Virus record (IMG/VR): IMGVR_UViG_3300032676_002149
Location: 1 to 43,593 of that record
Length of the DNA: 43,593 bases
Strand: one strand, 5' to 3'
From: a virus
How positions within the stretch are numbered: the first letter of the stretch is position 1; each line of letters begins with the position of its first letter. This document shows positions 1 to 43,593 of this stretch, in pieces. The translations under genes and the position numbers were made by a program. The notes beneath the pieces were generated by a model. It saw only the letters and a program-made list of their open reading frames with translations. It ran no database searches and was not told the DNA's origin.

Positions 1-402
1 TCAGTCTTCATCGGGTAGCATGACCGTGATGGCCGGTTCAGGGTTGTCGATGTCCAGCGGGCCGCACACCGCCTTGAGTGTTACAAGGGGCGGCATGCGG
101 TCGCGGTTGTTGTTGCGGACGTGGAGCCGGAAAGTCATCTGCGGGCCACTCGTGCGCCTCGCTGCGCAACGAAGCATCCACACAATGTCCCACAGCCTGC
201 CTTTTTCGTCCTGCGCCTGCACGCCTGCGGGCACGCGCACGTAACTCTCCCACACGGCGCGGGTGAGAAAGACCGGAAACTTCAAGCCCGCTTCGCACGC
301 GACGGCGGACACATCAATCTGCCCACCTTCGGCCAGCGCGTCTTTGCGCGTGTATGCGTAGAGGATTTCTCCGTCGTCGAATGGATTGGCGTTTTCACTC
401 AT
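1..402 (-). CDS. DUF6573-like hypothetical protein
   Basis: This complete 133-residue ORF starts at ATG 402 and stops at base 1. The N-terminus (MSENANPFDDGEILYAYTR, then a DALAEGGQIDVS segment) is the hallmark of small DUF6573-type proteins found on phages and plasmids; this match is from memory of the family. The middle (AVWESYVRVPAG, then a WDIVWMLRCAAR stretch) fits the same family. The function of DUF6573 is unknown. The start overlaps the end of the upstream gene by 8 bases, so it is the last visible member of a coupled minus-strand operon that may continue beyond the window. Confidence 0.7.
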   Translation of the reverse strand: MSENANPFDDGEILYAYTRKDALAEGGQIDVSAVACEAGLKFPVFLTRAVWESYVRVPAGVQAQDEKGRLWDIVWMLRCAARRTSGPQMTFRLHVRNNNRDRMPPLVTLKAVCGPLDIDNPEPAITVMLPDED

Positions 403-1093
403 CGTCGCTTCCCCCGCGTCCGAGCTTGGTTTTCACACTGGCCGAGATCGGCACCACCTTGTCGATGGCGAAGTTCTCGTCCGGCGTGAACAGGGTGTGC
501 CGTGCCGTGTGAAATTCCTTGTTCGGCTTGAACACAGCTTTGGCGCTCAGTGCCGCGCCTGCATTGTGATGGGCGAACAACTCCTGCAATTCCCCGATCA
601 ACGGCTCCACGCTGGCCTCGGGAATCAGGTCACCTTTGATCTTCAACTCGAAGCTCTGCTTGAAGAATTTCGCTCCCTTTTCCCCTGAGACGCGCAAGAT
701 GGCCGCATCATCGGTCGTGCCGCGATAGGAATTGGAGAATCCCACGCGCACTACTTTTTCACCAGCGCGGGCTTCAACCGACGACGCCACGGCCATCTGG
801 CCGCTGTAATGGGAGAAATAGAACTGCTTGGCGAGAACGATCAATTCGCTCTTGTCCAGTTCCAGTGCTCCTTCCAGCGCCTCCAACTGCGCGGCGCGGT
901 CGAGGATTGATGTGACGAGTTCAGCCACCTGCCCATCGGCGTCAGGCATGACGGGATACGTTTTCACCACTCTGCCCGTGGAGGGCTTTGCGGCGATTCC
1001 GGCAAGGTTGAACTTCTTCAACCCGGCGGTTTGTTCTTTTGGCGCGGCAGCGGGTGCTGCTGGCACTACGGTTTCTGTCTTTGTCTTTTTCAT
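395..1093 (-). CDS. Hypothetical early-arm protein, 232 aa
   Basis: I do not recognise this protein. The first 25 residues are Lys/Ala/Pro-rich and look disordered (KTETVVPAAPAAAPKEQ), followed by a compact mixed alpha/beta region. No catalytic motif, signal peptide or membrane segment is visible. There is no good Shine-Dalgarno sequence before ATG 1093. The start overlaps (ATGA) the stop of a 13-codon ORF that begins at palindrome A, so it may depend on translational coupling. It lies directly downstream of the AAA+ gene at 1166-2104 and upstream of the DUF6573-like gene. Confidence 0.8.
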   Translation of the reverse strand: MKKTKTETVVPAAPAAAPKEQTAGLKKFNLAGIAAKPSTGRVVKTYPVMPDADGQVAELVTSILDRAAQLEALEGALELDKSELIVLAKQFYFSHYSGQMAVASSVEARAGEKVVRVGFSNSYRGTTDDAAILRVSGEKGAKFFKQSFELKIKGDLIPEASVEPLIGELQELFAHHNAGAALSAKAVFKPNKEFHTARHTLFTPDENFAIDKVVPISASVKTKLGRGGSDDE

Positions 1094-1131
1094 TGGTTTC
1101 TTTCGGTATTTTGTTGGTTCGCCGCATCCAT
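1090..1131 (-). CDS. Possible 13-aa leader ORF coupled to the next gene
   Basis: A 13-codon ORF (MDAANQQNTERNQ) starts at the ATG formed by the end of palindrome A (GCGTATG) and stops in an ATGA overlap with the gene starting at 1093. The same arrangement occurs at palindrome D before the DNA ligase. If transcription starts at or just before this ATG, the ORF would be translated from a leaderless or nearly leaderless mRNA and would deliver ribosomes to the next gene. It is too short for its amino-acid sequence to be meaningful evidence; the support is positional. Confidence 0.35.
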   Translation of the reverse strand: MDAANQQNTERNQ

Positions 1132-1146
1132 ACGCAGACAGCGTAT
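1130..1146. promoter_or_regulatory. Palindrome A, operator-like site
   Basis: Perfect 6-base arms ATACGC/GCGTAT flank the spacer AGACA. It lies about 40 bases upstream of the gene starting at 1093. On the minus strand it is preceded by a T-run (TTTTTTGCC), and an ATG begins within its last base pairs. It is one of six related sites in the first 11.2 kb and is probably a repressor or activator site overlapping a promoter. Confidence 0.6.
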
Positions 1147-1165
1147 AGTCACGGCAAAAAAGTTT

Positions 1166-2104
1166 TCAGTCATTGTTGAATCCGATGTGACGCTGCTTGC
1201 TTCCGTTCTTTCCGGCGTGATCGTTCTTGGCCTTGCGCACCTGACCTATCTCCTTGAGCAGCATCGCGGCTGTCACTTTCCAGCGGGCCGGGTCTTCCGC
1301 TGTGGAACCGGCGTAGATCGAGTTCACGCAGACATTCAGAATGTCACCACCGCTCAGTCCCTTCGCTTCAATAGCAACAACGGCAAGATCGGCCTGGACA
1401 CGATCAAGGTTGGGCAGATGCATGGCGAACAACTCGCCCCGCATGGCCGCATCGGGCAACCGGAAGCGGATATGCCGCTGGATGCGCCGGAGCAACGCCG
1501 GGTCGTAATTTCTGAACAGGTTCGTGGTGACGATCACCACGCCGTCGAAGCGGTCGAGTTCCTGCATCAGCACGTTGCGGTTCTGATTGATGGACGTGGA
1601 GCAGCTTTCACCGGAATTCACGCGGCGTGAAAGCAGCGAGTCCGCTTCGTCGAAGAAAAGCACGGCGTTATGCTCCTTCGCCTGATTGAACGCGGCGGCG
1701 ATGTGCTTGGCCGTATCTCCGAGATACTTGGAAATCACGGCGCTGTAATCCACCTGATAGAGCGGCTTGGCCAGCTGCAACGCCACGCCCAGGGCGGCGC
1801 GAGTCTTGCCCGTTCCCGGCGGGCCGTAGAAGTTGAGGATGCACCGTCCGCGCTGCGGCTGGATGCTGCTGATGTTCCAGACAGCTTCCAACTGTTCGCG
1901 GTGACGGATTGAGCGCAGACCGGCGAGAATGTCGGTTCTGACTTCCTCATGCAGGATGAGGCGTTCGAGCGCATGATGCGGCTCCGGCTGGACAAGCACG
2001 CCCAGATCAGGCGTAGCGTTTCCGTTTCCCCGGCGGCGCGGGTTTCGGTTGTCTTCGATTACCGCCGCGTCGGGCGGGAGCATGGTTTCAGTTTGGTCAG
2101 GCAT
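1166..2104 (-). CDS. AAA+ ATPase
   Basis: A 312-residue AAA+ protein. Walker A GPPGTGKT is at residues 94-101, Walker B VLFFDEAD at about 148-155, a sensor-1 TTN at 193-195 and an RR pair at 206-207 suited to an arginine finger. The core resembles the FtsH/SpoVK/proteasome-type classic AAA clade. The first 40 residues are Pro/Arg-rich and probably disordered. A clear Shine-Dalgarno sequence (AAGGAG) precedes ATG 2104. A second, different AAA+ gene lies two genes upstream. The role is probably remodelling of a DNA or protein complex in phage replication or in the amidoligase pathway nearby; the substrate cannot be told. Confidence 0.85.
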   Translation of the reverse strand: MPDQTETMLPPDAAVIEDNRNPRRRGNGNATPDLGVLVQPEPHHALERLILHEEVRTDILAGLRSIRHREQLEAVWNISSIQPQRGRCILNFYGPPGTGKTRAALGVALQLAKPLYQVDYSAVISKYLGDTAKHIAAAFNQAKEHNAVLFFDEADSLLSRRVNSGESCSTSINQNRNVLMQELDRFDGVVIVTTNLFRNYDPALLRRIQRHIRFRLPDAAMRGELFAMHLPNLDRVQADLAVVAIEAKGLSGGDILNVCVNSIYAGSTAEDPARWKVTAAMLLKEIGQVRKAKNDHAGKNGSKQRHIGFNND

Positions 2105-2119
2105 GGTGAGTTCTCCTTT

Positions 2120-2233
2120 TCATGCTTCCTTCCTCTCGCAGTTCCGCGACTGAATCCATCCGATTTGCTCGCCATATTTTTCACCATTTTTCGGAGCGGC
2201 CTTCGGTTGGCGCAGAAGTTGAATAGTGTTCAT
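2120..2233 (-). CDS. Small 37-aa protein in the intergenic repeat
   Basis: This ORF starts in an ATGA overlap with the stop of the AAA+ gene at 2230 and stops 15 bases before the next AAA+ start. It begins MNTIQLLRQP and contains KNGEKYGEQIGW, which is encoded by repeat copy 1. A matching NGEKYGDQIGW reading occurs in repeat copy 3. The coupling suggests it is translated. It could be a genuine micro-protein or only a spacer that keeps ribosomes moving between the two ATPase genes. No function can be assigned. Confidence 0.5.
   Translation of the reverse strand: MNTIQLLRQPKAAPKNGEKYGEQIGWIQSRNCERKEA
2151..2222 (-). repeat. Early-arm intergenic repeat, copy 1
   Basis: On the minus strand it reads TCAACTT...GCGCCAACCG, a variable 10-13 bases, then AAAAATGGTGAAAAATATGG followed by AAATCGGATGGATTC. 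Copies 2 and 3 share the whole length, and copy 4 only the second half. Two ATGGTGA/ATGGCGA units lie about one helical turn apart. Confidence 0.7.
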
Positions 2234-2889
2234 CGCGCTCCCTCCCAATCCATCCACGTTTCCAAATCGGCCAACGCCGCTCTAACGCAGCCGCCGCTGC
2301 CCACGGCGATTTGCGTAGCTACTGCCTTCGGCGTTTTCCAACGGCGCATCAGGAACCCGGCGATTTCATCGGTGTCAGGCGCGGCGAGTTTCACGGACTG
2401 GAACCGTGTCTGAAACCGTTCCGTCAGCAGATCGATTTGAAGGTTGCTTGTGCCGATGAACGCCTTGCCTGGCGGCAGCTTGTCCAGATAGGTCAACAGA
2501 ATGTCCTGCGCGTCCTTCGTGCATCGGTCGAGTTCATTGACGATCTTGACCGACCAATCGCTGAACAGGCTGCCGTAAGCCAGCGACGCCATCCACTGCC
2601 GCACCAAATCGACTGTCACTTCCTTCCCGTTGTAATCTTCGACGCTCATGCGGATGCCGCCGGTGAGTTCAGCGGCCACCAACTCCGCAATCGTGGTCTT
2701 GCCCACGCCCGGCGGCCCGTAGAGCAGCAACTTGCAACTGCCCGTGCGCTGGTCGCGCAAACGGCGGGCTTTTGTCACATGCGCCCTGGCCACGTCGCGG
2801 GCCTGCCCGATCAAATCATCGGGAATCGCAGGCCGGAAACTCATCGGCGACGGAGCGCGTTTGATTTTTCGTTCAGCGACCGCTGGCAT
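2230..2889 (-). CDS. AAA+ ATPase, clamp-loader/RuvB-like
   Basis: A 219-residue P-loop ATPase. Walker A GPPGVGKT is at residues 58-65. A Walker B-like strand KIVNELDR lies at about 115-122, with NEL in place of the usual DEx. A sensor-1 GTSN is at 146-149. The body resembles the small ATPase lobe of clamp-loader or Holliday-junction helicase subunits but lacks a long C-terminal lid or collar domain. The start ATG 2889 is preceded by AAAGGAGG and overlaps the end of the 59-residue gene upstream. With the other AAA+ protein and the ligase it may act in replication or recombination; this is inferred from context. Confidence 0.8.
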   Translation of the reverse strand: MPAVAERKIKRAPSPMSFRPAIPDDLIGQARDVARAHVTKARRLRDQRTGSCKLLLYGPPGVGKTTIAELVAAELTGGIRMSVEDYNGKEVTVDLVRQWMASLAYGSLFSDWSVKIVNELDRCTKDAQDILLTYLDKLPPGKAFIGTSNLQIDLLTERFQTRFQSVKLAAPDTDEIAGFLMRRWKTPKAVATQIAVGSGGCVRAALADLETWMDWEGAR

Positions 2890-3052
2890 ACGATCCTCCT
2901 TTCTCCGCTACGCGAAGGGTTGGATAATCGATTTCGCGCAGCCTTGCGGCCACGGCCACCGCGCCTTTGCGATAGACCGTGACCGCCAGCAATTCGCCGT
3001 TCACATAAACAGCGAAAAACCGCGCACCGTATTTGCGAATGGCAACGCTCAT
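2873..3052 (-). CDS. Small hypothetical protein, 59 aa
   Basis: The start ATG overlaps the stop of the upstream HTH-protein gene (TAATG), and the stop lies 17 bases inside the AAA+ gene, so it is tightly packed in the operon. The sequence (MSVAIRKYGARFFAVYVNGE, then LLAVTVYRKGA) looks like a small beta-rich domain of the kind seen in many phage accessory proteins. No motif is recognised. Confidence 0.6.
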   Translation of the reverse strand: MSVAIRKYGARFFAVYVNGELLAVTVYRKGAVAVAARLREIDYPTLRVAEKGGSYASGR

Positions 3053-3669
3053 TACCAGTTCTCCCTCCGGATGCGGGCTTTGACCGTGTTGATCGACAGA
3101 TCGAAGTGCGCCGCCGTCTGCTTCGGGCTTTTGTTCCGGCTGTAAAACCGGCGCACCATCACCCAGTTCACATCCGCGACTGTCCGTCCGCTGATTTGCC
3201 GTGCCTTGCGCGGGCGGTGAGTCCGTGCGGCTGGCGTGGCTGGCACCGCAGGCGTTTCCGGTGCCGGAGTTTCAGCCCCGTTTGCGGGCGTGGATTCGCG
3301 TTGGAAGGCGTCGAACCGGCGGCGGGTTGTGCCGGATTGTCCCGCTGATTCCAGCCCACCGAGCCGCTGCTCGATGGGACGCAGCCGCGCGCCGATGGCA
3401 TCGGTCACCGCCGAACCGATCAACGCTTCCAAGTTCACATTGCCCGAACGCCCGTTCCGGCTGAGAACCACTTCCGCAACCCGTGCATTGACCAGTTCCT
3501 TGATCAACTCGACGGGGATTTCCGTGATCGAATAGACCACTCCGGTCAGGCTTTGCAGCCCGAGCACGGACTTCATCTGCTCACGCGCCGTGCGCGGACT
3601 GTCGGCCTGCACACGGTCGTCAAAGACGATCCGCCCGGCCTTGCTTGCGATTAACTTGAACAACTTCAT
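3052..3669 (-). CDS. HTH-containing DNA-binding protein
   Basis: A 205-residue protein with three parts: an alpha/beta N-terminus (residues 1-110), a Pro/Ala/Thr-rich linker (about 125-160) and a C-terminal helix-turn-helix (PKQTAAHFDLSINTVKARIR, about 183-202). The HTH resembles those of resolvases and homeodomain-like recombination factors. The long linker suggests the HTH tethers an N-terminal interaction domain to DNA. Palindrome B lies about 105 bases upstream, inside the previous gene, and could control it. A role in replication initiation or transcription is possible; the target is unknown. Confidence 0.7.
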   Translation of the reverse strand: MKLFKLIASKAGRIVFDDRVQADSPRTAREQMKSVLGLQSLTGVVYSITEIPVELIKELVNARVAEVVLSRNGRSGNVNLEALIGSAVTDAIGARLRPIEQRLGGLESAGQSGTTRRRFDAFQRESTPANGAETPAPETPAVPATPAARTHRPRKARQISGRTVADVNWVMVRRFYSRNKSPKQTAAHFDLSINTVKARIRRENW

Positions 3670-3671
3670 TT

Positions 3672-4370
3672 TTATACTCCTTCAAGACCAGTGGTTTTCT
3701 CTTTCGGAGCGAACATCAGCGACAACTGGCCCATCCTTGCCGCGTATGCATCGCGTGCAGCCTGCACGCCTCTATCCGCAGACAGCGGATAGTTACCCCA
3801 AAAACTTTGTTTCACCGGAAGCCGGTGAACGAAATTCGTATTGCTCACCTGCATCCCTTTGAATTCCTCCCATTCGCCGTAGAGCGTGGTCGCTTTGTTG
3901 CCCAGCACGACCCAACGCCCTGGCAGCTTTTCAAGAACGTGCTGCCCCAAATGATCAACCAGCACCGCCGCAGCGCGGGTGTCGCTCATCGGGCCGTCGA
4001 TGTCGTCATGGCCACCGAGGCTCACCAGACGGTCGAGCGCTTCCTCCCAGCCGCCCCACGTTCCATTGTGGAAAAGCACGGCTTTCGTTTTTCCATGAAA
4101 AGCAAGACCGGCAGTGCGACTCACGGGGAATGGGTGACAGAGACGCGGATTCACGCCGCCGACGCTTGCCCATCGGAAATGAATCACGATCTCGCCTTTC
4201 ACATCACGGATTAGGCGGCTGAGTTGGCCAACTTTCAGATTCTTGTGCCAATAGACTCGGTTCCGTTCCCGCCATGCCATGCCCGCTCCGTGCGGGTTGG
4301 CTTCGTGGCAGGCGCGCAGGATTTCATCTGAGGGACGGATTTTGGGCGGACAAACAAGGATTACACACAT
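3672..4370 (-). CDS. Class II glutamine amidotransferase-like protein
   Basis: A 232-residue Ntn-hydrolase fold protein. Cys2 immediately follows the initiator Met, as needed for the N-terminal nucleophile of class II amidotransferases after Met removal. IHFRWAS (63-69) matches the HTRWAT-type strand, and HNGTWGG (101-107) supplies the conserved NG of the oxyanion/glutamine site. The NPHGAGMAW stretch (25-33) also fits the family. Expected reaction: glutamine hydrolysis to supply ammonia, or a related amide transfer. It lies 20 bases downstream of an amidoligase-family gene, so the two probably act together. Palindrome B lies inside its 3' end and encodes part of NYPLSADRG. Confidence 0.75.
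   Translation of the reverse strand: MCVILVCPPKIRPSDEILRACHEANPHGAGMAWRERNRVYWHKNLKVGQLSRLIRDVKGEIVIHFRWASVGGVNPRLCHPFPVSRTAGLAFHGKTKAVLFHNGTWGGWEEALDRLVSLGGHDDIDGPMSDTRAAAVLVDHLGQHVLEKLPGRWVVLGNKATTLYGEWEEFKGMQVSNTNFVHRLPVKQSFWGNYPLSADRGVQAARDAYAARMGQLSLMFAPKEKTTGLEGV
3772..3792. promoter_or_regulatory. Palindrome B, operator-like site within a coding region
   Basis: This is the longest copy, with perfect 8-base arms CTATCCGC and GCGGATAG around AGACA. It lies within the end of the amidotransferase gene and about 105 bases before the next gene. On the minus strand it is preceded by GTTTTTGGGG, like the T-runs before copies A, C and D. Confidence 0.55.
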
Positions 4371-4390
4371 AGGATTTTAGAATTGAGAAT

Positions 4391-5362
4391 TCACAGGCTG
4401 GCGTCGGGGAAGCGTTCGTCGAACTTGCGGCAAAGCCGCATCGCTTCGGCTTTGAAGGTTTCAAGGCGCTGGTGGAGCGGGCCGAACACTCCGAGTGCAA
4501 CCGGGCGGTTGCTCCCATTCCATCCGAGATAATCCCAGAGGAACTCGACCGCGCTCACCGCAGAGGCCGTGCGCTTGGTTTGCAGTTTGTTCTTCTTGAA
4601 CGCGCCGAGGCACTGGACTTCCGATGCCCGGCGGCAGAGTCCAAGCACGGTCGCCAAGTGATGCAGAATTTTGTTCAAGCTCACCGTGCCAGCGAACACC
4701 CTGAACTCAATGGCTCCGGCATACCAGGTCGGCCCGTGGCGGAAAATCTTTTGGAAATTCACCATCCCGCGTCCACAGGCAACGGCGGCGCGTTCCTTGT
4801 CGGTCACGCTGCTTGTGGCGACGATGGTGCGCATGTGCTTGGCGACATCGGACGCCAGCGTATGGCTGTAACGGTTCAGATGGCGTCCGCTGCCCGTTTG
4901 ACCGTAGAGACTGCGAGCGTGCCACTGCGCAATGTGGGCAATCTTTCTCACAAACTCGCTCACCTTGCCCGCATCGCTGGAACCGATCACCGATTCGATG
5001 CCCACGGTGATATGGACTCCGCACGAGGCATCCACTTTGGCACCGATCACGTTCAGCCATTCCACAAACCGGCATAGATGCTCAACGCCATCTTCCCCGT
5101 AGAGAATGGGCGAGACAAACTCACAGGGCATCTCACCCGGCTGGCAAACAATGGAGCCGTCCCGGTCAGCCCGCCATGTGCTGCCCATAAACTTTGGCGC
5201 GGCGACGCGGGAGCCGGCCAGGTCGATACCGCCTTGGACGGGGCGGCCACTGTGATAACCGCCGACTTCTATGCCGCATGAAAGCGGGATTTTCGTTTCG
5301 AGTTCAATGCCGAAGCGGATGGCTGCGGCTTTGGTATCTTGAGGGCGTGACTTGGTTTTCAT
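4391..5362 (-). CDS. Amidoligase-family enzyme (COOH-NH2 ligase)
   Basis: A 323-residue protein with the hallmarks of the amidoligase_2 family (glutamine-synthetase/COOH-NH2 ligase fold): FGIELET (17-23), ADRDGSI (65-71), CEFVSPIL (80-87) and CGVHITVGI (114-122). These positions normally supply the metal- and ATP-binding Glu/Asp/His residues. Family members form amide or peptide bonds using ATP. The next gene encodes a class II amidotransferase, a partnership described for this family. I chose ATG 5362 because it overlaps the upstream small ORF (ATGA) and lies 3 bases after palindrome C; there is no strong Shine-Dalgarno. The substrate (peptide tag, nucleotide or cell-wall precursor) is unknown. 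Confidence 0.8.
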   Translation of the reverse strand: MKTKSRPQDTKAAAIRFGIELETKIPLSCGIEVGGYHSGRPVQGGIDLAGSRVAAPKFMGSTWRADRDGSIVCQPGEMPCEFVSPILYGEDGVEHLCRFVEWLNVIGAKVDASCGVHITVGIESVIGSSDAGKVSEFVRKIAHIAQWHARSLYGQTGSGRHLNRYSHTLASDVAKHMRTIVATSSVTDKERAAVACGRGMVNFQKIFRHGPTWYAGAIEFRVFAGTVSLNKILHHLATVLGLCRRASEVQCLGAFKKNKLQTKRTASAVSAVEFLWDYLGWNGSNRPVALGVFGPLHQRLETFKAEAMRLCRKFDERFPDASL

Positions 5363-5553
5363 ATATCCGCTGTCTGCGTATAGGTTGCGCAAATAAAAAC
5401 CGGCTCACCGGCTTGCTTTGTTTTGGGATTGGTTGCTTTCATTGTCCTGAGCCTCGTTCGCCAGTTGCGCGTGAGTCCATCAGTATTGATCACCATATTT
5501 TTCACCATTTTTCGTGGGCAAACGCGGTTGGCGCGAAAGTTGAGGCGGTTCAC
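5359..5553 (-). CDS. Small 64-aa ORF coupled at both ends
   Basis: It starts at a GTG overlapping the DNA-ligase stop (GTGA) and ends in an ATGA overlap with the amidoligase start. It contains LNFRANR, then RKMVKNMVINTDGL, both encoded by repeat copy 2. Its last codons run through palindrome C. The double coupling argues that ribosomes cross it. It may be a real micro-protein or a translated spacer. A similar MVKN...DGL peptide appears in the coupled ORF at 9504-9608. Confidence 0.45.
   Translation of the reverse strand: MNRLNFRANRVCPRKMVKNMVINTDGLTRNWRTRLRTMKATNPKTKQAGEPVFICATYTQTADI
5365..5381. promoter_or_regulatory. Palindrome C, operator-like site
   Basis: Arms ATCCGC/GCGTAT surround TGTCT (plus strand). 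It lies 3 bases upstream of the amidoligase ATG, where it would cover any ribosome-binding site or the transcription start. On the minus strand TTTTTATTTGCGC precedes it. Confidence 0.6.
5473..5543 (-). repeat. Early-arm intergenic repeat, copy 2
   Basis: Full-length copy, reading TCAACTTTCGCGCCAACCG, then GAAAAATGGTGAAAAATATG and GTGATCAATACTGATGGACTC on the minus strand. It lies between the ligase and amidoligase genes, inside the coupled 64-residue ORF. Confidence 0.7.
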
Positions 5554-6422
5554 AAATCCCACGCTTCCCTGAACCCGATGAACTTCGGGAACCGGGGCGC
5601 TTCCTTCGCGCCGCTCGGCTGGTGCTTAAACTTCACCATGCGCCCAATCACAGCGTCCCGGTTCGCCCAGATGCTCGCGGCGGTTTCCTGATCAAATCCG
5701 CTCAGGCGAAACTCGATGCCCGTGGTGACATCTCTCACGAGGAACGCTCCCAGCGTGCCGCGTCCGACCTTGTTCTCTTTGCAACTGGAACGCTTGGTGC
5801 GCCCGAATGCGTCTTTCTCGGCGGGATTGAGATTGCTCATTCCCTCAATGCAATCGAGCACCACGGCCTCGGCGTCCTCGAACCGCTTGATCTTCAGCAG
5901 GAATCCTTCGTTCTCCGTGGAACGTCCACATTTGTAAGGGGAGTCTGGTGTCCTGACCATCACGCCCTCGTATCCCTCGGCCAGACAGCGTTCCTCGTAA
6001 GCCGCAAGCGCCGTCATATTGCGAATCTCAACGGGCAGGACTTTCACCACCCGCTCAAACTCCGGCAGCCGCGCCAGTTCCTGCATCCGGCAAGCATAGG
6101 GAACGTCGCAGCCTTCGTTAACATAATCGAATACATGGAACTCGAAGTCCGGTTCGCCGGACTCGCGACCGATGTGACCGGCGGTTTCACTGAACGTGGC
6201 ATTGCGGACGATCAATTCCCCGTCGAGACCGTCTGGCAGGTTGGCTTCAATCCATCGGCGGGTGAACTGGTTTGAGACTGGCTTGAAGGAGCGGGTCATC
6301 GCCCGACTGTTGATCTTCAGGCAGCGAATGCCGTCGAGCTTTGGCGTGGCGAACACGGGAAAGCGCAGACAGTGTGGGCGCTCGCATTTCCCGGCGAGCA
6401 TCGGTTTTACTATGGGACTCAT
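5550..6422 (-). CDS. ATP-dependent DNA ligase
   Basis: A 290-residue minimal ATP-dependent DNA ligase of phage type. Motif I PKLDG places the adenylated lysine at Lys28, followed by DGE (67-69), motif IIIa FHVFDY (95-100), motif IV EGVMVR (152-157) and motif V LLKIKR (175-180). The C-terminal 100 residues fit an OB-fold domain. It seals nicks using ATP during phage replication or repair. The start ATG 6422 has AAAGGAAA upstream and overlaps the stop of a 42-codon ORF (ATGA). Palindrome D lies 124 bases upstream. Confidence 0.92.
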   Translation of the reverse strand: MSPIVKPMLAGKCERPHCLRFPVFATPKLDGIRCLKINSRAMTRSFKPVSNQFTRRWIEANLPDGLDGELIVRNATFSETAGHIGRESGEPDFEFHVFDYVNEGCDVPYACRMQELARLPEFERVVKVLPVEIRNMTALAAYEERCLAEGYEGVMVRTPDSPYKCGRSTENEGFLLKIKRFEDAEAVVLDCIEGMSNLNPAEKDAFGRTKRSSCKENKVGRGTLGAFLVRDVTTGIEFRLSGFDQETAASIWANRDAVIGRMVKFKHQPSGAKEAPRFPKFIGFREAWDL

Positions 6423-6547
6423 TGTGGTGTTTCCTTTCGGTTTTTGTTGGTTTTCAGGCTGCGAAGCAGCGCGCCGGTCTCGGCGAGCCACTTCGCAAAA
6501 ATGGCGTGCAAGAGCAGGGAGAGAAGCGAAGTCAATGGATGGCGCAT
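6419..6547 (-). CDS. Possible 42-aa leader protein before the ligase
   Basis: The ORF begins at the ATG at the end of palindrome D (GCGTATG) and ends in an ATGA overlap with the ligase start. Its sequence begins MRHPLTSLLSLLLHAIF, a short hydrophobic stretch, and ends in a basic tail (KTNKNRKETPQ). The layout matches the 13-codon ORF at palindrome A. It could be a coupled leader or a small membrane-active peptide; there is no ribosome-binding site before it. Confidence 0.4.
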   Translation of the reverse strand: MRHPLTSLLSLLLHAIFAKWLAETGALLRSLKTNKNRKETPQ

Positions 6548-6562
6548 ACGCAGACAACGTAT
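6546..6562. promoter_or_regulatory. Palindrome D, operator-like site
   Basis: Arms ATACGC/ACGTAT surround AGACA. It lies upstream of the ligase with its leader ORF. On the minus strand CTTTTTGCGCC precedes it, and an ATG starts at its end. Confidence 0.6.
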
Positions 6563-6565
6563 AGA

Positions 6566-6784
6566 TTAGGCGCAAAAAGAGAGCTGGCCGTCGGGCGCGA
6601 TGACCGACAGCCTGCCGATGATTTTGGCGAGGTTGAATTTGCGGAGCCCACGATTTTCCACATCAAACACGGTGATCAGACCGCCGCTGCGAATGGTTTG
6701 TTCCGACGTTACAAAGCGCATTGTGCGGGCTTCACCGCTGGCTTTGATGAAGGTTCCGACATATTGGGGTTTTGGCGTTTTCAT
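6566..6784 (-). CDS. Small protein, possibly WYL_2/SH3-like
   Basis: A 72-residue protein starting at ATG 6784. The sequence (MKTPKPQYVGTFIKASGEA, then a TMRFVTSEQ and a ITVFDVENRGLRKFNLAKI segment) has the pattern of small Sm/SH3-like beta barrels (DUF2693/WYL_2) common in phage replication regions. This assignment is by pattern only. The start overlaps a preceding open frame through repeat copy 3 (ATGA). A role in nucleic-acid binding would fit the context but is not shown. Confidence 0.55.
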   Translation of the reverse strand: MKTPKPQYVGTFIKASGEARTMRFVTSEQTIRSGGLITVFDVENRGLRKFNLAKIIGRLSVIAPDGQLSFCA

Positions 6785-6812
6785 GTCTGAACCTCTTCCA
6801 CCGGTCCTCGCG

Positions 6813-6884
6813 GAGTCCATCCGATTTGATCACCATATTTTTCACCATTTGTCGTGGTAGGGGTGCGGTTGGCGCGGAAATTGA
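6813..6884 (-). repeat. Early-arm intergenic repeat, copy 3
   Basis: Full-length copy upstream of the 72-residue gene. One frame reads LNFRANR, then TNGEKYGDQIGW, and stops in an ATGA overlap with ATG 6784, although no ATG, GTG or well-placed start is visible for that frame. Another frame reads MVKNMVIKSDGL and runs into the next gene. In copy 2 LNFRANR continues into MVKN instead, so the two halves have shifted frame relative to each other. Confidence 0.65.
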
Positions 6885-6924
6885 GTCGGATTGCTTTCGC
6901 ACGCAGAATTTGATACGAACGGCC

Positions 6925-7017
6925 ATGCCCAATCAGCAAAGAATGGAAGCCCTAAAAGAATTTCCGTCGCTCAAAGCATGGCTCGACGGCGACTTTGGGA
7001 AGCGTGTCACAGATTGA
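6925..7017 (+). CDS. Doubtful 30-aa ORF
   Basis: This short plus-strand ORF (MPNQQRMEALKEFPSLKAW, then a DGDFGKRVTD end) reads like amphipathic coding sequence but has no ribosome-binding site. It lies between repeat copy 3 and the plus-strand gene at 7050. The 265-base gap between the genes starting at 6784 and 7050 otherwise holds only repeat copy 3. Confidence 0.2.
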   Translation: MPNQQRMEALKEFPSLKAWLDGDFGKRVTD

Positions 7018-7049
7018 CCGACGAGCAGAGAGCATTTTAGAATGTTGAG

Positions 7050-7799
7050 ATGAATAGAGAAATCCGAAACGAACTCCGAGACGCCATCATCGAACGCCTT
7101 CGCCCATATCTGCAAAATTGCGCGAAATTTTACATGGGAGGAGATGACGACATCGTTGAATTGAACATCCGGGAAAGCGCCGAAGATGTATCAGAACGTG
7201 TCGTGATAAGAGTCGGTATCCTGGACCATTCAACTCAACTTCACATCCCAAACATCTCCTTTCCTAGCTCTTGGAGAGGAAAAAGTGATGGCATGCGGCT
7301 GATTGACACCATTTACCGAATTGCAAGGAAGCATCGCTACGCGTTGTTTATCACTCAATGCACTGATGGATTCCACAATTACCTCCTCGGGACATGCGGT
7401 GCGTCTCGCACCGACGACGACACTGTGGAGATTACAGAAGAGACTCGTCTGGTGAACAACGGCCGACTGGCTGCACGCGAGTTCGGAGACGGTTACAAAT
7501 CATCTTATGAAGCTGCCGTCGAGTTTGACGAAATGGTCGCGTTTGGCGTCTGTCCTAACGACGTAAAGATCGTCCATGGGAGGATCACTCCTTTGACAGG
7601 AATCGACGAGGGTAGGGAAATTCACCATGCTTGGGTGGAAATGGGAGATTTCGTAGTCGAAACCTCCAACGGTCACGAGGAACGTTTCACCAAAAGCAAA
7701 TTCTACACATTGCTTCATGCAACCATCGATCATGTCTACTCCCTCAAAGAGGCGAAGGCACGTGTCGAGGAAAGCGGTAATTTTGGCCGTTGGATCTGA
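7050..7799 (+). CDS. Hypothetical cargo protein, 249 aa
   Basis: Not recognised at family level. The C-terminal half contains HAWVEMGDFVVETSNG (about residues 190-205), a pattern seen in small transglutaminase-like or papain-fold domains where a His-Ala-Trp-Val-Glu strand leads to an Asp/Glu. A cysteine in FGVCPND (about 171) could be a nucleophile, but the Cys/His order is not established. It is plus-strand within a minus-strand operon and AT-richer than its surroundings, which suggests a later insertion. No signal peptide or membrane segment. Confidence 0.7.
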   Translation: MNREIRNELRDAIIERLRPYLQNCAKFYMGGDDDIVELNIRESAEDVSERVVIRVGILDHSTQLHIPNISFPSSWRGKSDGMRLIDTIYRIARKHRYALFITQCTDGFHNYLLGTCGASRTDDDTVEITEETRLVNNGRLAAREFGDGYKSSYEAAVEFDEMVAFGVCPNDVKIVHGRITPLTGIDEGREIHHAWVEMGDFVVETSNGHEERFTKSKFYTLLHATIDHVYSLKEAKARVEESGNFGRWI

Positions 7800-7805
7800 T
7801 CACGA

Positions 7806-8156
7806 TCACGAATAGACGTTCTCCGATTCCGCGGATGCCGTTGATCCCTTATTGTAATCCGTCGCTCGCACTGACGCACTTTGTTCGAGCAATTGCTTCA
7901 AGGCGGACTGACCGCGATTCTGGATGTCCATGCCGATTGCAAGCGCTCGTTTGAGTCGGCCACGGGTGATGTTTTCAAACACAGGTTCGTTGAGCTTTTG
8001 CTCGTATTGACACTGATAGACACAATCGAAGATCGCCCGCGCAAACTCCCATGGCTGGCGGATCGGCCAGTTCTCGTGCGCCGCCCTGCTTGGCAAACCG
8101 TCTTCGATCAAAGCGCGCAAAATTAATCTGTCGGCAGTGGTGTTATGGACACTCAT
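7806..8156 (-). CDS. Hypothetical protein, 116 aa
   Basis: A mostly helical 116-residue protein with no recognised motif. It lies tail-to-tail with the gene ending at 7799. Its start overlaps the possible start of the divergent gene at 8145. AT-richer than the replication genes. It may be a small partner of one of the flanking cargo genes. Confidence 0.55.
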   Translation of the reverse strand: MSVHNTTADRLILRALIEDGLPSRAAHENWPIRQPWEFARAIFDCVYQCQYEQKLNEPVFENITRGRLKRALAIGMDIQNRGQSALKQLLEQSASVRATDYNKGSTASAESENVYS

Positions 8157-8942
8157 TGGCTTGCAATGATGTCAAGAAACGGCAAAATATTCGCCGTGCT
8201 CAAAAAACTGCTCAACGCCATAGTTTCAAACGGCGACAGGTATTGCCGCGAACATTTGGCAAAATACGATTCCGTGAAACTCTTGGAAGATTGGTGGGAA
8301 GCTTTTGATTTTTTCCTGTGTCGAGCTTGTTTACAGGGGCGTCGAGACGAAGTGTCCCTTCGGGTCTATGAAGTTGCGCGCAAGGTAATCTTGCCGCTAA
8401 TTAAAGCTCCAAAAGATTTCAAAGCCCAGAAAGAAGATGGATGGAAAGAAGTGTCTTCGCAACTCACAGCGGAGATCGGTAAGGGTAAAGTGGGAAAGGC
8501 GCGGGACGTGAAAATGATTGTCAGCGCATTGGAATTTGTGAGCAATATTCCAAACAAGAATATTGTTTCATATTCGGTTGGCCTGATTCGTGGTGGAAAA
8601 CTTAAATCGCATTACAACGAGATACAGGCTCGGAAAGCAAAAAATGGCATTACGCAAGTGGGGCCGAAAATTGCCGCTTTCTACCTCCGCGATGTTGTTT
8701 CCTTGTTCGACTTGAGCGTCGATAACAATACAGCATTTTGCCTCCAACCCGTTGACACTTGGGTGCAAAAAATTGTTGAAAAAATTGGTATCGCCCGATC
8801 GACCGACAAGACGGAAACGATTCAACAAGCGATAGTATCCATGTGCGAGAACCATAATATTTCGGCCCTTCGTTTTAATCAGGGTGCTTGGTACACGGGA
8901 TATTACGCCTTTGACATAGTATTGAACCTTCTCGCTAACTGA
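8145..8942 (+). CDS. HhH-GPD-like (DNA glycosylase fold) protein
   Basis: A 265-residue protein; ATG 8166 or 8169 is an equally possible start and would avoid overlap with the divergent gene. Residues 170-206 carry ITQVGPKIAAFYLRDV and then LQPVDTWV, matching the helix-hairpin-helix plus catalytic-Asp layout of the HhH-GPD superfamily (GVGRKTA...VDTH in endonuclease III). Numbered from ATG 8145, the lysine expected in bifunctional glycosylases is Lys175 and the catalytic Asp is Asp204. The Fe-S cysteine cluster is absent. It may excise a damaged or modified base. As isolated, AT-rich cargo it could act in defence or counter-defence. Fold call moderate, function inferred. Confidence 0.6.
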   Translation: MDTHWLAMMSRNGKIFAVLKKLLNAIVSNGDRYCREHLAKYDSVKLLEDWWEAFDFFLCRACLQGRRDEVSLRVYEVARKVILPLIKAPKDFKAQKEDGWKEVSSQLTAEIGKGKVGKARDVKMIVSALEFVSNIPNKNIVSYSVGLIRGGKLKSHYNEIQARKAKNGITQVGPKIAAFYLRDVVSLFDLSVDNNTAFCLQPVDTWVQKIVEKIGIARSTDKTETIQQAIVSMCENHNISALRFNQGAWYTGYYAFDIVLNLLAN

Positions 8943-8955
8943 AGCGCTTCGTTCG

Positions 8956-9507
8956 TTAGCGAGACAGTAAATCATCGAACAATCCCGGAATAAAAGGATT
9001 GAGCGCCTTCTGCTCTTCGCGGAAGAAATCCGCTTTCGTTTTACCCATCTTCTTACCCTTGAGTGTGTGGCAGTCGTAGGCGTAGTCAGGAATTGGCACA
9101 TACTTGGGCGCTTTCCGCAAATCCGCCGCCAGTTTCTCCGGGTCGAGTCCCTTCATCTGGTCATACACGAAATTTTGCAAATGATCGGCATCGCGGTTCT
9201 TTTTGGCCAGAGAAAGCAGAATCACGGCTTTGCTTATGAAAATGCGCCCCTTGGCCTCAGCCGCCGGCACGTTTTTGTTCACATGGAAATAGGAGTCGTG
9301 CAACGCCTTGATCTCCTGCGTCAAAATTCCCCAGCAGTCTTCGGCGCTCACGGTGAGCAGCCGTTTCCAGACATAATTGCCGTAACCACTCGACCAAAGC
9401 TCGATGGCCCAGTAGCCGGCGAGTTTGGCGTCGCCGCGCCGGAGCGCCTTCTGCATGGCCGAACTGACTTCGCCGAAATCGTAGCCCCTGACAGTCCGGA
9501 GTCTCAT
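8956..9507 (-). CDS. RarA/MgsA C-terminal-domain-like protein without the ATPase
   Basis: A 183-residue protein. AMQKALRRGDAKLAGYWAIE, then LLTVSAEDCWG, matches the post-ATPase region of RarA/MgsA, where the usual pattern is SxRGSDxDAALYWLARM followed by ASEDIG. The tail YDCHTLKGKKMGKTKADFF resembles the DVHTxRGRxMG pattern of related phage and host proteins. The AAA+ module is absent, so it may supply the tetramerisation/SSB-binding part to one of the separate AAA+ proteins of this phage. ATG 9507 overlaps the preceding small ORF (ATGA). Confidence 0.6.
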   Translation of the reverse strand: MRLRTVRGYDFGEVSSAMQKALRRGDAKLAGYWAIELWSSGYGNYVWKRLLTVSAEDCWGILTQEIKALHDSYFHVNKNVPAAEAKGRIFISKAVILLSLAKKNRDADHLQNFVYDQMKGLDPEKLAADLRKAPKYVPIPDYAYDCHTLKGKKMGKTKADFFREEQKALNPFIPGLFDDLLSR

Positions 9508-9608
9508 GTCCCGGCCTCCCATTGGAATAGTAGATGATGTTCCCATGCCTGAAGCCTCGTCGTCCGGGCTTCGCTGAGTCCATCTGTATTTTTCACCATT
9601 TTTGTCAT
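9504..9608 (-). CDS. Small 34-aa coupled ORF
   Basis: It starts 14 bases downstream (minus strand) of palindrome E and ends in an ATGA overlap with the gene at 9507. The peptide begins MTKMVKNTDGLSEARTTRLQ, related to MVKNMVINTDGL in the 64-residue ORF before the amidoligase. It arises from repeat copy 4. A second frame through the same DNA is open into the downstream gene, so the gene itself could start farther upstream. Confidence 0.45.
   Translation of the reverse strand: MTKMVKNTDGLSEARTTRLQAWEHHLLFQWEAGT
9575..9605 (-). repeat. Early-arm intergenic repeat, copy 4 (partial)
   Basis: The shortest copy: ACAAAAATGGTGAAAAAT, then ACAGATGGACTC on the minus strand. It lacks the GCGCCAACCG half and one of the two ATGGTGA units. 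Confidence 0.6.
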
Positions 9609-9621
9609 CTCTGGGTAGTCT

Positions 9622-9638
9622 ATACGCTGACAGCGCAC
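9622..9638. promoter_or_regulatory. Palindrome E, degenerate operator-like site
   Basis: Arms ATACGC/GCGCAC surround TGACA; one arm is imperfect. On the minus strand TTGGGG, 16 bases and TATAGA form a plausible sigma-70 promoter across it, directed at the genes ending at 8956. Confidence 0.45.
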
Positions 9639-9663
9639 ACCCCCAATCAGAAAGGGGGGTGCG
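9634..9663. other. G/C hairpin between two minus-strand genes
   Basis: CGCACACCCCC pairs with GGGGGGTGCG across a 9-base loop, just after the glycosyltransferase stop on the minus strand. No T-run follows, so it is not a standard terminator; it may insulate the promoter at palindrome E or stabilise an mRNA end. Confidence 0.4.
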
Positions 9664-9667
9664 AATC

Positions 9668-10447
9668 TTATTGGGCAAGGCTCACGCTTTGGCGGCGTGT
9701 AGCGTCGATGGCCACACGATCCTGACTCTTGTAATTCTCAAACCGGATATGGGCTTTCCATTTGCTCTTGAGGTAGCGTTTCTCGGCTGCGATACGTTCC
9801 GCGCTTCGGAAAAGAGAGTTGCCGCCAAGGTTCTTGTCCCGTTCCTGGACGAAACAAAAGCGGGCTTCGTTCCAGACGAGCCGGTTCACCATTAGTTCTG
9901 TCAGGGAGGCGTCGATGTCGCACTTGCATTTGAGCAGTTCATCCCACTTTGGCTCCTTGCCGATCACACCAACCGCGCCGCCGACCCAGTGGTTGATGCC
10001 GAACGGATCGTTGCGCTGCAACAGACGAGGGTCGCTCCGCTGATGCCAGCCGAACAATCGCGCCCCTGCTCCGCGCGCGCAGTAGGCGCTGTTTTCAAGC
10101 ATTGCGAGCGTTTCATCCGGTGACAGTTTTCGGCACCGCAACGATACCATGCAGACACAGGCCGAGATGTCGTCATCGAGCATGACGATGGCTTCCTCCG
10201 TAAAGCGATGGATGATCCAGTTGCGCACAGCACTCACCCCGGACACGGAATCCGGGATCGTGATTTTCTCCGGAAGCGGAACATGGCTGTACGCCTCAAC
10301 CTCGCTTTCAGGAATTACCAGTGTTGCTGTCGGGAATAGCCGGTGGCTCGTGATCGCCCGTGGTCGGCTGCGGCTCATGATGACCAGGCGCAGGCTCAAG
10401 GGCAGCAATTCCGGCCAGTCCGGGTTGTGGAGTGGTTGCTTGTTCAT
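9668..10447 (-). CDS. GT-A glycosyltransferase, possibly TET-associated type
   Basis: A 259-residue protein. LSLRLVIMSRSRP (17-29) gives the first beta strand of a GT-A fold, and IVMLDDDI (87-94) supplies the metal-binding DxD. The early SHRLFPTATLVIPESE segment and ML-DDDI resemble phage glycosyltransferases associated with DNA-base modification (TAGT-type); that subfamily call is from memory. It needs residues before Met24 for the first strand, so it must overlap the upstream ParB-like gene by up to 140 bases. No 5-methylcytosine dioxygenase (TET/JBP) is seen in the window. Target may be DNA bases or virion protein. Confidence 0.65.
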   Translation of the reverse strand: MNKQPLHNPDWPELLPLSLRLVIMSRSRPRAITSHRLFPTATLVIPESEVEAYSHVPLPEKITIPDSVSGVSAVRNWIIHRFTEEAIVMLDDDISACVCMVSLRCRKLSPDETLAMLENSAYCARGAGARLFGWHQRSDPRLLQRNDPFGINHWVGGAVGVIGKEPKWDELLKCKCDIDASLTELMVNRLVWNEARFCFVQERDKNLGGNSLFRSAERIAAEKRYLKSKWKAHIRFENYKSQDRVAIDATRRQSVSLAQ

Positions 10448-11108
10448 TTTGAAGAGCGCGTTTAGCGAGTTGGATCAGCCGCTCGCCTCTGATTACACGA
10501 CCAATGCCGATTTTCTTGGTTTTGCGAGTGATTGAGTAATCAACTTCCTTCACACCCAGGAGTTGCAGGATCAGCATCCAGTCCCGGAGATCGTGGAACA
10601 TGAAGACCAGATAATCGTGATGTTCGAACGCCTGGCATTCCATCCGTGGGATCGTTTCCACCTCATCCTCGGGCTTTTCATCATAGAGCCGGGCAATTTC
10701 GTCTTCCATGAAGCCAGTGAGTTCCACGTCGAACGCCGGGTCGCTTTCCCTGATGGATTCGATGACACGCTTCAAATCGTCCTCGTCCAGTTCGGCCAGT
10801 TCCGAGAGGCGGTTGTCGGCCAGCAGATCGGCCAGTTCCTCCGCTTCGCTTTCGTAATCTTGATAATCAACAGGGACCACCTCGACGCTCATGAGCAGGG
10901 CGGCTTCGAGTCGGCCATGCCCACGCACAATCAGACCGCTGCGGTTGCTGACGGTGATCGGCGCGCGCCAGCCTTGTTCCTGGATGATGGCAGCGAGAAG
11001 CTGGATCTGATGGGCGCTATGCTGGTTCGGGTTGACCGGGTTGGGCAGCAACTTTGCCGGATCAACCAGGGCATCATGGGCGCAATGGATTTTGAGACTC
11101 ACGTCCAT
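10308..11108 (-). CDS. ParB/Srx-fold nuclease-like protein
   Basis: A 266-residue protein with an N-terminal ParB-like domain: LLPNPVNPNQHS, then ITVSNRSGLIVRGHGRLEAA (GHGRLEAA being the classic box) and a VDYQDYESEAEELADLLADNRL helix region. Such phage proteins often accompany or are fused to DNA methylases, but no methylase domain is present. The C-terminal 45 residues are rich in Pro/His/Glu and are dual-coding with the glycosyltransferase start. The start ATG 11108 is chosen because upstream codons run into palindrome F. Likely a DNA-binding or modification-related early protein. Confidence 0.8.
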   Translation of the reverse strand: MDVSLKIHCAHDALVDPAKLLPNPVNPNQHSAHQIQLLAAIIQEQGWRAPITVSNRSGLIVRGHGRLEAALLMSVEVVPVDYQDYESEAEELADLLADNRLSELAELDEDDLKRVIESIRESDPAFDVELTGFMEDEIARLYDEKPEDEVETIPRMECQAFEHHDYLVFMFHDLRDWMLILQLLGVKEVDYSITRKTKKIGIGRVIRGERLIQLAKRALQNEQATTPQPGLAGIAALEPAPGHHEPQPTTGDHEPPAIPDSNTGNS

Positions 11109-11144
11109 TTGCCGCTTGTCAATCTTGACAGACGGCGGGGCGAT

Positions 11145-11161
11145 ATGCGTTGATAGCGTAT
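11145..11161. promoter_or_regulatory. Palindrome F, between divergent XRE and ParB-like genes
   Basis: Arms ATGCGT/GCGTAT surround TGATA. It is imperfect but matches the other copies in its right arm. It abuts the ATG of the XRE gene and lies 37 bases from the ParB-like start, the expected place for an autoregulated divergent operator. Confidence 0.5.
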
Positions 11162-11371
11162 ATGCCAAAGGCCGTGCTCAAGAACCTGCCGATGACCCAC
11201 AAAAAGTTTGCGACCATGTTGGTCGCTTTCCGGAAACGGCATAATTACAGTCAGCGTGATGCTGCCGTGGCGCTTGGGTGCTCAAAGCGTACATTGCAAA
11301 ACTGGGAGCAAAAGCGCGCAATGCCGCAGGGGTTCGGGCTGCAAGCCATTTGCCAGATTATCAAGGAATGA
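11162..11371 (+). CDS. XRE-family helix-turn-helix regulator
   Basis: A 69-residue single-domain HTH protein. KFATMLVAFRKRHNYSQRDA, then ALGCSKRTLQNWEQ, is a typical XRE/Cro fold (helices 1-4). It lacks a dimerisation or protease domain, so it is Cro-like in size. The start at 11162 directly abuts palindrome F with no Shine-Dalgarno; ATG 11192 is an alternative. It is divergent from the early operon. It is the only small repressor-like gene beside the six palindromes, making it the best candidate for their ligand (inference). Confidence 0.75.
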   Translation: MPKAVLKNLPMTHKKFATMLVAFRKRHNYSQRDAAVALGCSKRTLQNWEQKRAMPQGFGLQAICQIIKE

Positions 11372-11390
11372 AGCCCAAAGTTTTGAGCAC

Positions 11391-12206
11391 ATGCCATTGA
11401 AAGACATCATTGCAGCCCAACACGCGTGGGCACGGAGCCGATGGTCAGGACACGTAGGTGCGCGCGCCCCCTCCGTCGAGGCAAATCTTATTCGTCCTCT
11501 ATCTGTAGAGACACGAAGCGACTTTCAGGCGGCTCGCGGGGGAGAACTAGGGCACCATGGAAAGCCGGGCAAGATGAGTTCGTTGCGCTCTTCATCTGCC
11601 CTGAGCTACAACGTCTTTGACCCATGGCGCGGTGCCGATCTACGGCCGCTTGCCAACGCTCTCGGGGCGAAGATTCGAGGGAATGCACTTAGCTTCGAGC
11701 AGCAGTATCATCACGGGCTTAGCAGCATCCCACCTCACATCGATGTCGTGCTCGACGGAGATCAGATTCAGCCTCTTGGGATCGAGTGCAAGTTCACGGA
11801 GCCGTATGGAGACAAGAAAAGCCACGCTCCTCTCGAGGATAAGTACTTTTCTAACGGCAAGAAGCGATGGTCGGCCTGCGGTCTGCCGCTCTGCCAAGAG
11901 TTGGCGAGTGCGGTTGGACACGCAGTGAACTACCGGCGGCTATCCGCAGGTCAACTGCTGAAGCATCTGCTCGGGCTTGCATACACGACTCGCCAGTCGC
12001 CTCGTCTTTGGTACATCTGGTTTGACAGTGGATGTGAGGAAGCGGCGGAGCATCGGATAGAGGTTCAAGATTTTGCTGATCGCATTGATGACGGGGTAAC
12101 CTTCGTGGCAATGACCTACCAGGAACTTTTTGCACGGATCGATCCGGATATGGCCCCTATTCCCAATTATTATTCATATTTGTCGAAGCGATATTTCACC
12201 GAATAA
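11391..12206 (+). CDS. Putative restriction endonuclease (PGN_0703-like)
   Basis: A 271-residue protein. The N-terminus (SRWSGHVGARAPSVEANLI, then GKMSSLRSSSALSYNVFDPW) matches the signature I remember for PGN_0703-type putative restriction endonucleases. A PD-(D/E)xK core is visible: HIDVVLDG with Asp118, then GIECKF with Glu132 and Lys134. No methylase partner is nearby. It lies between the regulator and the terminase, a usual place for cargo genes, and may cut competing phage or host DNA. Confidence 0.6.
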   Translation: MPLKDIIAAQHAWARSRWSGHVGARAPSVEANLIRPLSVETRSDFQAARGGELGHHGKPGKMSSLRSSSALSYNVFDPWRGADLRPLANALGAKIRGNALSFEQQYHHGLSSIPPHIDVVLDGDQIQPLGIECKFTEPYGDKKSHAPLEDKYFSNGKKRWSACGLPLCQELASAVGHAVNYRRLSAGQLLKHLLGLAYTTRQSPRLWYIWFDSGCEEAAEHRIEVQDFADRIDDGVTFVAMTYQELFARIDPDMAPIPNYYSYLSKRYFTE

Positions 12207-12232
12207 CAAATGGGCGCTCAACCTCTGAGTTC

Positions 12233-12250
12233 TCGTTGCGCAACGATCCA
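12233..12250. repeat. Long palindrome with shared flank, copy 1
   Basis: TCGTTGCGCAACGATCCA is identical to a site beside the integrase (42351-42368). The core CGTTGCGCAACG is a perfect palindrome. A third copy lies inside the S49 protease gene. This one lies 24 bases before the terminase small-subunit start. Confidence 0.6.
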
Positions 12251-12254
12251 GAGA

Positions 12255-12260
12255 GTTGAC
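12255..12260 (+). promoter_or_regulatory. GTTGAC start-site motif, 14 bases before TerS
   Basis: GTTGAC, 14 bases, then ATG 12275. No Shine-Dalgarno sequence lies in between. See the finding on this motif. Confidence 0.55.
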
Positions 12261-12274
12261 GCGCCTCTGTTGGA

Positions 12275-12871
12275 ATGGACGCCATTCCAGCGGACGTAGC
12301 AAAACGTCTTCTCAATCGGGACTTCGCCAATCTCATCAAACGGGTGCAGTCGGGCGGCAAGATCAGCCGCGCCGAACGCGCAATGCTGCAAACATTGGCA
12401 TCCGGTTCGCCGTCCGACACGCCGCCGTTTGCAAAGGATTACGCCGAACTTTCCATCGTACTCGGTGTCAGTCGCCAAGCCGTCAACTCTTGGAAAAAAT
12501 TCGAGGATGCGCCCAAGCCACGCTCGAACGGGCTCCATGACGTGCAGGCATGGCGGGAGTTCATGACACGGCGCGGACTTAAAGGCGGAGATGTCGGCCC
12601 CACCGACGAACAATCCCGGCTGAAGGCTCGCAAGCTGCTGGCCGAAGTTGAGGATCGCGAGTTCCGGCTGTCCGTTCGGCGGGGCGAGTTCGTGGCTGTC
12701 GAGCAGGTGAAAACCGATTGGACGCGGCTGGTCGGCCAGGCAACCTCGCTTTTGCGGCGCAAATTTGAGCAGGAGTTGCCGCCGGTTCTCTCCGGCCTCG
12801 ATGCGACCGGCATCCAGGAAGAATGCCGCAAGGCGATAGACGAGGTGCTTGCCATTCTCCACGGCGCATGA
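12275..12871 (+). CDS. Terminase small subunit, Nu1-like
   Basis: A 198-residue protein. A winged/HTH region (YAELSIVLGVSRQAVNSWKK, about 56-75) is followed by a helical region (ARKLLAEVEDREFRLSVRRG, about 118-137) typical of lambda gpNu1-type small terminases that recognise packaging sites. The last residues would contact the large subunit. It overlaps the large terminase by ATGA. It is the first gene of the late operon and has the GTTGAC-N14 leader. Confidence 0.85.
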   Translation: MDAIPADVAKRLLNRDFANLIKRVQSGGKISRAERAMLQTLASGSPSDTPPFAKDYAELSIVLGVSRQAVNSWKKFEDAPKPRSNGLHDVQAWREFMTRRGLKGGDVGPTDEQSRLKARKLLAEVEDREFRLSVRRGEFVAVEQVKTDWTRLVGQATSLLRRKFEQELPPVLSGLDATGIQEECRKAIDEVLAILHGA

Positions 12872-14709
12872 ACGGGCAATTGCTTGAAATCTGGCAAGAG
12901 GCGTGGCGTCCGCCCGACCGCCGACCCCCATGGGCATGGGCTGAGGATCACGTCGTCTCGATTCCGTATTCGCCGATCCCAGGCCGCTTCCGCTCCGAAA
13001 ACTCGCCGCAGATTCGCGAGCCGCTCGAAGCCATTGTTGATCCAAAAGTCCGGCTTGTTTCGATCATCGCCTCGATCCAGTCCAGCAAGACGTGTGTGGG
13101 CGAACTGGCGCTTTCCTATATCATCCCGAATCTGCCGGGGCCGACTCTCTGGCTCGATCAGACGGACGAGGATGCGGAAGACCAGTCTGAATCCCGACTA
13201 CAAAAGCTTTTCGAGGAATGCGAGGCTGTGCGTTCGCTTTTCCCTCGTGACCGTCATAAACGGCGCAAGAACACGATCCACTTTCGCAACGGCATGTCGC
13301 TCTGGGTGCTTGGCGCGCACAACAAAACCAACCTTCAGCGGCGCTCCATCCGCTGGCTTTTCGGGGATGAAACATGGCGCTGGCCGGTGGGGCACATGGC
13401 GGAAGCGGAGGCGCGGGTCACTGCGTTCGGCTGGCTGGGGAAATGCGTGTTTATGTCCCAAGGCGGCGAGGAGAATGACGACACGCACTGCAAGTTCGAG
13501 ACAACCGACATGCGCGAGTGGACGTTTGCCTGTCCCTCGTGCGGAGTGCGCCAGCCGTTCAAATGGGAAAACATCGAATGGTCCAAATCGGCGCGCGATG
13601 AAAACGGCCAGTGGGACTTTGGTGAAGTCCGTCGCACGGCTTCGCTGCGCTGCGAGGGCTGCGGGTTGCAATTTGAGGACACGGACCGCACTCGGCGCGA
13701 GTTGAATATGACAGGACGTTTTGTTCCCCAAAATCTGCGAGCCGCATGCGAGAATGTTGGCTTTCATTGGAATTCGATCTCCACGATGAGCTGGGGAGCA
13801 TTGGCCGAGCTGTATCTGCGCGCAAAAGATGTGGCGCGGCGCGGCGATCTCACGTTGCTCCAGCAATTCTATCAAAAGCGCCTCGCCCTTCCGTGGCGCG
13901 ATTATGTTGAGGACTACAAGCTCGAAATCACCAAGACCGGGTACCGGAAAGGGGAAAGCTGGGAGGAAACCGCCGGAGTCACCCGGCAGGGTCGGATTAT
14001 TGCCGCCCCGTATGATCCTTCCGAAATCTCCGTTCAACTCATCCTTCTCACGGTGGACGTGCAGATGGATCACTTCTTTGCCGTCGTGCGCGCATGGAGC
14101 GCAAACGGTTCGTCCCGTCTGGTCTGGAATGAAAAGCTTCTTTCCTACACCGACATTGACGCTTTGCAGGAACGTTTTAGCATCCACCCACAGCTTGTGT
14201 TTCTCGATGCCGGTCACGCGACCTATGACGTCTATCGAGAGTGCTCAAAACGCGGATGGGTTGCGCTCATTGGCGACAAACGGCTGACGTTTGTGCATCA
14301 GACCAAGGCAGGCCAGAGCTTACAGCGGTTTTATTCGCCACGCCGGAAGGTGTCGCTCGGTCACAATAAATCCTGCAATGTCCATTATTGGAGCAATCTC
14401 AACGTGAAGGATGCGCTCGCGCGGTTGCGCCGCAACCAGGATGCGAATCAAGGTCCGACCTGGGAAGTGGCTGACGACATCGACGACGACTATCTCGCGC
14501 AGATGGAAAGCGAGCAACGGGTGAAAAAGAACGGAAAATGGTTCTGGGAACAGATCGGCAAACGCCCCAACCATTACTGGGATGCCGAGAACATGCAGAT
14601 CGCCGCTGCGTTCATGCTTAAACTGGTCGGACGGGAAAGCGTGGAGTCCGGCAAGCCTTTGGATAGCGGAAAAACAACTTTAACTGAGGATTCGGGTAGT
14701 CAGTCTTGA
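12868..14709 (+). CDS. Terminase large subunit, GpA family
   Basis: A 613-residue packaging motor of the lambda gpA family. The Walker A-like loop ASIQSSKT (68-75) is of the deviant kind seen in this family. Walker B is WLFGDE (163-168). Two CxxC pairs (Cys222/225 and Cys262/265) form a zinc ribbon. The C-terminal nuclease has LLTVDVQMDH (Asp397) and LVFLDAGHAT (Asp447), fitting an RNase H-like fold. It translocates and cuts phage DNA at the portal. ATG 12868 is chosen for the ATGA overlap with the small subunit. Confidence 0.95.
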   Translation: MNGQLLEIWQEAWRPPDRRPPWAWAEDHVVSIPYSPIPGRFRSENSPQIREPLEAIVDPKVRLVSIIASIQSSKTCVGELALSYIIPNLPGPTLWLDQTDEDAEDQSESRLQKLFEECEAVRSLFPRDRHKRRKNTIHFRNGMSLWVLGAHNKTNLQRRSIRWLFGDETWRWPVGHMAEAEARVTAFGWLGKCVFMSQGGEENDDTHCKFETTDMREWTFACPSCGVRQPFKWENIEWSKSARDENGQWDFGEVRRTASLRCEGCGLQFEDTDRTRRELNMTGRFVPQNLRAACENVGFHWNSISTMSWGALAELYLRAKDVARRGDLTLLQQFYQKRLALPWRDYVEDYKLEITKTGYRKGESWEETAGVTRQGRIIAAPYDPSEISVQLILLTVDVQMDHFFAVVRAWSANGSSRLVWNEKLLSYTDIDALQERFSIHPQLVFLDAGHATYDVYRECSKRGWVALIGDKRLTFVHQTKAGQSLQRFYSPRRKVSLGHNKSCNVHYWSNLNVKDALARLRRNQDANQGPTWEVADDIDDDYLAQMESEQRVKKNGKWFWEQIGKRPNHYWDAENMQIAAAFMLKLVGRESVESGKPLDSGKTTLTEDSGSQS

Positions 14710-14759
14710 TTTCAAATCTCGTGTTGGCACGAGAATTCAAATAGAAATTTGTTGCCTGA

Positions 14760-14765
14760 GTTGAC
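14760..14765 (+). promoter_or_regulatory. GTTGAC start-site motif, 14 bases before glycosyltransferase
   Basis: GTTGAC, 14 GC-rich bases, then ATG 14780. Confidence 0.5.
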
Positions 14766-14779
14766 GCCGCGCCGGGCGC

Positions 14780-15559
14780 ATGAACCAATACGCATCCCAG
14801 CCTGAACTTTTTGCGTCGGAATCCCTCCGCATCGAAGCCGTAACCTCCTGCATCGGTTTCGATGACGTACTCGATGAGACGCTTGCCCGTAATCATCCGA
14901 ACCTCGACACAATGATCGTGGTAACGTCGCATGAGGATAAAAAAACGCAGGAGGTCGCCCGCAAGCACGGTGCGATCTGCGTGCAGACCGATCTGTTCCG
15001 CAAGAACGGACGCCGGTTCAACAAAGGCGCGGCGATAAATGTCGGGTTTGATCGCTTTCAGTATCACGGATGGCGGCTCCATCTCGATGCGGACATTCTA
15101 CTCCCCGATAATTTCCGGCGCATCCTTTTCAATCACACCCATCTGGACGAAAACTGCATTTATGGTGCGGATCGGGTCGATGTGATCGGGCTCAACGAAC
15201 TGGATGCGCTGGAAGCGCGGCTTGCCCACGAACCGCAGCATTCCTGGTCTGCGTTTCTTAATCCGGGTCATAATCGGCCTCTCTCTCCCCGGTATGTCGA
15301 TCCGCTGCGCGGCTATGTGCCAATCGGATTCTTTCAATTGTGGCACGCGAGATGCCAGAAGATGTATCCCTACAGTCTCGGAACCGCCGCGCATGACGAC
15401 GTGATGTTCGCGGCGCAATGGCCGCTCTCCCACCGAAGACACCTGCCAACCGTGGTCTGCTACCACCTGTGTGCGCAACCGCCCGCGCTCGGGGAAAACT
15501 GGGATGGAAAACGCCGCCAGCCCCGGATTTCACGTTCAAATTCTGGCCGCGAAAGTTGA
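14780..15559 (+). CDS. GT-A family glycosyltransferase-like protein
   Basis: A 259-residue protein with a GT-A core: MIVVTSHEDKKTQEVARKHG (45-64) as the first Rossmann strands, NKGAAINVGFD (81-91), and LHLDADILLPD (100-110) with the DxD metal motif at Asp103/Asp105. GAAINVGF is typical of GT2-like enzymes that update a polysaccharide or protein glycan. It lies between terminase and lysis genes, so a virion or cell-surface glycan target is plausible. This is a second glycosyltransferase besides the early one. Confidence 0.75.
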   Translation: MNQYASQPELFASESLRIEAVTSCIGFDDVLDETLARNHPNLDTMIVVTSHEDKKTQEVARKHGAICVQTDLFRKNGRRFNKGAAINVGFDRFQYHGWRLHLDADILLPDNFRRILFNHTHLDENCIYGADRVDVIGLNELDALEARLAHEPQHSWSAFLNPGHNRPLSPRYVDPLRGYVPIGFFQLWHARCQKMYPYSLGTAAHDDVMFAAQWPLSHRRHLPTVVCYHLCAQPPALGENWDGKRRQPRISRSNSGRES

Positions 15560-15560
15560 C
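15555..15560 (+). promoter_or_regulatory. GTTGAC start-site motif, 14 bases before holin-like gene
   Basis: GTTGAC, overlapping the preceding stop codon, 14 bases, then ATG 15575. Confidence 0.5.
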
Positions 15561-15574
15561 GCCGCGCCGCAGGC

Positions 15575-16273
15575 ATGAACAAACTACTCGGCGCTAATTG
15601 GCGCACCACACTGAGCGGTTGGATCGCGGTTCTCGCATCCGCCATTGCCATCAATCCAAGTCTCGTCGCGTTTCTGCCGGAAATCGCGCGTAGTTACGTG
15701 ACTGGCTTCGCTGGTATTATCGCGGTGATTTCCGGCGGAACCTTTGCTGCACAAGCGAAGGACAAGCGCGTTACGGGCGGAACCGTTCTGAATGATCAGA
15801 CGCCTCCACCTCCGACACCAACACGGCAGATCACTCCGCTGATTCTCGCTGCGCTGATTCCTGCATTCACACTTTCCGGCTGTGCTTGGATCAATGCCCA
15901 TCAATCCCAAATCGACAATACCCTGGCGGTCGTGGGCACTCGCGCATTGAGTGTTGCCGAGCAGGTCTTGATTTCCGTGGCCACGGATGAGGCAGACAAA
16001 AATTTCAAAGCCGATTTTCTGGATTCCATAGCGACGGGGTTACGGCAGAATGAAACCACCATCGTCAATTCCGATGACGTGGCCAAGATTGTGCAAATCT
16101 GGAGTCCAAACGACGGCGCAGCGTGGCAGCAATTGGCTGGATCGCTTGGAACCGTAGCTAGCAACGCGCTGGATGCAGCGGGTAAGGAGAAGTCCGCTGC
16201 CATTGTGGAAAGTATCGCCGTGGGTCTGAATGATGCCGCTGCGAAGGCACGTACTTCGGATTCTGCACAATAA
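15575..16273 (+). CDS. Holin-like/lipoprotein-like lysis protein
   Basis: A 232-residue protein with two parts. Residues 10-60 hold one or two membrane segments followed by AAQAKDK, as in small phage holins (TTLSGW...). After a proline stretch (QTPPPPTPT, 75-83) a third hydrophobic segment ends in LSGCAW, a lipobox-like sequence with Cys103. The C-terminal 125 residues are helical and Ala-rich. No Met lies between the two parts, so it reads as a fusion of a holin with a lipoprotein (perhaps spanin-like) half, although a GTG start near residue 66 could make the second product. The endolysin follows. Confidence 0.6.
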   Translation: MNKLLGANWRTTLSGWIAVLASAIAINPSLVAFLPEIARSYVTGFAGIIAVISGGTFAAQAKDKRVTGGTVLNDQTPPPPTPTRQITPLILAALIPAFTLSGCAWINAHQSQIDNTLAVVGTRALSVAEQVLISVATDEADKNFKADFLDSIATGLRQNETTIVNSDDVAKIVQIWSPNDGAAWQQLAGSLGTVASNALDAAGKEKSAAIVESIAVGLNDAAAKARTSDSAQ

Positions 16274-16277
16274 CGGC

Positions 16278-16766
16278 ATGTTTGATTGGCTTTTACATCT
16301 TTTTGGTTTTTCATCCCCGACCGCTTCCATGACTTTCGACGCACGCACCGAATCCAACATCAACACGCTGCTTCCCGCCGCGCAGGCCAAGGCGCGTGAA
16401 TTCATGACGTCGTGTCTCGCTGCCGGAATCCCGCTCAAGATCATCTGCGGCACCCGCACTTATGAGGAACAGGATGCTCTTTATGCCCAAGGCCGTACCG
16501 AAGCTGGACCAATTGTCACCAATGCCAGAGGCGGCTACTCATGGCACAATTTCGGCATCGCGTGGGACATCGGAATTTTCGATGGGATTCGTTATATTGA
16601 AGAATCACCCCTTTACGCAAAAGCCGGGTGGATCGGAAAGAGTATCGGGCTTGAGTGGGGCGGCGACTGGCAAGGCATCGAGGATCAACCGCATTTTCAA
16701 TTGAAAATCGGCCTCACGCTGGCGGACTGCCGGGAGAGACTGGCAAAGGGCAATCCTATCGCGTAG
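16278..16766 (+). CDS. Endolysin, M15 D-Ala-D-Ala/L-Ala-D-Glu peptidase-like
   Basis: A 162-residue peptidase. The zinc site is visible as SWHNFGIAWD (His90, Asp97) and QPHFQLK (His139), with the R-T-Y-E-E-Q pattern at 60-65 (GTRTYEEQDALYAQGR) typical of VanY/CwlK-type M15 enzymes. It cleaves peptide cross-links of peptidoglycan during lysis. The start ATG 16278 is 4 bases after the holin-like stop. No signal peptide is clear, so export probably needs the holin. Confidence 0.88.
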   Translation: MFDWLLHLFGFSSPTASMTFDARTESNINTLLPAAQAKAREFMTSCLAAGIPLKIICGTRTYEEQDALYAQGRTEAGPIVTNARGGYSWHNFGIAWDIGIFDGIRYIEESPLYAKAGWIGKSIGLEWGGDWQGIEDQPHFQLKIGLTLADCRERLAKGNPIA

Positions 16767-16771
16767 CTCGT

Positions 16772-17425
16772 TCACAGAGCGTTCGCCACACTTGTCTTGT
16801 AAATCGGCAAGAGAAGCTTGCTTCTCATTAAGATGTAACTTGGAGCCGCCGGAGCTGAAACCAGTGTTGAAGTTCCAAGACTGTGACCAGGCATAACCGT
16901 AATACGTGCCTTGCTATCGGGAATGATGATCCGAGGATGAGCAGCAAGAAGGCTCACTGCTGCGCTAGCCTCGGGAGTTAAGCTGTGTCCCACACCCCAT
17001 CCGAGGATGGCAAATTGTGAATTGGAAGAAGGAGGAGGATTGTGAATGGAAGCACCTCCGCATGATCGCCACGCAATCAAAGAAGCTCCACTCGTTCCAT
17101 TACGGAAATAATAGGTATTTAATACCTCGATAAAATCGTCGTCCTTTGGCGTGGGCTTTCCATGACGAATCGCGAGTTGCCAAATATCCAGAATTAAACG
17201 CAATGTGGGATCACCTGGTTTTCTGATTCTATCAATAATAGCATCATGTCCGACGTGACGAAGCCCGGAGGATGCCTGTCCTGAACCAGGATTTTCGCCA
17301 AAAAAAGTACCCACACAGTTGCCTTTAGTCATCCCAGATTGAGGCGACCAGTAGATTCGGGTGTCTCTGCGAATGATTTGCGGATTATGTGTTACAGGAT
17401 CCCAATCTGCCCAAAAGTGACTCAT
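16772..17425 (-). CDS. Possible DUF1643 (uracil-glycosylase-fold) protein
   Basis: A 217-residue antisense gene between lysis and head genes. FFGENPGSG (42-50), GDPTLRLILDIWQLAIRHG (71-89), VLNTYYFRNG and AILGWGVG follow the order seen in DUF1643 proteins (LNPS, DPTxxR, VxNLF, WG), which share the uracil-DNA-glycosylase fold. The match is by pattern and not certain. It is AT-richer than the neighbours and points against the late operon, as expected of a moron expressed from the prophage. Confidence 0.5.
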   Translation of the reverse strand: MSHFWADWDPVTHNPQIIRRDTRIYWSPQSGMTKGNCVGTFFGENPGSGQASSGLRHVGHDAIIDRIRKPGDPTLRLILDIWQLAIRHGKPTPKDDDFIEVLNTYYFRNGTSGASLIAWRSCGGASIHNPPPSSNSQFAILGWGVGHSLTPEASAAVSLLAAHPRIIIPDSKARITVMPGHSLGTSTLVSAPAAPSYILMRSKLLLPIYKTSVANAL

Positions 17426-17455
17426 GCAGGTAACATAGCAGATTGGTCAATGTCC

Positions 17456-17461
17456 GTTGAC
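17456..17461 (+). promoter_or_regulatory. GTTGAC start-site motif, 14 bases before gpW-like gene
   Basis: GTTGAC, 14 bases, then ATG 17476, in the gap after the antisense gene. Confidence 0.55.
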
Positions 17462-17475
17462 ACCCATCCCTCGGT

Positions 17476-17736
17476 ATGGCCCAGGGTCTATTCATCGTCG
17501 GTTTTTCCGTTGCCGAGGTTCTCCAGATTCAGGCGAAAGCCAAAGAAATGCTTCTGGAGGGCAAAACCCTCATGCAATGGGGTGACAGCGGTTCCACCGC
17601 AATAAAGCAGTTCACCATGCCGGTGAAGGAAGTGCTGGAGGAATGCGCCTTTGCGCTGCGTACGCTTGATCCTGAAACCTACGGACGCCGCCGCCGTGTC
17701 GCTCAATCGCGGGTATGGCCATTTCTGGACAAATGA
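17476..17736 (+). CDS. gpW-like head-tail joining protein
   Basis: An 86-residue protein just before the portal gene, the place and size of gpW-type joiners. The helical N-terminus (VAEVLQIQAKAKEMLLEGK) and the central MQWGDSGSTAIKQFTMP hairpin match the gpW pattern in which a conserved W/G segment links helix to hairpin. It plugs the portal after packaging. It overlaps the portal start by ATGA. Confidence 0.75.
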   Translation: MAQGLFIVGFSVAEVLQIQAKAKEMLLEGKTLMQWGDSGSTAIKQFTMPVKEVLEECAFALRTLDPETYGRRRRVAQSRVWPFLDK

Positions 17737-19187
17737 ACCGTCTCTTAAAACTCGCCTCCCGCTTTTTGTCGTTCGGCTGGTATAGCCCTTACGAGTCCGC
17801 CAACTGGTCGCCGCGCCGTAGCCGGGTGCCTGGAGCCATGCCGGGAGACGCCAAGCGAGACCTGACTCCCGGTATTCGCAAGGAACTGGTTCGCCGTTCC
17901 CGCTACCTGCAAAAAAACTCTGGGTTCGTTCGCGAGCTGGTCGGCAACATGGCGATTTACTCAACAGGCGATGGAATCAAACCGCAGGCGCAATCGCCCG
18001 ATCAGAACTGGAACCGCGTCGCCGAAGAATACTTCGCCAACTGGTCGTCCCAATGCGAAATCACACGCCGGTTTTCTTTTGCGGAATGCCAGTCGCTCGT
18101 CTGCCGCGGAATTGATGTGGACGGGGAATACTTCATCCTTAAGACACGAGACGCCGCGCAACGTCCGGTGCTGCAACTGATCGAGTCGCACCGGATCGGC
18201 GATGAGGTGGGCGGCACGGAAACCGTGGACGGCATCGGCATGGATGCCGTGGGCGCTCCGTTGTTTTATCGACTGCTGCTTGATGACGGGACTTATCGCG
18301 ATCTCCCGGCTTCAAGCGTGCTGCATGTTTTTGAACCGGAATCCATCAGCGCCGTGCGACATGCGGCAACCATCCAGCACTCGATCAATCATGTACTCGA
18401 CGAGATCGAATTGCTTGCGCTCGAAAAACATGCCGTCAAAGACAATTCGGATGTTGCACGCATACTCAAGACTGCCAGGGGCGAACTTGATGAAAGCGGG
18501 GATTTTTCGCTGCGCACAGACCAAAGGGTCGATGATGAACCAAGCGATCCCTCGGCGTTGCAACGCATCATCGGCGGAAAACTCGTGGCGCTCAAGCCGG
18601 ATGAATCTCTCGAAAGTTTTCAATCCAATCGGCCAAGCCCGACATTCACCGGATTTTTGGATCATCTGCGGCGGGATTCCGCGCTTGGCGTGCTTCCGTA
18701 TGAGTTTGCGGCGGATTCCAGCAGCATCGGCGGGGCTGGCGTGCGACTTGTCGTGGCAAAAGCTGGCCGCCGTTTTTCCTATCGGCAGTTGACCCTGACA
18801 CAACGCCTTCTTCGTCCCGTTTGGGCTTATGTGATTGGAGATGCCATTGCTACGGGCGCATTGCCTGCCATCACCGGCTGGTGGAAGGTTCGTTTCCAGA
18901 AACCTGCCAGGGTGACTGTGGATGCAGGACGCGAAGCGCAGCAGAATCGCGCTGATGTGGAAATGGGGCTCAAAACTCTGGAGGAATCGTATGCCGAACT
19001 GGGGCTTGATTTTGAGGAACAAGCGGAAATTCGCGCGCAAAATGCCAGGTTTCTCCTCGATCTGGCGAAGAAGTATGACGTGCCGCTCGAACTCCTGTGG
19101 AAACCAACCGGCGGCACGGATGCAACGCCTGTGGTCGGCGAACCGGAAGACCCGCCTGCTATCAACGGAATCAGGCAACCCGGATAG
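17733..19187 (+). CDS. Portal protein, lambda gpB family
   Basis: A 484-residue portal protein. The N-terminal region (PGIRKELVRRSRYLQKNSGF, then VRELVGNMAIYSTGDG) and the ADVEMGLKTLEESYAELG segment near the C-terminus are characteristic of lambda-family portals. It forms the dodecameric channel at the head vertex. ATG 17733 is chosen for the ATGA overlap with the gpW-like gene. The gene is normal length for the family. Confidence 0.93.
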   Translation: MNRLLKLASRFLSFGWYSPYESANWSPRRSRVPGAMPGDAKRDLTPGIRKELVRRSRYLQKNSGFVRELVGNMAIYSTGDGIKPQAQSPDQNWNRVAEEYFANWSSQCEITRRFSFAECQSLVCRGIDVDGEYFILKTRDAAQRPVLQLIESHRIGDEVGGTETVDGIGMDAVGAPLFYRLLLDDGTYRDLPASSVLHVFEPESISAVRHAATIQHSINHVLDEIELLALEKHAVKDNSDVARILKTARGELDESGDFSLRTDQRVDDEPSDPSALQRIIGGKLVALKPDESLESFQSNRPSPTFTGFLDHLRRDSALGVLPYEFAADSSSIGGAGVRLVVAKAGRRFSYRQLTLTQRLLRPVWAYVIGDAIATGALPAITGWWKVRFQKPARVTVDAGREAQQNRADVEMGLKTLEESYAELGLDFEEQAEIRAQNARFLLDLAKKYDVPLELLWKPTGGTDATPVVGEPEDPPAINGIRQPG

Positions 19188-19194
19188 AGTGCTC

Positions 19195-19200
19195 GTTGAC
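19195..19200 (+). promoter_or_regulatory. GTTGAC start-site motif, 14 bases before S49 protease
   Basis: GTTGAC, 14 bases, then GTG 19215. Confidence 0.5.
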
Positions 19201-19214
19201 ACCCCGGCAGGTGC

Positions 19215-20039
19215 GTGAAACCCGCTGAAGCTCTCTTTCTCCAACAACCCTGGCTCATCACACCGGAGGCTCATGCTGCGCTGGTGAGCGCCGTGCAATC
19301 GTTTTTCAATTCGCCACCTCCGCAACTTTGTCCTGAACCCGATTCGCCATTGCTCACCGTTGAGGACGGCGTGGGCATCATCGACATCGAAGGCCCGATC
19401 ATGCGCAAGCCGGACATTATCGCCCGGCTGATTTTCGGCGCCACGGACACTGATGAAGTGATTGCCGCAGTCCGTGAAGCACAGTCCCGGCCTGACGTGC
19501 AGGCAGTATTACTCGATTTCGATTCACCAGGCGGAACGGTCAGCGGCACGCCGGAACTGGCACAGGCCATCGCCGATCTTTCCGCGCAGAAATACACTTA
19601 TGCATTCACAGCGGGACAGCTTTGCAGCGCGGCTTACTGGGCGGCTTCACAAAGCGATGCGATCTACGCCACCCCGAGCGCGCGCATCGGTTCCATCGGC
19701 GTGCTGATGCCAGTCGTGGATCGCTCTGAATCGTTGCGCAACGATGGAATCAAGGTCGAAGTTTTCGCCGCCGGAAAATTCAAGAGTGCCGGAACGCCCG
19801 GTGTGTCGCTCACCGATGAACAACGCGCCTTGATTCAATCCGACGTGGAGGAAATCGCCGCTGATTTCCGGACTGCTGTGCTGGCGCGCGGGAGGAAAAT
19901 CCCGGCAGACGCCATGGAAGGCCAGACATTCTCGGCACGTAAGTCGGTCAACAACTCTCTCATTTGCGCCGTGGTTCCAGATCGCGATGCGGTGCTTGCG
20001 AAACTCCAGAACCGGCACGTCGTCTCCCCGGCAAGTTGA
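19215..20039 (+). CDS. Capsid maturation protease, S49/SppA-like
   Basis: A 274-residue ClpP-fold serine protease. DFDSPGG (101-107) is the oxyanion loop, TAGQLCSAAYW (132-142) carries Ser138, and AAGKFKSAG (185-193) the catalytic Lys188 or Lys190. This corresponds to lambda gpC, which processes the prohead. It uses a GTG start. An internal copy of the long palindrome (19730-19745) lies in the SESLRNDG coding stretch. The scaffold-like gene follows. Confidence 0.92.
   Translation: MKPAEALFLQQPWLITPEAHAALVSAVQSFFNSPPPQLCPEPDSPLLTVEDGVGIIDIEGPIMRKPDIIARLIFGATDTDEVIAAVREAQSRPDVQAVLLDFDSPGGTVSGTPELAQAIADLSAQKYTYAFTAGQLCSAAYWAASQSDAIYATPSARIGSIGVLMPVVDRSESLRNDGIKVEVFAAGKFKSAGTPGVSLTDEQRALIQSDVEEIAADFRTAVLARGRKIPADAMEGQTFSARKSVNNSLICAVVPDRDAVLAKLQNRHVVSPAS
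19730..19745. repeat. Long palindrome, copy 2, inside a gene
   Basis: ATCGTTGCGCAACGAT is a perfect 16-base palindrome, shared with the sites at 12233 and 42349. Confidence 0.55.
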
Positions 20040-20040
20040 C
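20035..20040 (+). promoter_or_regulatory. GTTGAC motif, 17 bases before scaffold-like gene
   Basis: GTTGAC overlaps the S49 stop codon; 17 bases separate it from ATG 20058, more than the usual 14. Confidence 0.4.
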
Positions 20041-20057
20041 ATCACGGCACGGACATC

Positions 20058-20558
20058 ATGCTCACCATTGACGAACAACTTGATCAGGCACAGAAGCGAG
20101 TGAAGGCACTCGAAGCTGATGCCCAGGCTGGCGCGAATCTCCTGGCGGAAGCGTCTGCAAAAACCGAAACGCTGACGCTCCAGGTCACGGAACTTCAAGC
20201 CCAGAATGAACGGCTTGACGCCGATCTGCTCACCGCGCGGCAATCCATCGAATCGCTCACGAAACAGAAGGGCGATGCGGAAGCCCGGCTCGGTGAACTC
20301 GTCGCCCGTACCAAGGATTTGGAGTCCCGCGAGCAAGACATCGAAGCCCGCGCCTCCAAACGCGCCGCCGAGATCGTGGCCTCCACCGGTTCGCAAGCTC
20401 CCGCACTGGTTACAGCGAAAGGCGACCGTCAGACCGACGACTTGGTCGCCCGGTTCAAGGCGATCAACGATCCGAAGGAACAGACCATTTTCTGGCGCTC
20501 ACTCACCGCGCAACAGCAGGCGCTCATTCTGAACAGCAACACCAACTCCCAGCAATAA
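20058..20558 (+). CDS. Scaffold-like coiled-coil protein
   Basis: A 166-residue protein, almost wholly heptad-rich helix from about residue 5 to 115 (for example LTLQVTELQAQNERLDADLL), with a short C-terminal domain (DDLVARFKAINDPKEQTIFW, about 126-145). Located between protease and major capsid protein, it is likely the scaffold or a decoration/assembly factor cleaved by the S49 protease. In lambda the scaffold is nested in the protease gene; here it would be separate. Confidence 0.65.
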   Translation: MLTIDEQLDQAQKRVKALEADAQAGANLLAEASAKTETLTLQVTELQAQNERLDADLLTARQSIESLTKQKGDAEARLGELVARTKDLESREQDIEARASKRAAEIVASTGSQAPALVTAKGDRQTDDLVARFKAINDPKEQTIFWRSLTAQQQALILNSNTNSQQ

Positions 20559-20567
20559 CCCACTCCC

Positions 20568-21461
20568 ATGGCCAACACGCTTACAAATGTCAGTGACATC
20601 AAGGTCGCGCAAAACGCGCTTCAGCCGTTCCTGGCTTCGCTCCTGCCGCTGCGCGCATTTTCCACCAACTTCTCTCCTGAACCGGCTGACAAACTCGATA
20701 CTGTGCGTGTGCCGGTCGTGGGTGCTCCTTCGCAGTCGAGCGATTTCGCGGGCACATACACCAACCCGGCCGATTCCACGGTCACGGTGGTTCCCGTGCA
20801 ATTGAACCGCCATAAATTCAAGACCATTCACGTAACGGCTCGCGAAGCGGCTTCCACGGCTCTCAATGTCCTGGATACGCTCGTGTCGAGTGCGGCGAAA
20901 CAACTTGCCCAGGATGTATTGCAGGACGTTTTTTCCGCGATCACCAACGCAAACTACGGTGCCCCTGGGATTCCTGCCGTTGCCGCAGCCAATTTCAACT
21001 ACAAAACAGTGCTGGGCATCCGGGAGGCTTGCAGTGAGGTAAAAATGCCGGTAACCGACCGTTCCCTCGTGCTCGACGGAGCCTATTACACCAACTTGCT
21101 TGCCGACGACACCGTGGCCAAGAGCTTCATGATCCCGGTTGCTGCACCGGGTATTATTGAGGCGCAGATTCGCCGCCTTGCCGGGTTCGACATGTTTGAA
21201 ACGGTGATCCTGCCTGACAACGGCGAGAAACTCGTCGGCTTTGCATCACACCCGAGCGGCATGGCGATGGCGATGCGCTACCTGGTGCCGGTGGCCAACT
21301 ATGACGAAGCGGGAGCGGTGACCGATCCGGAGACAGGGCTCACCTTTGGATACCTCCGCTTCACGGAGATCCAGAGCAACCGGATTTTCATCACTCTGGA
21401 ATGCCTCTATGGGTTCGCGCCTGCGATCCCTGAGGGCATCCAGCGGATTGTGTCGCCGTAA
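20568..21461 (+). CDS. Major capsid protein
   Basis: A 297-residue protein in the standard major-capsid position after the scaffold. It shows TVRVPVVG, then VPVQLNRHKFKTIHVTAREA, then GFDMFETVILPDNGEKLVGF, a pattern consistent with HK97-fold coat proteins that lack a long cleaved delta domain. It ends before a strong terminator. The sequence has no catalytic motif and is high in Ala/Val/Thr, as expected for a shell protein. Confidence 0.8.
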   Translation: MANTLTNVSDIKVAQNALQPFLASLLPLRAFSTNFSPEPADKLDTVRVPVVGAPSQSSDFAGTYTNPADSTVTVVPVQLNRHKFKTIHVTAREAASTALNVLDTLVSSAAKQLAQDVLQDVFSAITNANYGAPGIPAVAAANFNYKTVLGIREACSEVKMPVTDRSLVLDGAYYTNLLADDTVAKSFMIPVAAPGIIEAQIRRLAGFDMFETVILPDNGEKLVGFASHPSGMAMAMRYLVPVANYDEAGAVTDPETGLTFGYLRFTEIQSNRIFITLECLYGFAPAIPEGIQRIVSP

Positions 21462-21487
21462 CCTTACGCTCCAAAACGTCATCAAAG

Positions 21488-21518
21488 CCCTCGCGTCAGA
21501 AAAGGCGCGGGGGTTTTT
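21488..21518 (+). terminator. Rho-independent terminator after the major capsid gene
   Basis: CCCTCGCG pairs with CGCGGGGG (one G-T wobble) across a 10-base loop and is followed by TTTTT. It would end the head operon and separates it from the antisense gene at 21523. Confidence 0.75.
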
Positions 21519-21522
21519 GGGA

Positions 21523-22566
21523 TTAAGACGAGGAAATTAACGATTTCTCTACTAATTCCAATATCCTGCCGAGAACCGGGCTCCATTTGGCAATCCCGAT
21601 GTTAATAAATCTTTTGGGGTAATCACCTGGCAAATCAAAGAGGCTATCATTTTGCAGCAATGACCCGAGCTTCTGGGCATATTCTTCAGACATCTCTGCA
21701 AACTTCAGTTCCAATCTGCCATCTGAATAAACAGAAAAAATCGACTTTGCACCTAGATCGTTAAATCTTGGAGTGAAGCTGCCTGTTTTGCCGCTTCCCC
21801 AACTGATTTTGGCTGCATGAGTTTGGCACCAGCAGAATAGTTCACGTAATTGCTCGATGGATGTATTGACGTCAGAACGCTGCTCTGCGTCAGCAAAAAA
21901 TTCAGATTCATCCCATTTTCGCTTTTGGCCACCTCGCCCAGTTCCCGCCGACGAAGGTTCATTCGCGCTTTCTGCTCCAAACAATTTTGGAATGATAATC
22001 TCGAAACCAGCGTGTTGGTAAAAATCCAACTCTACGCCCAATACCTTAAATGCGCTGTGTTCATTTACAAAAGAGATCAGCGTTTTCAGACGATCATCAA
22101 GCCGATCCATGAGCACCACAAATCGGAAACGTCCTGCAATCGCGTTTTGCTCAAGGGCTTCCAGATGCGCAGCCACGGCACTTTCATCGTTTTCCAAAAA
22201 TTCAAGGAGACGGGTTCTCCAGTCCGTTTCATTTGCTCGCTCGACGATGCTTTTTGGAGCACTCCAAACCGCCGCTCCATAATCGAGCATTTGCGCAATA
22301 ACCTTCCGCTTGTCCGGGTTTTTGTAGAGTTTCGTCTCGATGATATAGATTTCACCGTCAGCATCCACGCCAAGGGCGTCGATAGGTCCACTCGGCGTAT
22401 CAAACTCTCGCGTCAGAACAAGAAGCCGCAGATCATCTTTTAACTCATCCAATGGAATACAGTCAGGGTTGTTGTAGATGTATTGCTGCAAATAGTCCTC
22501 CTTTTCTATGACGGTGCGAACGAGTTTCTGGGCGTTGCGTCCTTCTTTTGAAATTATGATGCTCAT
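21523..22566 (-). CDS. PD-(D/E)xK nuclease-like cargo protein
   Basis: A 347-residue antisense gene between head and tail modules. PIDALGVDADGEIYIIETKL (61-80) gives the nuclease core with Asp63, Glu77 and Lys79, followed by RKVIAQMLDYGAAV, typical of DUF91/NucS-like and related effector nucleases. The C-terminal part (FTPRFNDLGAKSIFSVYSDG) is a second alpha/beta domain also seen with such nucleases. AT-richer than its neighbours. Likely a defence or exclusion gene carried by the prophage; its target is unknown. Confidence 0.65.
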   Translation of the reverse strand: MSIIISKEGRNAQKLVRTVIEKEDYLQQYIYNNPDCIPLDELKDDLRLLVLTREFDTPSGPIDALGVDADGEIYIIETKLYKNPDKRKVIAQMLDYGAAVWSAPKSIVERANETDWRTRLLEFLENDESAVAAHLEALEQNAIAGRFRFVVLMDRLDDRLKTLISFVNEHSAFKVLGVELDFYQHAGFEIIIPKLFGAESANEPSSAGTGRGGQKRKWDESEFFADAEQRSDVNTSIEQLRELFCWCQTHAAKISWGSGKTGSFTPRFNDLGAKSIFSVYSDGRLELKFAEMSEEYAQKLGSLLQNDSLFDLPGDYPKRFINIGIAKWSPVLGRILELVEKSLISSS

Positions 22567-22650
22567 CGGGTTGAGGGGCTGATGTTGGTAAGAAATATGG
22601 TAAACGATTACTGATTTCAAGCCTCTGCTTGAGCGGGGTCGGTTTAGCCT

Positions 22651-22656
22651 GTTGAC
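22651..22656 (+). promoter_or_regulatory. GTTGAC start-site motif, 14 bases before tail gene
   Basis: GTTGAC, 14 bases, then GTG 22671. A small hairpin TCAAGC/GCTTGA lies about 20 bases upstream. Confidence 0.5.
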
Positions 22657-22670
22657 ACATCACTACCGAG

Positions 22671-22976
22671 GTGAGCCTCAAATCAGAAAAAGCCGCCGAC
22701 CTCGCCGAAATTGTTGCTGAGATTGGCGAGCCGGTGGTCTGGAATGGTCGCGCCTACCGCGCGATCATCACGAGCATTGAATCCTCGAACATTCTGCAAA
22801 TTGGCGGGTTCAGCGAGGAATACGATTTCACCGTCAAGATCGCGAAGGCAGCTCTTGGCAAGGCTCGCCCGAAGGTGAACGAAGCAATTCAATTCGACAG
22901 CAAAACCTACCGGATTTCAAAGGTCAGCGAATCGCCCGCTTATCCGATGGTCACGCTCACAGTGCAGGTCAAATGA
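22671..22976 (+). CDS. Small head-tail connector-like protein
   Basis: A 101-residue beta-rich protein, position and size of lambda gpFII/Bbp16-type connectors. Sequence (AIQFDSKTYRISKVSESPAY near the C-terminus) suits a small beta-barrel of this class in which a strand-turn near Tyr/Lys/Ile is common. No exact family recognised. GTG start. It overlaps the next gene by ATGA, so the two are translated together. Confidence 0.55.
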   Translation: MSLKSEKAADLAEIVAEIGEPVVWNGRAYRAIITSIESSNILQIGGFSEEYDFTVKIAKAALGKARPKVNEAIQFDSKTYRISKVSESPAYPMVTLTVQVK

Positions 22977-23377
22977 ACACGGCCATCGAAACCGCATTTC
23001 TTGCTGCCGTTTCCTCCCTGCCGGAATTGATGGGTGTTGAGCAACATACGGGTGTGTCAGGCGACGAAAACACCGTTGAAGGCGCATCCATCATTGTCCA
23101 TTGCCCTGATTGCGAACACGCCGTGGGACCACTCTGGAAAGCCACCGTTGTGTTCCGGCTTGAAACCCCAGCTTTCGATAAGAATCGGGAAGCACACGAT
23201 GCGCGGATCAATGCCGTTCGGGCTTGGTTGGAAAATCGTGACTCGGTTGTTGAGGGCATGCGTCTCAATGGCATGGAATTGAACGGCTACTTCGTCCGGA
23301 AATCGCAGACTTCATTGGAACACAGCCGGTGGGTTGCAGAAATCGAATTTGTGGCAGGAGTTGAGACTCAGGTTTGA
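22973..23377 (+). CDS. Tail completion/terminator-like protein
   Basis: A 134-residue protein in the place of lambda gpU/gpZ-type tail terminators. The VFRLETPAFDKNREAHDARI, then RWVAEIEFVAG pattern (a strand, an acidic helix and a C-terminal beta-hairpin) fits tail-terminator-like folds. A CPDC motif (residues 44-47) is of note but has no partner pair in the protein. Family not firmly recognised. Confidence 0.55.
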   Translation: MNTAIETAFLAAVSSLPELMGVEQHTGVSGDENTVEGASIIVHCPDCEHAVGPLWKATVVFRLETPAFDKNREAHDARINAVRAWLENRDSVVEGMRLNGMELNGYFVRKSQTSLEHSRWVAEIEFVAGVETQV

Positions 23378-23454
23378 GCTGCGAATCTGTAGTATTTAAT
23401 CTCCTTGTGCTAAAGATGGTTGCGGGAGAAGATTGAGCGCTAAACTAGCCAAGT

Positions 23455-24300
23455 ATGCCGCGCAAAAGAAAATCCGGAGGCGATAACAGCGAAGCTTTTG
23501 TAAAGATTGCTGTGGCTGTCGTTGTCCTCGTTGCCATTTCAATGGGTGGTCTCCATAAGATTCCGGAAGCCATAGGTATTGTGGTAGGAGGCGCCATTGC
23601 TCTATCGGTTCTGATTTTGGGCGCATTGTATCTGGTGGGATACTTGCAAAAAAGACATCAGGCAGGTTCGGGTAATTGGGAGATTCCCGAATTTCCCGCC
23701 CCTTCTGAAGCATCAAAATACACGACATTCAATGTTCAGTCCGGGACATCAAAACCTCAGTGCTTTTCGAACGCTGAGTCAATACTAGAGGCGTTAAGAG
23801 AAATCGATTGGTACCAGTTTGAGAAGTTTTGTGCGGTTCTGCTGCAATCCGAAGGTTACGATATCGAGCGCAAAGGAGGAGCACACCCTGACGGCGGAGT
23901 GGATTTGATTGCAACCCGCGATGGCGTCAGGAGCTTAATCCAATGCAAGCATTGGAAAACTTGGGACATCAAAGAAAAAATCGTTCGTGAAATGTTGGGA
24001 AGCATGGCGCATTTCCAGGTAACGGCTGGAGCAATCTATACTCTCAAAGGCTGGACTACCCCCGCTGCAGAATTAGCAGCCCAGCACCAGATCACTTTAG
24101 CCGACGGCCTTCAATTGGCGTCAAGAGCAGCGAGTGTTCTTCCCAAGGATGTTTTGGAGGAGGTGCTAAACTGCACAGTGCACCACTGCCCAAAATGCGA
24201 ATCGCCGATGGTGTGGAGGACGGGAGATTTCGAGCCTTTTTGGGGCTGCTCCAAATATCCACGCTGCAGGGGCATCCTTCGCAAAGGCGGCGCTCGGTAA
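23455..24300 (+). CDS. Membrane-anchored Mrr-like endonuclease with C4 zinc ribbon
   Basis: A 281-residue protein in four parts: a basic N-terminus, two membrane segments (about 16-31 and 38-64), an Mrr-type restriction domain (EALREIDWYQFEKFCAVLLQ, then PDGGVDLIA with Asp150, then LIQCKHW with Gln163 and Lys165), and a C-terminal topoisomerase-type zinc ribbon with Cys245, Cys248, Cys265 and Cys271. Mrr-type (type IV) enzymes often cut modified or foreign DNA. The membrane anchor suggests action on DNA at entry. It is AT-richer than its neighbours and sits within the tail operon as cargo. Confidence 0.85.
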   Translation: MPRKRKSGGDNSEAFVKIAVAVVVLVAISMGGLHKIPEAIGIVVGGAIALSVLILGALYLVGYLQKRHQAGSGNWEIPEFPAPSEASKYTTFNVQSGTSKPQCFSNAESILEALREIDWYQFEKFCAVLLQSEGYDIERKGGAHPDGGVDLIATRDGVRSLIQCKHWKTWDIKEKIVREMLGSMAHFQVTAGAIYTLKGWTTPAAELAAQHQITLADGLQLASRAASVLPKDVLEEVLNCTVHHCPKCESPMVWRTGDFEPFWGCSKYPRCRGILRKGGAR

Positions 24301-24323
24301 TGTCCAAAACGACAATAAGGCGA

Positions 24324-24329
24324 GTTGAC
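24324..24329 (+). promoter_or_regulatory. GTTGAC motif upstream of a start-site hairpin
   Basis: GTTGAC lies 29 bases before ATG 24359, but 21 of those bases form the hairpin at 24338-24358. Confidence 0.35.
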
Positions 24330-24337
24330 ATGTCGCC

Positions 24338-24358
24338 GGATGCGTAACCCACGCATCC
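24338..24358 (+). promoter_or_regulatory. Hairpin abutting a start codon
   Basis: GGATGCGT pairs perfectly with ACGCATCC across the loop AACCC, and ATG 24359 follows immediately. The start would sit at the base of an mRNA stem, which may control translation of the small tail gene. Confidence 0.5.
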
Positions 24359-24688
24359 ATGCCCGCAGCTTTTGGAGTCACCAGCAATTTCGGCCTCACC
24401 CCGCCCACTGGCGGTGTCGTGGAAGAATCCAGTTCCGAGGACGAGGTCGAGGCGAAAACCATCAAGGATCAGTCCGGCACGACCTGCCGCGCCGTGCCGG
24501 GTAAAGTCATCAAGACCACCGTCACCATTAAGGGTAAGGGATTGGACATGACCACCGTGCTTGCCGCCGCGCCCCTGACGGAGGGCAAGGTCGCGGTTAC
24601 TTCGCTGAAGAACAGCGAATCCAATGACGATTTCCCAACCTTTGAACAAACCGGCGTCAAATACACGTCGCTTGCTACTACCTCTTAA
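24359..24688 (+). CDS. Small tail protein, paralogue 1
   Basis: A 109-residue protein between the tail terminator-like and chaperone genes, where the tail tube gene is expected. It shares TIK...G...V.IKGKG, then ESNDDFPTFEQTGVKY with the next gene (KGRG and KNDDFESFEYSGTNY), so the two are probably an old tandem duplication. It could be a tube or small tail accessory protein. Length is short for a tail-tube protein. Confidence 0.55.
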   Translation: MPAAFGVTSNFGLTPPTGGVVEESSSEDEVEAKTIKDQSGTTCRAVPGKVIKTTVTIKGKGLDMTTVLAAAPLTEGKVAVTSLKNSESNDDFPTFEQTGVKYTSLATTS

Positions 24689-24690
24689 AT

Positions 24691-25008
24691 ATGCCCGCTG
24701 GACCCGCAGACATCGGTATTACTCAAGCGACAGCCGCCCTGCTCGAAACGGTCGAGTGGGAAACCAAGCTGGAGGAAAAGACCATCAAAGCGTCGAACGG
24801 CACCTTCGGCCAAGGGCAGACCTTTGATCCGCTCATCGAGTTTTCCGTGAAAGGGCGCGGTTCTCCCACGGTTGCCGTGGGCATCGGCGCGGCGGGGATC
24901 AACGCTATCAAAGGCGGCACTACGCTCATCTTGAAGGTAAAGCATTCCCAGAAAAACGACGATTTCGAGAGTTTCGAGTATTCCGGGACGAACTACCCGA
25001 ACGCATAG
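24691..25008 (+). CDS. Small tail protein, paralogue 2
   Basis: A 105-residue protein similar to the preceding gene in its C-terminal half (LILKVKHSQKNDDFESFEYS) and in a central SVKGRG. No Shine-Dalgarno precedes ATG 24691, which lies 2 bases after the previous stop, so it is probably coupled. Function unknown; likely a structural tail component. Confidence 0.55.
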   Translation: MPAGPADIGITQATAALLETVEWETKLEEKTIKASNGTFGQGQTFDPLIEFSVKGRGSPTVAVGIGAAGINAIKGGTTLILKVKHSQKNDDFESFEYSGTNYPNA

Positions 25009-25064
25009 CTTTTTACCAAAATTACCCAAAAACGGCCTAAATCTGCCCAATTTTATCCATCCCA

Positions 25065-25529
25065 ATGAACGATCACAAACCCATCGAACGTAATCTCCAC
25101 GTTCTCAAAGACGATCTCCCGCCGTTGAAAAGCCCCAACACAGGGCTTGTTGCGGCAGCGACCACCAGTGGCATCCAACTCTCGGAAGATCAGCCGTTCA
25201 TCCAGACGCTCGAAGGCTCGGGCGACGACGTTAAGCGCCAGACCATCTGGTGCCTGAAAGATTGCGAAGTGGAATTTCTGCCGGAGTTCGAGCCGGAACG
25301 GATTTCCACGACGGAATTCGTGCATCGGTTCAGGGACACGCAATGGCGCATCGATAATCCGCATCATCCCATCGCCTACATGGCGTGGATGCACGAAACC
25401 AACCAGCGGCTCCGGGACAAGATCAAACTTAATAAGGCGCTGCTGATGGTGCGGCGCGGAAACAAAATCGCTTTCATCCCGCAGGGGTGTGATGCGGCTA
25501 CACGGGACAAAATTCTGGCACTCCTATGA
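25065..25529 (+). CDS. Hypothetical tail-operon protein, 154 aa
   Basis: A 154-residue protein with no recognised family. The region WRIDNPHHPIAYMAWMHETN (about 105-124) is rich in aromatics and His; the C-terminus (LLMVRRGNKIAFIPQG) looks beta-structured. It overlaps the next gene by ATGA. The position before the G-like chaperone suggests a tail tube or minor tail protein. Confidence 0.5.
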   Translation: MNDHKPIERNLHVLKDDLPPLKSPNTGLVAAATTSGIQLSEDQPFIQTLEGSGDDVKRQTIWCLKDCEVEFLPEFEPERISTTEFVHRFRDTQWRIDNPHHPIAYMAWMHETNQRLRDKIKLNKALLMVRRGNKIAFIPQGCDAATRDKILALL

Positions 25530-25933
25530 ACGACCCACTCGAAGCACCATTCACCAACCCGAGCGAATCGGATGTTCTTGGGCTGAAACTGCGCCCATTC
25601 TCGCTCGGCAGCCTGAGCATCTGCAGGCGGATCAAGCTCTCCATGATAACCGGCGACGCGAAGATGGGTGAACTGGACGACGAGGAAAAGCAGCGGCAGA
25701 TCATTGCGTTCCTTTACATCCAATCGCAGCCGGTTCAGACCGTATTGAAAGCCATTCAGTCGCCGAACTTCTACGACGAATACGTGTTGCCGTTCTCCAT
25801 GGACTTGCCGTTGCACGCAATCCCGGAAGCCGTGCAGGAAATTCAGCGCGTCATGGCTGAAGCGGGCGCGGCCTATGTCGAAGTGCAATCCAAGCCGGGC
25901 GATAAACCGGAGGATGCGCCCCCAAACTCCTAG
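25526..25933 (+). CDS. Tail assembly chaperone, gpG-like
   Basis: A 135-residue protein of the size and position of lambda gpG. It is mainly helical (LGSLSICRRIKLSMITGDA, then KQRQIIAFLYIQSQPVQTVL), with an acidic Pro-rich tail. A slippery heptamer CCCAAAC sits four codons before its stop, with the next gene in the -1 frame. The unshifted product would coat the tape measure before tube assembly. Confidence 0.75.
   Translation: MNDPLEAPFTNPSESDVLGLKLRPFSLGSLSICRRIKLSMITGDAKMGELDDEEKQRQIIAFLYIQSQPVQTVLKAIQSPNFYDEYVLPFSMDLPLHAIPEAVQEIQRVMAEAGAAYVEVQSKPGDKPEDAPPNS
25921..25927 (+). promoter_or_regulatory. -1 frameshift slippery site CCCAAAC
   Basis: In the gpG-like frame the codons are C CCA AAC, fitting the X XXY YYZ rule (CCC-AAA-C). 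After a -1 slip the frame continues through CTC CTA GAG CCG to the 67-residue downstream ORF with no stop. The zero-frame stop TAG lies 3 bases after the AAC-TCC codons. Confidence 0.7.
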
Positions 25934-25956
25934 AGCCGGGGCAGACGGCTTCGCGC

Positions 25957-26160
25957 GTGTTTGCCCTGGCGCGAGAAACGGGCTGGCCGCGGGATTTTAT
26001 TCTCTGGGAATTGGCCCTGAGTGAGGCACTCCAATACAACCATTGCGCGCTGAGGGCGATGAATTGCTGGACGGTAAAGCCGATGCGGGATGGGAAAGCG
26101 CAGATTGAACATTTGGAGGACGTTTTAGCCCGTGATTTTGACGAGGAAGGAGTTGAATGA
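25957..26160 (+). CDS. gpGT-type tail chaperone extension
   Basis: The visible ORF of 67 residues may not be translated alone: its frame is open back to the slippery site at 25921. The combined G-T product would be about 211 residues. WELALSEALQYNHCALRAMN matches the helix of gpT-like domains. A GTG at 25957 is the only internal start. As in lambda, a low level of G-T fusion would recruit the tape measure. It overlaps the next gene by ATGA. Confidence 0.65.
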   Translation: MFALARETGWPRDFILWELALSEALQYNHCALRAMNCWTVKPMRDGKAQIEHLEDVLARDFDEEGVE

Positions 26161-26810
26161 GCGCAGACCTGAAAATAGACGATAAAGCCTTCGTAAAGGC
26201 GCTCAAGGCGTTTGCCGCCGGTTCCCGCAAAAGCAATGAAGCGGTGATCAAAAATCAGGCGCGGCTTTTCGTGAACGACGTCATTCTGATCACGCCGCCG
26301 AACCAGAACTACAAGCAGCAGCGGAAACTTGGTGAAAAAGCCATCGCGGGCGACATCAAAAAGATCATGCGCGGTGCCCGCTCCGGCACGAAGTCGGCAA
26401 TCGCCGATCCGGCGAAGCTGCACAAGAAATACCGTGGGCGTGACGGACGCGTGAGCATCACACTCCCGTATGCTGAGAAATTCCGCGTCGTCGATTTACA
26501 GGCATACATCAAAAGCGTTATTGCGCGTGTTGGCATCCTTGCGAGCGGATGGAACGCAGCCGGAAAAAAGCTCGGATGCAAAGTGCCCGACTGGGCGGCC
26601 AGGCACGGAACTGGGGGCGGACGGATTTCGATGAGTTTCACTCTTGCGCAATGCAAAATCACAATTACCAACGCGATCCGATTCGCAGGCGAGGTCAAAG
26701 ACTTGACCCGGCGCGTACAGGCTGCGCTTGACAAGCGGGCGGGAGCAATGGACCGACAGTTGAAAAATCAACAGGAGCGCGCAGCCAAGGCTGCTGGATT
26801 CCGGCGATGA
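26157..26810 (+). CDS. Minor tail protein, HK97 gp10/gpZ-like
   Basis: A 217-residue basic protein immediately before the tape measure. The N-terminus (MSADLKIDDKAFVKALKAFA, then KNQARLFVNDVILITPP) resembles HK97 gp10-type tail proteins, whose first helix carries paired hydrophobic and basic residues. The C-terminus is a long Lys/Arg-rich helix. It may act in tail completion or measure loading. Overlaps flanking genes by ATGA on both sides. Confidence 0.6.
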   Translation: MSADLKIDDKAFVKALKAFAAGSRKSNEAVIKNQARLFVNDVILITPPNQNYKQQRKLGEKAIAGDIKKIMRGARSGTKSAIADPAKLHKKYRGRDGRVSITLPYAEKFRVVDLQAYIKSVIARVGILASGWNAAGKKLGCKVPDWAARHGTGGGRISMSFTLAQCKITITNAIRFAGEVKDLTRRVQAALDKRAGAMDRQLKNQQERAAKAAGFRR

Positions 26811-28411
26811 GCAACATCATCTCGGAATTGATTCTCAAGACAGGGCTGTTCAGCGGCGGCGTCAAAAGCGCGCAGAACAGTCTCAAGGAATTGCACAGTT
26901 CGGTCATTGGCACCAAGGAAATTGTCGCGGGGGCATTCGCGGCCATTAGCTCGTCAGCGGTAGTTATCGGACTCAAAAAAGCATTCGATGTCGGCAACGA
27001 ACTGAACAATCTCTCAAACGCCACCGGCGGCACTGTCAAGGATCTCAGGGTGCTGAAGCAGGCATTCGAGGAAAACGGCATTGAGGCCGAAAAAGTCGGG
27101 CCGTCCGTCGCCAAACTCCGCAAGGCGATTGTCAGCGCGGCGTCCACCGGCGATGGCGAAGCATTCCGCAAGCTCGGAGTGAACGTGAAAGCGCTCGGCA
27201 ACATGAGCGCCACCGAGCAGGTGAAAACCATCGGCGATGCGCTTATGCGGATTCAGAACCCGACCGAACGCAGCGCGTATGCGATGCAGCTATTTGGGCG
27301 CAACGGCCAGGCGATGTTGTCGATGTTCGCCAACTCGGGAGCGATGGACGAGGCGGCAAAGATGATCGGCAACCAGGCGCAGATTCTTGACGACAACTCG
27401 GCGATTTTTCACGACATCACCACCAAGCTTAACGCGGTTGGCGTCAAGCTCCAGGGCTTCTTCGTCGGCATGGCGGCGGAGATTGCGCCCGCCATCAAAC
27501 CGTTGATGGACGCTTTCGCGGCGATGGACTTCTCGAAAATTGGAGAACAGATCGGCGATGTGATTGCGTTCATGGTCACTGCGTTTAGTTCGGGGAATAT
27601 TGGCACCATCCTGGGCGACTCGATCATTATCTCGTTTGAAAACGCGGTGAATTTTCTGGAGGCGGCGCTCATCGGCTGCGTTTACGCATTCGGGCAATAC
27701 ATCATCGAATGTTTCAAGAACGCCATCACTGTTTTTCAAATCGCGACCACGGCGGATTTCTGGGTAGGACTCGGCGACAGCATCATGGGCATTGCAGAAG
27801 GCTTCATCGCCTTCCTTCTGGATGGCATCGCGCTCCTGCTGGAAAAAATGAAGGGTATTCCGCTCGTTGGTGAGAAGATTGGCAAGGGGGCTCAGGCGAT
27901 CAGCGTTGAAGCAAACAAGATCAGGGAACGTGGGCAGAAAAACCGGGACGCGGGTGCCGACAGGCTCTCGCCTGCCGTGGACGCGATTAAGCAGCGGGCG
28001 AGCGATGCTTTGAAAAATATCGGCGATGCCTTCGCCAAAGGTTATGCATCCGCGCCGAAGGTGTTCGACACCGCCGACCGGGAGAAAGAAATGGGGGACG
28101 CCATTGACTCCACCTACGCCGCCATGGAAGCAAACAAGGCTGCGGCGGACAAATACGAGCAGGAACACAAGCCCGGCCAGCAAGAACCTACTGACGACAT
28201 GACTGAAGAGCCGAAACGCAAGATGGGCGCGGCGTTTGTCCAGAGCCTTTACAAAATCGGCGGGGGCGGCGTTTCCGTTGGCGGCGGTTCAGTCGATCCG
28301 GTTCTCCAGGAAAACCGCAGACACACCTCGCTTCTTCAAACCATCGCGCGCAACACGGCCCCTAAAACCGGCGGGCTGAATTGCACCCCACTCACCGCAG
28401 CATTCGCATGA
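26807..28411 (+). CDS. Tape measure protein
   Basis: A 534-residue protein in the tape-measure position. NLSNATGGTVKDLRVLKQAF (about 66-85) and AYAMQLFGRNGQAMLSMFAN (about 157-176) match the conserved N-terminal region of phage tape measures. Several hydrophobic stretches in 190-340 could become membrane-spanning during DNA ejection. At roughly 1.5 angstrom per residue it would measure a tail of about 80 nm, shorter than lambda. The C-terminal third is disordered and Lys/Glu-rich. Confidence 0.88.
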   Translation: MSNIISELILKTGLFSGGVKSAQNSLKELHSSVIGTKEIVAGAFAAISSSAVVIGLKKAFDVGNELNNLSNATGGTVKDLRVLKQAFEENGIEAEKVGPSVAKLRKAIVSAASTGDGEAFRKLGVNVKALGNMSATEQVKTIGDALMRIQNPTERSAYAMQLFGRNGQAMLSMFANSGAMDEAAKMIGNQAQILDDNSAIFHDITTKLNAVGVKLQGFFVGMAAEIAPAIKPLMDAFAAMDFSKIGEQIGDVIAFMVTAFSSGNIGTILGDSIIISFENAVNFLEAALIGCVYAFGQYIIECFKNAITVFQIATTADFWVGLGDSIMGIAEGFIAFLLDGIALLLEKMKGIPLVGEKIGKGAQAISVEANKIRERGQKNRDAGADRLSPAVDAIKQRASDALKNIGDAFAKGYASAPKVFDTADREKEMGDAIDSTYAAMEANKAAADKYEQEHKPGQQEPTDDMTEEPKRKMGAAFVQSLYKIGGGGVSVGGGSVDPVLQENRRHTSLLQTIARNTAPKTGGLNCTPLTAAFA

Positions 28412-29055
28412 CCGATCCCGTTCAAAGCGCAGAGTCAATCGCATGGACGCCCCAGCAGGGCGAGGAAACCTCCTATACCGTGGAGAGTTTCCAAGCGTAT
28501 CCCGATGTTCCATCTGGCGCGAAGAATATTCAGAAAACCCACGAGGACGGCAAGTATGTGCTGCATTACACGCTGCTCACTGGTACTGCCGAAGCCACCT
28601 ACACTGTTACTGGTAGCACCAGTCAGGAACCGATTGGCACGCACCCGATGTTTGGCCCCGACGGGGATTACACTATCGAGGCAGATGAATGGAAGAAATG
28701 GAAACTTTGGGAAGCCGATCCCAAAGACCTGGAATTGGGCGGATGGAAACCGGACTGCGACGATGCCAGCGATGGGATGAAAAAGTATTACGCTTACCGG
28801 AACCGGGGAGTGGACGATTATCTCCTCGGCACCGTCACTATGCGCGTGACCCAGGAAGGCCAGGCAGAACCAAGTATGGACGGCATCGGACGCATTCAAA
28901 CTCCGCCGGGTGCTCCATCATTGCCAGATAACCGGAACTGGCTCCTTGTCGGTGTGGATGGTGAAAAGGTTGGCACATCGTCGTGGAAAGTCACCTGTGA
29001 ATACCGAGCGAGCGGCGCGGGCGGTTGGGATCCGGAAATTTACAGCAAGGCATAA
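28408..29055 (+). CDS. Hypothetical tail protein, 215 aa
   Basis: A 215-residue protein with a predicted beta-sandwich pattern: strands around YTVESFQAYPDVPSGAK and VLHYTLLTGTAEATYTVTG, then a Trp-rich segment (DEWKKWKLWEADPK). No motif recognised. ATG 28408 overlaps the tape-measure stop (ATGA). Distal tail or baseplate-hub position in the lambda order. Confidence 0.55.
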   Translation: MTDPVQSAESIAWTPQQGEETSYTVESFQAYPDVPSGAKNIQKTHEDGKYVLHYTLLTGTAEATYTVTGSTSQEPIGTHPMFGPDGDYTIEADEWKKWKLWEADPKDLELGGWKPDCDDASDGMKKYYAYRNRGVDDYLLGTVTMRVTQEGQAEPSMDGIGRIQTPPGAPSLPDNRNWLLVGVDGEKVGTSSWKVTCEYRASGAGGWDPEIYSKA

Positions 29056-29058
29056 CGC

Positions 29059-31662
29059 ATGGCGCTTCCTTCCAAAGTTAAGCCGGGCGATCCGATCAAG
29101 GCCAGCGATTGGAACGCGCTAATTGATTTCGTTCGCGCGGCCCAAGTCAATCCCGGTAGCGGTGTCCGTGTTACCCGCACCCCGAGCGGCACCACGCTTG
29201 CCGTGGATAAAACACCGCAACGGAATGTTACCTTGCCACGCTTTCCATTTCAGGTCATTCAGGTTTCCGGGGGAGATAAGGATACCGGCGATAGCCCCAC
29301 CATTGGCGTGATTTCAGACAGCCATGTCATCAATGCTGCTGATAAGGATGCTTACGAAGAGGACAATTCGGAGTGGGGTTTATTAAACGACGATGAAACC
29401 GATGGGGATTTTGATCTTCCCGCCATTGGCGATAAAATCTGGCTTCAGTTTACGTTTGATCAAGATCAGAACCTGACATCAATCGACCTGATGTATGGCT
29501 CCGTGGGTGGCGATGACTGGCAGTATTACCCCGACCCAATCGAGATCAATACCGACGGCGATCCGTATCAGGAATATTACCACCAGATCGTTGCGGAAGC
29601 GACCGACCCGGAGAACGATCCGCGCGTCGGATTGATTATCGAAGATAACGACGGCACTCGGGTTAAAATCGTCCAGATTCTCAAAACCAATCTCATCATT
29701 TTACCCGCCGTCACCACGCAGGATGCTGACGAGCCTGGATTGGATATTATGGTGGCGATTCCATCAAATGCGCCTGCGACGGCAGATGATGGCAGTGGAG
29801 ATGAAATCAATGAAGAGACGGATGTAAAAACACCGTGGGAGTTTGCATCTTCGGAAGATGAGTTTCCGTTCAAGGTAAAAATCCGCAGCAACCCGGATAA
29901 TCCAGATGAGCAGGAATTCGGTGTGACCTACAATTCCTTGTTGCTCGCTTCGCCGGATCACGAGGACAACGTGGAGATTTCCGGTTTGATAGACGGCGAT
30001 GACGGTTGGGTGACATGGAATGGCGAGGATGATCTCGTATGGCTGGAGATCGAGTGGGACGATTGGCCTGACAGTTACACCGCGAGCATCAAATCTTATA
30101 GCAACGGAGATGATTTCGGCGATGGCGAGGTTGAATCGGATGGCGACGATCCACCCACGCAGACGCATGCCCGAATCGTCATTGCGGAGATCACGGCAGA
30201 CAAGGATGGCAACCCCATCATTGACCAACGCGTGCGCACCCATTTGCAAATGGTCGGTGCAATGGAGGAGGATGGAAACGGAGTGGTAATAGACTGTATG
30301 GTTCCAACAGCCTACCCTTCTGCTGACGTTTTACCGGAGTGGATGCAAGGGGATGGCAATTTCGATGATGGTTACAATGTATGGTTTGGAAGCGGAACCG
30401 CGTCATTTGTGGGAGAAGATGCTGCACCGATTGGCTGGTTGGAGATTGAAGTTCAAGACCCGAACGACGATACCGCGAGCGCGATGTCCCTGCTGGTTGG
30501 CGACGATGACCAGTCCAACGATATGCTCTGCTTTACCTACACCGGAGATGCAGGGCAGAACGAAGTTTACATCCAATGGGCGGACTACCCTATCATCCTT
30601 TTATGCGATGATGGTGAGGATGAGGATAATGCCAATCAGGTGAACCTGAACATCGAGGATGGCCCTGAAGTTTATCTTCAGGACGGCACTGGTAACGAGA
30701 TTACCGTGAACATCAACGACATGCCTGCCATCCAGCTTGATGACACTGAGGATCACACAGGCAATCAGGTTAGCCTCACTTTGGATGATGGTCCTCAAGT
30801 ATTGCTGACCGATGATGATTCCAGCGGGAACAGCATCGACATCAACATCACGGACATGCCAATTGTGCAGTTGCAGGATGATTCCAGCAACGAAGTGAAC
30901 ATGAACCTGTCTGATGGGCCGGAAGTCTATCTGACTGATGGCACTGCCAGTATCAGCCTCAACATTGCAGACATGCCGGAGTTGTTACTGGATGACGGTG
31001 AGGGCAATAGTCTAAGCATCAATCTCGACAACGGGCCGGGATTTGATCTGAAGAATGATAGCAATGACACTTCCTCTTGGTATGCCGACAGTATCGAGTT
31101 TGATGACGATGATGGCAACAAGACGGTGATGGATTCCAACAGTTTCACCATCACCAGTTCGGGTGGAGACGTGACAGCACTTACTGATGGCGACCTGCAA
31201 ATGCCCAAGGACGGCACTATCGAGATTGGCGATGAAGGCTCAATCACTGTCGGAAAGTCCGTGCTATCCGATGGTGATCTTGACCTTGGCGACGATGGCA
31301 CGATTGAGATTGGTGACAGCGGTTCGATCACCGTGGGCAGTGCTGTTCTCTCGGACGGCGACCTTGATTTGGGAGCGAGTGGTTCGCTGGAGACGGATAC
31401 TATTGATACCACCGGGGACGTTACCATTGGCGGCGATCTGGATATTACCGGGGATTTTGATGTTTCAGGCGATGGAAGCATCAGCGGCGATTTGGACGTA
31501 AGCGGCGACATCACGTGCTCCTCCCTTTCAGCCGACAGCATCTCCTATGGGGGTGAAGAATTGGACAGCTACATTGACGATTCAATCCGCACGGCGCTCG
31601 ACAGCCTCTCTGCATCCATCGACTGCGATTCCATGACCGTCACCTTCAGCTACAGCTATTGA
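29059..31662 (+). CDS. Large acidic tail-stalk/fibre protein with tandem repeats
   Basis: An 867-residue, very acidic protein. Residues 1-70 (KPGDPIKASDWNALIDFVRA) resemble attachment domains of phage tail proteins. About residues 530-665 hold four to five tandem repeats of the type DGPxVYLxDGxGN, then NINDMPxIQLDD, each about 33 residues. The C-terminal 130 residues contain GDL/GDV/GDI repeats (for example TTGDVTIGGDLDITGDFDVS) as in beta-helical stalks. Likely a trimeric, calcium-binding tail spike or stalk; the many Asp/Gly pairs support that. There is no enzymatic motif. Confidence 0.65.
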   Translation: MALPSKVKPGDPIKASDWNALIDFVRAAQVNPGSGVRVTRTPSGTTLAVDKTPQRNVTLPRFPFQVIQVSGGDKDTGDSPTIGVISDSHVINAADKDAYEEDNSEWGLLNDDETDGDFDLPAIGDKIWLQFTFDQDQNLTSIDLMYGSVGGDDWQYYPDPIEINTDGDPYQEYYHQIVAEATDPENDPRVGLIIEDNDGTRVKIVQILKTNLIILPAVTTQDADEPGLDIMVAIPSNAPATADDGSGDEINEETDVKTPWEFASSEDEFPFKVKIRSNPDNPDEQEFGVTYNSLLLASPDHEDNVEISGLIDGDDGWVTWNGEDDLVWLEIEWDDWPDSYTASIKSYSNGDDFGDGEVESDGDDPPTQTHARIVIAEITADKDGNPIIDQRVRTHLQMVGAMEEDGNGVVIDCMVPTAYPSADVLPEWMQGDGNFDDGYNVWFGSGTASFVGEDAAPIGWLEIEVQDPNDDTASAMSLLVGDDDQSNDMLCFTYTGDAGQNEVYIQWADYPIILLCDDGEDEDNANQVNLNIEDGPEVYLQDGTGNEITVNINDMPAIQLDDTEDHTGNQVSLTLDDGPQVLLTDDDSSGNSIDINITDMPIVQLQDDSSNEVNMNLSDGPEVYLTDGTASISLNIADMPELLLDDGEGNSLSINLDNGPGFDLKNDSNDTSSWYADSIEFDDDDGNKTVMDSNSFTITSSGGDVTALTDGDLQMPKDGTIEIGDEGSITVGKSVLSDGDLDLGDDGTIEIGDSGSITVGSAVLSDGDLDLGASGSLETDTIDTTGDVTIGGDLDITGDFDVSGDGSISGDLDVSGDITCSSLSADSISYGGEELDSYIDDSIRTALDSLSASIDCDSMTVTFSYSY

Positions 31663-31663
31663 T

Positions 31664-31885
31664 ATGGGCGTTATTCAAACAGTGGATTTGCCCGAGGATT
31701 GCGGTTGCTGCGAATGCCAGGGGAGCGAGCATGGCAATACACCGGGGTGCTGCGCATCAAAAGGCTGCTGCCCCGGTGAAGACGGGCATCGGTGCGGCAG
31801 TTACGATGATGGCACGGGTTGCTGCTGTTGTCCCGCATGGGAAGCGCCTGCGGGCGAGAATTGCGATTGCGTCTATGTGGGGTGA
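31664..31885 (+). CDS. Cysteine-rich 73-aa protein
   Basis: A 73-residue protein with 15 cysteines (20%) arranged in CC, CxC and CCCC clusters: EDCGCCECQG, GCCASKGCCPG and GTGCCCCPAW. It starts one base after the stalk stop. I do not recognise the family. Such density suggests metal binding (metallothionein-like or cluster-binding) or dense disulfides in a secreted or virion protein; there is no signal peptide. The same DNA is also open in the frame of the following gene, but the next gene's real start is at 31890. Confidence 0.6.
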   Translation: MGVIQTVDLPEDCGCCECQGSEHGNTPGCCASKGCCPGEDGHRCGSYDDGTGCCCCPAWEAPAGENCDCVYVG

Positions 31886-31889
31886 GTGC

Positions 31890-32384
31890 ATGAACTCAGA
31901 AAAGCTCGATAAGATAAAATATGCTCTTACGCTTCGGGCTTCGCAGATTCCCGATGTGCGGGAAAAAATGCGTTCGCTTTGTGGTTGCCTGCCGGAACGC
32001 GCCACCATGCGCGAGGATTTCGCCGCGTGCGGCCACGGAAACCTGCTTTCATTCTGGGAACGCATGGTCGCGTTACTCCCGGATGCTACCGCGCTCGCGG
32101 ACGCTGTGTGGGCTGATTATGAGCGGCATATCGAAGAACTGAAAAAGCAGGAACCGCCGCTTCCCACCCTCGGCGAAATGGCCGCAAACTTTGGCGGGGC
32201 TGTGCTCCGCGATTTGAAAGCAGGCCGTCCCCGGCGTTCCCCTGATCAGGTGGAAGCGATTTTGACAATCTGCCGCGAGTGCGAGCATTGGCGAGCCGAA
32301 GACCAGCGCTGTGGCAAGTGCGGTTGCTGGATTCGCAAGAAAGCTTCGTGGGCGCAGGAACACTGCAAGCTCGGCAAATGGTGA
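31890..32384 (+). CDS. Zinc-ribbon protein, possibly DUF6171-like
   Basis: A 164-residue protein ending in ICRECEHW and then CGKCGCWIRKKASWAQEHCK, a four- to six-Cys zinc ribbon with the CxxC...CGKCGC layout seen in small tail-associated proteins (DUF6171-like, by pattern). The N-terminal 100 residues are helical. It follows the 15-Cys protein and precedes small fibre-related genes, so the pair may act together in tail-tip assembly. Confidence 0.55.
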   Translation: MNSEKLDKIKYALTLRASQIPDVREKMRSLCGCLPERATMREDFAACGHGNLLSFWERMVALLPDATALADAVWADYERHIEELKKQEPPLPTLGEMAANFGGAVLRDLKAGRPRRSPDQVEAILTICRECEHWRAEDQRCGKCGCWIRKKASWAQEHCKLGKW

Positions 32385-32388
32385 ATTT

Positions 32389-32616
32389 ATGAAACAGATT
32401 ATTCTTCAGGCAACCCGAAAGCAGTATGACGATCTCGTGAAATTCCTGGATCGGCGTTGCACGATCAGAACAGACGAGATCGCGGATTTTCAGAGCGTAC
32501 GCGTCATGTTGCGAACGGCAAGAGTGGTTGACATCGCCGATACCAGCGAGAAGCGCACGCTTACCAAACGGCTTGCAAGTAAGCCAGCGGAAGCCGTGCC
32601 GACCCCTGAATCCTGA
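32389..32616 (+). CDS. Small hypothetical protein, 75 aa
   Basis: A 75-residue protein with a short ferredoxin-like pattern (MKQIILQATRKQYDDLVKFL, then FQSVRVMLRTARVVDI). No family recognised. It starts 2 bases after the previous stop and belongs to the tail operon. Confidence 0.45.
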   Translation: MKQIILQATRKQYDDLVKFLDRRCTIRTDEIADFQSVRVMLRTARVVDIADTSEKRTLTKRLASKPAEAVPTPES

Positions 32617-32621
32617 TTCCT

Positions 32622-32918
32622 ATGTCTGAAATTTCCATGCTTCCCTCGGACGCCCAAAAGGCGGCAGCCAAAATTGATTCCGCGCTGAACCGCGGCGTCA
32701 ACATGCTCAACCTCATGATTTCCCAAATCGAGGACACGCTCAATAAAAGCGTGGACGCGAACAAGAAATCGATTGCCAGCGCCGACATCATCGCAGCGGG
32801 CGGAGATCGTTACGTGAATCTGCTCAATATGATCGCCAGCGCGAAAGCCACGGTCAATTTCATTGATCCTGGCACTTATCCGACGCCGCAGCCGTTGACA
32901 CAAACCCCTTCGGCGTGA
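32622..32918 (+). CDS. Small helical tail-operon protein, 98 aa
   Basis: A 98-residue helical protein (SALNRGVNMLNLMISQIEDT) with a Pro/Thr-rich tail. It overlaps the giant fibre gene by GTGA, which suggests it is needed in step with it, for example as a fibre chaperone or hub linker. Not recognised. Confidence 0.45.
   Translation: MSEISMLPSDAQKAAAKIDSALNRGVNMLNLMISQIEDTLNKSVDANKKSIASADIIAAGGDRYVNLLNMIASAKATVNFIDPGTYPTPQPLTQTPSA
32894..32899 (+). promoter_or_regulatory. GTTGAC motif, 15 bases before the fibre gene
   Basis: GTTGAC lies inside the end of the 98-residue gene, with 15 bases before GTG 32915. Confidence 0.4.
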
Positions 32919-35900
32919 AGATCACCGTAAGCCTCGATTCACAAGCCGTCATTGTCCAGCCCACGCCGTTGCGGATCAAGGCTGGGGCGTTTGTTCCGGT
33001 CGCCATTGCGTTCACCCGCGCCGCGCAGACTGTGACGCTTCCGCAGGGCGCAGCCATTGAGTTTGCTCTCAAACCTCGGAACCAATGGACAGGCGGGCTG
33101 CTGGCGTATCTGAATTCTTTCGAAGTAACCGCCGGTAACATCTATAACGGGACGCTCAACTGCTCCTCCAGTTCTTTGCTTAGCGCATTGGGTCTGAACG
33201 ACTCGACGCCGCTGAACGATCTTCCCCAACTTGAGGCGAGCGGCGAGGTGACATGGAGCGTTGGTAACCAGAAGTTCCGCTCCAGCACGTTTCCGGTGAT
33301 CATCGAAACGCCGATTACGGACGATAACCCGATTCCCTCGCCCGACCCTGAGCTTTATCCCGCTCCGGGCACAATCGCGCTCAAAAGCGATATTCCCACG
33401 CTGCCCGATCTGACTCCCTATGCCCTCAAGAGCGAGATTCCGGCTGTTGGCACTGCCTCGAAGCTGGATGCAGGAGTGGCGGACGGAGCGGCCACACTGG
33501 ATACCGGTGGAAAACTCGTCCAAGCGCAGATTCCAGATTCCGTTGCGCTTAAAAGCGAACTGCCAGTCGTGGGCACCGCTGCAAAATTGGATGAGGGAGT
33601 GCCAAATGGAGCAGCCACGCTGGATGCTGGTGGAAAACTTGTCCAAGGCCAGGTTCCAGATGCAGTCGCACTCAAGACCGAACTCCCAGCCTTTGCCTCG
33701 ACTACCGAGGCAGCGGTTGGCACTCGCGCCGATGTGGTGATGAGTCCGCTGGACGTGGCTGCATGGTTCGATGCCAAGCTGCCAGGCAATGCAGGGCTTG
33801 CCCTTTTGGGAAACGATTCGTGGGGCTTGCCCGATCTTTCCAGTTATTCCGGCAGGCTTGCAGGGGATGGCACCAGCATTTCCGGCGTTTCTGCCATCGG
33901 ATTGATCAGCCCGCTCGGGCTGCAATTTTACGACAGCGGCGCCGGAATGTGGGTTTCCAGCGCCACACTGCAAGCGCCAGGCATAAACGGTCCTTACGGT
34001 GCGAATTTTTCTGACAACTTCGGAACGTGGCTTTTTGTGAACGGCATTCAGGCTCCGTGGTTCTCCGGCGACGGCACAAACCTTTCCAATCTCACCGCAT
34101 TCCAACTGATCAGTCCCTGGGGATACTCGATTTATGATTCGGGCTGTGGTAATTGGCAGGTGGATGGAAATCTGAACGCAAACTCGTTCTTTGGCTGTTT
34201 CAGCGGCGATGGATCGAACCTTTCTAATCTCACGGCCTTTCAATTGAACAGCCCTTACGGGAATGCGCTCTTTGATTCAGGCGGTGGCGAGTGGCAGGTC
34301 AATGGCGACCTGAATGCAAATGGATTCTATGGCAATTTCAACGGCGACGGCTCGAATCTCAATAACCTCACCGCCCTCCAACTACTGAGTCCCTACGGAA
34401 ATTCTATTTATGATTCCGGCTCCGGCAATTGGCAGATTGGCGGGAACGTCTATGCAAACACTTTCAACGGCGCATTCAGTGGCGATGGATCGAATCTCTC
34501 GAATGTCGCAGCGGTTCAGGTGACCAGCCCTTGGGGGTGTTCGATCTACGATGCAGGTTCTGGCAACTGGCAAGTCGATGGAGGCGTTGCGTCTGGGTGG
34601 TTCAGCGGCGATGGATCGAGTCTTTCAAATCTCACGGCATTTCAATTAAACAGCCCTTACGGTTACGGGATTTATGATTCCGGCTGGGGCAATTGGCAAG
34701 TTGGCGGCGGCATGAGCGCAGGATGGTTCAACGGAAGTTTCGGCGGTGACGGTTCCGGGCTTTACAACATCAATGCTAGCCAGTTGGACAGCCCCTACGG
34801 ATATTCGATCTACGACTCCGGGTGGGGCAACTGGCAGGTGAATGGCTGGATGTACGGCTCCTTCATCGGTGACGGCGGCGGGCTCCAGAATGTCTTTGCC
34901 CAATATGCGTGTTGCGATCAGAATGGAAACGACATCGTGAATACCTATCCCCAGCAATGGGGATATTACGGCAGCATGAGCGTCGGCGGCGCTGATTGGG
35001 CTAATGGCGCAAGCTCTTCCAATTATTCCAGCTACGCCAACGCGGACAATTGGGGATACCAACTTTACGGTGCGGGCAACATTCCCTGGAATTACTTCGG
35101 CGGCAGCCCAAATCCGGGAGACGTGGTGGCATTCGATGGAAATAACTGGACTCCATCGCTCGCATTTCCGACGCCAACTACGGTGTCCAATGCCGCGGCG
35201 CGGTATGCCACCAGCGGAATGCGTCCCGGCTGGCTCGTCAAACAACTCGATAACAGGACGGTTTATCAAGTGCTCGATCCAAACGACTGCGCCACGGAAC
35301 TTGGCTGGGTTCCTGTTGGGCCATTTATCCTTGTCCCGGTCAACAGCACGCCGCTCACCATCGACAACCCTTCGCCCACGCTTGGCGCGACGATTCATTG
35401 TTCCCTTGGAACATGGAGCGATAATCCCACAGCCTACGCATATCAATGGTATAGAAACAGTTCTGCCATCAGCGGAGCAATCGCCCTAACTTACACTGTG
35501 GTCGCTGCCGATGATGGAGCCAGCTTGCAATGCGTGGTGACCGCAACCAACGCAGCAGGAACAGGCACCGATAGCGCTTCCATCCAGGTGGTTGTGCTGA
35601 CCGCTCCAACAAACACAGCTGCGCCTGCGATTTCTCCAGCAGGTGCGCCGAACATTGGCGATACACTCTCCCTAAGCGGCGGTTCATGGACAGGTTACGG
35701 CTATACAGTGTCATACCAGTGGAAACGCGGCGGAACGGCAATTCCAGGGGCAACGGGAGCAACTTACACGCTCGGTGCCGCCGACGCAGGGCAGTCCATC
35801 ACTTGTGCCGTCACTCGGACGAATATTCGCGGCTCTGCGTCAGTGACCACTGCGGCAACTGGCACGGTGACAAAACTCATCGCGGTCAACACCGCCATTC

Positions 35901-36808
35901 CGACTTTAAGTCCAACGACATTGTTCCCCGGAGCGGTCGTTACTTGTTCGCCGGGAGCGTGGAACTATCATCCCACCACTTACAATTATCAGTGGCGGCG
36001 GAACGGCGTCGCCATCTCCGGCGCAACCAACCCAACTTATCTGGTTGCCACGGGAGATGTGGGCGCGACGTTCAGTTGTGCTGTCACCGCTACAAACCCG
36101 GCGGGAACAAGCGGAGCCGTTGTTTCAGCGACGAGTTCCCCCGTTGTCGCCGCCACAGCCATGCTGTCCGGTTCCTCGCTGCTTGCCTTCTGGAAGCTCG
36201 ATGAAACCAGCGGCATGCGCATGGACATTTCTGGCAATGGACAGAATCTTACCCCATACGAAACCGTCGCTTCCTTGCCGGGTCCATTTGGCGCTGCTTG
36301 CGCGTCTTTCCGCAGAACAGGTTATCTCCAGAATACAGCCCTCACACCGAGTTTCACCGGACAAATTCTCACCGCATCCGTGTGGGTGCGTCCGCAGGCG
36401 CTTGAAGACGGAACTATTCTGAGTCAGTGGAACTGTGGCGGTTGGCTCAATCTCGCAACCTGCTCCTCGGGATTGAAGTTTGCTTTCGGCCACGATGCCC
36501 TCGACAACATCGTGGTTCCCGTTTCGACCGGAACCTGGCACCACGTCACCCAGTCCTGGGATGGCAACCAGATTCGCGTTACCGTCGATGGCCAGGAATA
36601 CACCCTCAACAAGGCGAACATGCCGGAAAACCCGCCTTACCTTACAAATTCGGGCGCTCCATTTGACATCGGGGCATCGGATACATGGAACGGCAATTCC
36701 CGTGGGAACTTCGACATCTGTTGCGTGGGGCTGTGGAAACGCGCCCTCACTGCCACGGAAACCGCAGCCCTTTACAACAACGGAGCCGGTTTCTTTTACC
36801 CATTTTAA
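32915..36808 (+). CDS. Giant tail fibre/adhesin, 1297 aa
   Basis: The N-terminal 140 residues form a beta-rich attachment domain like those of phage baseplate proteins. Residues about 165-255 have two copies of a 35-residue tail repeat (LDAGVADGAATLDTGGKLVQ). Residues about 305-660 hold seven repeats of about 45 residues (GDGSNLSNLTAFQL, SPYGYxIYDSGxGNWQVxG). Then come three Ig-like domains (about 810-1075) and a C-terminal LamG-type domain (LLAFWKLDETSG, then WVRPQALEDGTILSQW). The final domains are the likely receptor-binding module. GTG start overlaps the previous gene. Confidence 0.8.
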   Translation: MKITVSLDSQAVIVQPTPLRIKAGAFVPVAIAFTRAAQTVTLPQGAAIEFALKPRNQWTGGLLAYLNSFEVTAGNIYNGTLNCSSSSLLSALGLNDSTPLNDLPQLEASGEVTWSVGNQKFRSSTFPVIIETPITDDNPIPSPDPELYPAPGTIALKSDIPTLPDLTPYALKSEIPAVGTASKLDAGVADGAATLDTGGKLVQAQIPDSVALKSELPVVGTAAKLDEGVPNGAATLDAGGKLVQGQVPDAVALKTELPAFASTTEAAVGTRADVVMSPLDVAAWFDAKLPGNAGLALLGNDSWGLPDLSSYSGRLAGDGTSISGVSAIGLISPLGLQFYDSGAGMWVSSATLQAPGINGPYGANFSDNFGTWLFVNGIQAPWFSGDGTNLSNLTAFQLISPWGYSIYDSGCGNWQVDGNLNANSFFGCFSGDGSNLSNLTAFQLNSPYGNALFDSGGGEWQVNGDLNANGFYGNFNGDGSNLNNLTALQLLSPYGNSIYDSGSGNWQIGGNVYANTFNGAFSGDGSNLSNVAAVQVTSPWGCSIYDAGSGNWQVDGGVASGWFSGDGSSLSNLTAFQLNSPYGYGIYDSGWGNWQVGGGMSAGWFNGSFGGDGSGLYNINASQLDSPYGYSIYDSGWGNWQVNGWMYGSFIGDGGGLQNVFAQYACCDQNGNDIVNTYPQQWGYYGSMSVGGADWANGASSSNYSSYANADNWGYQLYGAGNIPWNYFGGSPNPGDVVAFDGNNWTPSLAFPTPTTVSNAAARYATSGMRPGWLVKQLDNRTVYQVLDPNDCATELGWVPVGPFILVPVNSTPLTIDNPSPTLGATIHCSLGTWSDNPTAYAYQWYRNSSAISGAIALTYTVVAADDGASLQCVVTATNAAGTGTDSASIQVVVLTAPTNTAAPAISPAGAPNIGDTLSLSGGSWTGYGYTVSYQWKRGGTAIPGATGATYTLGAADAGQSITCAVTRTNIRGSASVTTAATGTVTKLIAVNTAIPTLSPTTLFPGAVVTCSPGAWNYHPTTYNYQWRRNGVAISGATNPTYLVATGDVGATFSCAVTATNPAGTSGAVVSATSSPVVAATAMLSGSSLLAFWKLDETSGMRMDISGNGQNLTPYETVASLPGPFGAACASFRRTGYLQNTALTPSFTGQILTASVWVRPQALEDGTILSQWNCGGWLNLATCSSGLKFAFGHDALDNIVVPVSTGTWHHVTQSWDGNQIRVTVDGQEYTLNKANMPENPPYLTNSGAPFDIGASDTWNGNSRGNFDICCVGLWKRALTATETAALYNNGAGFFYPF

Positions 36809-36833
36809 CCCAATTTCTGGAGCATGAAGCTCC

Positions 36834-37076
36834 ATGAACAACCAAACCCAAAATCCTATGCTGACAAAAACACCTGAAGCCCAAGCGGCTGAATATGCCA
36901 ATAGCCTCCTGAATATGGCTAACCAGTTTCAGCAACGCGTGCTATCGCTCACGACCAACGGTGCTGCCGCCAATCCCCAGATTGGCGCTCCTGCCGTTTC
37001 CGCTGACCAGATCGGCTCCGCGCTCGGAAACGCGAATCTGACCAAGATTCAGGCGGCCATTGCGGCCCTCGCTTAA
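36834..37076 (+). CDS. Small hypothetical protein, 80 aa
   Basis: An 80-residue protein, helical N-terminus (EAQAAEYANSLLNMANQFQQ) and Ala/Gly-rich C-terminus. A start at Met9 is also possible. The GGAG ribosome site lies in a GGAGC/GCTCC hairpin just before the ATG. Ends before a terminator; may be a virion decoration or tail-operon accessory protein. Confidence 0.5.
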   Translation: MNNQTQNPMLTKTPEAQAAEYANSLLNMANQFQQRVLSLTTNGAAANPQIGAPAVSADQIGSALGNANLTKIQAAIAALA

Positions 37077-37093
37077 AAGCCAATCGATCCGTT

Positions 37094-37124
37094 CGCCCTG
37101 ACGGGGAACAGGGCGCTCTTTTTT
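37094..37124 (+). terminator. Terminator-like hairpin after the tail operon
   Basis: CGCCCTG pairs perfectly with CAGGGCG across an 8-base loop and is followed by CTCTTTTTT. The next gene's ATG (37126) lies directly after the T-run, so the hairpin may instead control that gene. Confidence 0.7.
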
Positions 37125-37125
37125 C

Positions 37126-37413
37126 ATGACCACTCCATCCGATCAACTCCACGATTTGTCCGAAAAGTGCGACCTCTGCCGTGAATCCGTGCGCGAACGC
37201 CTTGCCTCATTCGACCGCCGCCTCTTCGCCTTGGAAATCATCGTTCGCGGCGAGGACGGACGCAACGGCATGAAGGCTCAACTCACCGGGCTTTGTGAGC
37301 GTTTTGATGCCTTCGAGAAGAAAGCGATTCGCTGGATCGCGATTGGAACTTCTCTCCCTGGGGTGGTCGTAGCAGTGGTCGCCGTCTTGAAATTTCTCGG
37401 ACGGGTTTGGTGA
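37126..37413 (+). CDS. Small membrane protein, XhlA-like
   Basis: A 95-residue protein with a coiled-coil N-terminus (two Cys at 15 and 18, CDLCRESVRERLASFDRRLF) and one C-terminal membrane segment (WIAIGTSLPGVVVAVVAVLKF). The layout matches XhlA/hemolysin-type phage proteins that aid lysis. There is no Shine-Dalgarno and the start abuts the terminator T-run. Confidence 0.5.
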   Translation: MTTPSDQLHDLSEKCDLCRESVRERLASFDRRLFALEIIVRGEDGRNGMKAQLTGLCERFDAFEKKAIRWIAIGTSLPGVVVAVVAVLKFLGRVW

Positions 37414-37425
37414 CCGTCCCAAGGA

Positions 37426-37977
37426 TCAACGCGGGAGATTCCGCTCCAGAAGTTTGACAACAATTGTGGCCACGTCGTTCTCGTAACCGCGATCCGCAAA
37501 GAGCCTCAGGTCGGCCACAAGCTCCGACGGCCCGACGAACATCCATCCGCGTTTCTTGAAGTGTTTTTTGAGCATCTCCTCGTCCTTCCCGTAAATCTTC
37601 CCCGCCACAAGGCACAGTTTAACGCTTGGTGAGGAAGAGATCATGCCATCGTCGGTTAACTGTTTGATGACCTGCTTTTTGACCGCTTTGAACAAGCGGT
37701 CGTTTTGGAAAAGCTTAAAGCGGATTGCCGTAACGGAATCCGACACAGAAAACCCGGCGTATTGCACACCCATCGAGTCGAGGTAACTCTTGCATTCGAT
37801 CAGGAGGAGTTTCTTCTCGGCGGGTTTATATGCGACAATGTCGATTTCCGGGCGCGGCATCGAAGGATTTTCGAGCGCCCTTTTTGTCGCCTTGTCCAAG
37901 TCCACCTTGAATCCGATCCGGGTCCAGTAGCCCCGTGCCTCGAATGCCTTTGATACGATTGTTTCGAATGCGTCCAT
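37426..37977 (-). CDS. PD-(D/E)xK nuclease-family protein
   Basis: A 183-residue protein. MPRPEIDIVAYKPAEKKLLL (40-59), then IECKSYLDS, gives a PD-(D/E)xK core with Glu44, Asp46, Glu61 and Lys63. The second half (VKLCLVAGKIYGKDEEMLKK) is a mixed alpha/beta extension. ATG 37977 is chosen over the earlier TTG. It lies tail-to-tail with the phage genes and upstream faces the RepB/recombinase cassette. It may be cassette cargo. Confidence 0.65.
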   Translation of the reverse strand: MDAFETIVSKAFEARGYWTRIGFKVDLDKATKRALENPSMPRPEIDIVAYKPAEKKLLLIECKSYLDSMGVQYAGFSVSDSVTAIRFKLFQNDRLFKAVKKQVIKQLTDDGMISSSPSVKLCLVAGKIYGKDEEMLKKHFKKRGWMFVGPSELVADLRLFADRGYENDVATIVVKLLERNLPR

Positions 37978-38043
37978 CTGTGGCGACTTTATAGGCAAGA
38001 ATCAGGAATGGCGAGCCCTCTCTATGCTCGCGTTCCACTGAGC

Positions 38044-38916
38044 CTAAATGCTTTCTACAGCGGCCATCCGCTCGAACTCAGGAAACAGGTCTGAGTGCTT
38101 CGCGGATATGAAGCGTACCACCTTGGCGTTTTCGAGAAGTCGTTTCAGGTATCCGCGTATCACGGTGAAGTTGAGCATGTTTTCGGCATAGGCGTCCTCT
38201 ATGGCTTTGAAGTCGCGCTCAAGCACTTCCATTTCAGCCTCCATTTTTGCGAGATCCTCCGGCGAGATGGATTTTACCTTGGGTATTTGCGGATCGACCA
38301 GCTGATCCTTAACCGTCACCATGAACAGACCATCCGCATACCCCTTCGTGAAATTGTTTGCGCCGACCATCAGCTCGGCAATCTCGATTTGCCTTACAGC
38401 CGTTACGCGCTTGAGAATTCGGAAAACAGCAGGACTCAACTGCTTGTCCTTGAGAAGCTCGACCGCCTCCTCGTGAATCCCTCGGAGCATGTTCAGGCGT
38501 GATTTGATTTCCCTCACGTCCATGTCCAGCGCGGCAGCGATCCGCTCGACCGCGACACCGTTTTTCACCGCGCGGGTGATCATGGCGTGTTCCTGAATCG
38601 GGGACAGGCGGTTGATCCGGGAGTTGTAGGTGAAGCTCTCGTCCTCGGTTGATATCAGGCACTCGACCTCTTTTATCCCGATCTCGCGCAACGCATACAA
38701 TCGCAGATGTCCGTCCATGATTAGGTATACCCCGTCTTTGCCTTTTTGCGGATAGACCATCAGCGGTTCGATAACACCGACTTCCCTGATTGATGAAACG
38801 ATGGAACGATAGCGGGTCACCTTTTTCTCGGGATCGGACAAATGCCGCACCGGGAGCAGCTGGGAGAGCTGGAGGGTTAGGCGCTCAAACTGGAAACCGA
38901 CGACAGGCTTATTCAT
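38044..38916 (-). CDS. RepB/ParB-like partition protein 1
   Basis: A 290-residue protein with an N-terminal ParB-like domain (IEPLMVYPQ, then LIMDGHLRLYALREIGIKEV with GHLRLYA box) and an HTH region (VERIAAALDMDVREIKSRLN). The C-terminal 150 residues match RepB-type plasmid partition proteins. It overlaps the neighbouring partition-like gene by ATGA. With the second copy and the serine recombinase it forms a three-gene operon. Confidence 0.75.
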   Translation of the reverse strand: MNKPVVGFQFERLTLQLSQLLPVRHLSDPEKKVTRYRSIVSSIREVGVIEPLMVYPQKGKDGVYLIMDGHLRLYALREIGIKEVECLISTEDESFTYNSRINRLSPIQEHAMITRAVKNGVAVERIAAALDMDVREIKSRLNMLRGIHEEAVELLKDKQLSPAVFRILKRVTAVRQIEIAELMVGANNFTKGYADGLFMVTVKDQLVDPQIPKVKSISPEDLAKMEAEMEVLERDFKAIEDAYAENMLNFTVIRGYLKRLLENAKVVRFISAKHSDLFPEFERMAAVESI

Positions 38917-39800
38917 GCCGCCCTCCGGGGTTCAGAGTTAATGCGTTCCGATAGGCATTTGGGGATGGTGCCGAGATCTTCAGCGCGAAGCAGATTTACG
39001 AAATTCTCATCGTCGAGCAGACGCTTGAAGCCGGTGACAAGAAACATGAGGCTTGCTTCGCAGTGCTTGGCCTTTTTCACCATTACCTTCTGGCGTTGAG
39101 TTTCCTTGCGGAAAGCATTCACGTACCCGTCAGCGGTCGTGCGCGGGTTCTTGCCGCGTTGGCTGGAACGCATGCGCTTTCCAAGAAACTTTCGCTGCTC
39201 GATGATACGCTTCACCGTCCTTATTGAGGCCTGATTGAGCTGCTTGTTCTCGTATGCTTTGAGCAGCTCACGCTGGGCTTCAACGGATTCGGTTTTCGCA
39301 ATGTCGATGGCCACTCCCAAAGGGATTTTCCCCTTCAGAGCTGCATCAAGCAGGCGTTCTTCGCCCGCTTTTTTAAGCACCAGCAGCCCGCCGACCAGGC
39401 CGTCGGCGATATCCAGTTTCTTGCCAATGGCCAGTTTGCTGTATCCAGCCTCCGTGAGCCGCTCAATCTCGTGGATCAGGTCCATCGGTGACGAAAAACG
39501 TCGCGCCATGTTTTCCACCAAGCTCATCAGAAGGCGGTCCTCCTTTGGAACTTCGACAACCACGGCAGGGATTTCGGTGTACCCCAGCGCCTGGTAAGCC
39601 TCGATGCGGCCCTGCCCGCAAACCAGATCGTATCCCGGCTCCTCGCCGTCTTTGACGATCCGGTTGCTTACCTTGATCGGCTTTTTCAGGCCGAGGTTTC
39701 GAATGCTGTTGAGAACCTTTTCAAATTTCTTCCGATCCCTGGCTCGCGGGTTCAGAATTCGGATGAGTTCAATGGGGATGAGTGTGACGGATTCGTTCAT
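38913..39800 (-). CDS. RepB/ParB-like partition protein 2
   Basis: A 295-residue ParB-fold protein: KKPIKVSNRI, then LVCGQGRIEAYQALGYTEIP (GQGRIEA box) and VENMARRFSSPMDLIHEIER, followed by an HTH (YSKLAIGKKLDIADGLVGGL). Related in architecture to the following gene. ATG 39800 overlaps the recombinase stop (ATGA) and its own stop overlaps the next start. Likely DNA binding in the cassette rather than phage partition. Confidence 0.75.
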   Translation of the reverse strand: MNESVTLIPIELIRILNPRARDRKKFEKVLNSIRNLGLKKPIKVSNRIVKDGEEPGYDLVCGQGRIEAYQALGYTEIPAVVVEVPKEDRLLMSLVENMARRFSSPMDLIHEIERLTEAGYSKLAIGKKLDIADGLVGGLLVLKKAGEERLLDAALKGKIPLGVAIDIAKTESVEAQRELLKAYENKQLNQASIRTVKRIIEQRKFLGKRMRSSQRGKNPRTTADGYVNAFRKETQRQKVMVKKAKHCEASLMFLVTGFKRLLDDENFVNLLRAEDLGTIPKCLSERINSEPRRAA

Positions 39801-41341
39801 ACGGTTTGTTGGATGGTTGTTCTCGCTGTCATATGGAAAAAGAAATCGAGGGTTTGGAATCGGTAGGCGTCGAGATAGATGCCGTTGTCCTCCGCGATCC
39901 TGAGTTTCTCCCATGTCATGTCTATGGCTGGGAGAAGGTAGTAGTCCTGGATGCCTTCGTTCATCGTATCCATTCGCACGGCGACCGTGATGTCGGGGCG
40001 CAGGGATTCGTCGAGACGGATGATCCACCGGGATGATCCGCGCATCGTGGTCTGGTGGCGGCAGAGCACAATCGAAGCCCGAAACTCCCGGTTCACAATA
40101 AGAAGATCGGTCTGTTCGTGGGTGGTGACGCTGCCTCCCATCGCTTCGATCTGGGCGATTACTTCTGCGACAATGGCGGGGTGCTGGCGGCGGAGACGCC
40201 GGTTGACCTCAATGAAACCGTAATCGGTCTGGGGCGTGTAGCCTATGAGGGAATATGCCGCTACGAGGCTGCCGAACCTGTGCCGGAAGGCGGCGCTTGA
40301 CGGCATGTCATCGCACTCGTCGATGAGGATGCCGGAAATCCGCCCGCGCTGTTGCAGCACGCCCCTGAGCTTTTCGAGCATCTCCTCGTTGGTGAACTTC
40401 CGGCTGCGCTCGATGATGATACCCTGCGCCGCGAAAAAGATGGTCGGGTCTACGATCCCCTCGAAAGCCCCCTCCGTACGAATCCATCGATCCGGGGGAT
40501 TGTTGACGTGCTTCTTTTTCAGTTTGAATGATGTCCGGTGGTAGACGTTGTTCCCGATGTATTTCTCGTTGGTCAGGACCTGATGGACGGTTGCGCGGTT
40601 CCACTCGCGACCGAAGTCCGTGATCAATCCGCGTGCATTGAGGGATTTTGCAATTTCCGATTCCTGGAGGCCCTGCTGGACGAAGGCGTCGTACATCCAC
40701 TGGACTGCGGCGACTTCTTCCTCGGGGCCGCGCACCAGGATGACCCGGTCGGTTTGGAGGCTTTTCTGCTCGCCGATTTTGAGGACTCCCTTGTGCTGGC
40801 CATTCTGGTCGATGAGCATCCGGCGCAGGCCATACCCGGCGGTGCCGCCCTGCTTGAATCCCATCTGGATGAGACGGCAGGCCCCCTGAAAGACTTTTGA
40901 CGACAGCTCACGACTGTATTCACCAGCCATCGCCCGTTTCACGCCCTTGACGATAGTCGACACCGGGCTCCCGTCGTTTTCAAATTGCTCCGCGCAGTAG
41001 TGAACCGAGATGCCCGCGCGACGGCAGATGTATTCGTAATAGGCGCTTTCGTCTGCGTCCTGAAACCGTCCCCAGCGGCTCACGTCATAAACTAAGATGC
41101 AGGTGAAGTTGGCTGTCTTGCCTTGCACGTCGGAGATCATCAGCCCGAGCGAGTCACGGCCTTGGATGTTGAGGCCGCTCTTTCCCTCGTCGGAATACTT
41201 TCTCACGATCTCCATGCCACGGCGGGCGGCATACTCCAGGATCACGTCCATCTGGTTGTTGGTGGAGTACTGCTGGTGCTCTGTGGACATGCGCACGTAG
41301 GCGGCGGCGCGTATCAGTTGAGAATTTTCGACATCACTCAT
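39797..41341 (-). CDS. Large serine recombinase
   Basis: A 514-residue recombinase. The resolvase-type catalytic domain begins AAYVRMSTEHQQYS with nucleophile Ser19, followed by the GKSGL motif near residue 55 and the RAMAGEYSRELSSKV helix. A recombinase domain (GTAGYGLRRMLIDQNGQ) and a C-terminal domain follow. No zinc-ribbon Cys cluster is visible. It probably moves or inverts DNA carrying this cassette. It is coupled to two RepB-like genes. Confidence 0.9.
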   Translation of the reverse strand: MSDVENSQLIRAAAYVRMSTEHQQYSTNNQMDVILEYAARRGMEIVRKYSDEGKSGLNIQGRDSLGLMISDVQGKTANFTCILVYDVSRWGRFQDADESAYYEYICRRAGISVHYCAEQFENDGSPVSTIVKGVKRAMAGEYSRELSSKVFQGACRLIQMGFKQGGTAGYGLRRMLIDQNGQHKGVLKIGEQKSLQTDRVILVRGPEEEVAAVQWMYDAFVQQGLQESEIAKSLNARGLITDFGREWNRATVHQVLTNEKYIGNNVYHRTSFKLKKKHVNNPPDRWIRTEGAFEGIVDPTIFFAAQGIIIERSRKFTNEEMLEKLRGVLQQRGRISGILIDECDDMPSSAAFRHRFGSLVAAYSLIGYTPQTDYGFIEVNRRLRRQHPAIVAEVIAQIEAMGGSVTTHEQTDLLIVNREFRASIVLCRHQTTMRGSSRWIIRLDESLRPDITVAVRMDTMNEGIQDYYLLPAIDMTWEKLRIAEDNGIYLDAYRFQTLDFFFHMTARTTIQQTV

Positions 41342-41736
41342 GGAAATAGGGGAAGGGGGTGGCCGGACATGCCTGCGGGATGTTTGGAGCGATGGACATC
41401 CCCGCAGGTGCCTGCGAATCGCGCATCGCAGAAAGATCAAAACCATTGCCACCGGTTCTCGGTCGCACCCGCAGGTTTTCATGGCGGATATTTTGGTGTT
41501 TCGGGCACACCTCCCCACAAGCCCTCGACGCTCCAGAAATGCTCAGAGGGAAATCATGGGTCGATTCAGATTTTTTGGCACGGTTGGAGGACTTTTTTGG
41601 CAATCGCCCCTCAATCGGCGGGTTCCAAGGTGTGGCGTTCATTCACGGGGCGCGATTTTCGGCGGATTCCCTCGGTTGGAAACAAACGAGTTGTGTGGGG
41701 ATGGAATCCCGGCTCGCCTCCAATCATCCCTGCTGT
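41342..41736. other. Gene-poor gap with a hairpin upstream of the recombinase
   Basis: About 395 bases with no convincing gene, though a 102-codon Pro-rich frame exists on the minus strand. A hairpin lies at 41372-41408: CCTGCGGGATGT and ACATCCCCGCAGG form a 12-base-pair stem with one bulged base. A further GCCTGCG repeat adjoins it. This could be the recombinase att/res site or a regulatory hairpin. Confidence 0.45.
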
Positions 41737-42288
41737 TCAGCTTACTGGAATCGCGTGGCACTTATATGCCCCGAAAGCCGTAACCTGAAAGCAACAGACA
41801 AGTTGCCCTGTCGCGAGGGAAAGTGATCCCCAGAGATTTTTGAATATCCCCCAGAACCCTTCCAACGCATCCATTGGCGGAGATCGGCTCAGACGAACCG
41901 CCGTGCGAACGATCAGTTCTGGGAACCACTGACAAAACCGCCGCAGATAGCGCCGGAGTAGGTAATCCCATCGGATCACGTCGTCGGCATCCCGGTTGCC
42001 GTCGAAGAACATCTGGACGATTTCGTTCCTGACCAGTCGGTATGGCTGGGCGAAACTCGGAAGCAGGCTGACCGACACCCCGCATGAAGCGCACCGGAAC
42101 CGCCGAACCGCAATTGGCATGACTCCCGATGATCCCTTTTTGCTTAAACTGCGGGTGTAATATCCGAGCGATTCAAAGCAATTTTGCCCGCCGCATGATG
42201 GGCAGTTCGGGGGAGGCGGGACTTCCTTGTGTGCCGCCCCGGCGACATACTGTTCTGGCGAACCAGAGAATTCGAAGATGATCTGCAT
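41737..42288 (-). CDS. Zinc-ribbon transposon-associated protein (DUF6431-like)
   Basis: A 183-residue protein. NCPSCGGQNCF and then RFRCASCGVSVSLLPSFAQP form a four-Cys zinc ribbon; the whole pattern (zinc ribbon, then LPSF.QPYR, then a helical region) matches DUF6431-type proteins near transposases and recombinases, from memory. ATG 42288 is chosen as the domain start. It lies between the recombinase cassette and the integrase and may be part of the same mobile unit. Confidence 0.6.
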   Translation of the reverse strand: MQIIFEFSGSPEQYVAGAAHKEVPPPPNCPSCGGQNCFESLGYYTRSLSKKGSSGVMPIAVRRFRCASCGVSVSLLPSFAQPYRLVRNEIVQMFFDGNRDADDVIRWDYLLRRYLRRFCQWFPELIVRTAVRLSRSPPMDALEGFWGIFKNLWGSLSLATGQLVCCFQVTAFGAYKCHAIPVS

Positions 42289-42348
42289 CCTCGATAGTCG
42301 CACATGCCGGTTTGCTCGGTTGCGTGCGGGGGCTAGGCGCATCGGCAA

Positions 42349-42366
42349 GATCGTTGCGCAACGATC
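42349..42366. repeat. Long palindrome, copy 3, beside the integrase
   Basis: GATCGTTGCGCAACGATC is a perfect 18-base palindrome 6 bases from the integrase stop. Eighteen bases (42351-42368) are identical to 12233-12250. Confidence 0.6.
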
Positions 42367-42372
42367 CACTGA

Positions 42373-43593
42373 CTATTCAGTTGAAGGCAGGATATTGAAC
42401 CATTCCTCAGCCTGCTTTTCCGTGGCCAGTTCGCGATAGTGCTTGAAAATAATGGCAGAGGAATTGCCTGCTTCCAGCGCAACCTGATCTGCACTCTGTA
42501 ATACCGCGATTCGGTAGCTGATGAAAGAATGTCTCAACACGTTGTTTGGCCATTCAAATCCACATTTTTTTGCCAATGGTGTGACCTTCCTGTAAATCTC
42601 ATCGTTCTTCACCACGAGTCCAGTGCCGACGTGTGGCAAAAGCCACTCGCGTAAATTTTCACTGATGGGCACAACTCGCCGCGAAGCAGTCTTTGCCTGC
42701 CCGGCGCGGATCTGAATGATCTTTCGATCAAGATCGATGGCGTTCCAATCAAGGCGAACAATTTCCGCCGCGCGAAGCCCTGCGAATCCCCCGAGCACTA
42801 TGAAGGGGATCATCTCTCCAGTGGCAAAGGATAGGATTTTAACCATCTGCTCAGGCGTAAAGATTTCAGTGTCGGTGTCGCCGACTTTTACTTTGGCGAC
42901 AACCTCAGCCTCGGTGATTTCATTTTTCGGCAGATAGGAACGTGATTTTGCCCAAGAAAAAAATGTTCGAATGCTTGTGTGGACTGTATTCCTGCTGCGG
43001 GGCGCTCCGCCAAGTTTTCTCAACCACTCGTCAATCTGATGGCTTTTAACGTGGAGGATCGGGATCGGGAATGCCGCAGAAAAACGGTTCACATCGCTAC
43101 GGAGTTGGTAAAGATAGCGTGGACTTGCTCCATCCTGCCTCTTGGATTCGATGAACTCTTCGGCTATTTCTGCCACTGTCACACCGGTTCGCACTCCACG
43201 GTTGCGCACGACGTAATCTTGGACAGCAGCAAGAAGGGAGGTCTGTCCGAGAACCTGCCTGCAGGCGACATATTCCTCAACCGCAGCAAGTAGGGGGGTG
43301 TTCAAGGCCCCGGTCAGTTTTCGGGCTGAAAGGAAAGTCTCGCAGTCGCCATTCGTCAGGCTTGAAATGAGTGACCGCCCGGAATTGAGGCTTCGTGCAA
43401 CTCGCTTTGCCTCGTCCTTTGCAAGTTCAAGGGATCGAAAGTTTCGCCGGTAGCGGATTTCTCCGACGTACCAGACAACGGAAAACAGAGGGCGTGCCCT
43501 GTTGGTGGTTGTATAAATCCTCACGTCGGATGAACCGACGCGAATACTCAGGGAAGTGGGACTGGATTTCAGGGTTCTGGCCTCAGTTGTCAT
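42373..43593 (-). CDS. Tyrosine integrase
   Basis: A 406-residue tyrosine recombinase. An arm-binding N-terminus and SAM-like core-binding domain (about 135-215) precede the catalytic domain: Arg274 in GLRAAEIVRLDW, Lys301 in GQAKTASRR, Arg354 in NVLRHSF, and nucleophile Tyr386 in KHYREL. The two usual His positions are Asn351 and Asn377. The start is at the window edge but the ORF appears complete. It would integrate and excise the prophage. Confidence 0.93.
   Translation of the reverse strand: MTTEARTLKSSPTSLSIRVGSSDVRIYTTTNRARPLFSVVWYVGEIRYRRNFRSLELAKDEAKRVARSLNSGRSLISSLTNGDCETFLSARKLTGALNTPLLAAVEEYVACRQVLGQTSLLAAVQDYVVRNRGVRTGVTVAEIAEEFIESKRQDGASPRYLYQLRSDVNRFSAAFPIPILHVKSHQIDEWLRKLGGAPRSRNTVHTSIRTFFSWAKSRSYLPKNEITEAEVVAKVKVGDTDTEIFTPEQMVKILSFATGEMIPFIVLGGFAGLRAAEIVRLDWNAIDLDRKIIQIRAGQAKTASRRVVPISENLREWLLPHVGTGLVVKNDEIYRKVTPLAKKCGFEWPNNVLRHSFISYRIAVLQSADQVALEAGNSSAIIFKHYRELATEKQAEEWFNILPSTE

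Follow-up and report, generated by a model that had tools for sequence, protein, structure and literature searches.

The six palindromes in the early region of this phage genome, together with the small XRE protein encoded beside one of them, are very probably operators and their repressor. This reading comes from sequence comparisons, as the protein and the palindromes change together across about 60 relatives. We give a probability of roughly 0.83 to the explanation as a whole, i.e., that a dimer of the XRE protein would bind all six palindromes and shut down its own gene as well as the early genes. What the data contribute directly to this explanation is the existence of the palindromes, their confinement, their conservation and the covariation between helix and operator.

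The window, i.e., the whole stretch of DNA that was analysed, corresponds to one whole IMG/VR virus record (43,593 bases), and it is the genome of a temperate phage of Verrucomicrobiota. Its plus strand carries the terminase, portal, head protease, head and tail genes, and at the right end there are one serine recombinase and one tyrosine recombinase. The leftward early block encodes two AAA+ ATPases, a GATase-like protein, an amidoligase, a DNA ligase, a glycosyltransferase-like protein and a ParB-like protein. In bacterial genomes, the ParB-like protein has its relatives in Verrucomicrobiota, with the sole exception of a Clostridiales assembly that matches at 55% across part of the protein; one relative belongs to a prophage in the cultured strain Chthoniobacter flavus Ellin428. 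No close relative was found when the INPHARED phage records were searched with the ParB-like protein, and the papers searched contained none on Verrucomicrobia prophage operators.

Three other features of the genome can be seen. Two ParB/RepB-family genes (38044-40028) lie beside the serine recombinase and a DUF6431 gene in the region 38044-42369, with the tyrosine recombinase farther right. The amidoligase, GATase-like, glycosyltransferase-like and ParB-like genes are grouped at 3672-5362 and 9668-11105, which suggests modified DNA bases. Finally, the genes at 7050-7799 and 8145-8942 are on the opposite strand, are without family matches and are without a match in the nearest relative, L010, which also holds only part of gene 7806-8156. 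The region 7050-8942 is probably a later insertion.

The pattern ATACGC-N5-GCGTAT was searched with at most two mismatches over all 43,593 bases, using dinucleotide shuffles as the background. Six palindromes were observed versus 1.04 expected from the mean of the shuffles, and six were reached in none of 100 shuffles. The next-best sites in the window carry three mismatches, and all six palindromes are restricted to the early region. They are the same six sites with a 5-base spacer that the sequence-only reading had described, except that the one placed at 3772 starts at 3774.

Five of the predicted operators are on the minus strand. Site 1130-1146 lies between the AAA+ ATPase gene 1166-2104 and gene 395-1093, and site 3774-3790 is found within the 3' end of the GATase-like gene (3672-4370), upstream of gene 3052-3669; both are placed alike in L010, L165, L090, L085 and L167. 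The location of site 3774 inside a coding sequence is a detail missed by the earlier reading. Site 5365-5381 is 2 nt ahead of the amidoligase ATG (5362) and has counterparts in Chthoniobacter-type prophages. The sites at 6546-6562, between gene 6566-6784 and the ligase gene, and at 9622-9638, upstream of gene 8956-9507, are kept in L010. The sixth predicted operator (11145-11161) lies in the divergent gap between the parB-like and XRE genes and extends up to the start codon of XRE. Another family of repeats, about 75 bp long and with a ATGGTGAAAAATATGGTGATCAA-like sequence, also lies on the minus strand upstream of early genes (2152-2227, 5473-5548, 6813-6889 and 9576-9620); short ORFs or a promoter may be part of it, and it is also present in L010.

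The XRE protein (11162-11371, plus strand) is a HigA2-like regulator of 69 amino acids with a single HTH domain and is the likely binder of the six palindromes. Its ORF adjoins the last of them, as had been pointed out from the sequence. The match to Pfam HTH_3 (1.7e-7, 31.6 bits, cut-off 23) identifies an XRE-type HTH, and the AlphaFold model is all helical with a pLDDT of 88. The best solved-structure matches of the family profile are to Vibrio cholerae HigA-2 (4e-9 to 4e-8), and a Foldseek search with the model also puts HigA2 (5jaa) on top, with a weak E of 0.005 and a probability of 1.00. The gene directly behind XRE in the window encodes a REase-ARP-like nuclease (11388-12206), while in many relatives terS is found there instead.

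By footprinting, the operator of V. cholerae HigA2 is TGTACGC(N)5GCGTACA; it begins after the -35 and extends over the -10, and the bases are contacted by Arg68, Glu71, Asn72 and Arg77 (PMC11006873). The core TACGC-N5-GCGTA is common to this operator and to site 1130. The XRE protein has a homologous HTH with the four base-contacting residues, which align with R43, Q46, N47 and R52. Within the XRE family R43 is nearly invariant, N47 and R52 are invariant, and many relatives have E at position 46. Both proteins have an HTH domain with S-x-R-T-L-E-N-W-E-Q-x-R, and HigA2 is autoregulated from an operator behind the -35, as we propose for XRE. However, HigA2 is an antitoxin that has a disordered arm for binding its toxin and one operator, unlike XRE, for which six predicted operators are scattered over the early genes. 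A toxin gene (HigB) was looked for beside XRE among the adjoining genes and was not found, and XRE is therefore not classed as a toxin-antitoxin antitoxin. The kinship with HigA2 is the strongest support from outside. By this analogy the XRE dimer would also bind and repress, and the step from kinship to binding, although indirect, is short.

Scans with XRE, gene 8956-9507 and the ParB-like protein gave about 200 loci in 134 contig clusters. In L010 all six palindromes are at the same places as in the window, and at the 102 palindrome positions compared there are no changes at 72 arm positions and five at 30 spacer positions (p = 0.0017). The parB-side gap was scored for the general palindrome form NTNCGY-N5-RCGNAN in 64 non-identical relatives where XRE adjoins the ParB-like gene, and in 36 relatives without XRE whose ParB-like gene is preceded by 1.4 kb of sequence or more. 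The palindrome is present in 60 of the former versus one of the latter (Fisher p = 3e-21, uncorrected for kinship), and this lone match looks like a chance-level one. The sequence-only reading had held that a motif common across the host chromosome would speak against it; in the 7.8 Mb of C. flavus, four of the five exact subtype matches lie inside the prophage, within 5.5 kb. As in a system of dispersed operators, there are several copies of one site, which is phage-specific rather than host-specific.

The palindrome exists in several subtypes, and these track residues of the XRE helix. Changes of residues and bases were counted on a tree of the ParB-like protein. At the XRE operator, Thr/Ser at residue 44 and arm position 3 agree in 60 of 60 cases, with three changes each, one of which is seen in L220 alone. 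The outer arm base matches SQ or TQ of helix 2 in 58 of 60 cases; for the inner base and NWEQ or NWEI the agreement is 60 of 60, through a single change. The distal sites have an outer A in 72% of cases with SQ versus 29% with TQ (p = 4e-8). The Thr/Ser-44 rule was also tested at the distal sites, where it does not hold; it was rejected as a general specificity rule and is valid at the XRE operator only. At matching early-gene borders an outer A is found in 22 of 24 cases in the window and L010 versus 7 of 42 in L165, L090, L085 and L167, four Chthoniobacter-type phages in which the arms are switched at five matching sites. Judged by these counts, the early-gene sites have shifted together with the XRE protein. 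The covariation rests on one to three independent changes per residue, and the traits were picked after viewing the alignment, so it is suggestive, not proof. The kinship with HigA2 and the shared operator core, the joint presence and absence and the covariation strongly support XRE as the shared regulator suspected earlier.

The XRE gene has a predicted -35, TTGACA (11125-11130, plus strand), 31 nt ahead of its ATG. Among the relatives the distance from TTGAC to the XRE start codon is mostly 27-32 nt; the ATCCGT subtype has 35-39 nt, and a single outlier has 24. The position of the operator varies from 3 to 14 nt behind TTGAC, with the TTGAC-to-start distance mostly constant. Two ATGCGTCAGTC-subtype contigs are without TTGAC there, and two other contigs carry an inserted gene. 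The -10 hexamers are weak. From a -35 at such a distance, transcription would begin no more than a few bases from the start codon, and this spacing supports a putative near-leaderless, self-repressed promoter.

The gap between parB and XRE also contains the inverted repeat TGTCAA-N2-TTGACA (11117-11130). Binding of one dimer to its two halves is unlikely, because their spacing varies from 2 to about 11 among the relatives. TGTCAA was considered as the -35 of the divergent parB gene and rejected, as the parB start codon is too close. The ATCCGT-type phages have an extra palindrome at the terS start with TTGAC ahead of it (8230-8246 in L112), and thus the packaging genes may share an XRE-type control.

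At four sites an ATG lies 0-2 bases from the edge of the palindrome or uses the AT of its arm (11162, 5362, 1131 and 6547), in agreement with the earlier description. However, only those of XRE (11162) and of the amidoligase (5362) are main predicted gene starts, and those at 1131 and 6547 are not. On the minus strand, short ORFs are found at 1131-1090 (13 residues), 6547-6419 (42) and 9608-9504 (34), and in each of them the TGA overlaps the ATG of the next gene, a feature noticed after the fact. From their arrangement they may be leader ORFs coupled to the following gene. In L010, the edge ATG at site 6546 opens a 138-aa gene.

The T-rich stretch reported for four sites was recovered about 9-11 nt upstream, in the early-gene sense, at 1130, 3774, 5365 and 6546. 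The four elements are on the minus strand, at 1154-1161 (sense TTTTTTGC, a T-tract with the GC element of the logo described below), 3797-3804 (TTTTTGGG), 5389-5399 (TTTTTATTTGC, with a terminator-like stem, z -2.3) and 6571-6578 (TTTTTGCG, which overlaps gene 6566-6784 at its end). In a logo built from 26 non-redundant distal sites, picked for having a T-run whatever its exact position, T stands at -14 to -10 and G and C at -9 and -8 ahead of the palindrome; TTTTTGC is common to the family's distal sites, about 6 nt ahead of the palindrome. Of the 271 palindrome-like matches in contigs with XRE, 61 have a T-run, versus 5 of 89 elsewhere, with a background of about 5%. The T-tracts were rejected as intrinsic terminators, the mean z over the 26 distal sites being -0.5; a clear stem is seen at four of them (3774 and 5365 in the window, and one each in L129 and L137).

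How XRE would act at the distal sites is less clear-cut than at its own gene. The sequence-only reading took the palindromes for promoters of leaderless or very short-leader mRNAs under a shared regulator. Only at the XRE gene is this supported, in a near-leaderless form, by the mostly constant 27-32 nt between TTGAC and the start codon. The edge ATGs that start XRE, the amidoligase and the extra gene in L010 would also fit XRE-controlled leaderless mRNAs for each early gene, as would the ATGs at or near the edges at 1131, 6547 and 9608, whose ORFs overlap the next ATG through their TGA. At the other five sites several observations speak against it. With a rough textbook matrix compared against shuffles, none of the 26 distal sites has a sigma70-like promoter below p 0.1, and the distance from TTTGC to the ATG, about 21-26 nt, is too short for a -35. 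In addition, site 3774 lies within a gene, two of the edge ATGs are not main gene starts, and in the relative L090 the amidoligase start codon is inside the palindrome behind a Shine-Dalgarno-like AAAGGAG, so that an untranslated leader is needed. We consider leaderless promoters at each early gene unlikely. It is possible, but doubtful, that the distal sites are instead stoperators, where bound XRE would block the elongating polymerase as in Cluster A mycobacteriophages: the sites are at gene borders, with one inside a gene, they are oriented with transcription and have a T-tract at a fixed upstream place, and a promoter was not seen. However, the element is palindromic and has only 5-6 copies, and as a rule no hairpin stands ahead of the T-tract. 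Only tentatively can it be speculated that the distal TTTTTGC-N6-palindrome acts as an independent control element: it could be a type of non-sigma70 promoter in Verrucomicrobiota phages, or a stoperator at which a pause on the T-tract and a bound HigA2-like repressor would jointly halt transcription, with short edge-ATG leader ORFs coupled to the next gene.

Two further readings are very improbable. The ParB-like gene (10308-11105) adjoins one site and two more ParB/RepB-family genes are present at 38044-40028, so the palindromes could be parS-like sites of a ParB-family protein. However, the 36 relatives that have the adjacent ParB-like gene without XRE contain the palindrome in a single case, at chance level, and the arms covary with the XRE helix; ParB was rejected as the binder on the evidence of these XRE-less relatives. 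Equally hard to credit is that the palindromes act in RNA as hairpins masking start codons. Some arms do fold into stems of 7-8 bp, but the XRE site serves two divergent genes, and the core matches a footprinted DNA operator, that of HigA2 (PMC11006873). Site 5365 and L010 retain A-G mismatches, the folds there reaching only -3.3 kcal/mol, and the hairpin reading is rejected because these mismatches are conserved.

We suggest that the repressor and its operators would work as follows. The XRE dimer would place one HTH on each ATMCGY half-site, with the 5-bp gap between them. In the gap between the parB-like gene and XRE, it would cover the stretch behind the TTGACA -35 and repress its own near-leaderless promoter, and the rightward genes behind XRE would probably be repressed too. 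At the five leftward early-gene borders, which belong to replication and DNA-modification genes, XRE would lower expression, either through occlusion of a promoter or as an obstacle to elongating RNA polymerase; both fit. As a guess, its role may be that of a lysogeny repressor or of a Cro-like late shut-off.

In all likelihood the control is of a known kind, here in a little-studied phage group. The conserved inverted repeats of phiC31 and the c1 operators of phage P1 are examples where one repressor acts on dispersed early-gene operators, with repressors and site sequences that are not known to be related to those of XRE. Lambda Cro and CI are small HTH regulators with a divergent control region and a leaderless cI mRNA; however, the lambda operators are clustered, while the sites here are spread over gene borders. 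In Cluster A mycobacteriophages (L5, Bxb1) there are also many repressor sites at gene borders, and the repressor and the site motif diverge together (PMC6550527). However, these stoperators are 13 bp long, are described as asymmetric and oriented, and number up to about 30 per genome, and their repressor is a different, larger protein than XRE (PMC6550527).

The approximately 60 relatives, in several operator subtypes, form a natural series of repressor-operator pairs in which an antitoxin-type HTH without a toxin is linked to a whole-phage regulon and operator specificity may be predictable from a few helix residues. A cultured host strain can also be named, Chthoniobacter flavus Ellin428, which carries a related prophage. 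The repressor-operator pairs would also aid the prediction of mutual immunity among these phages.
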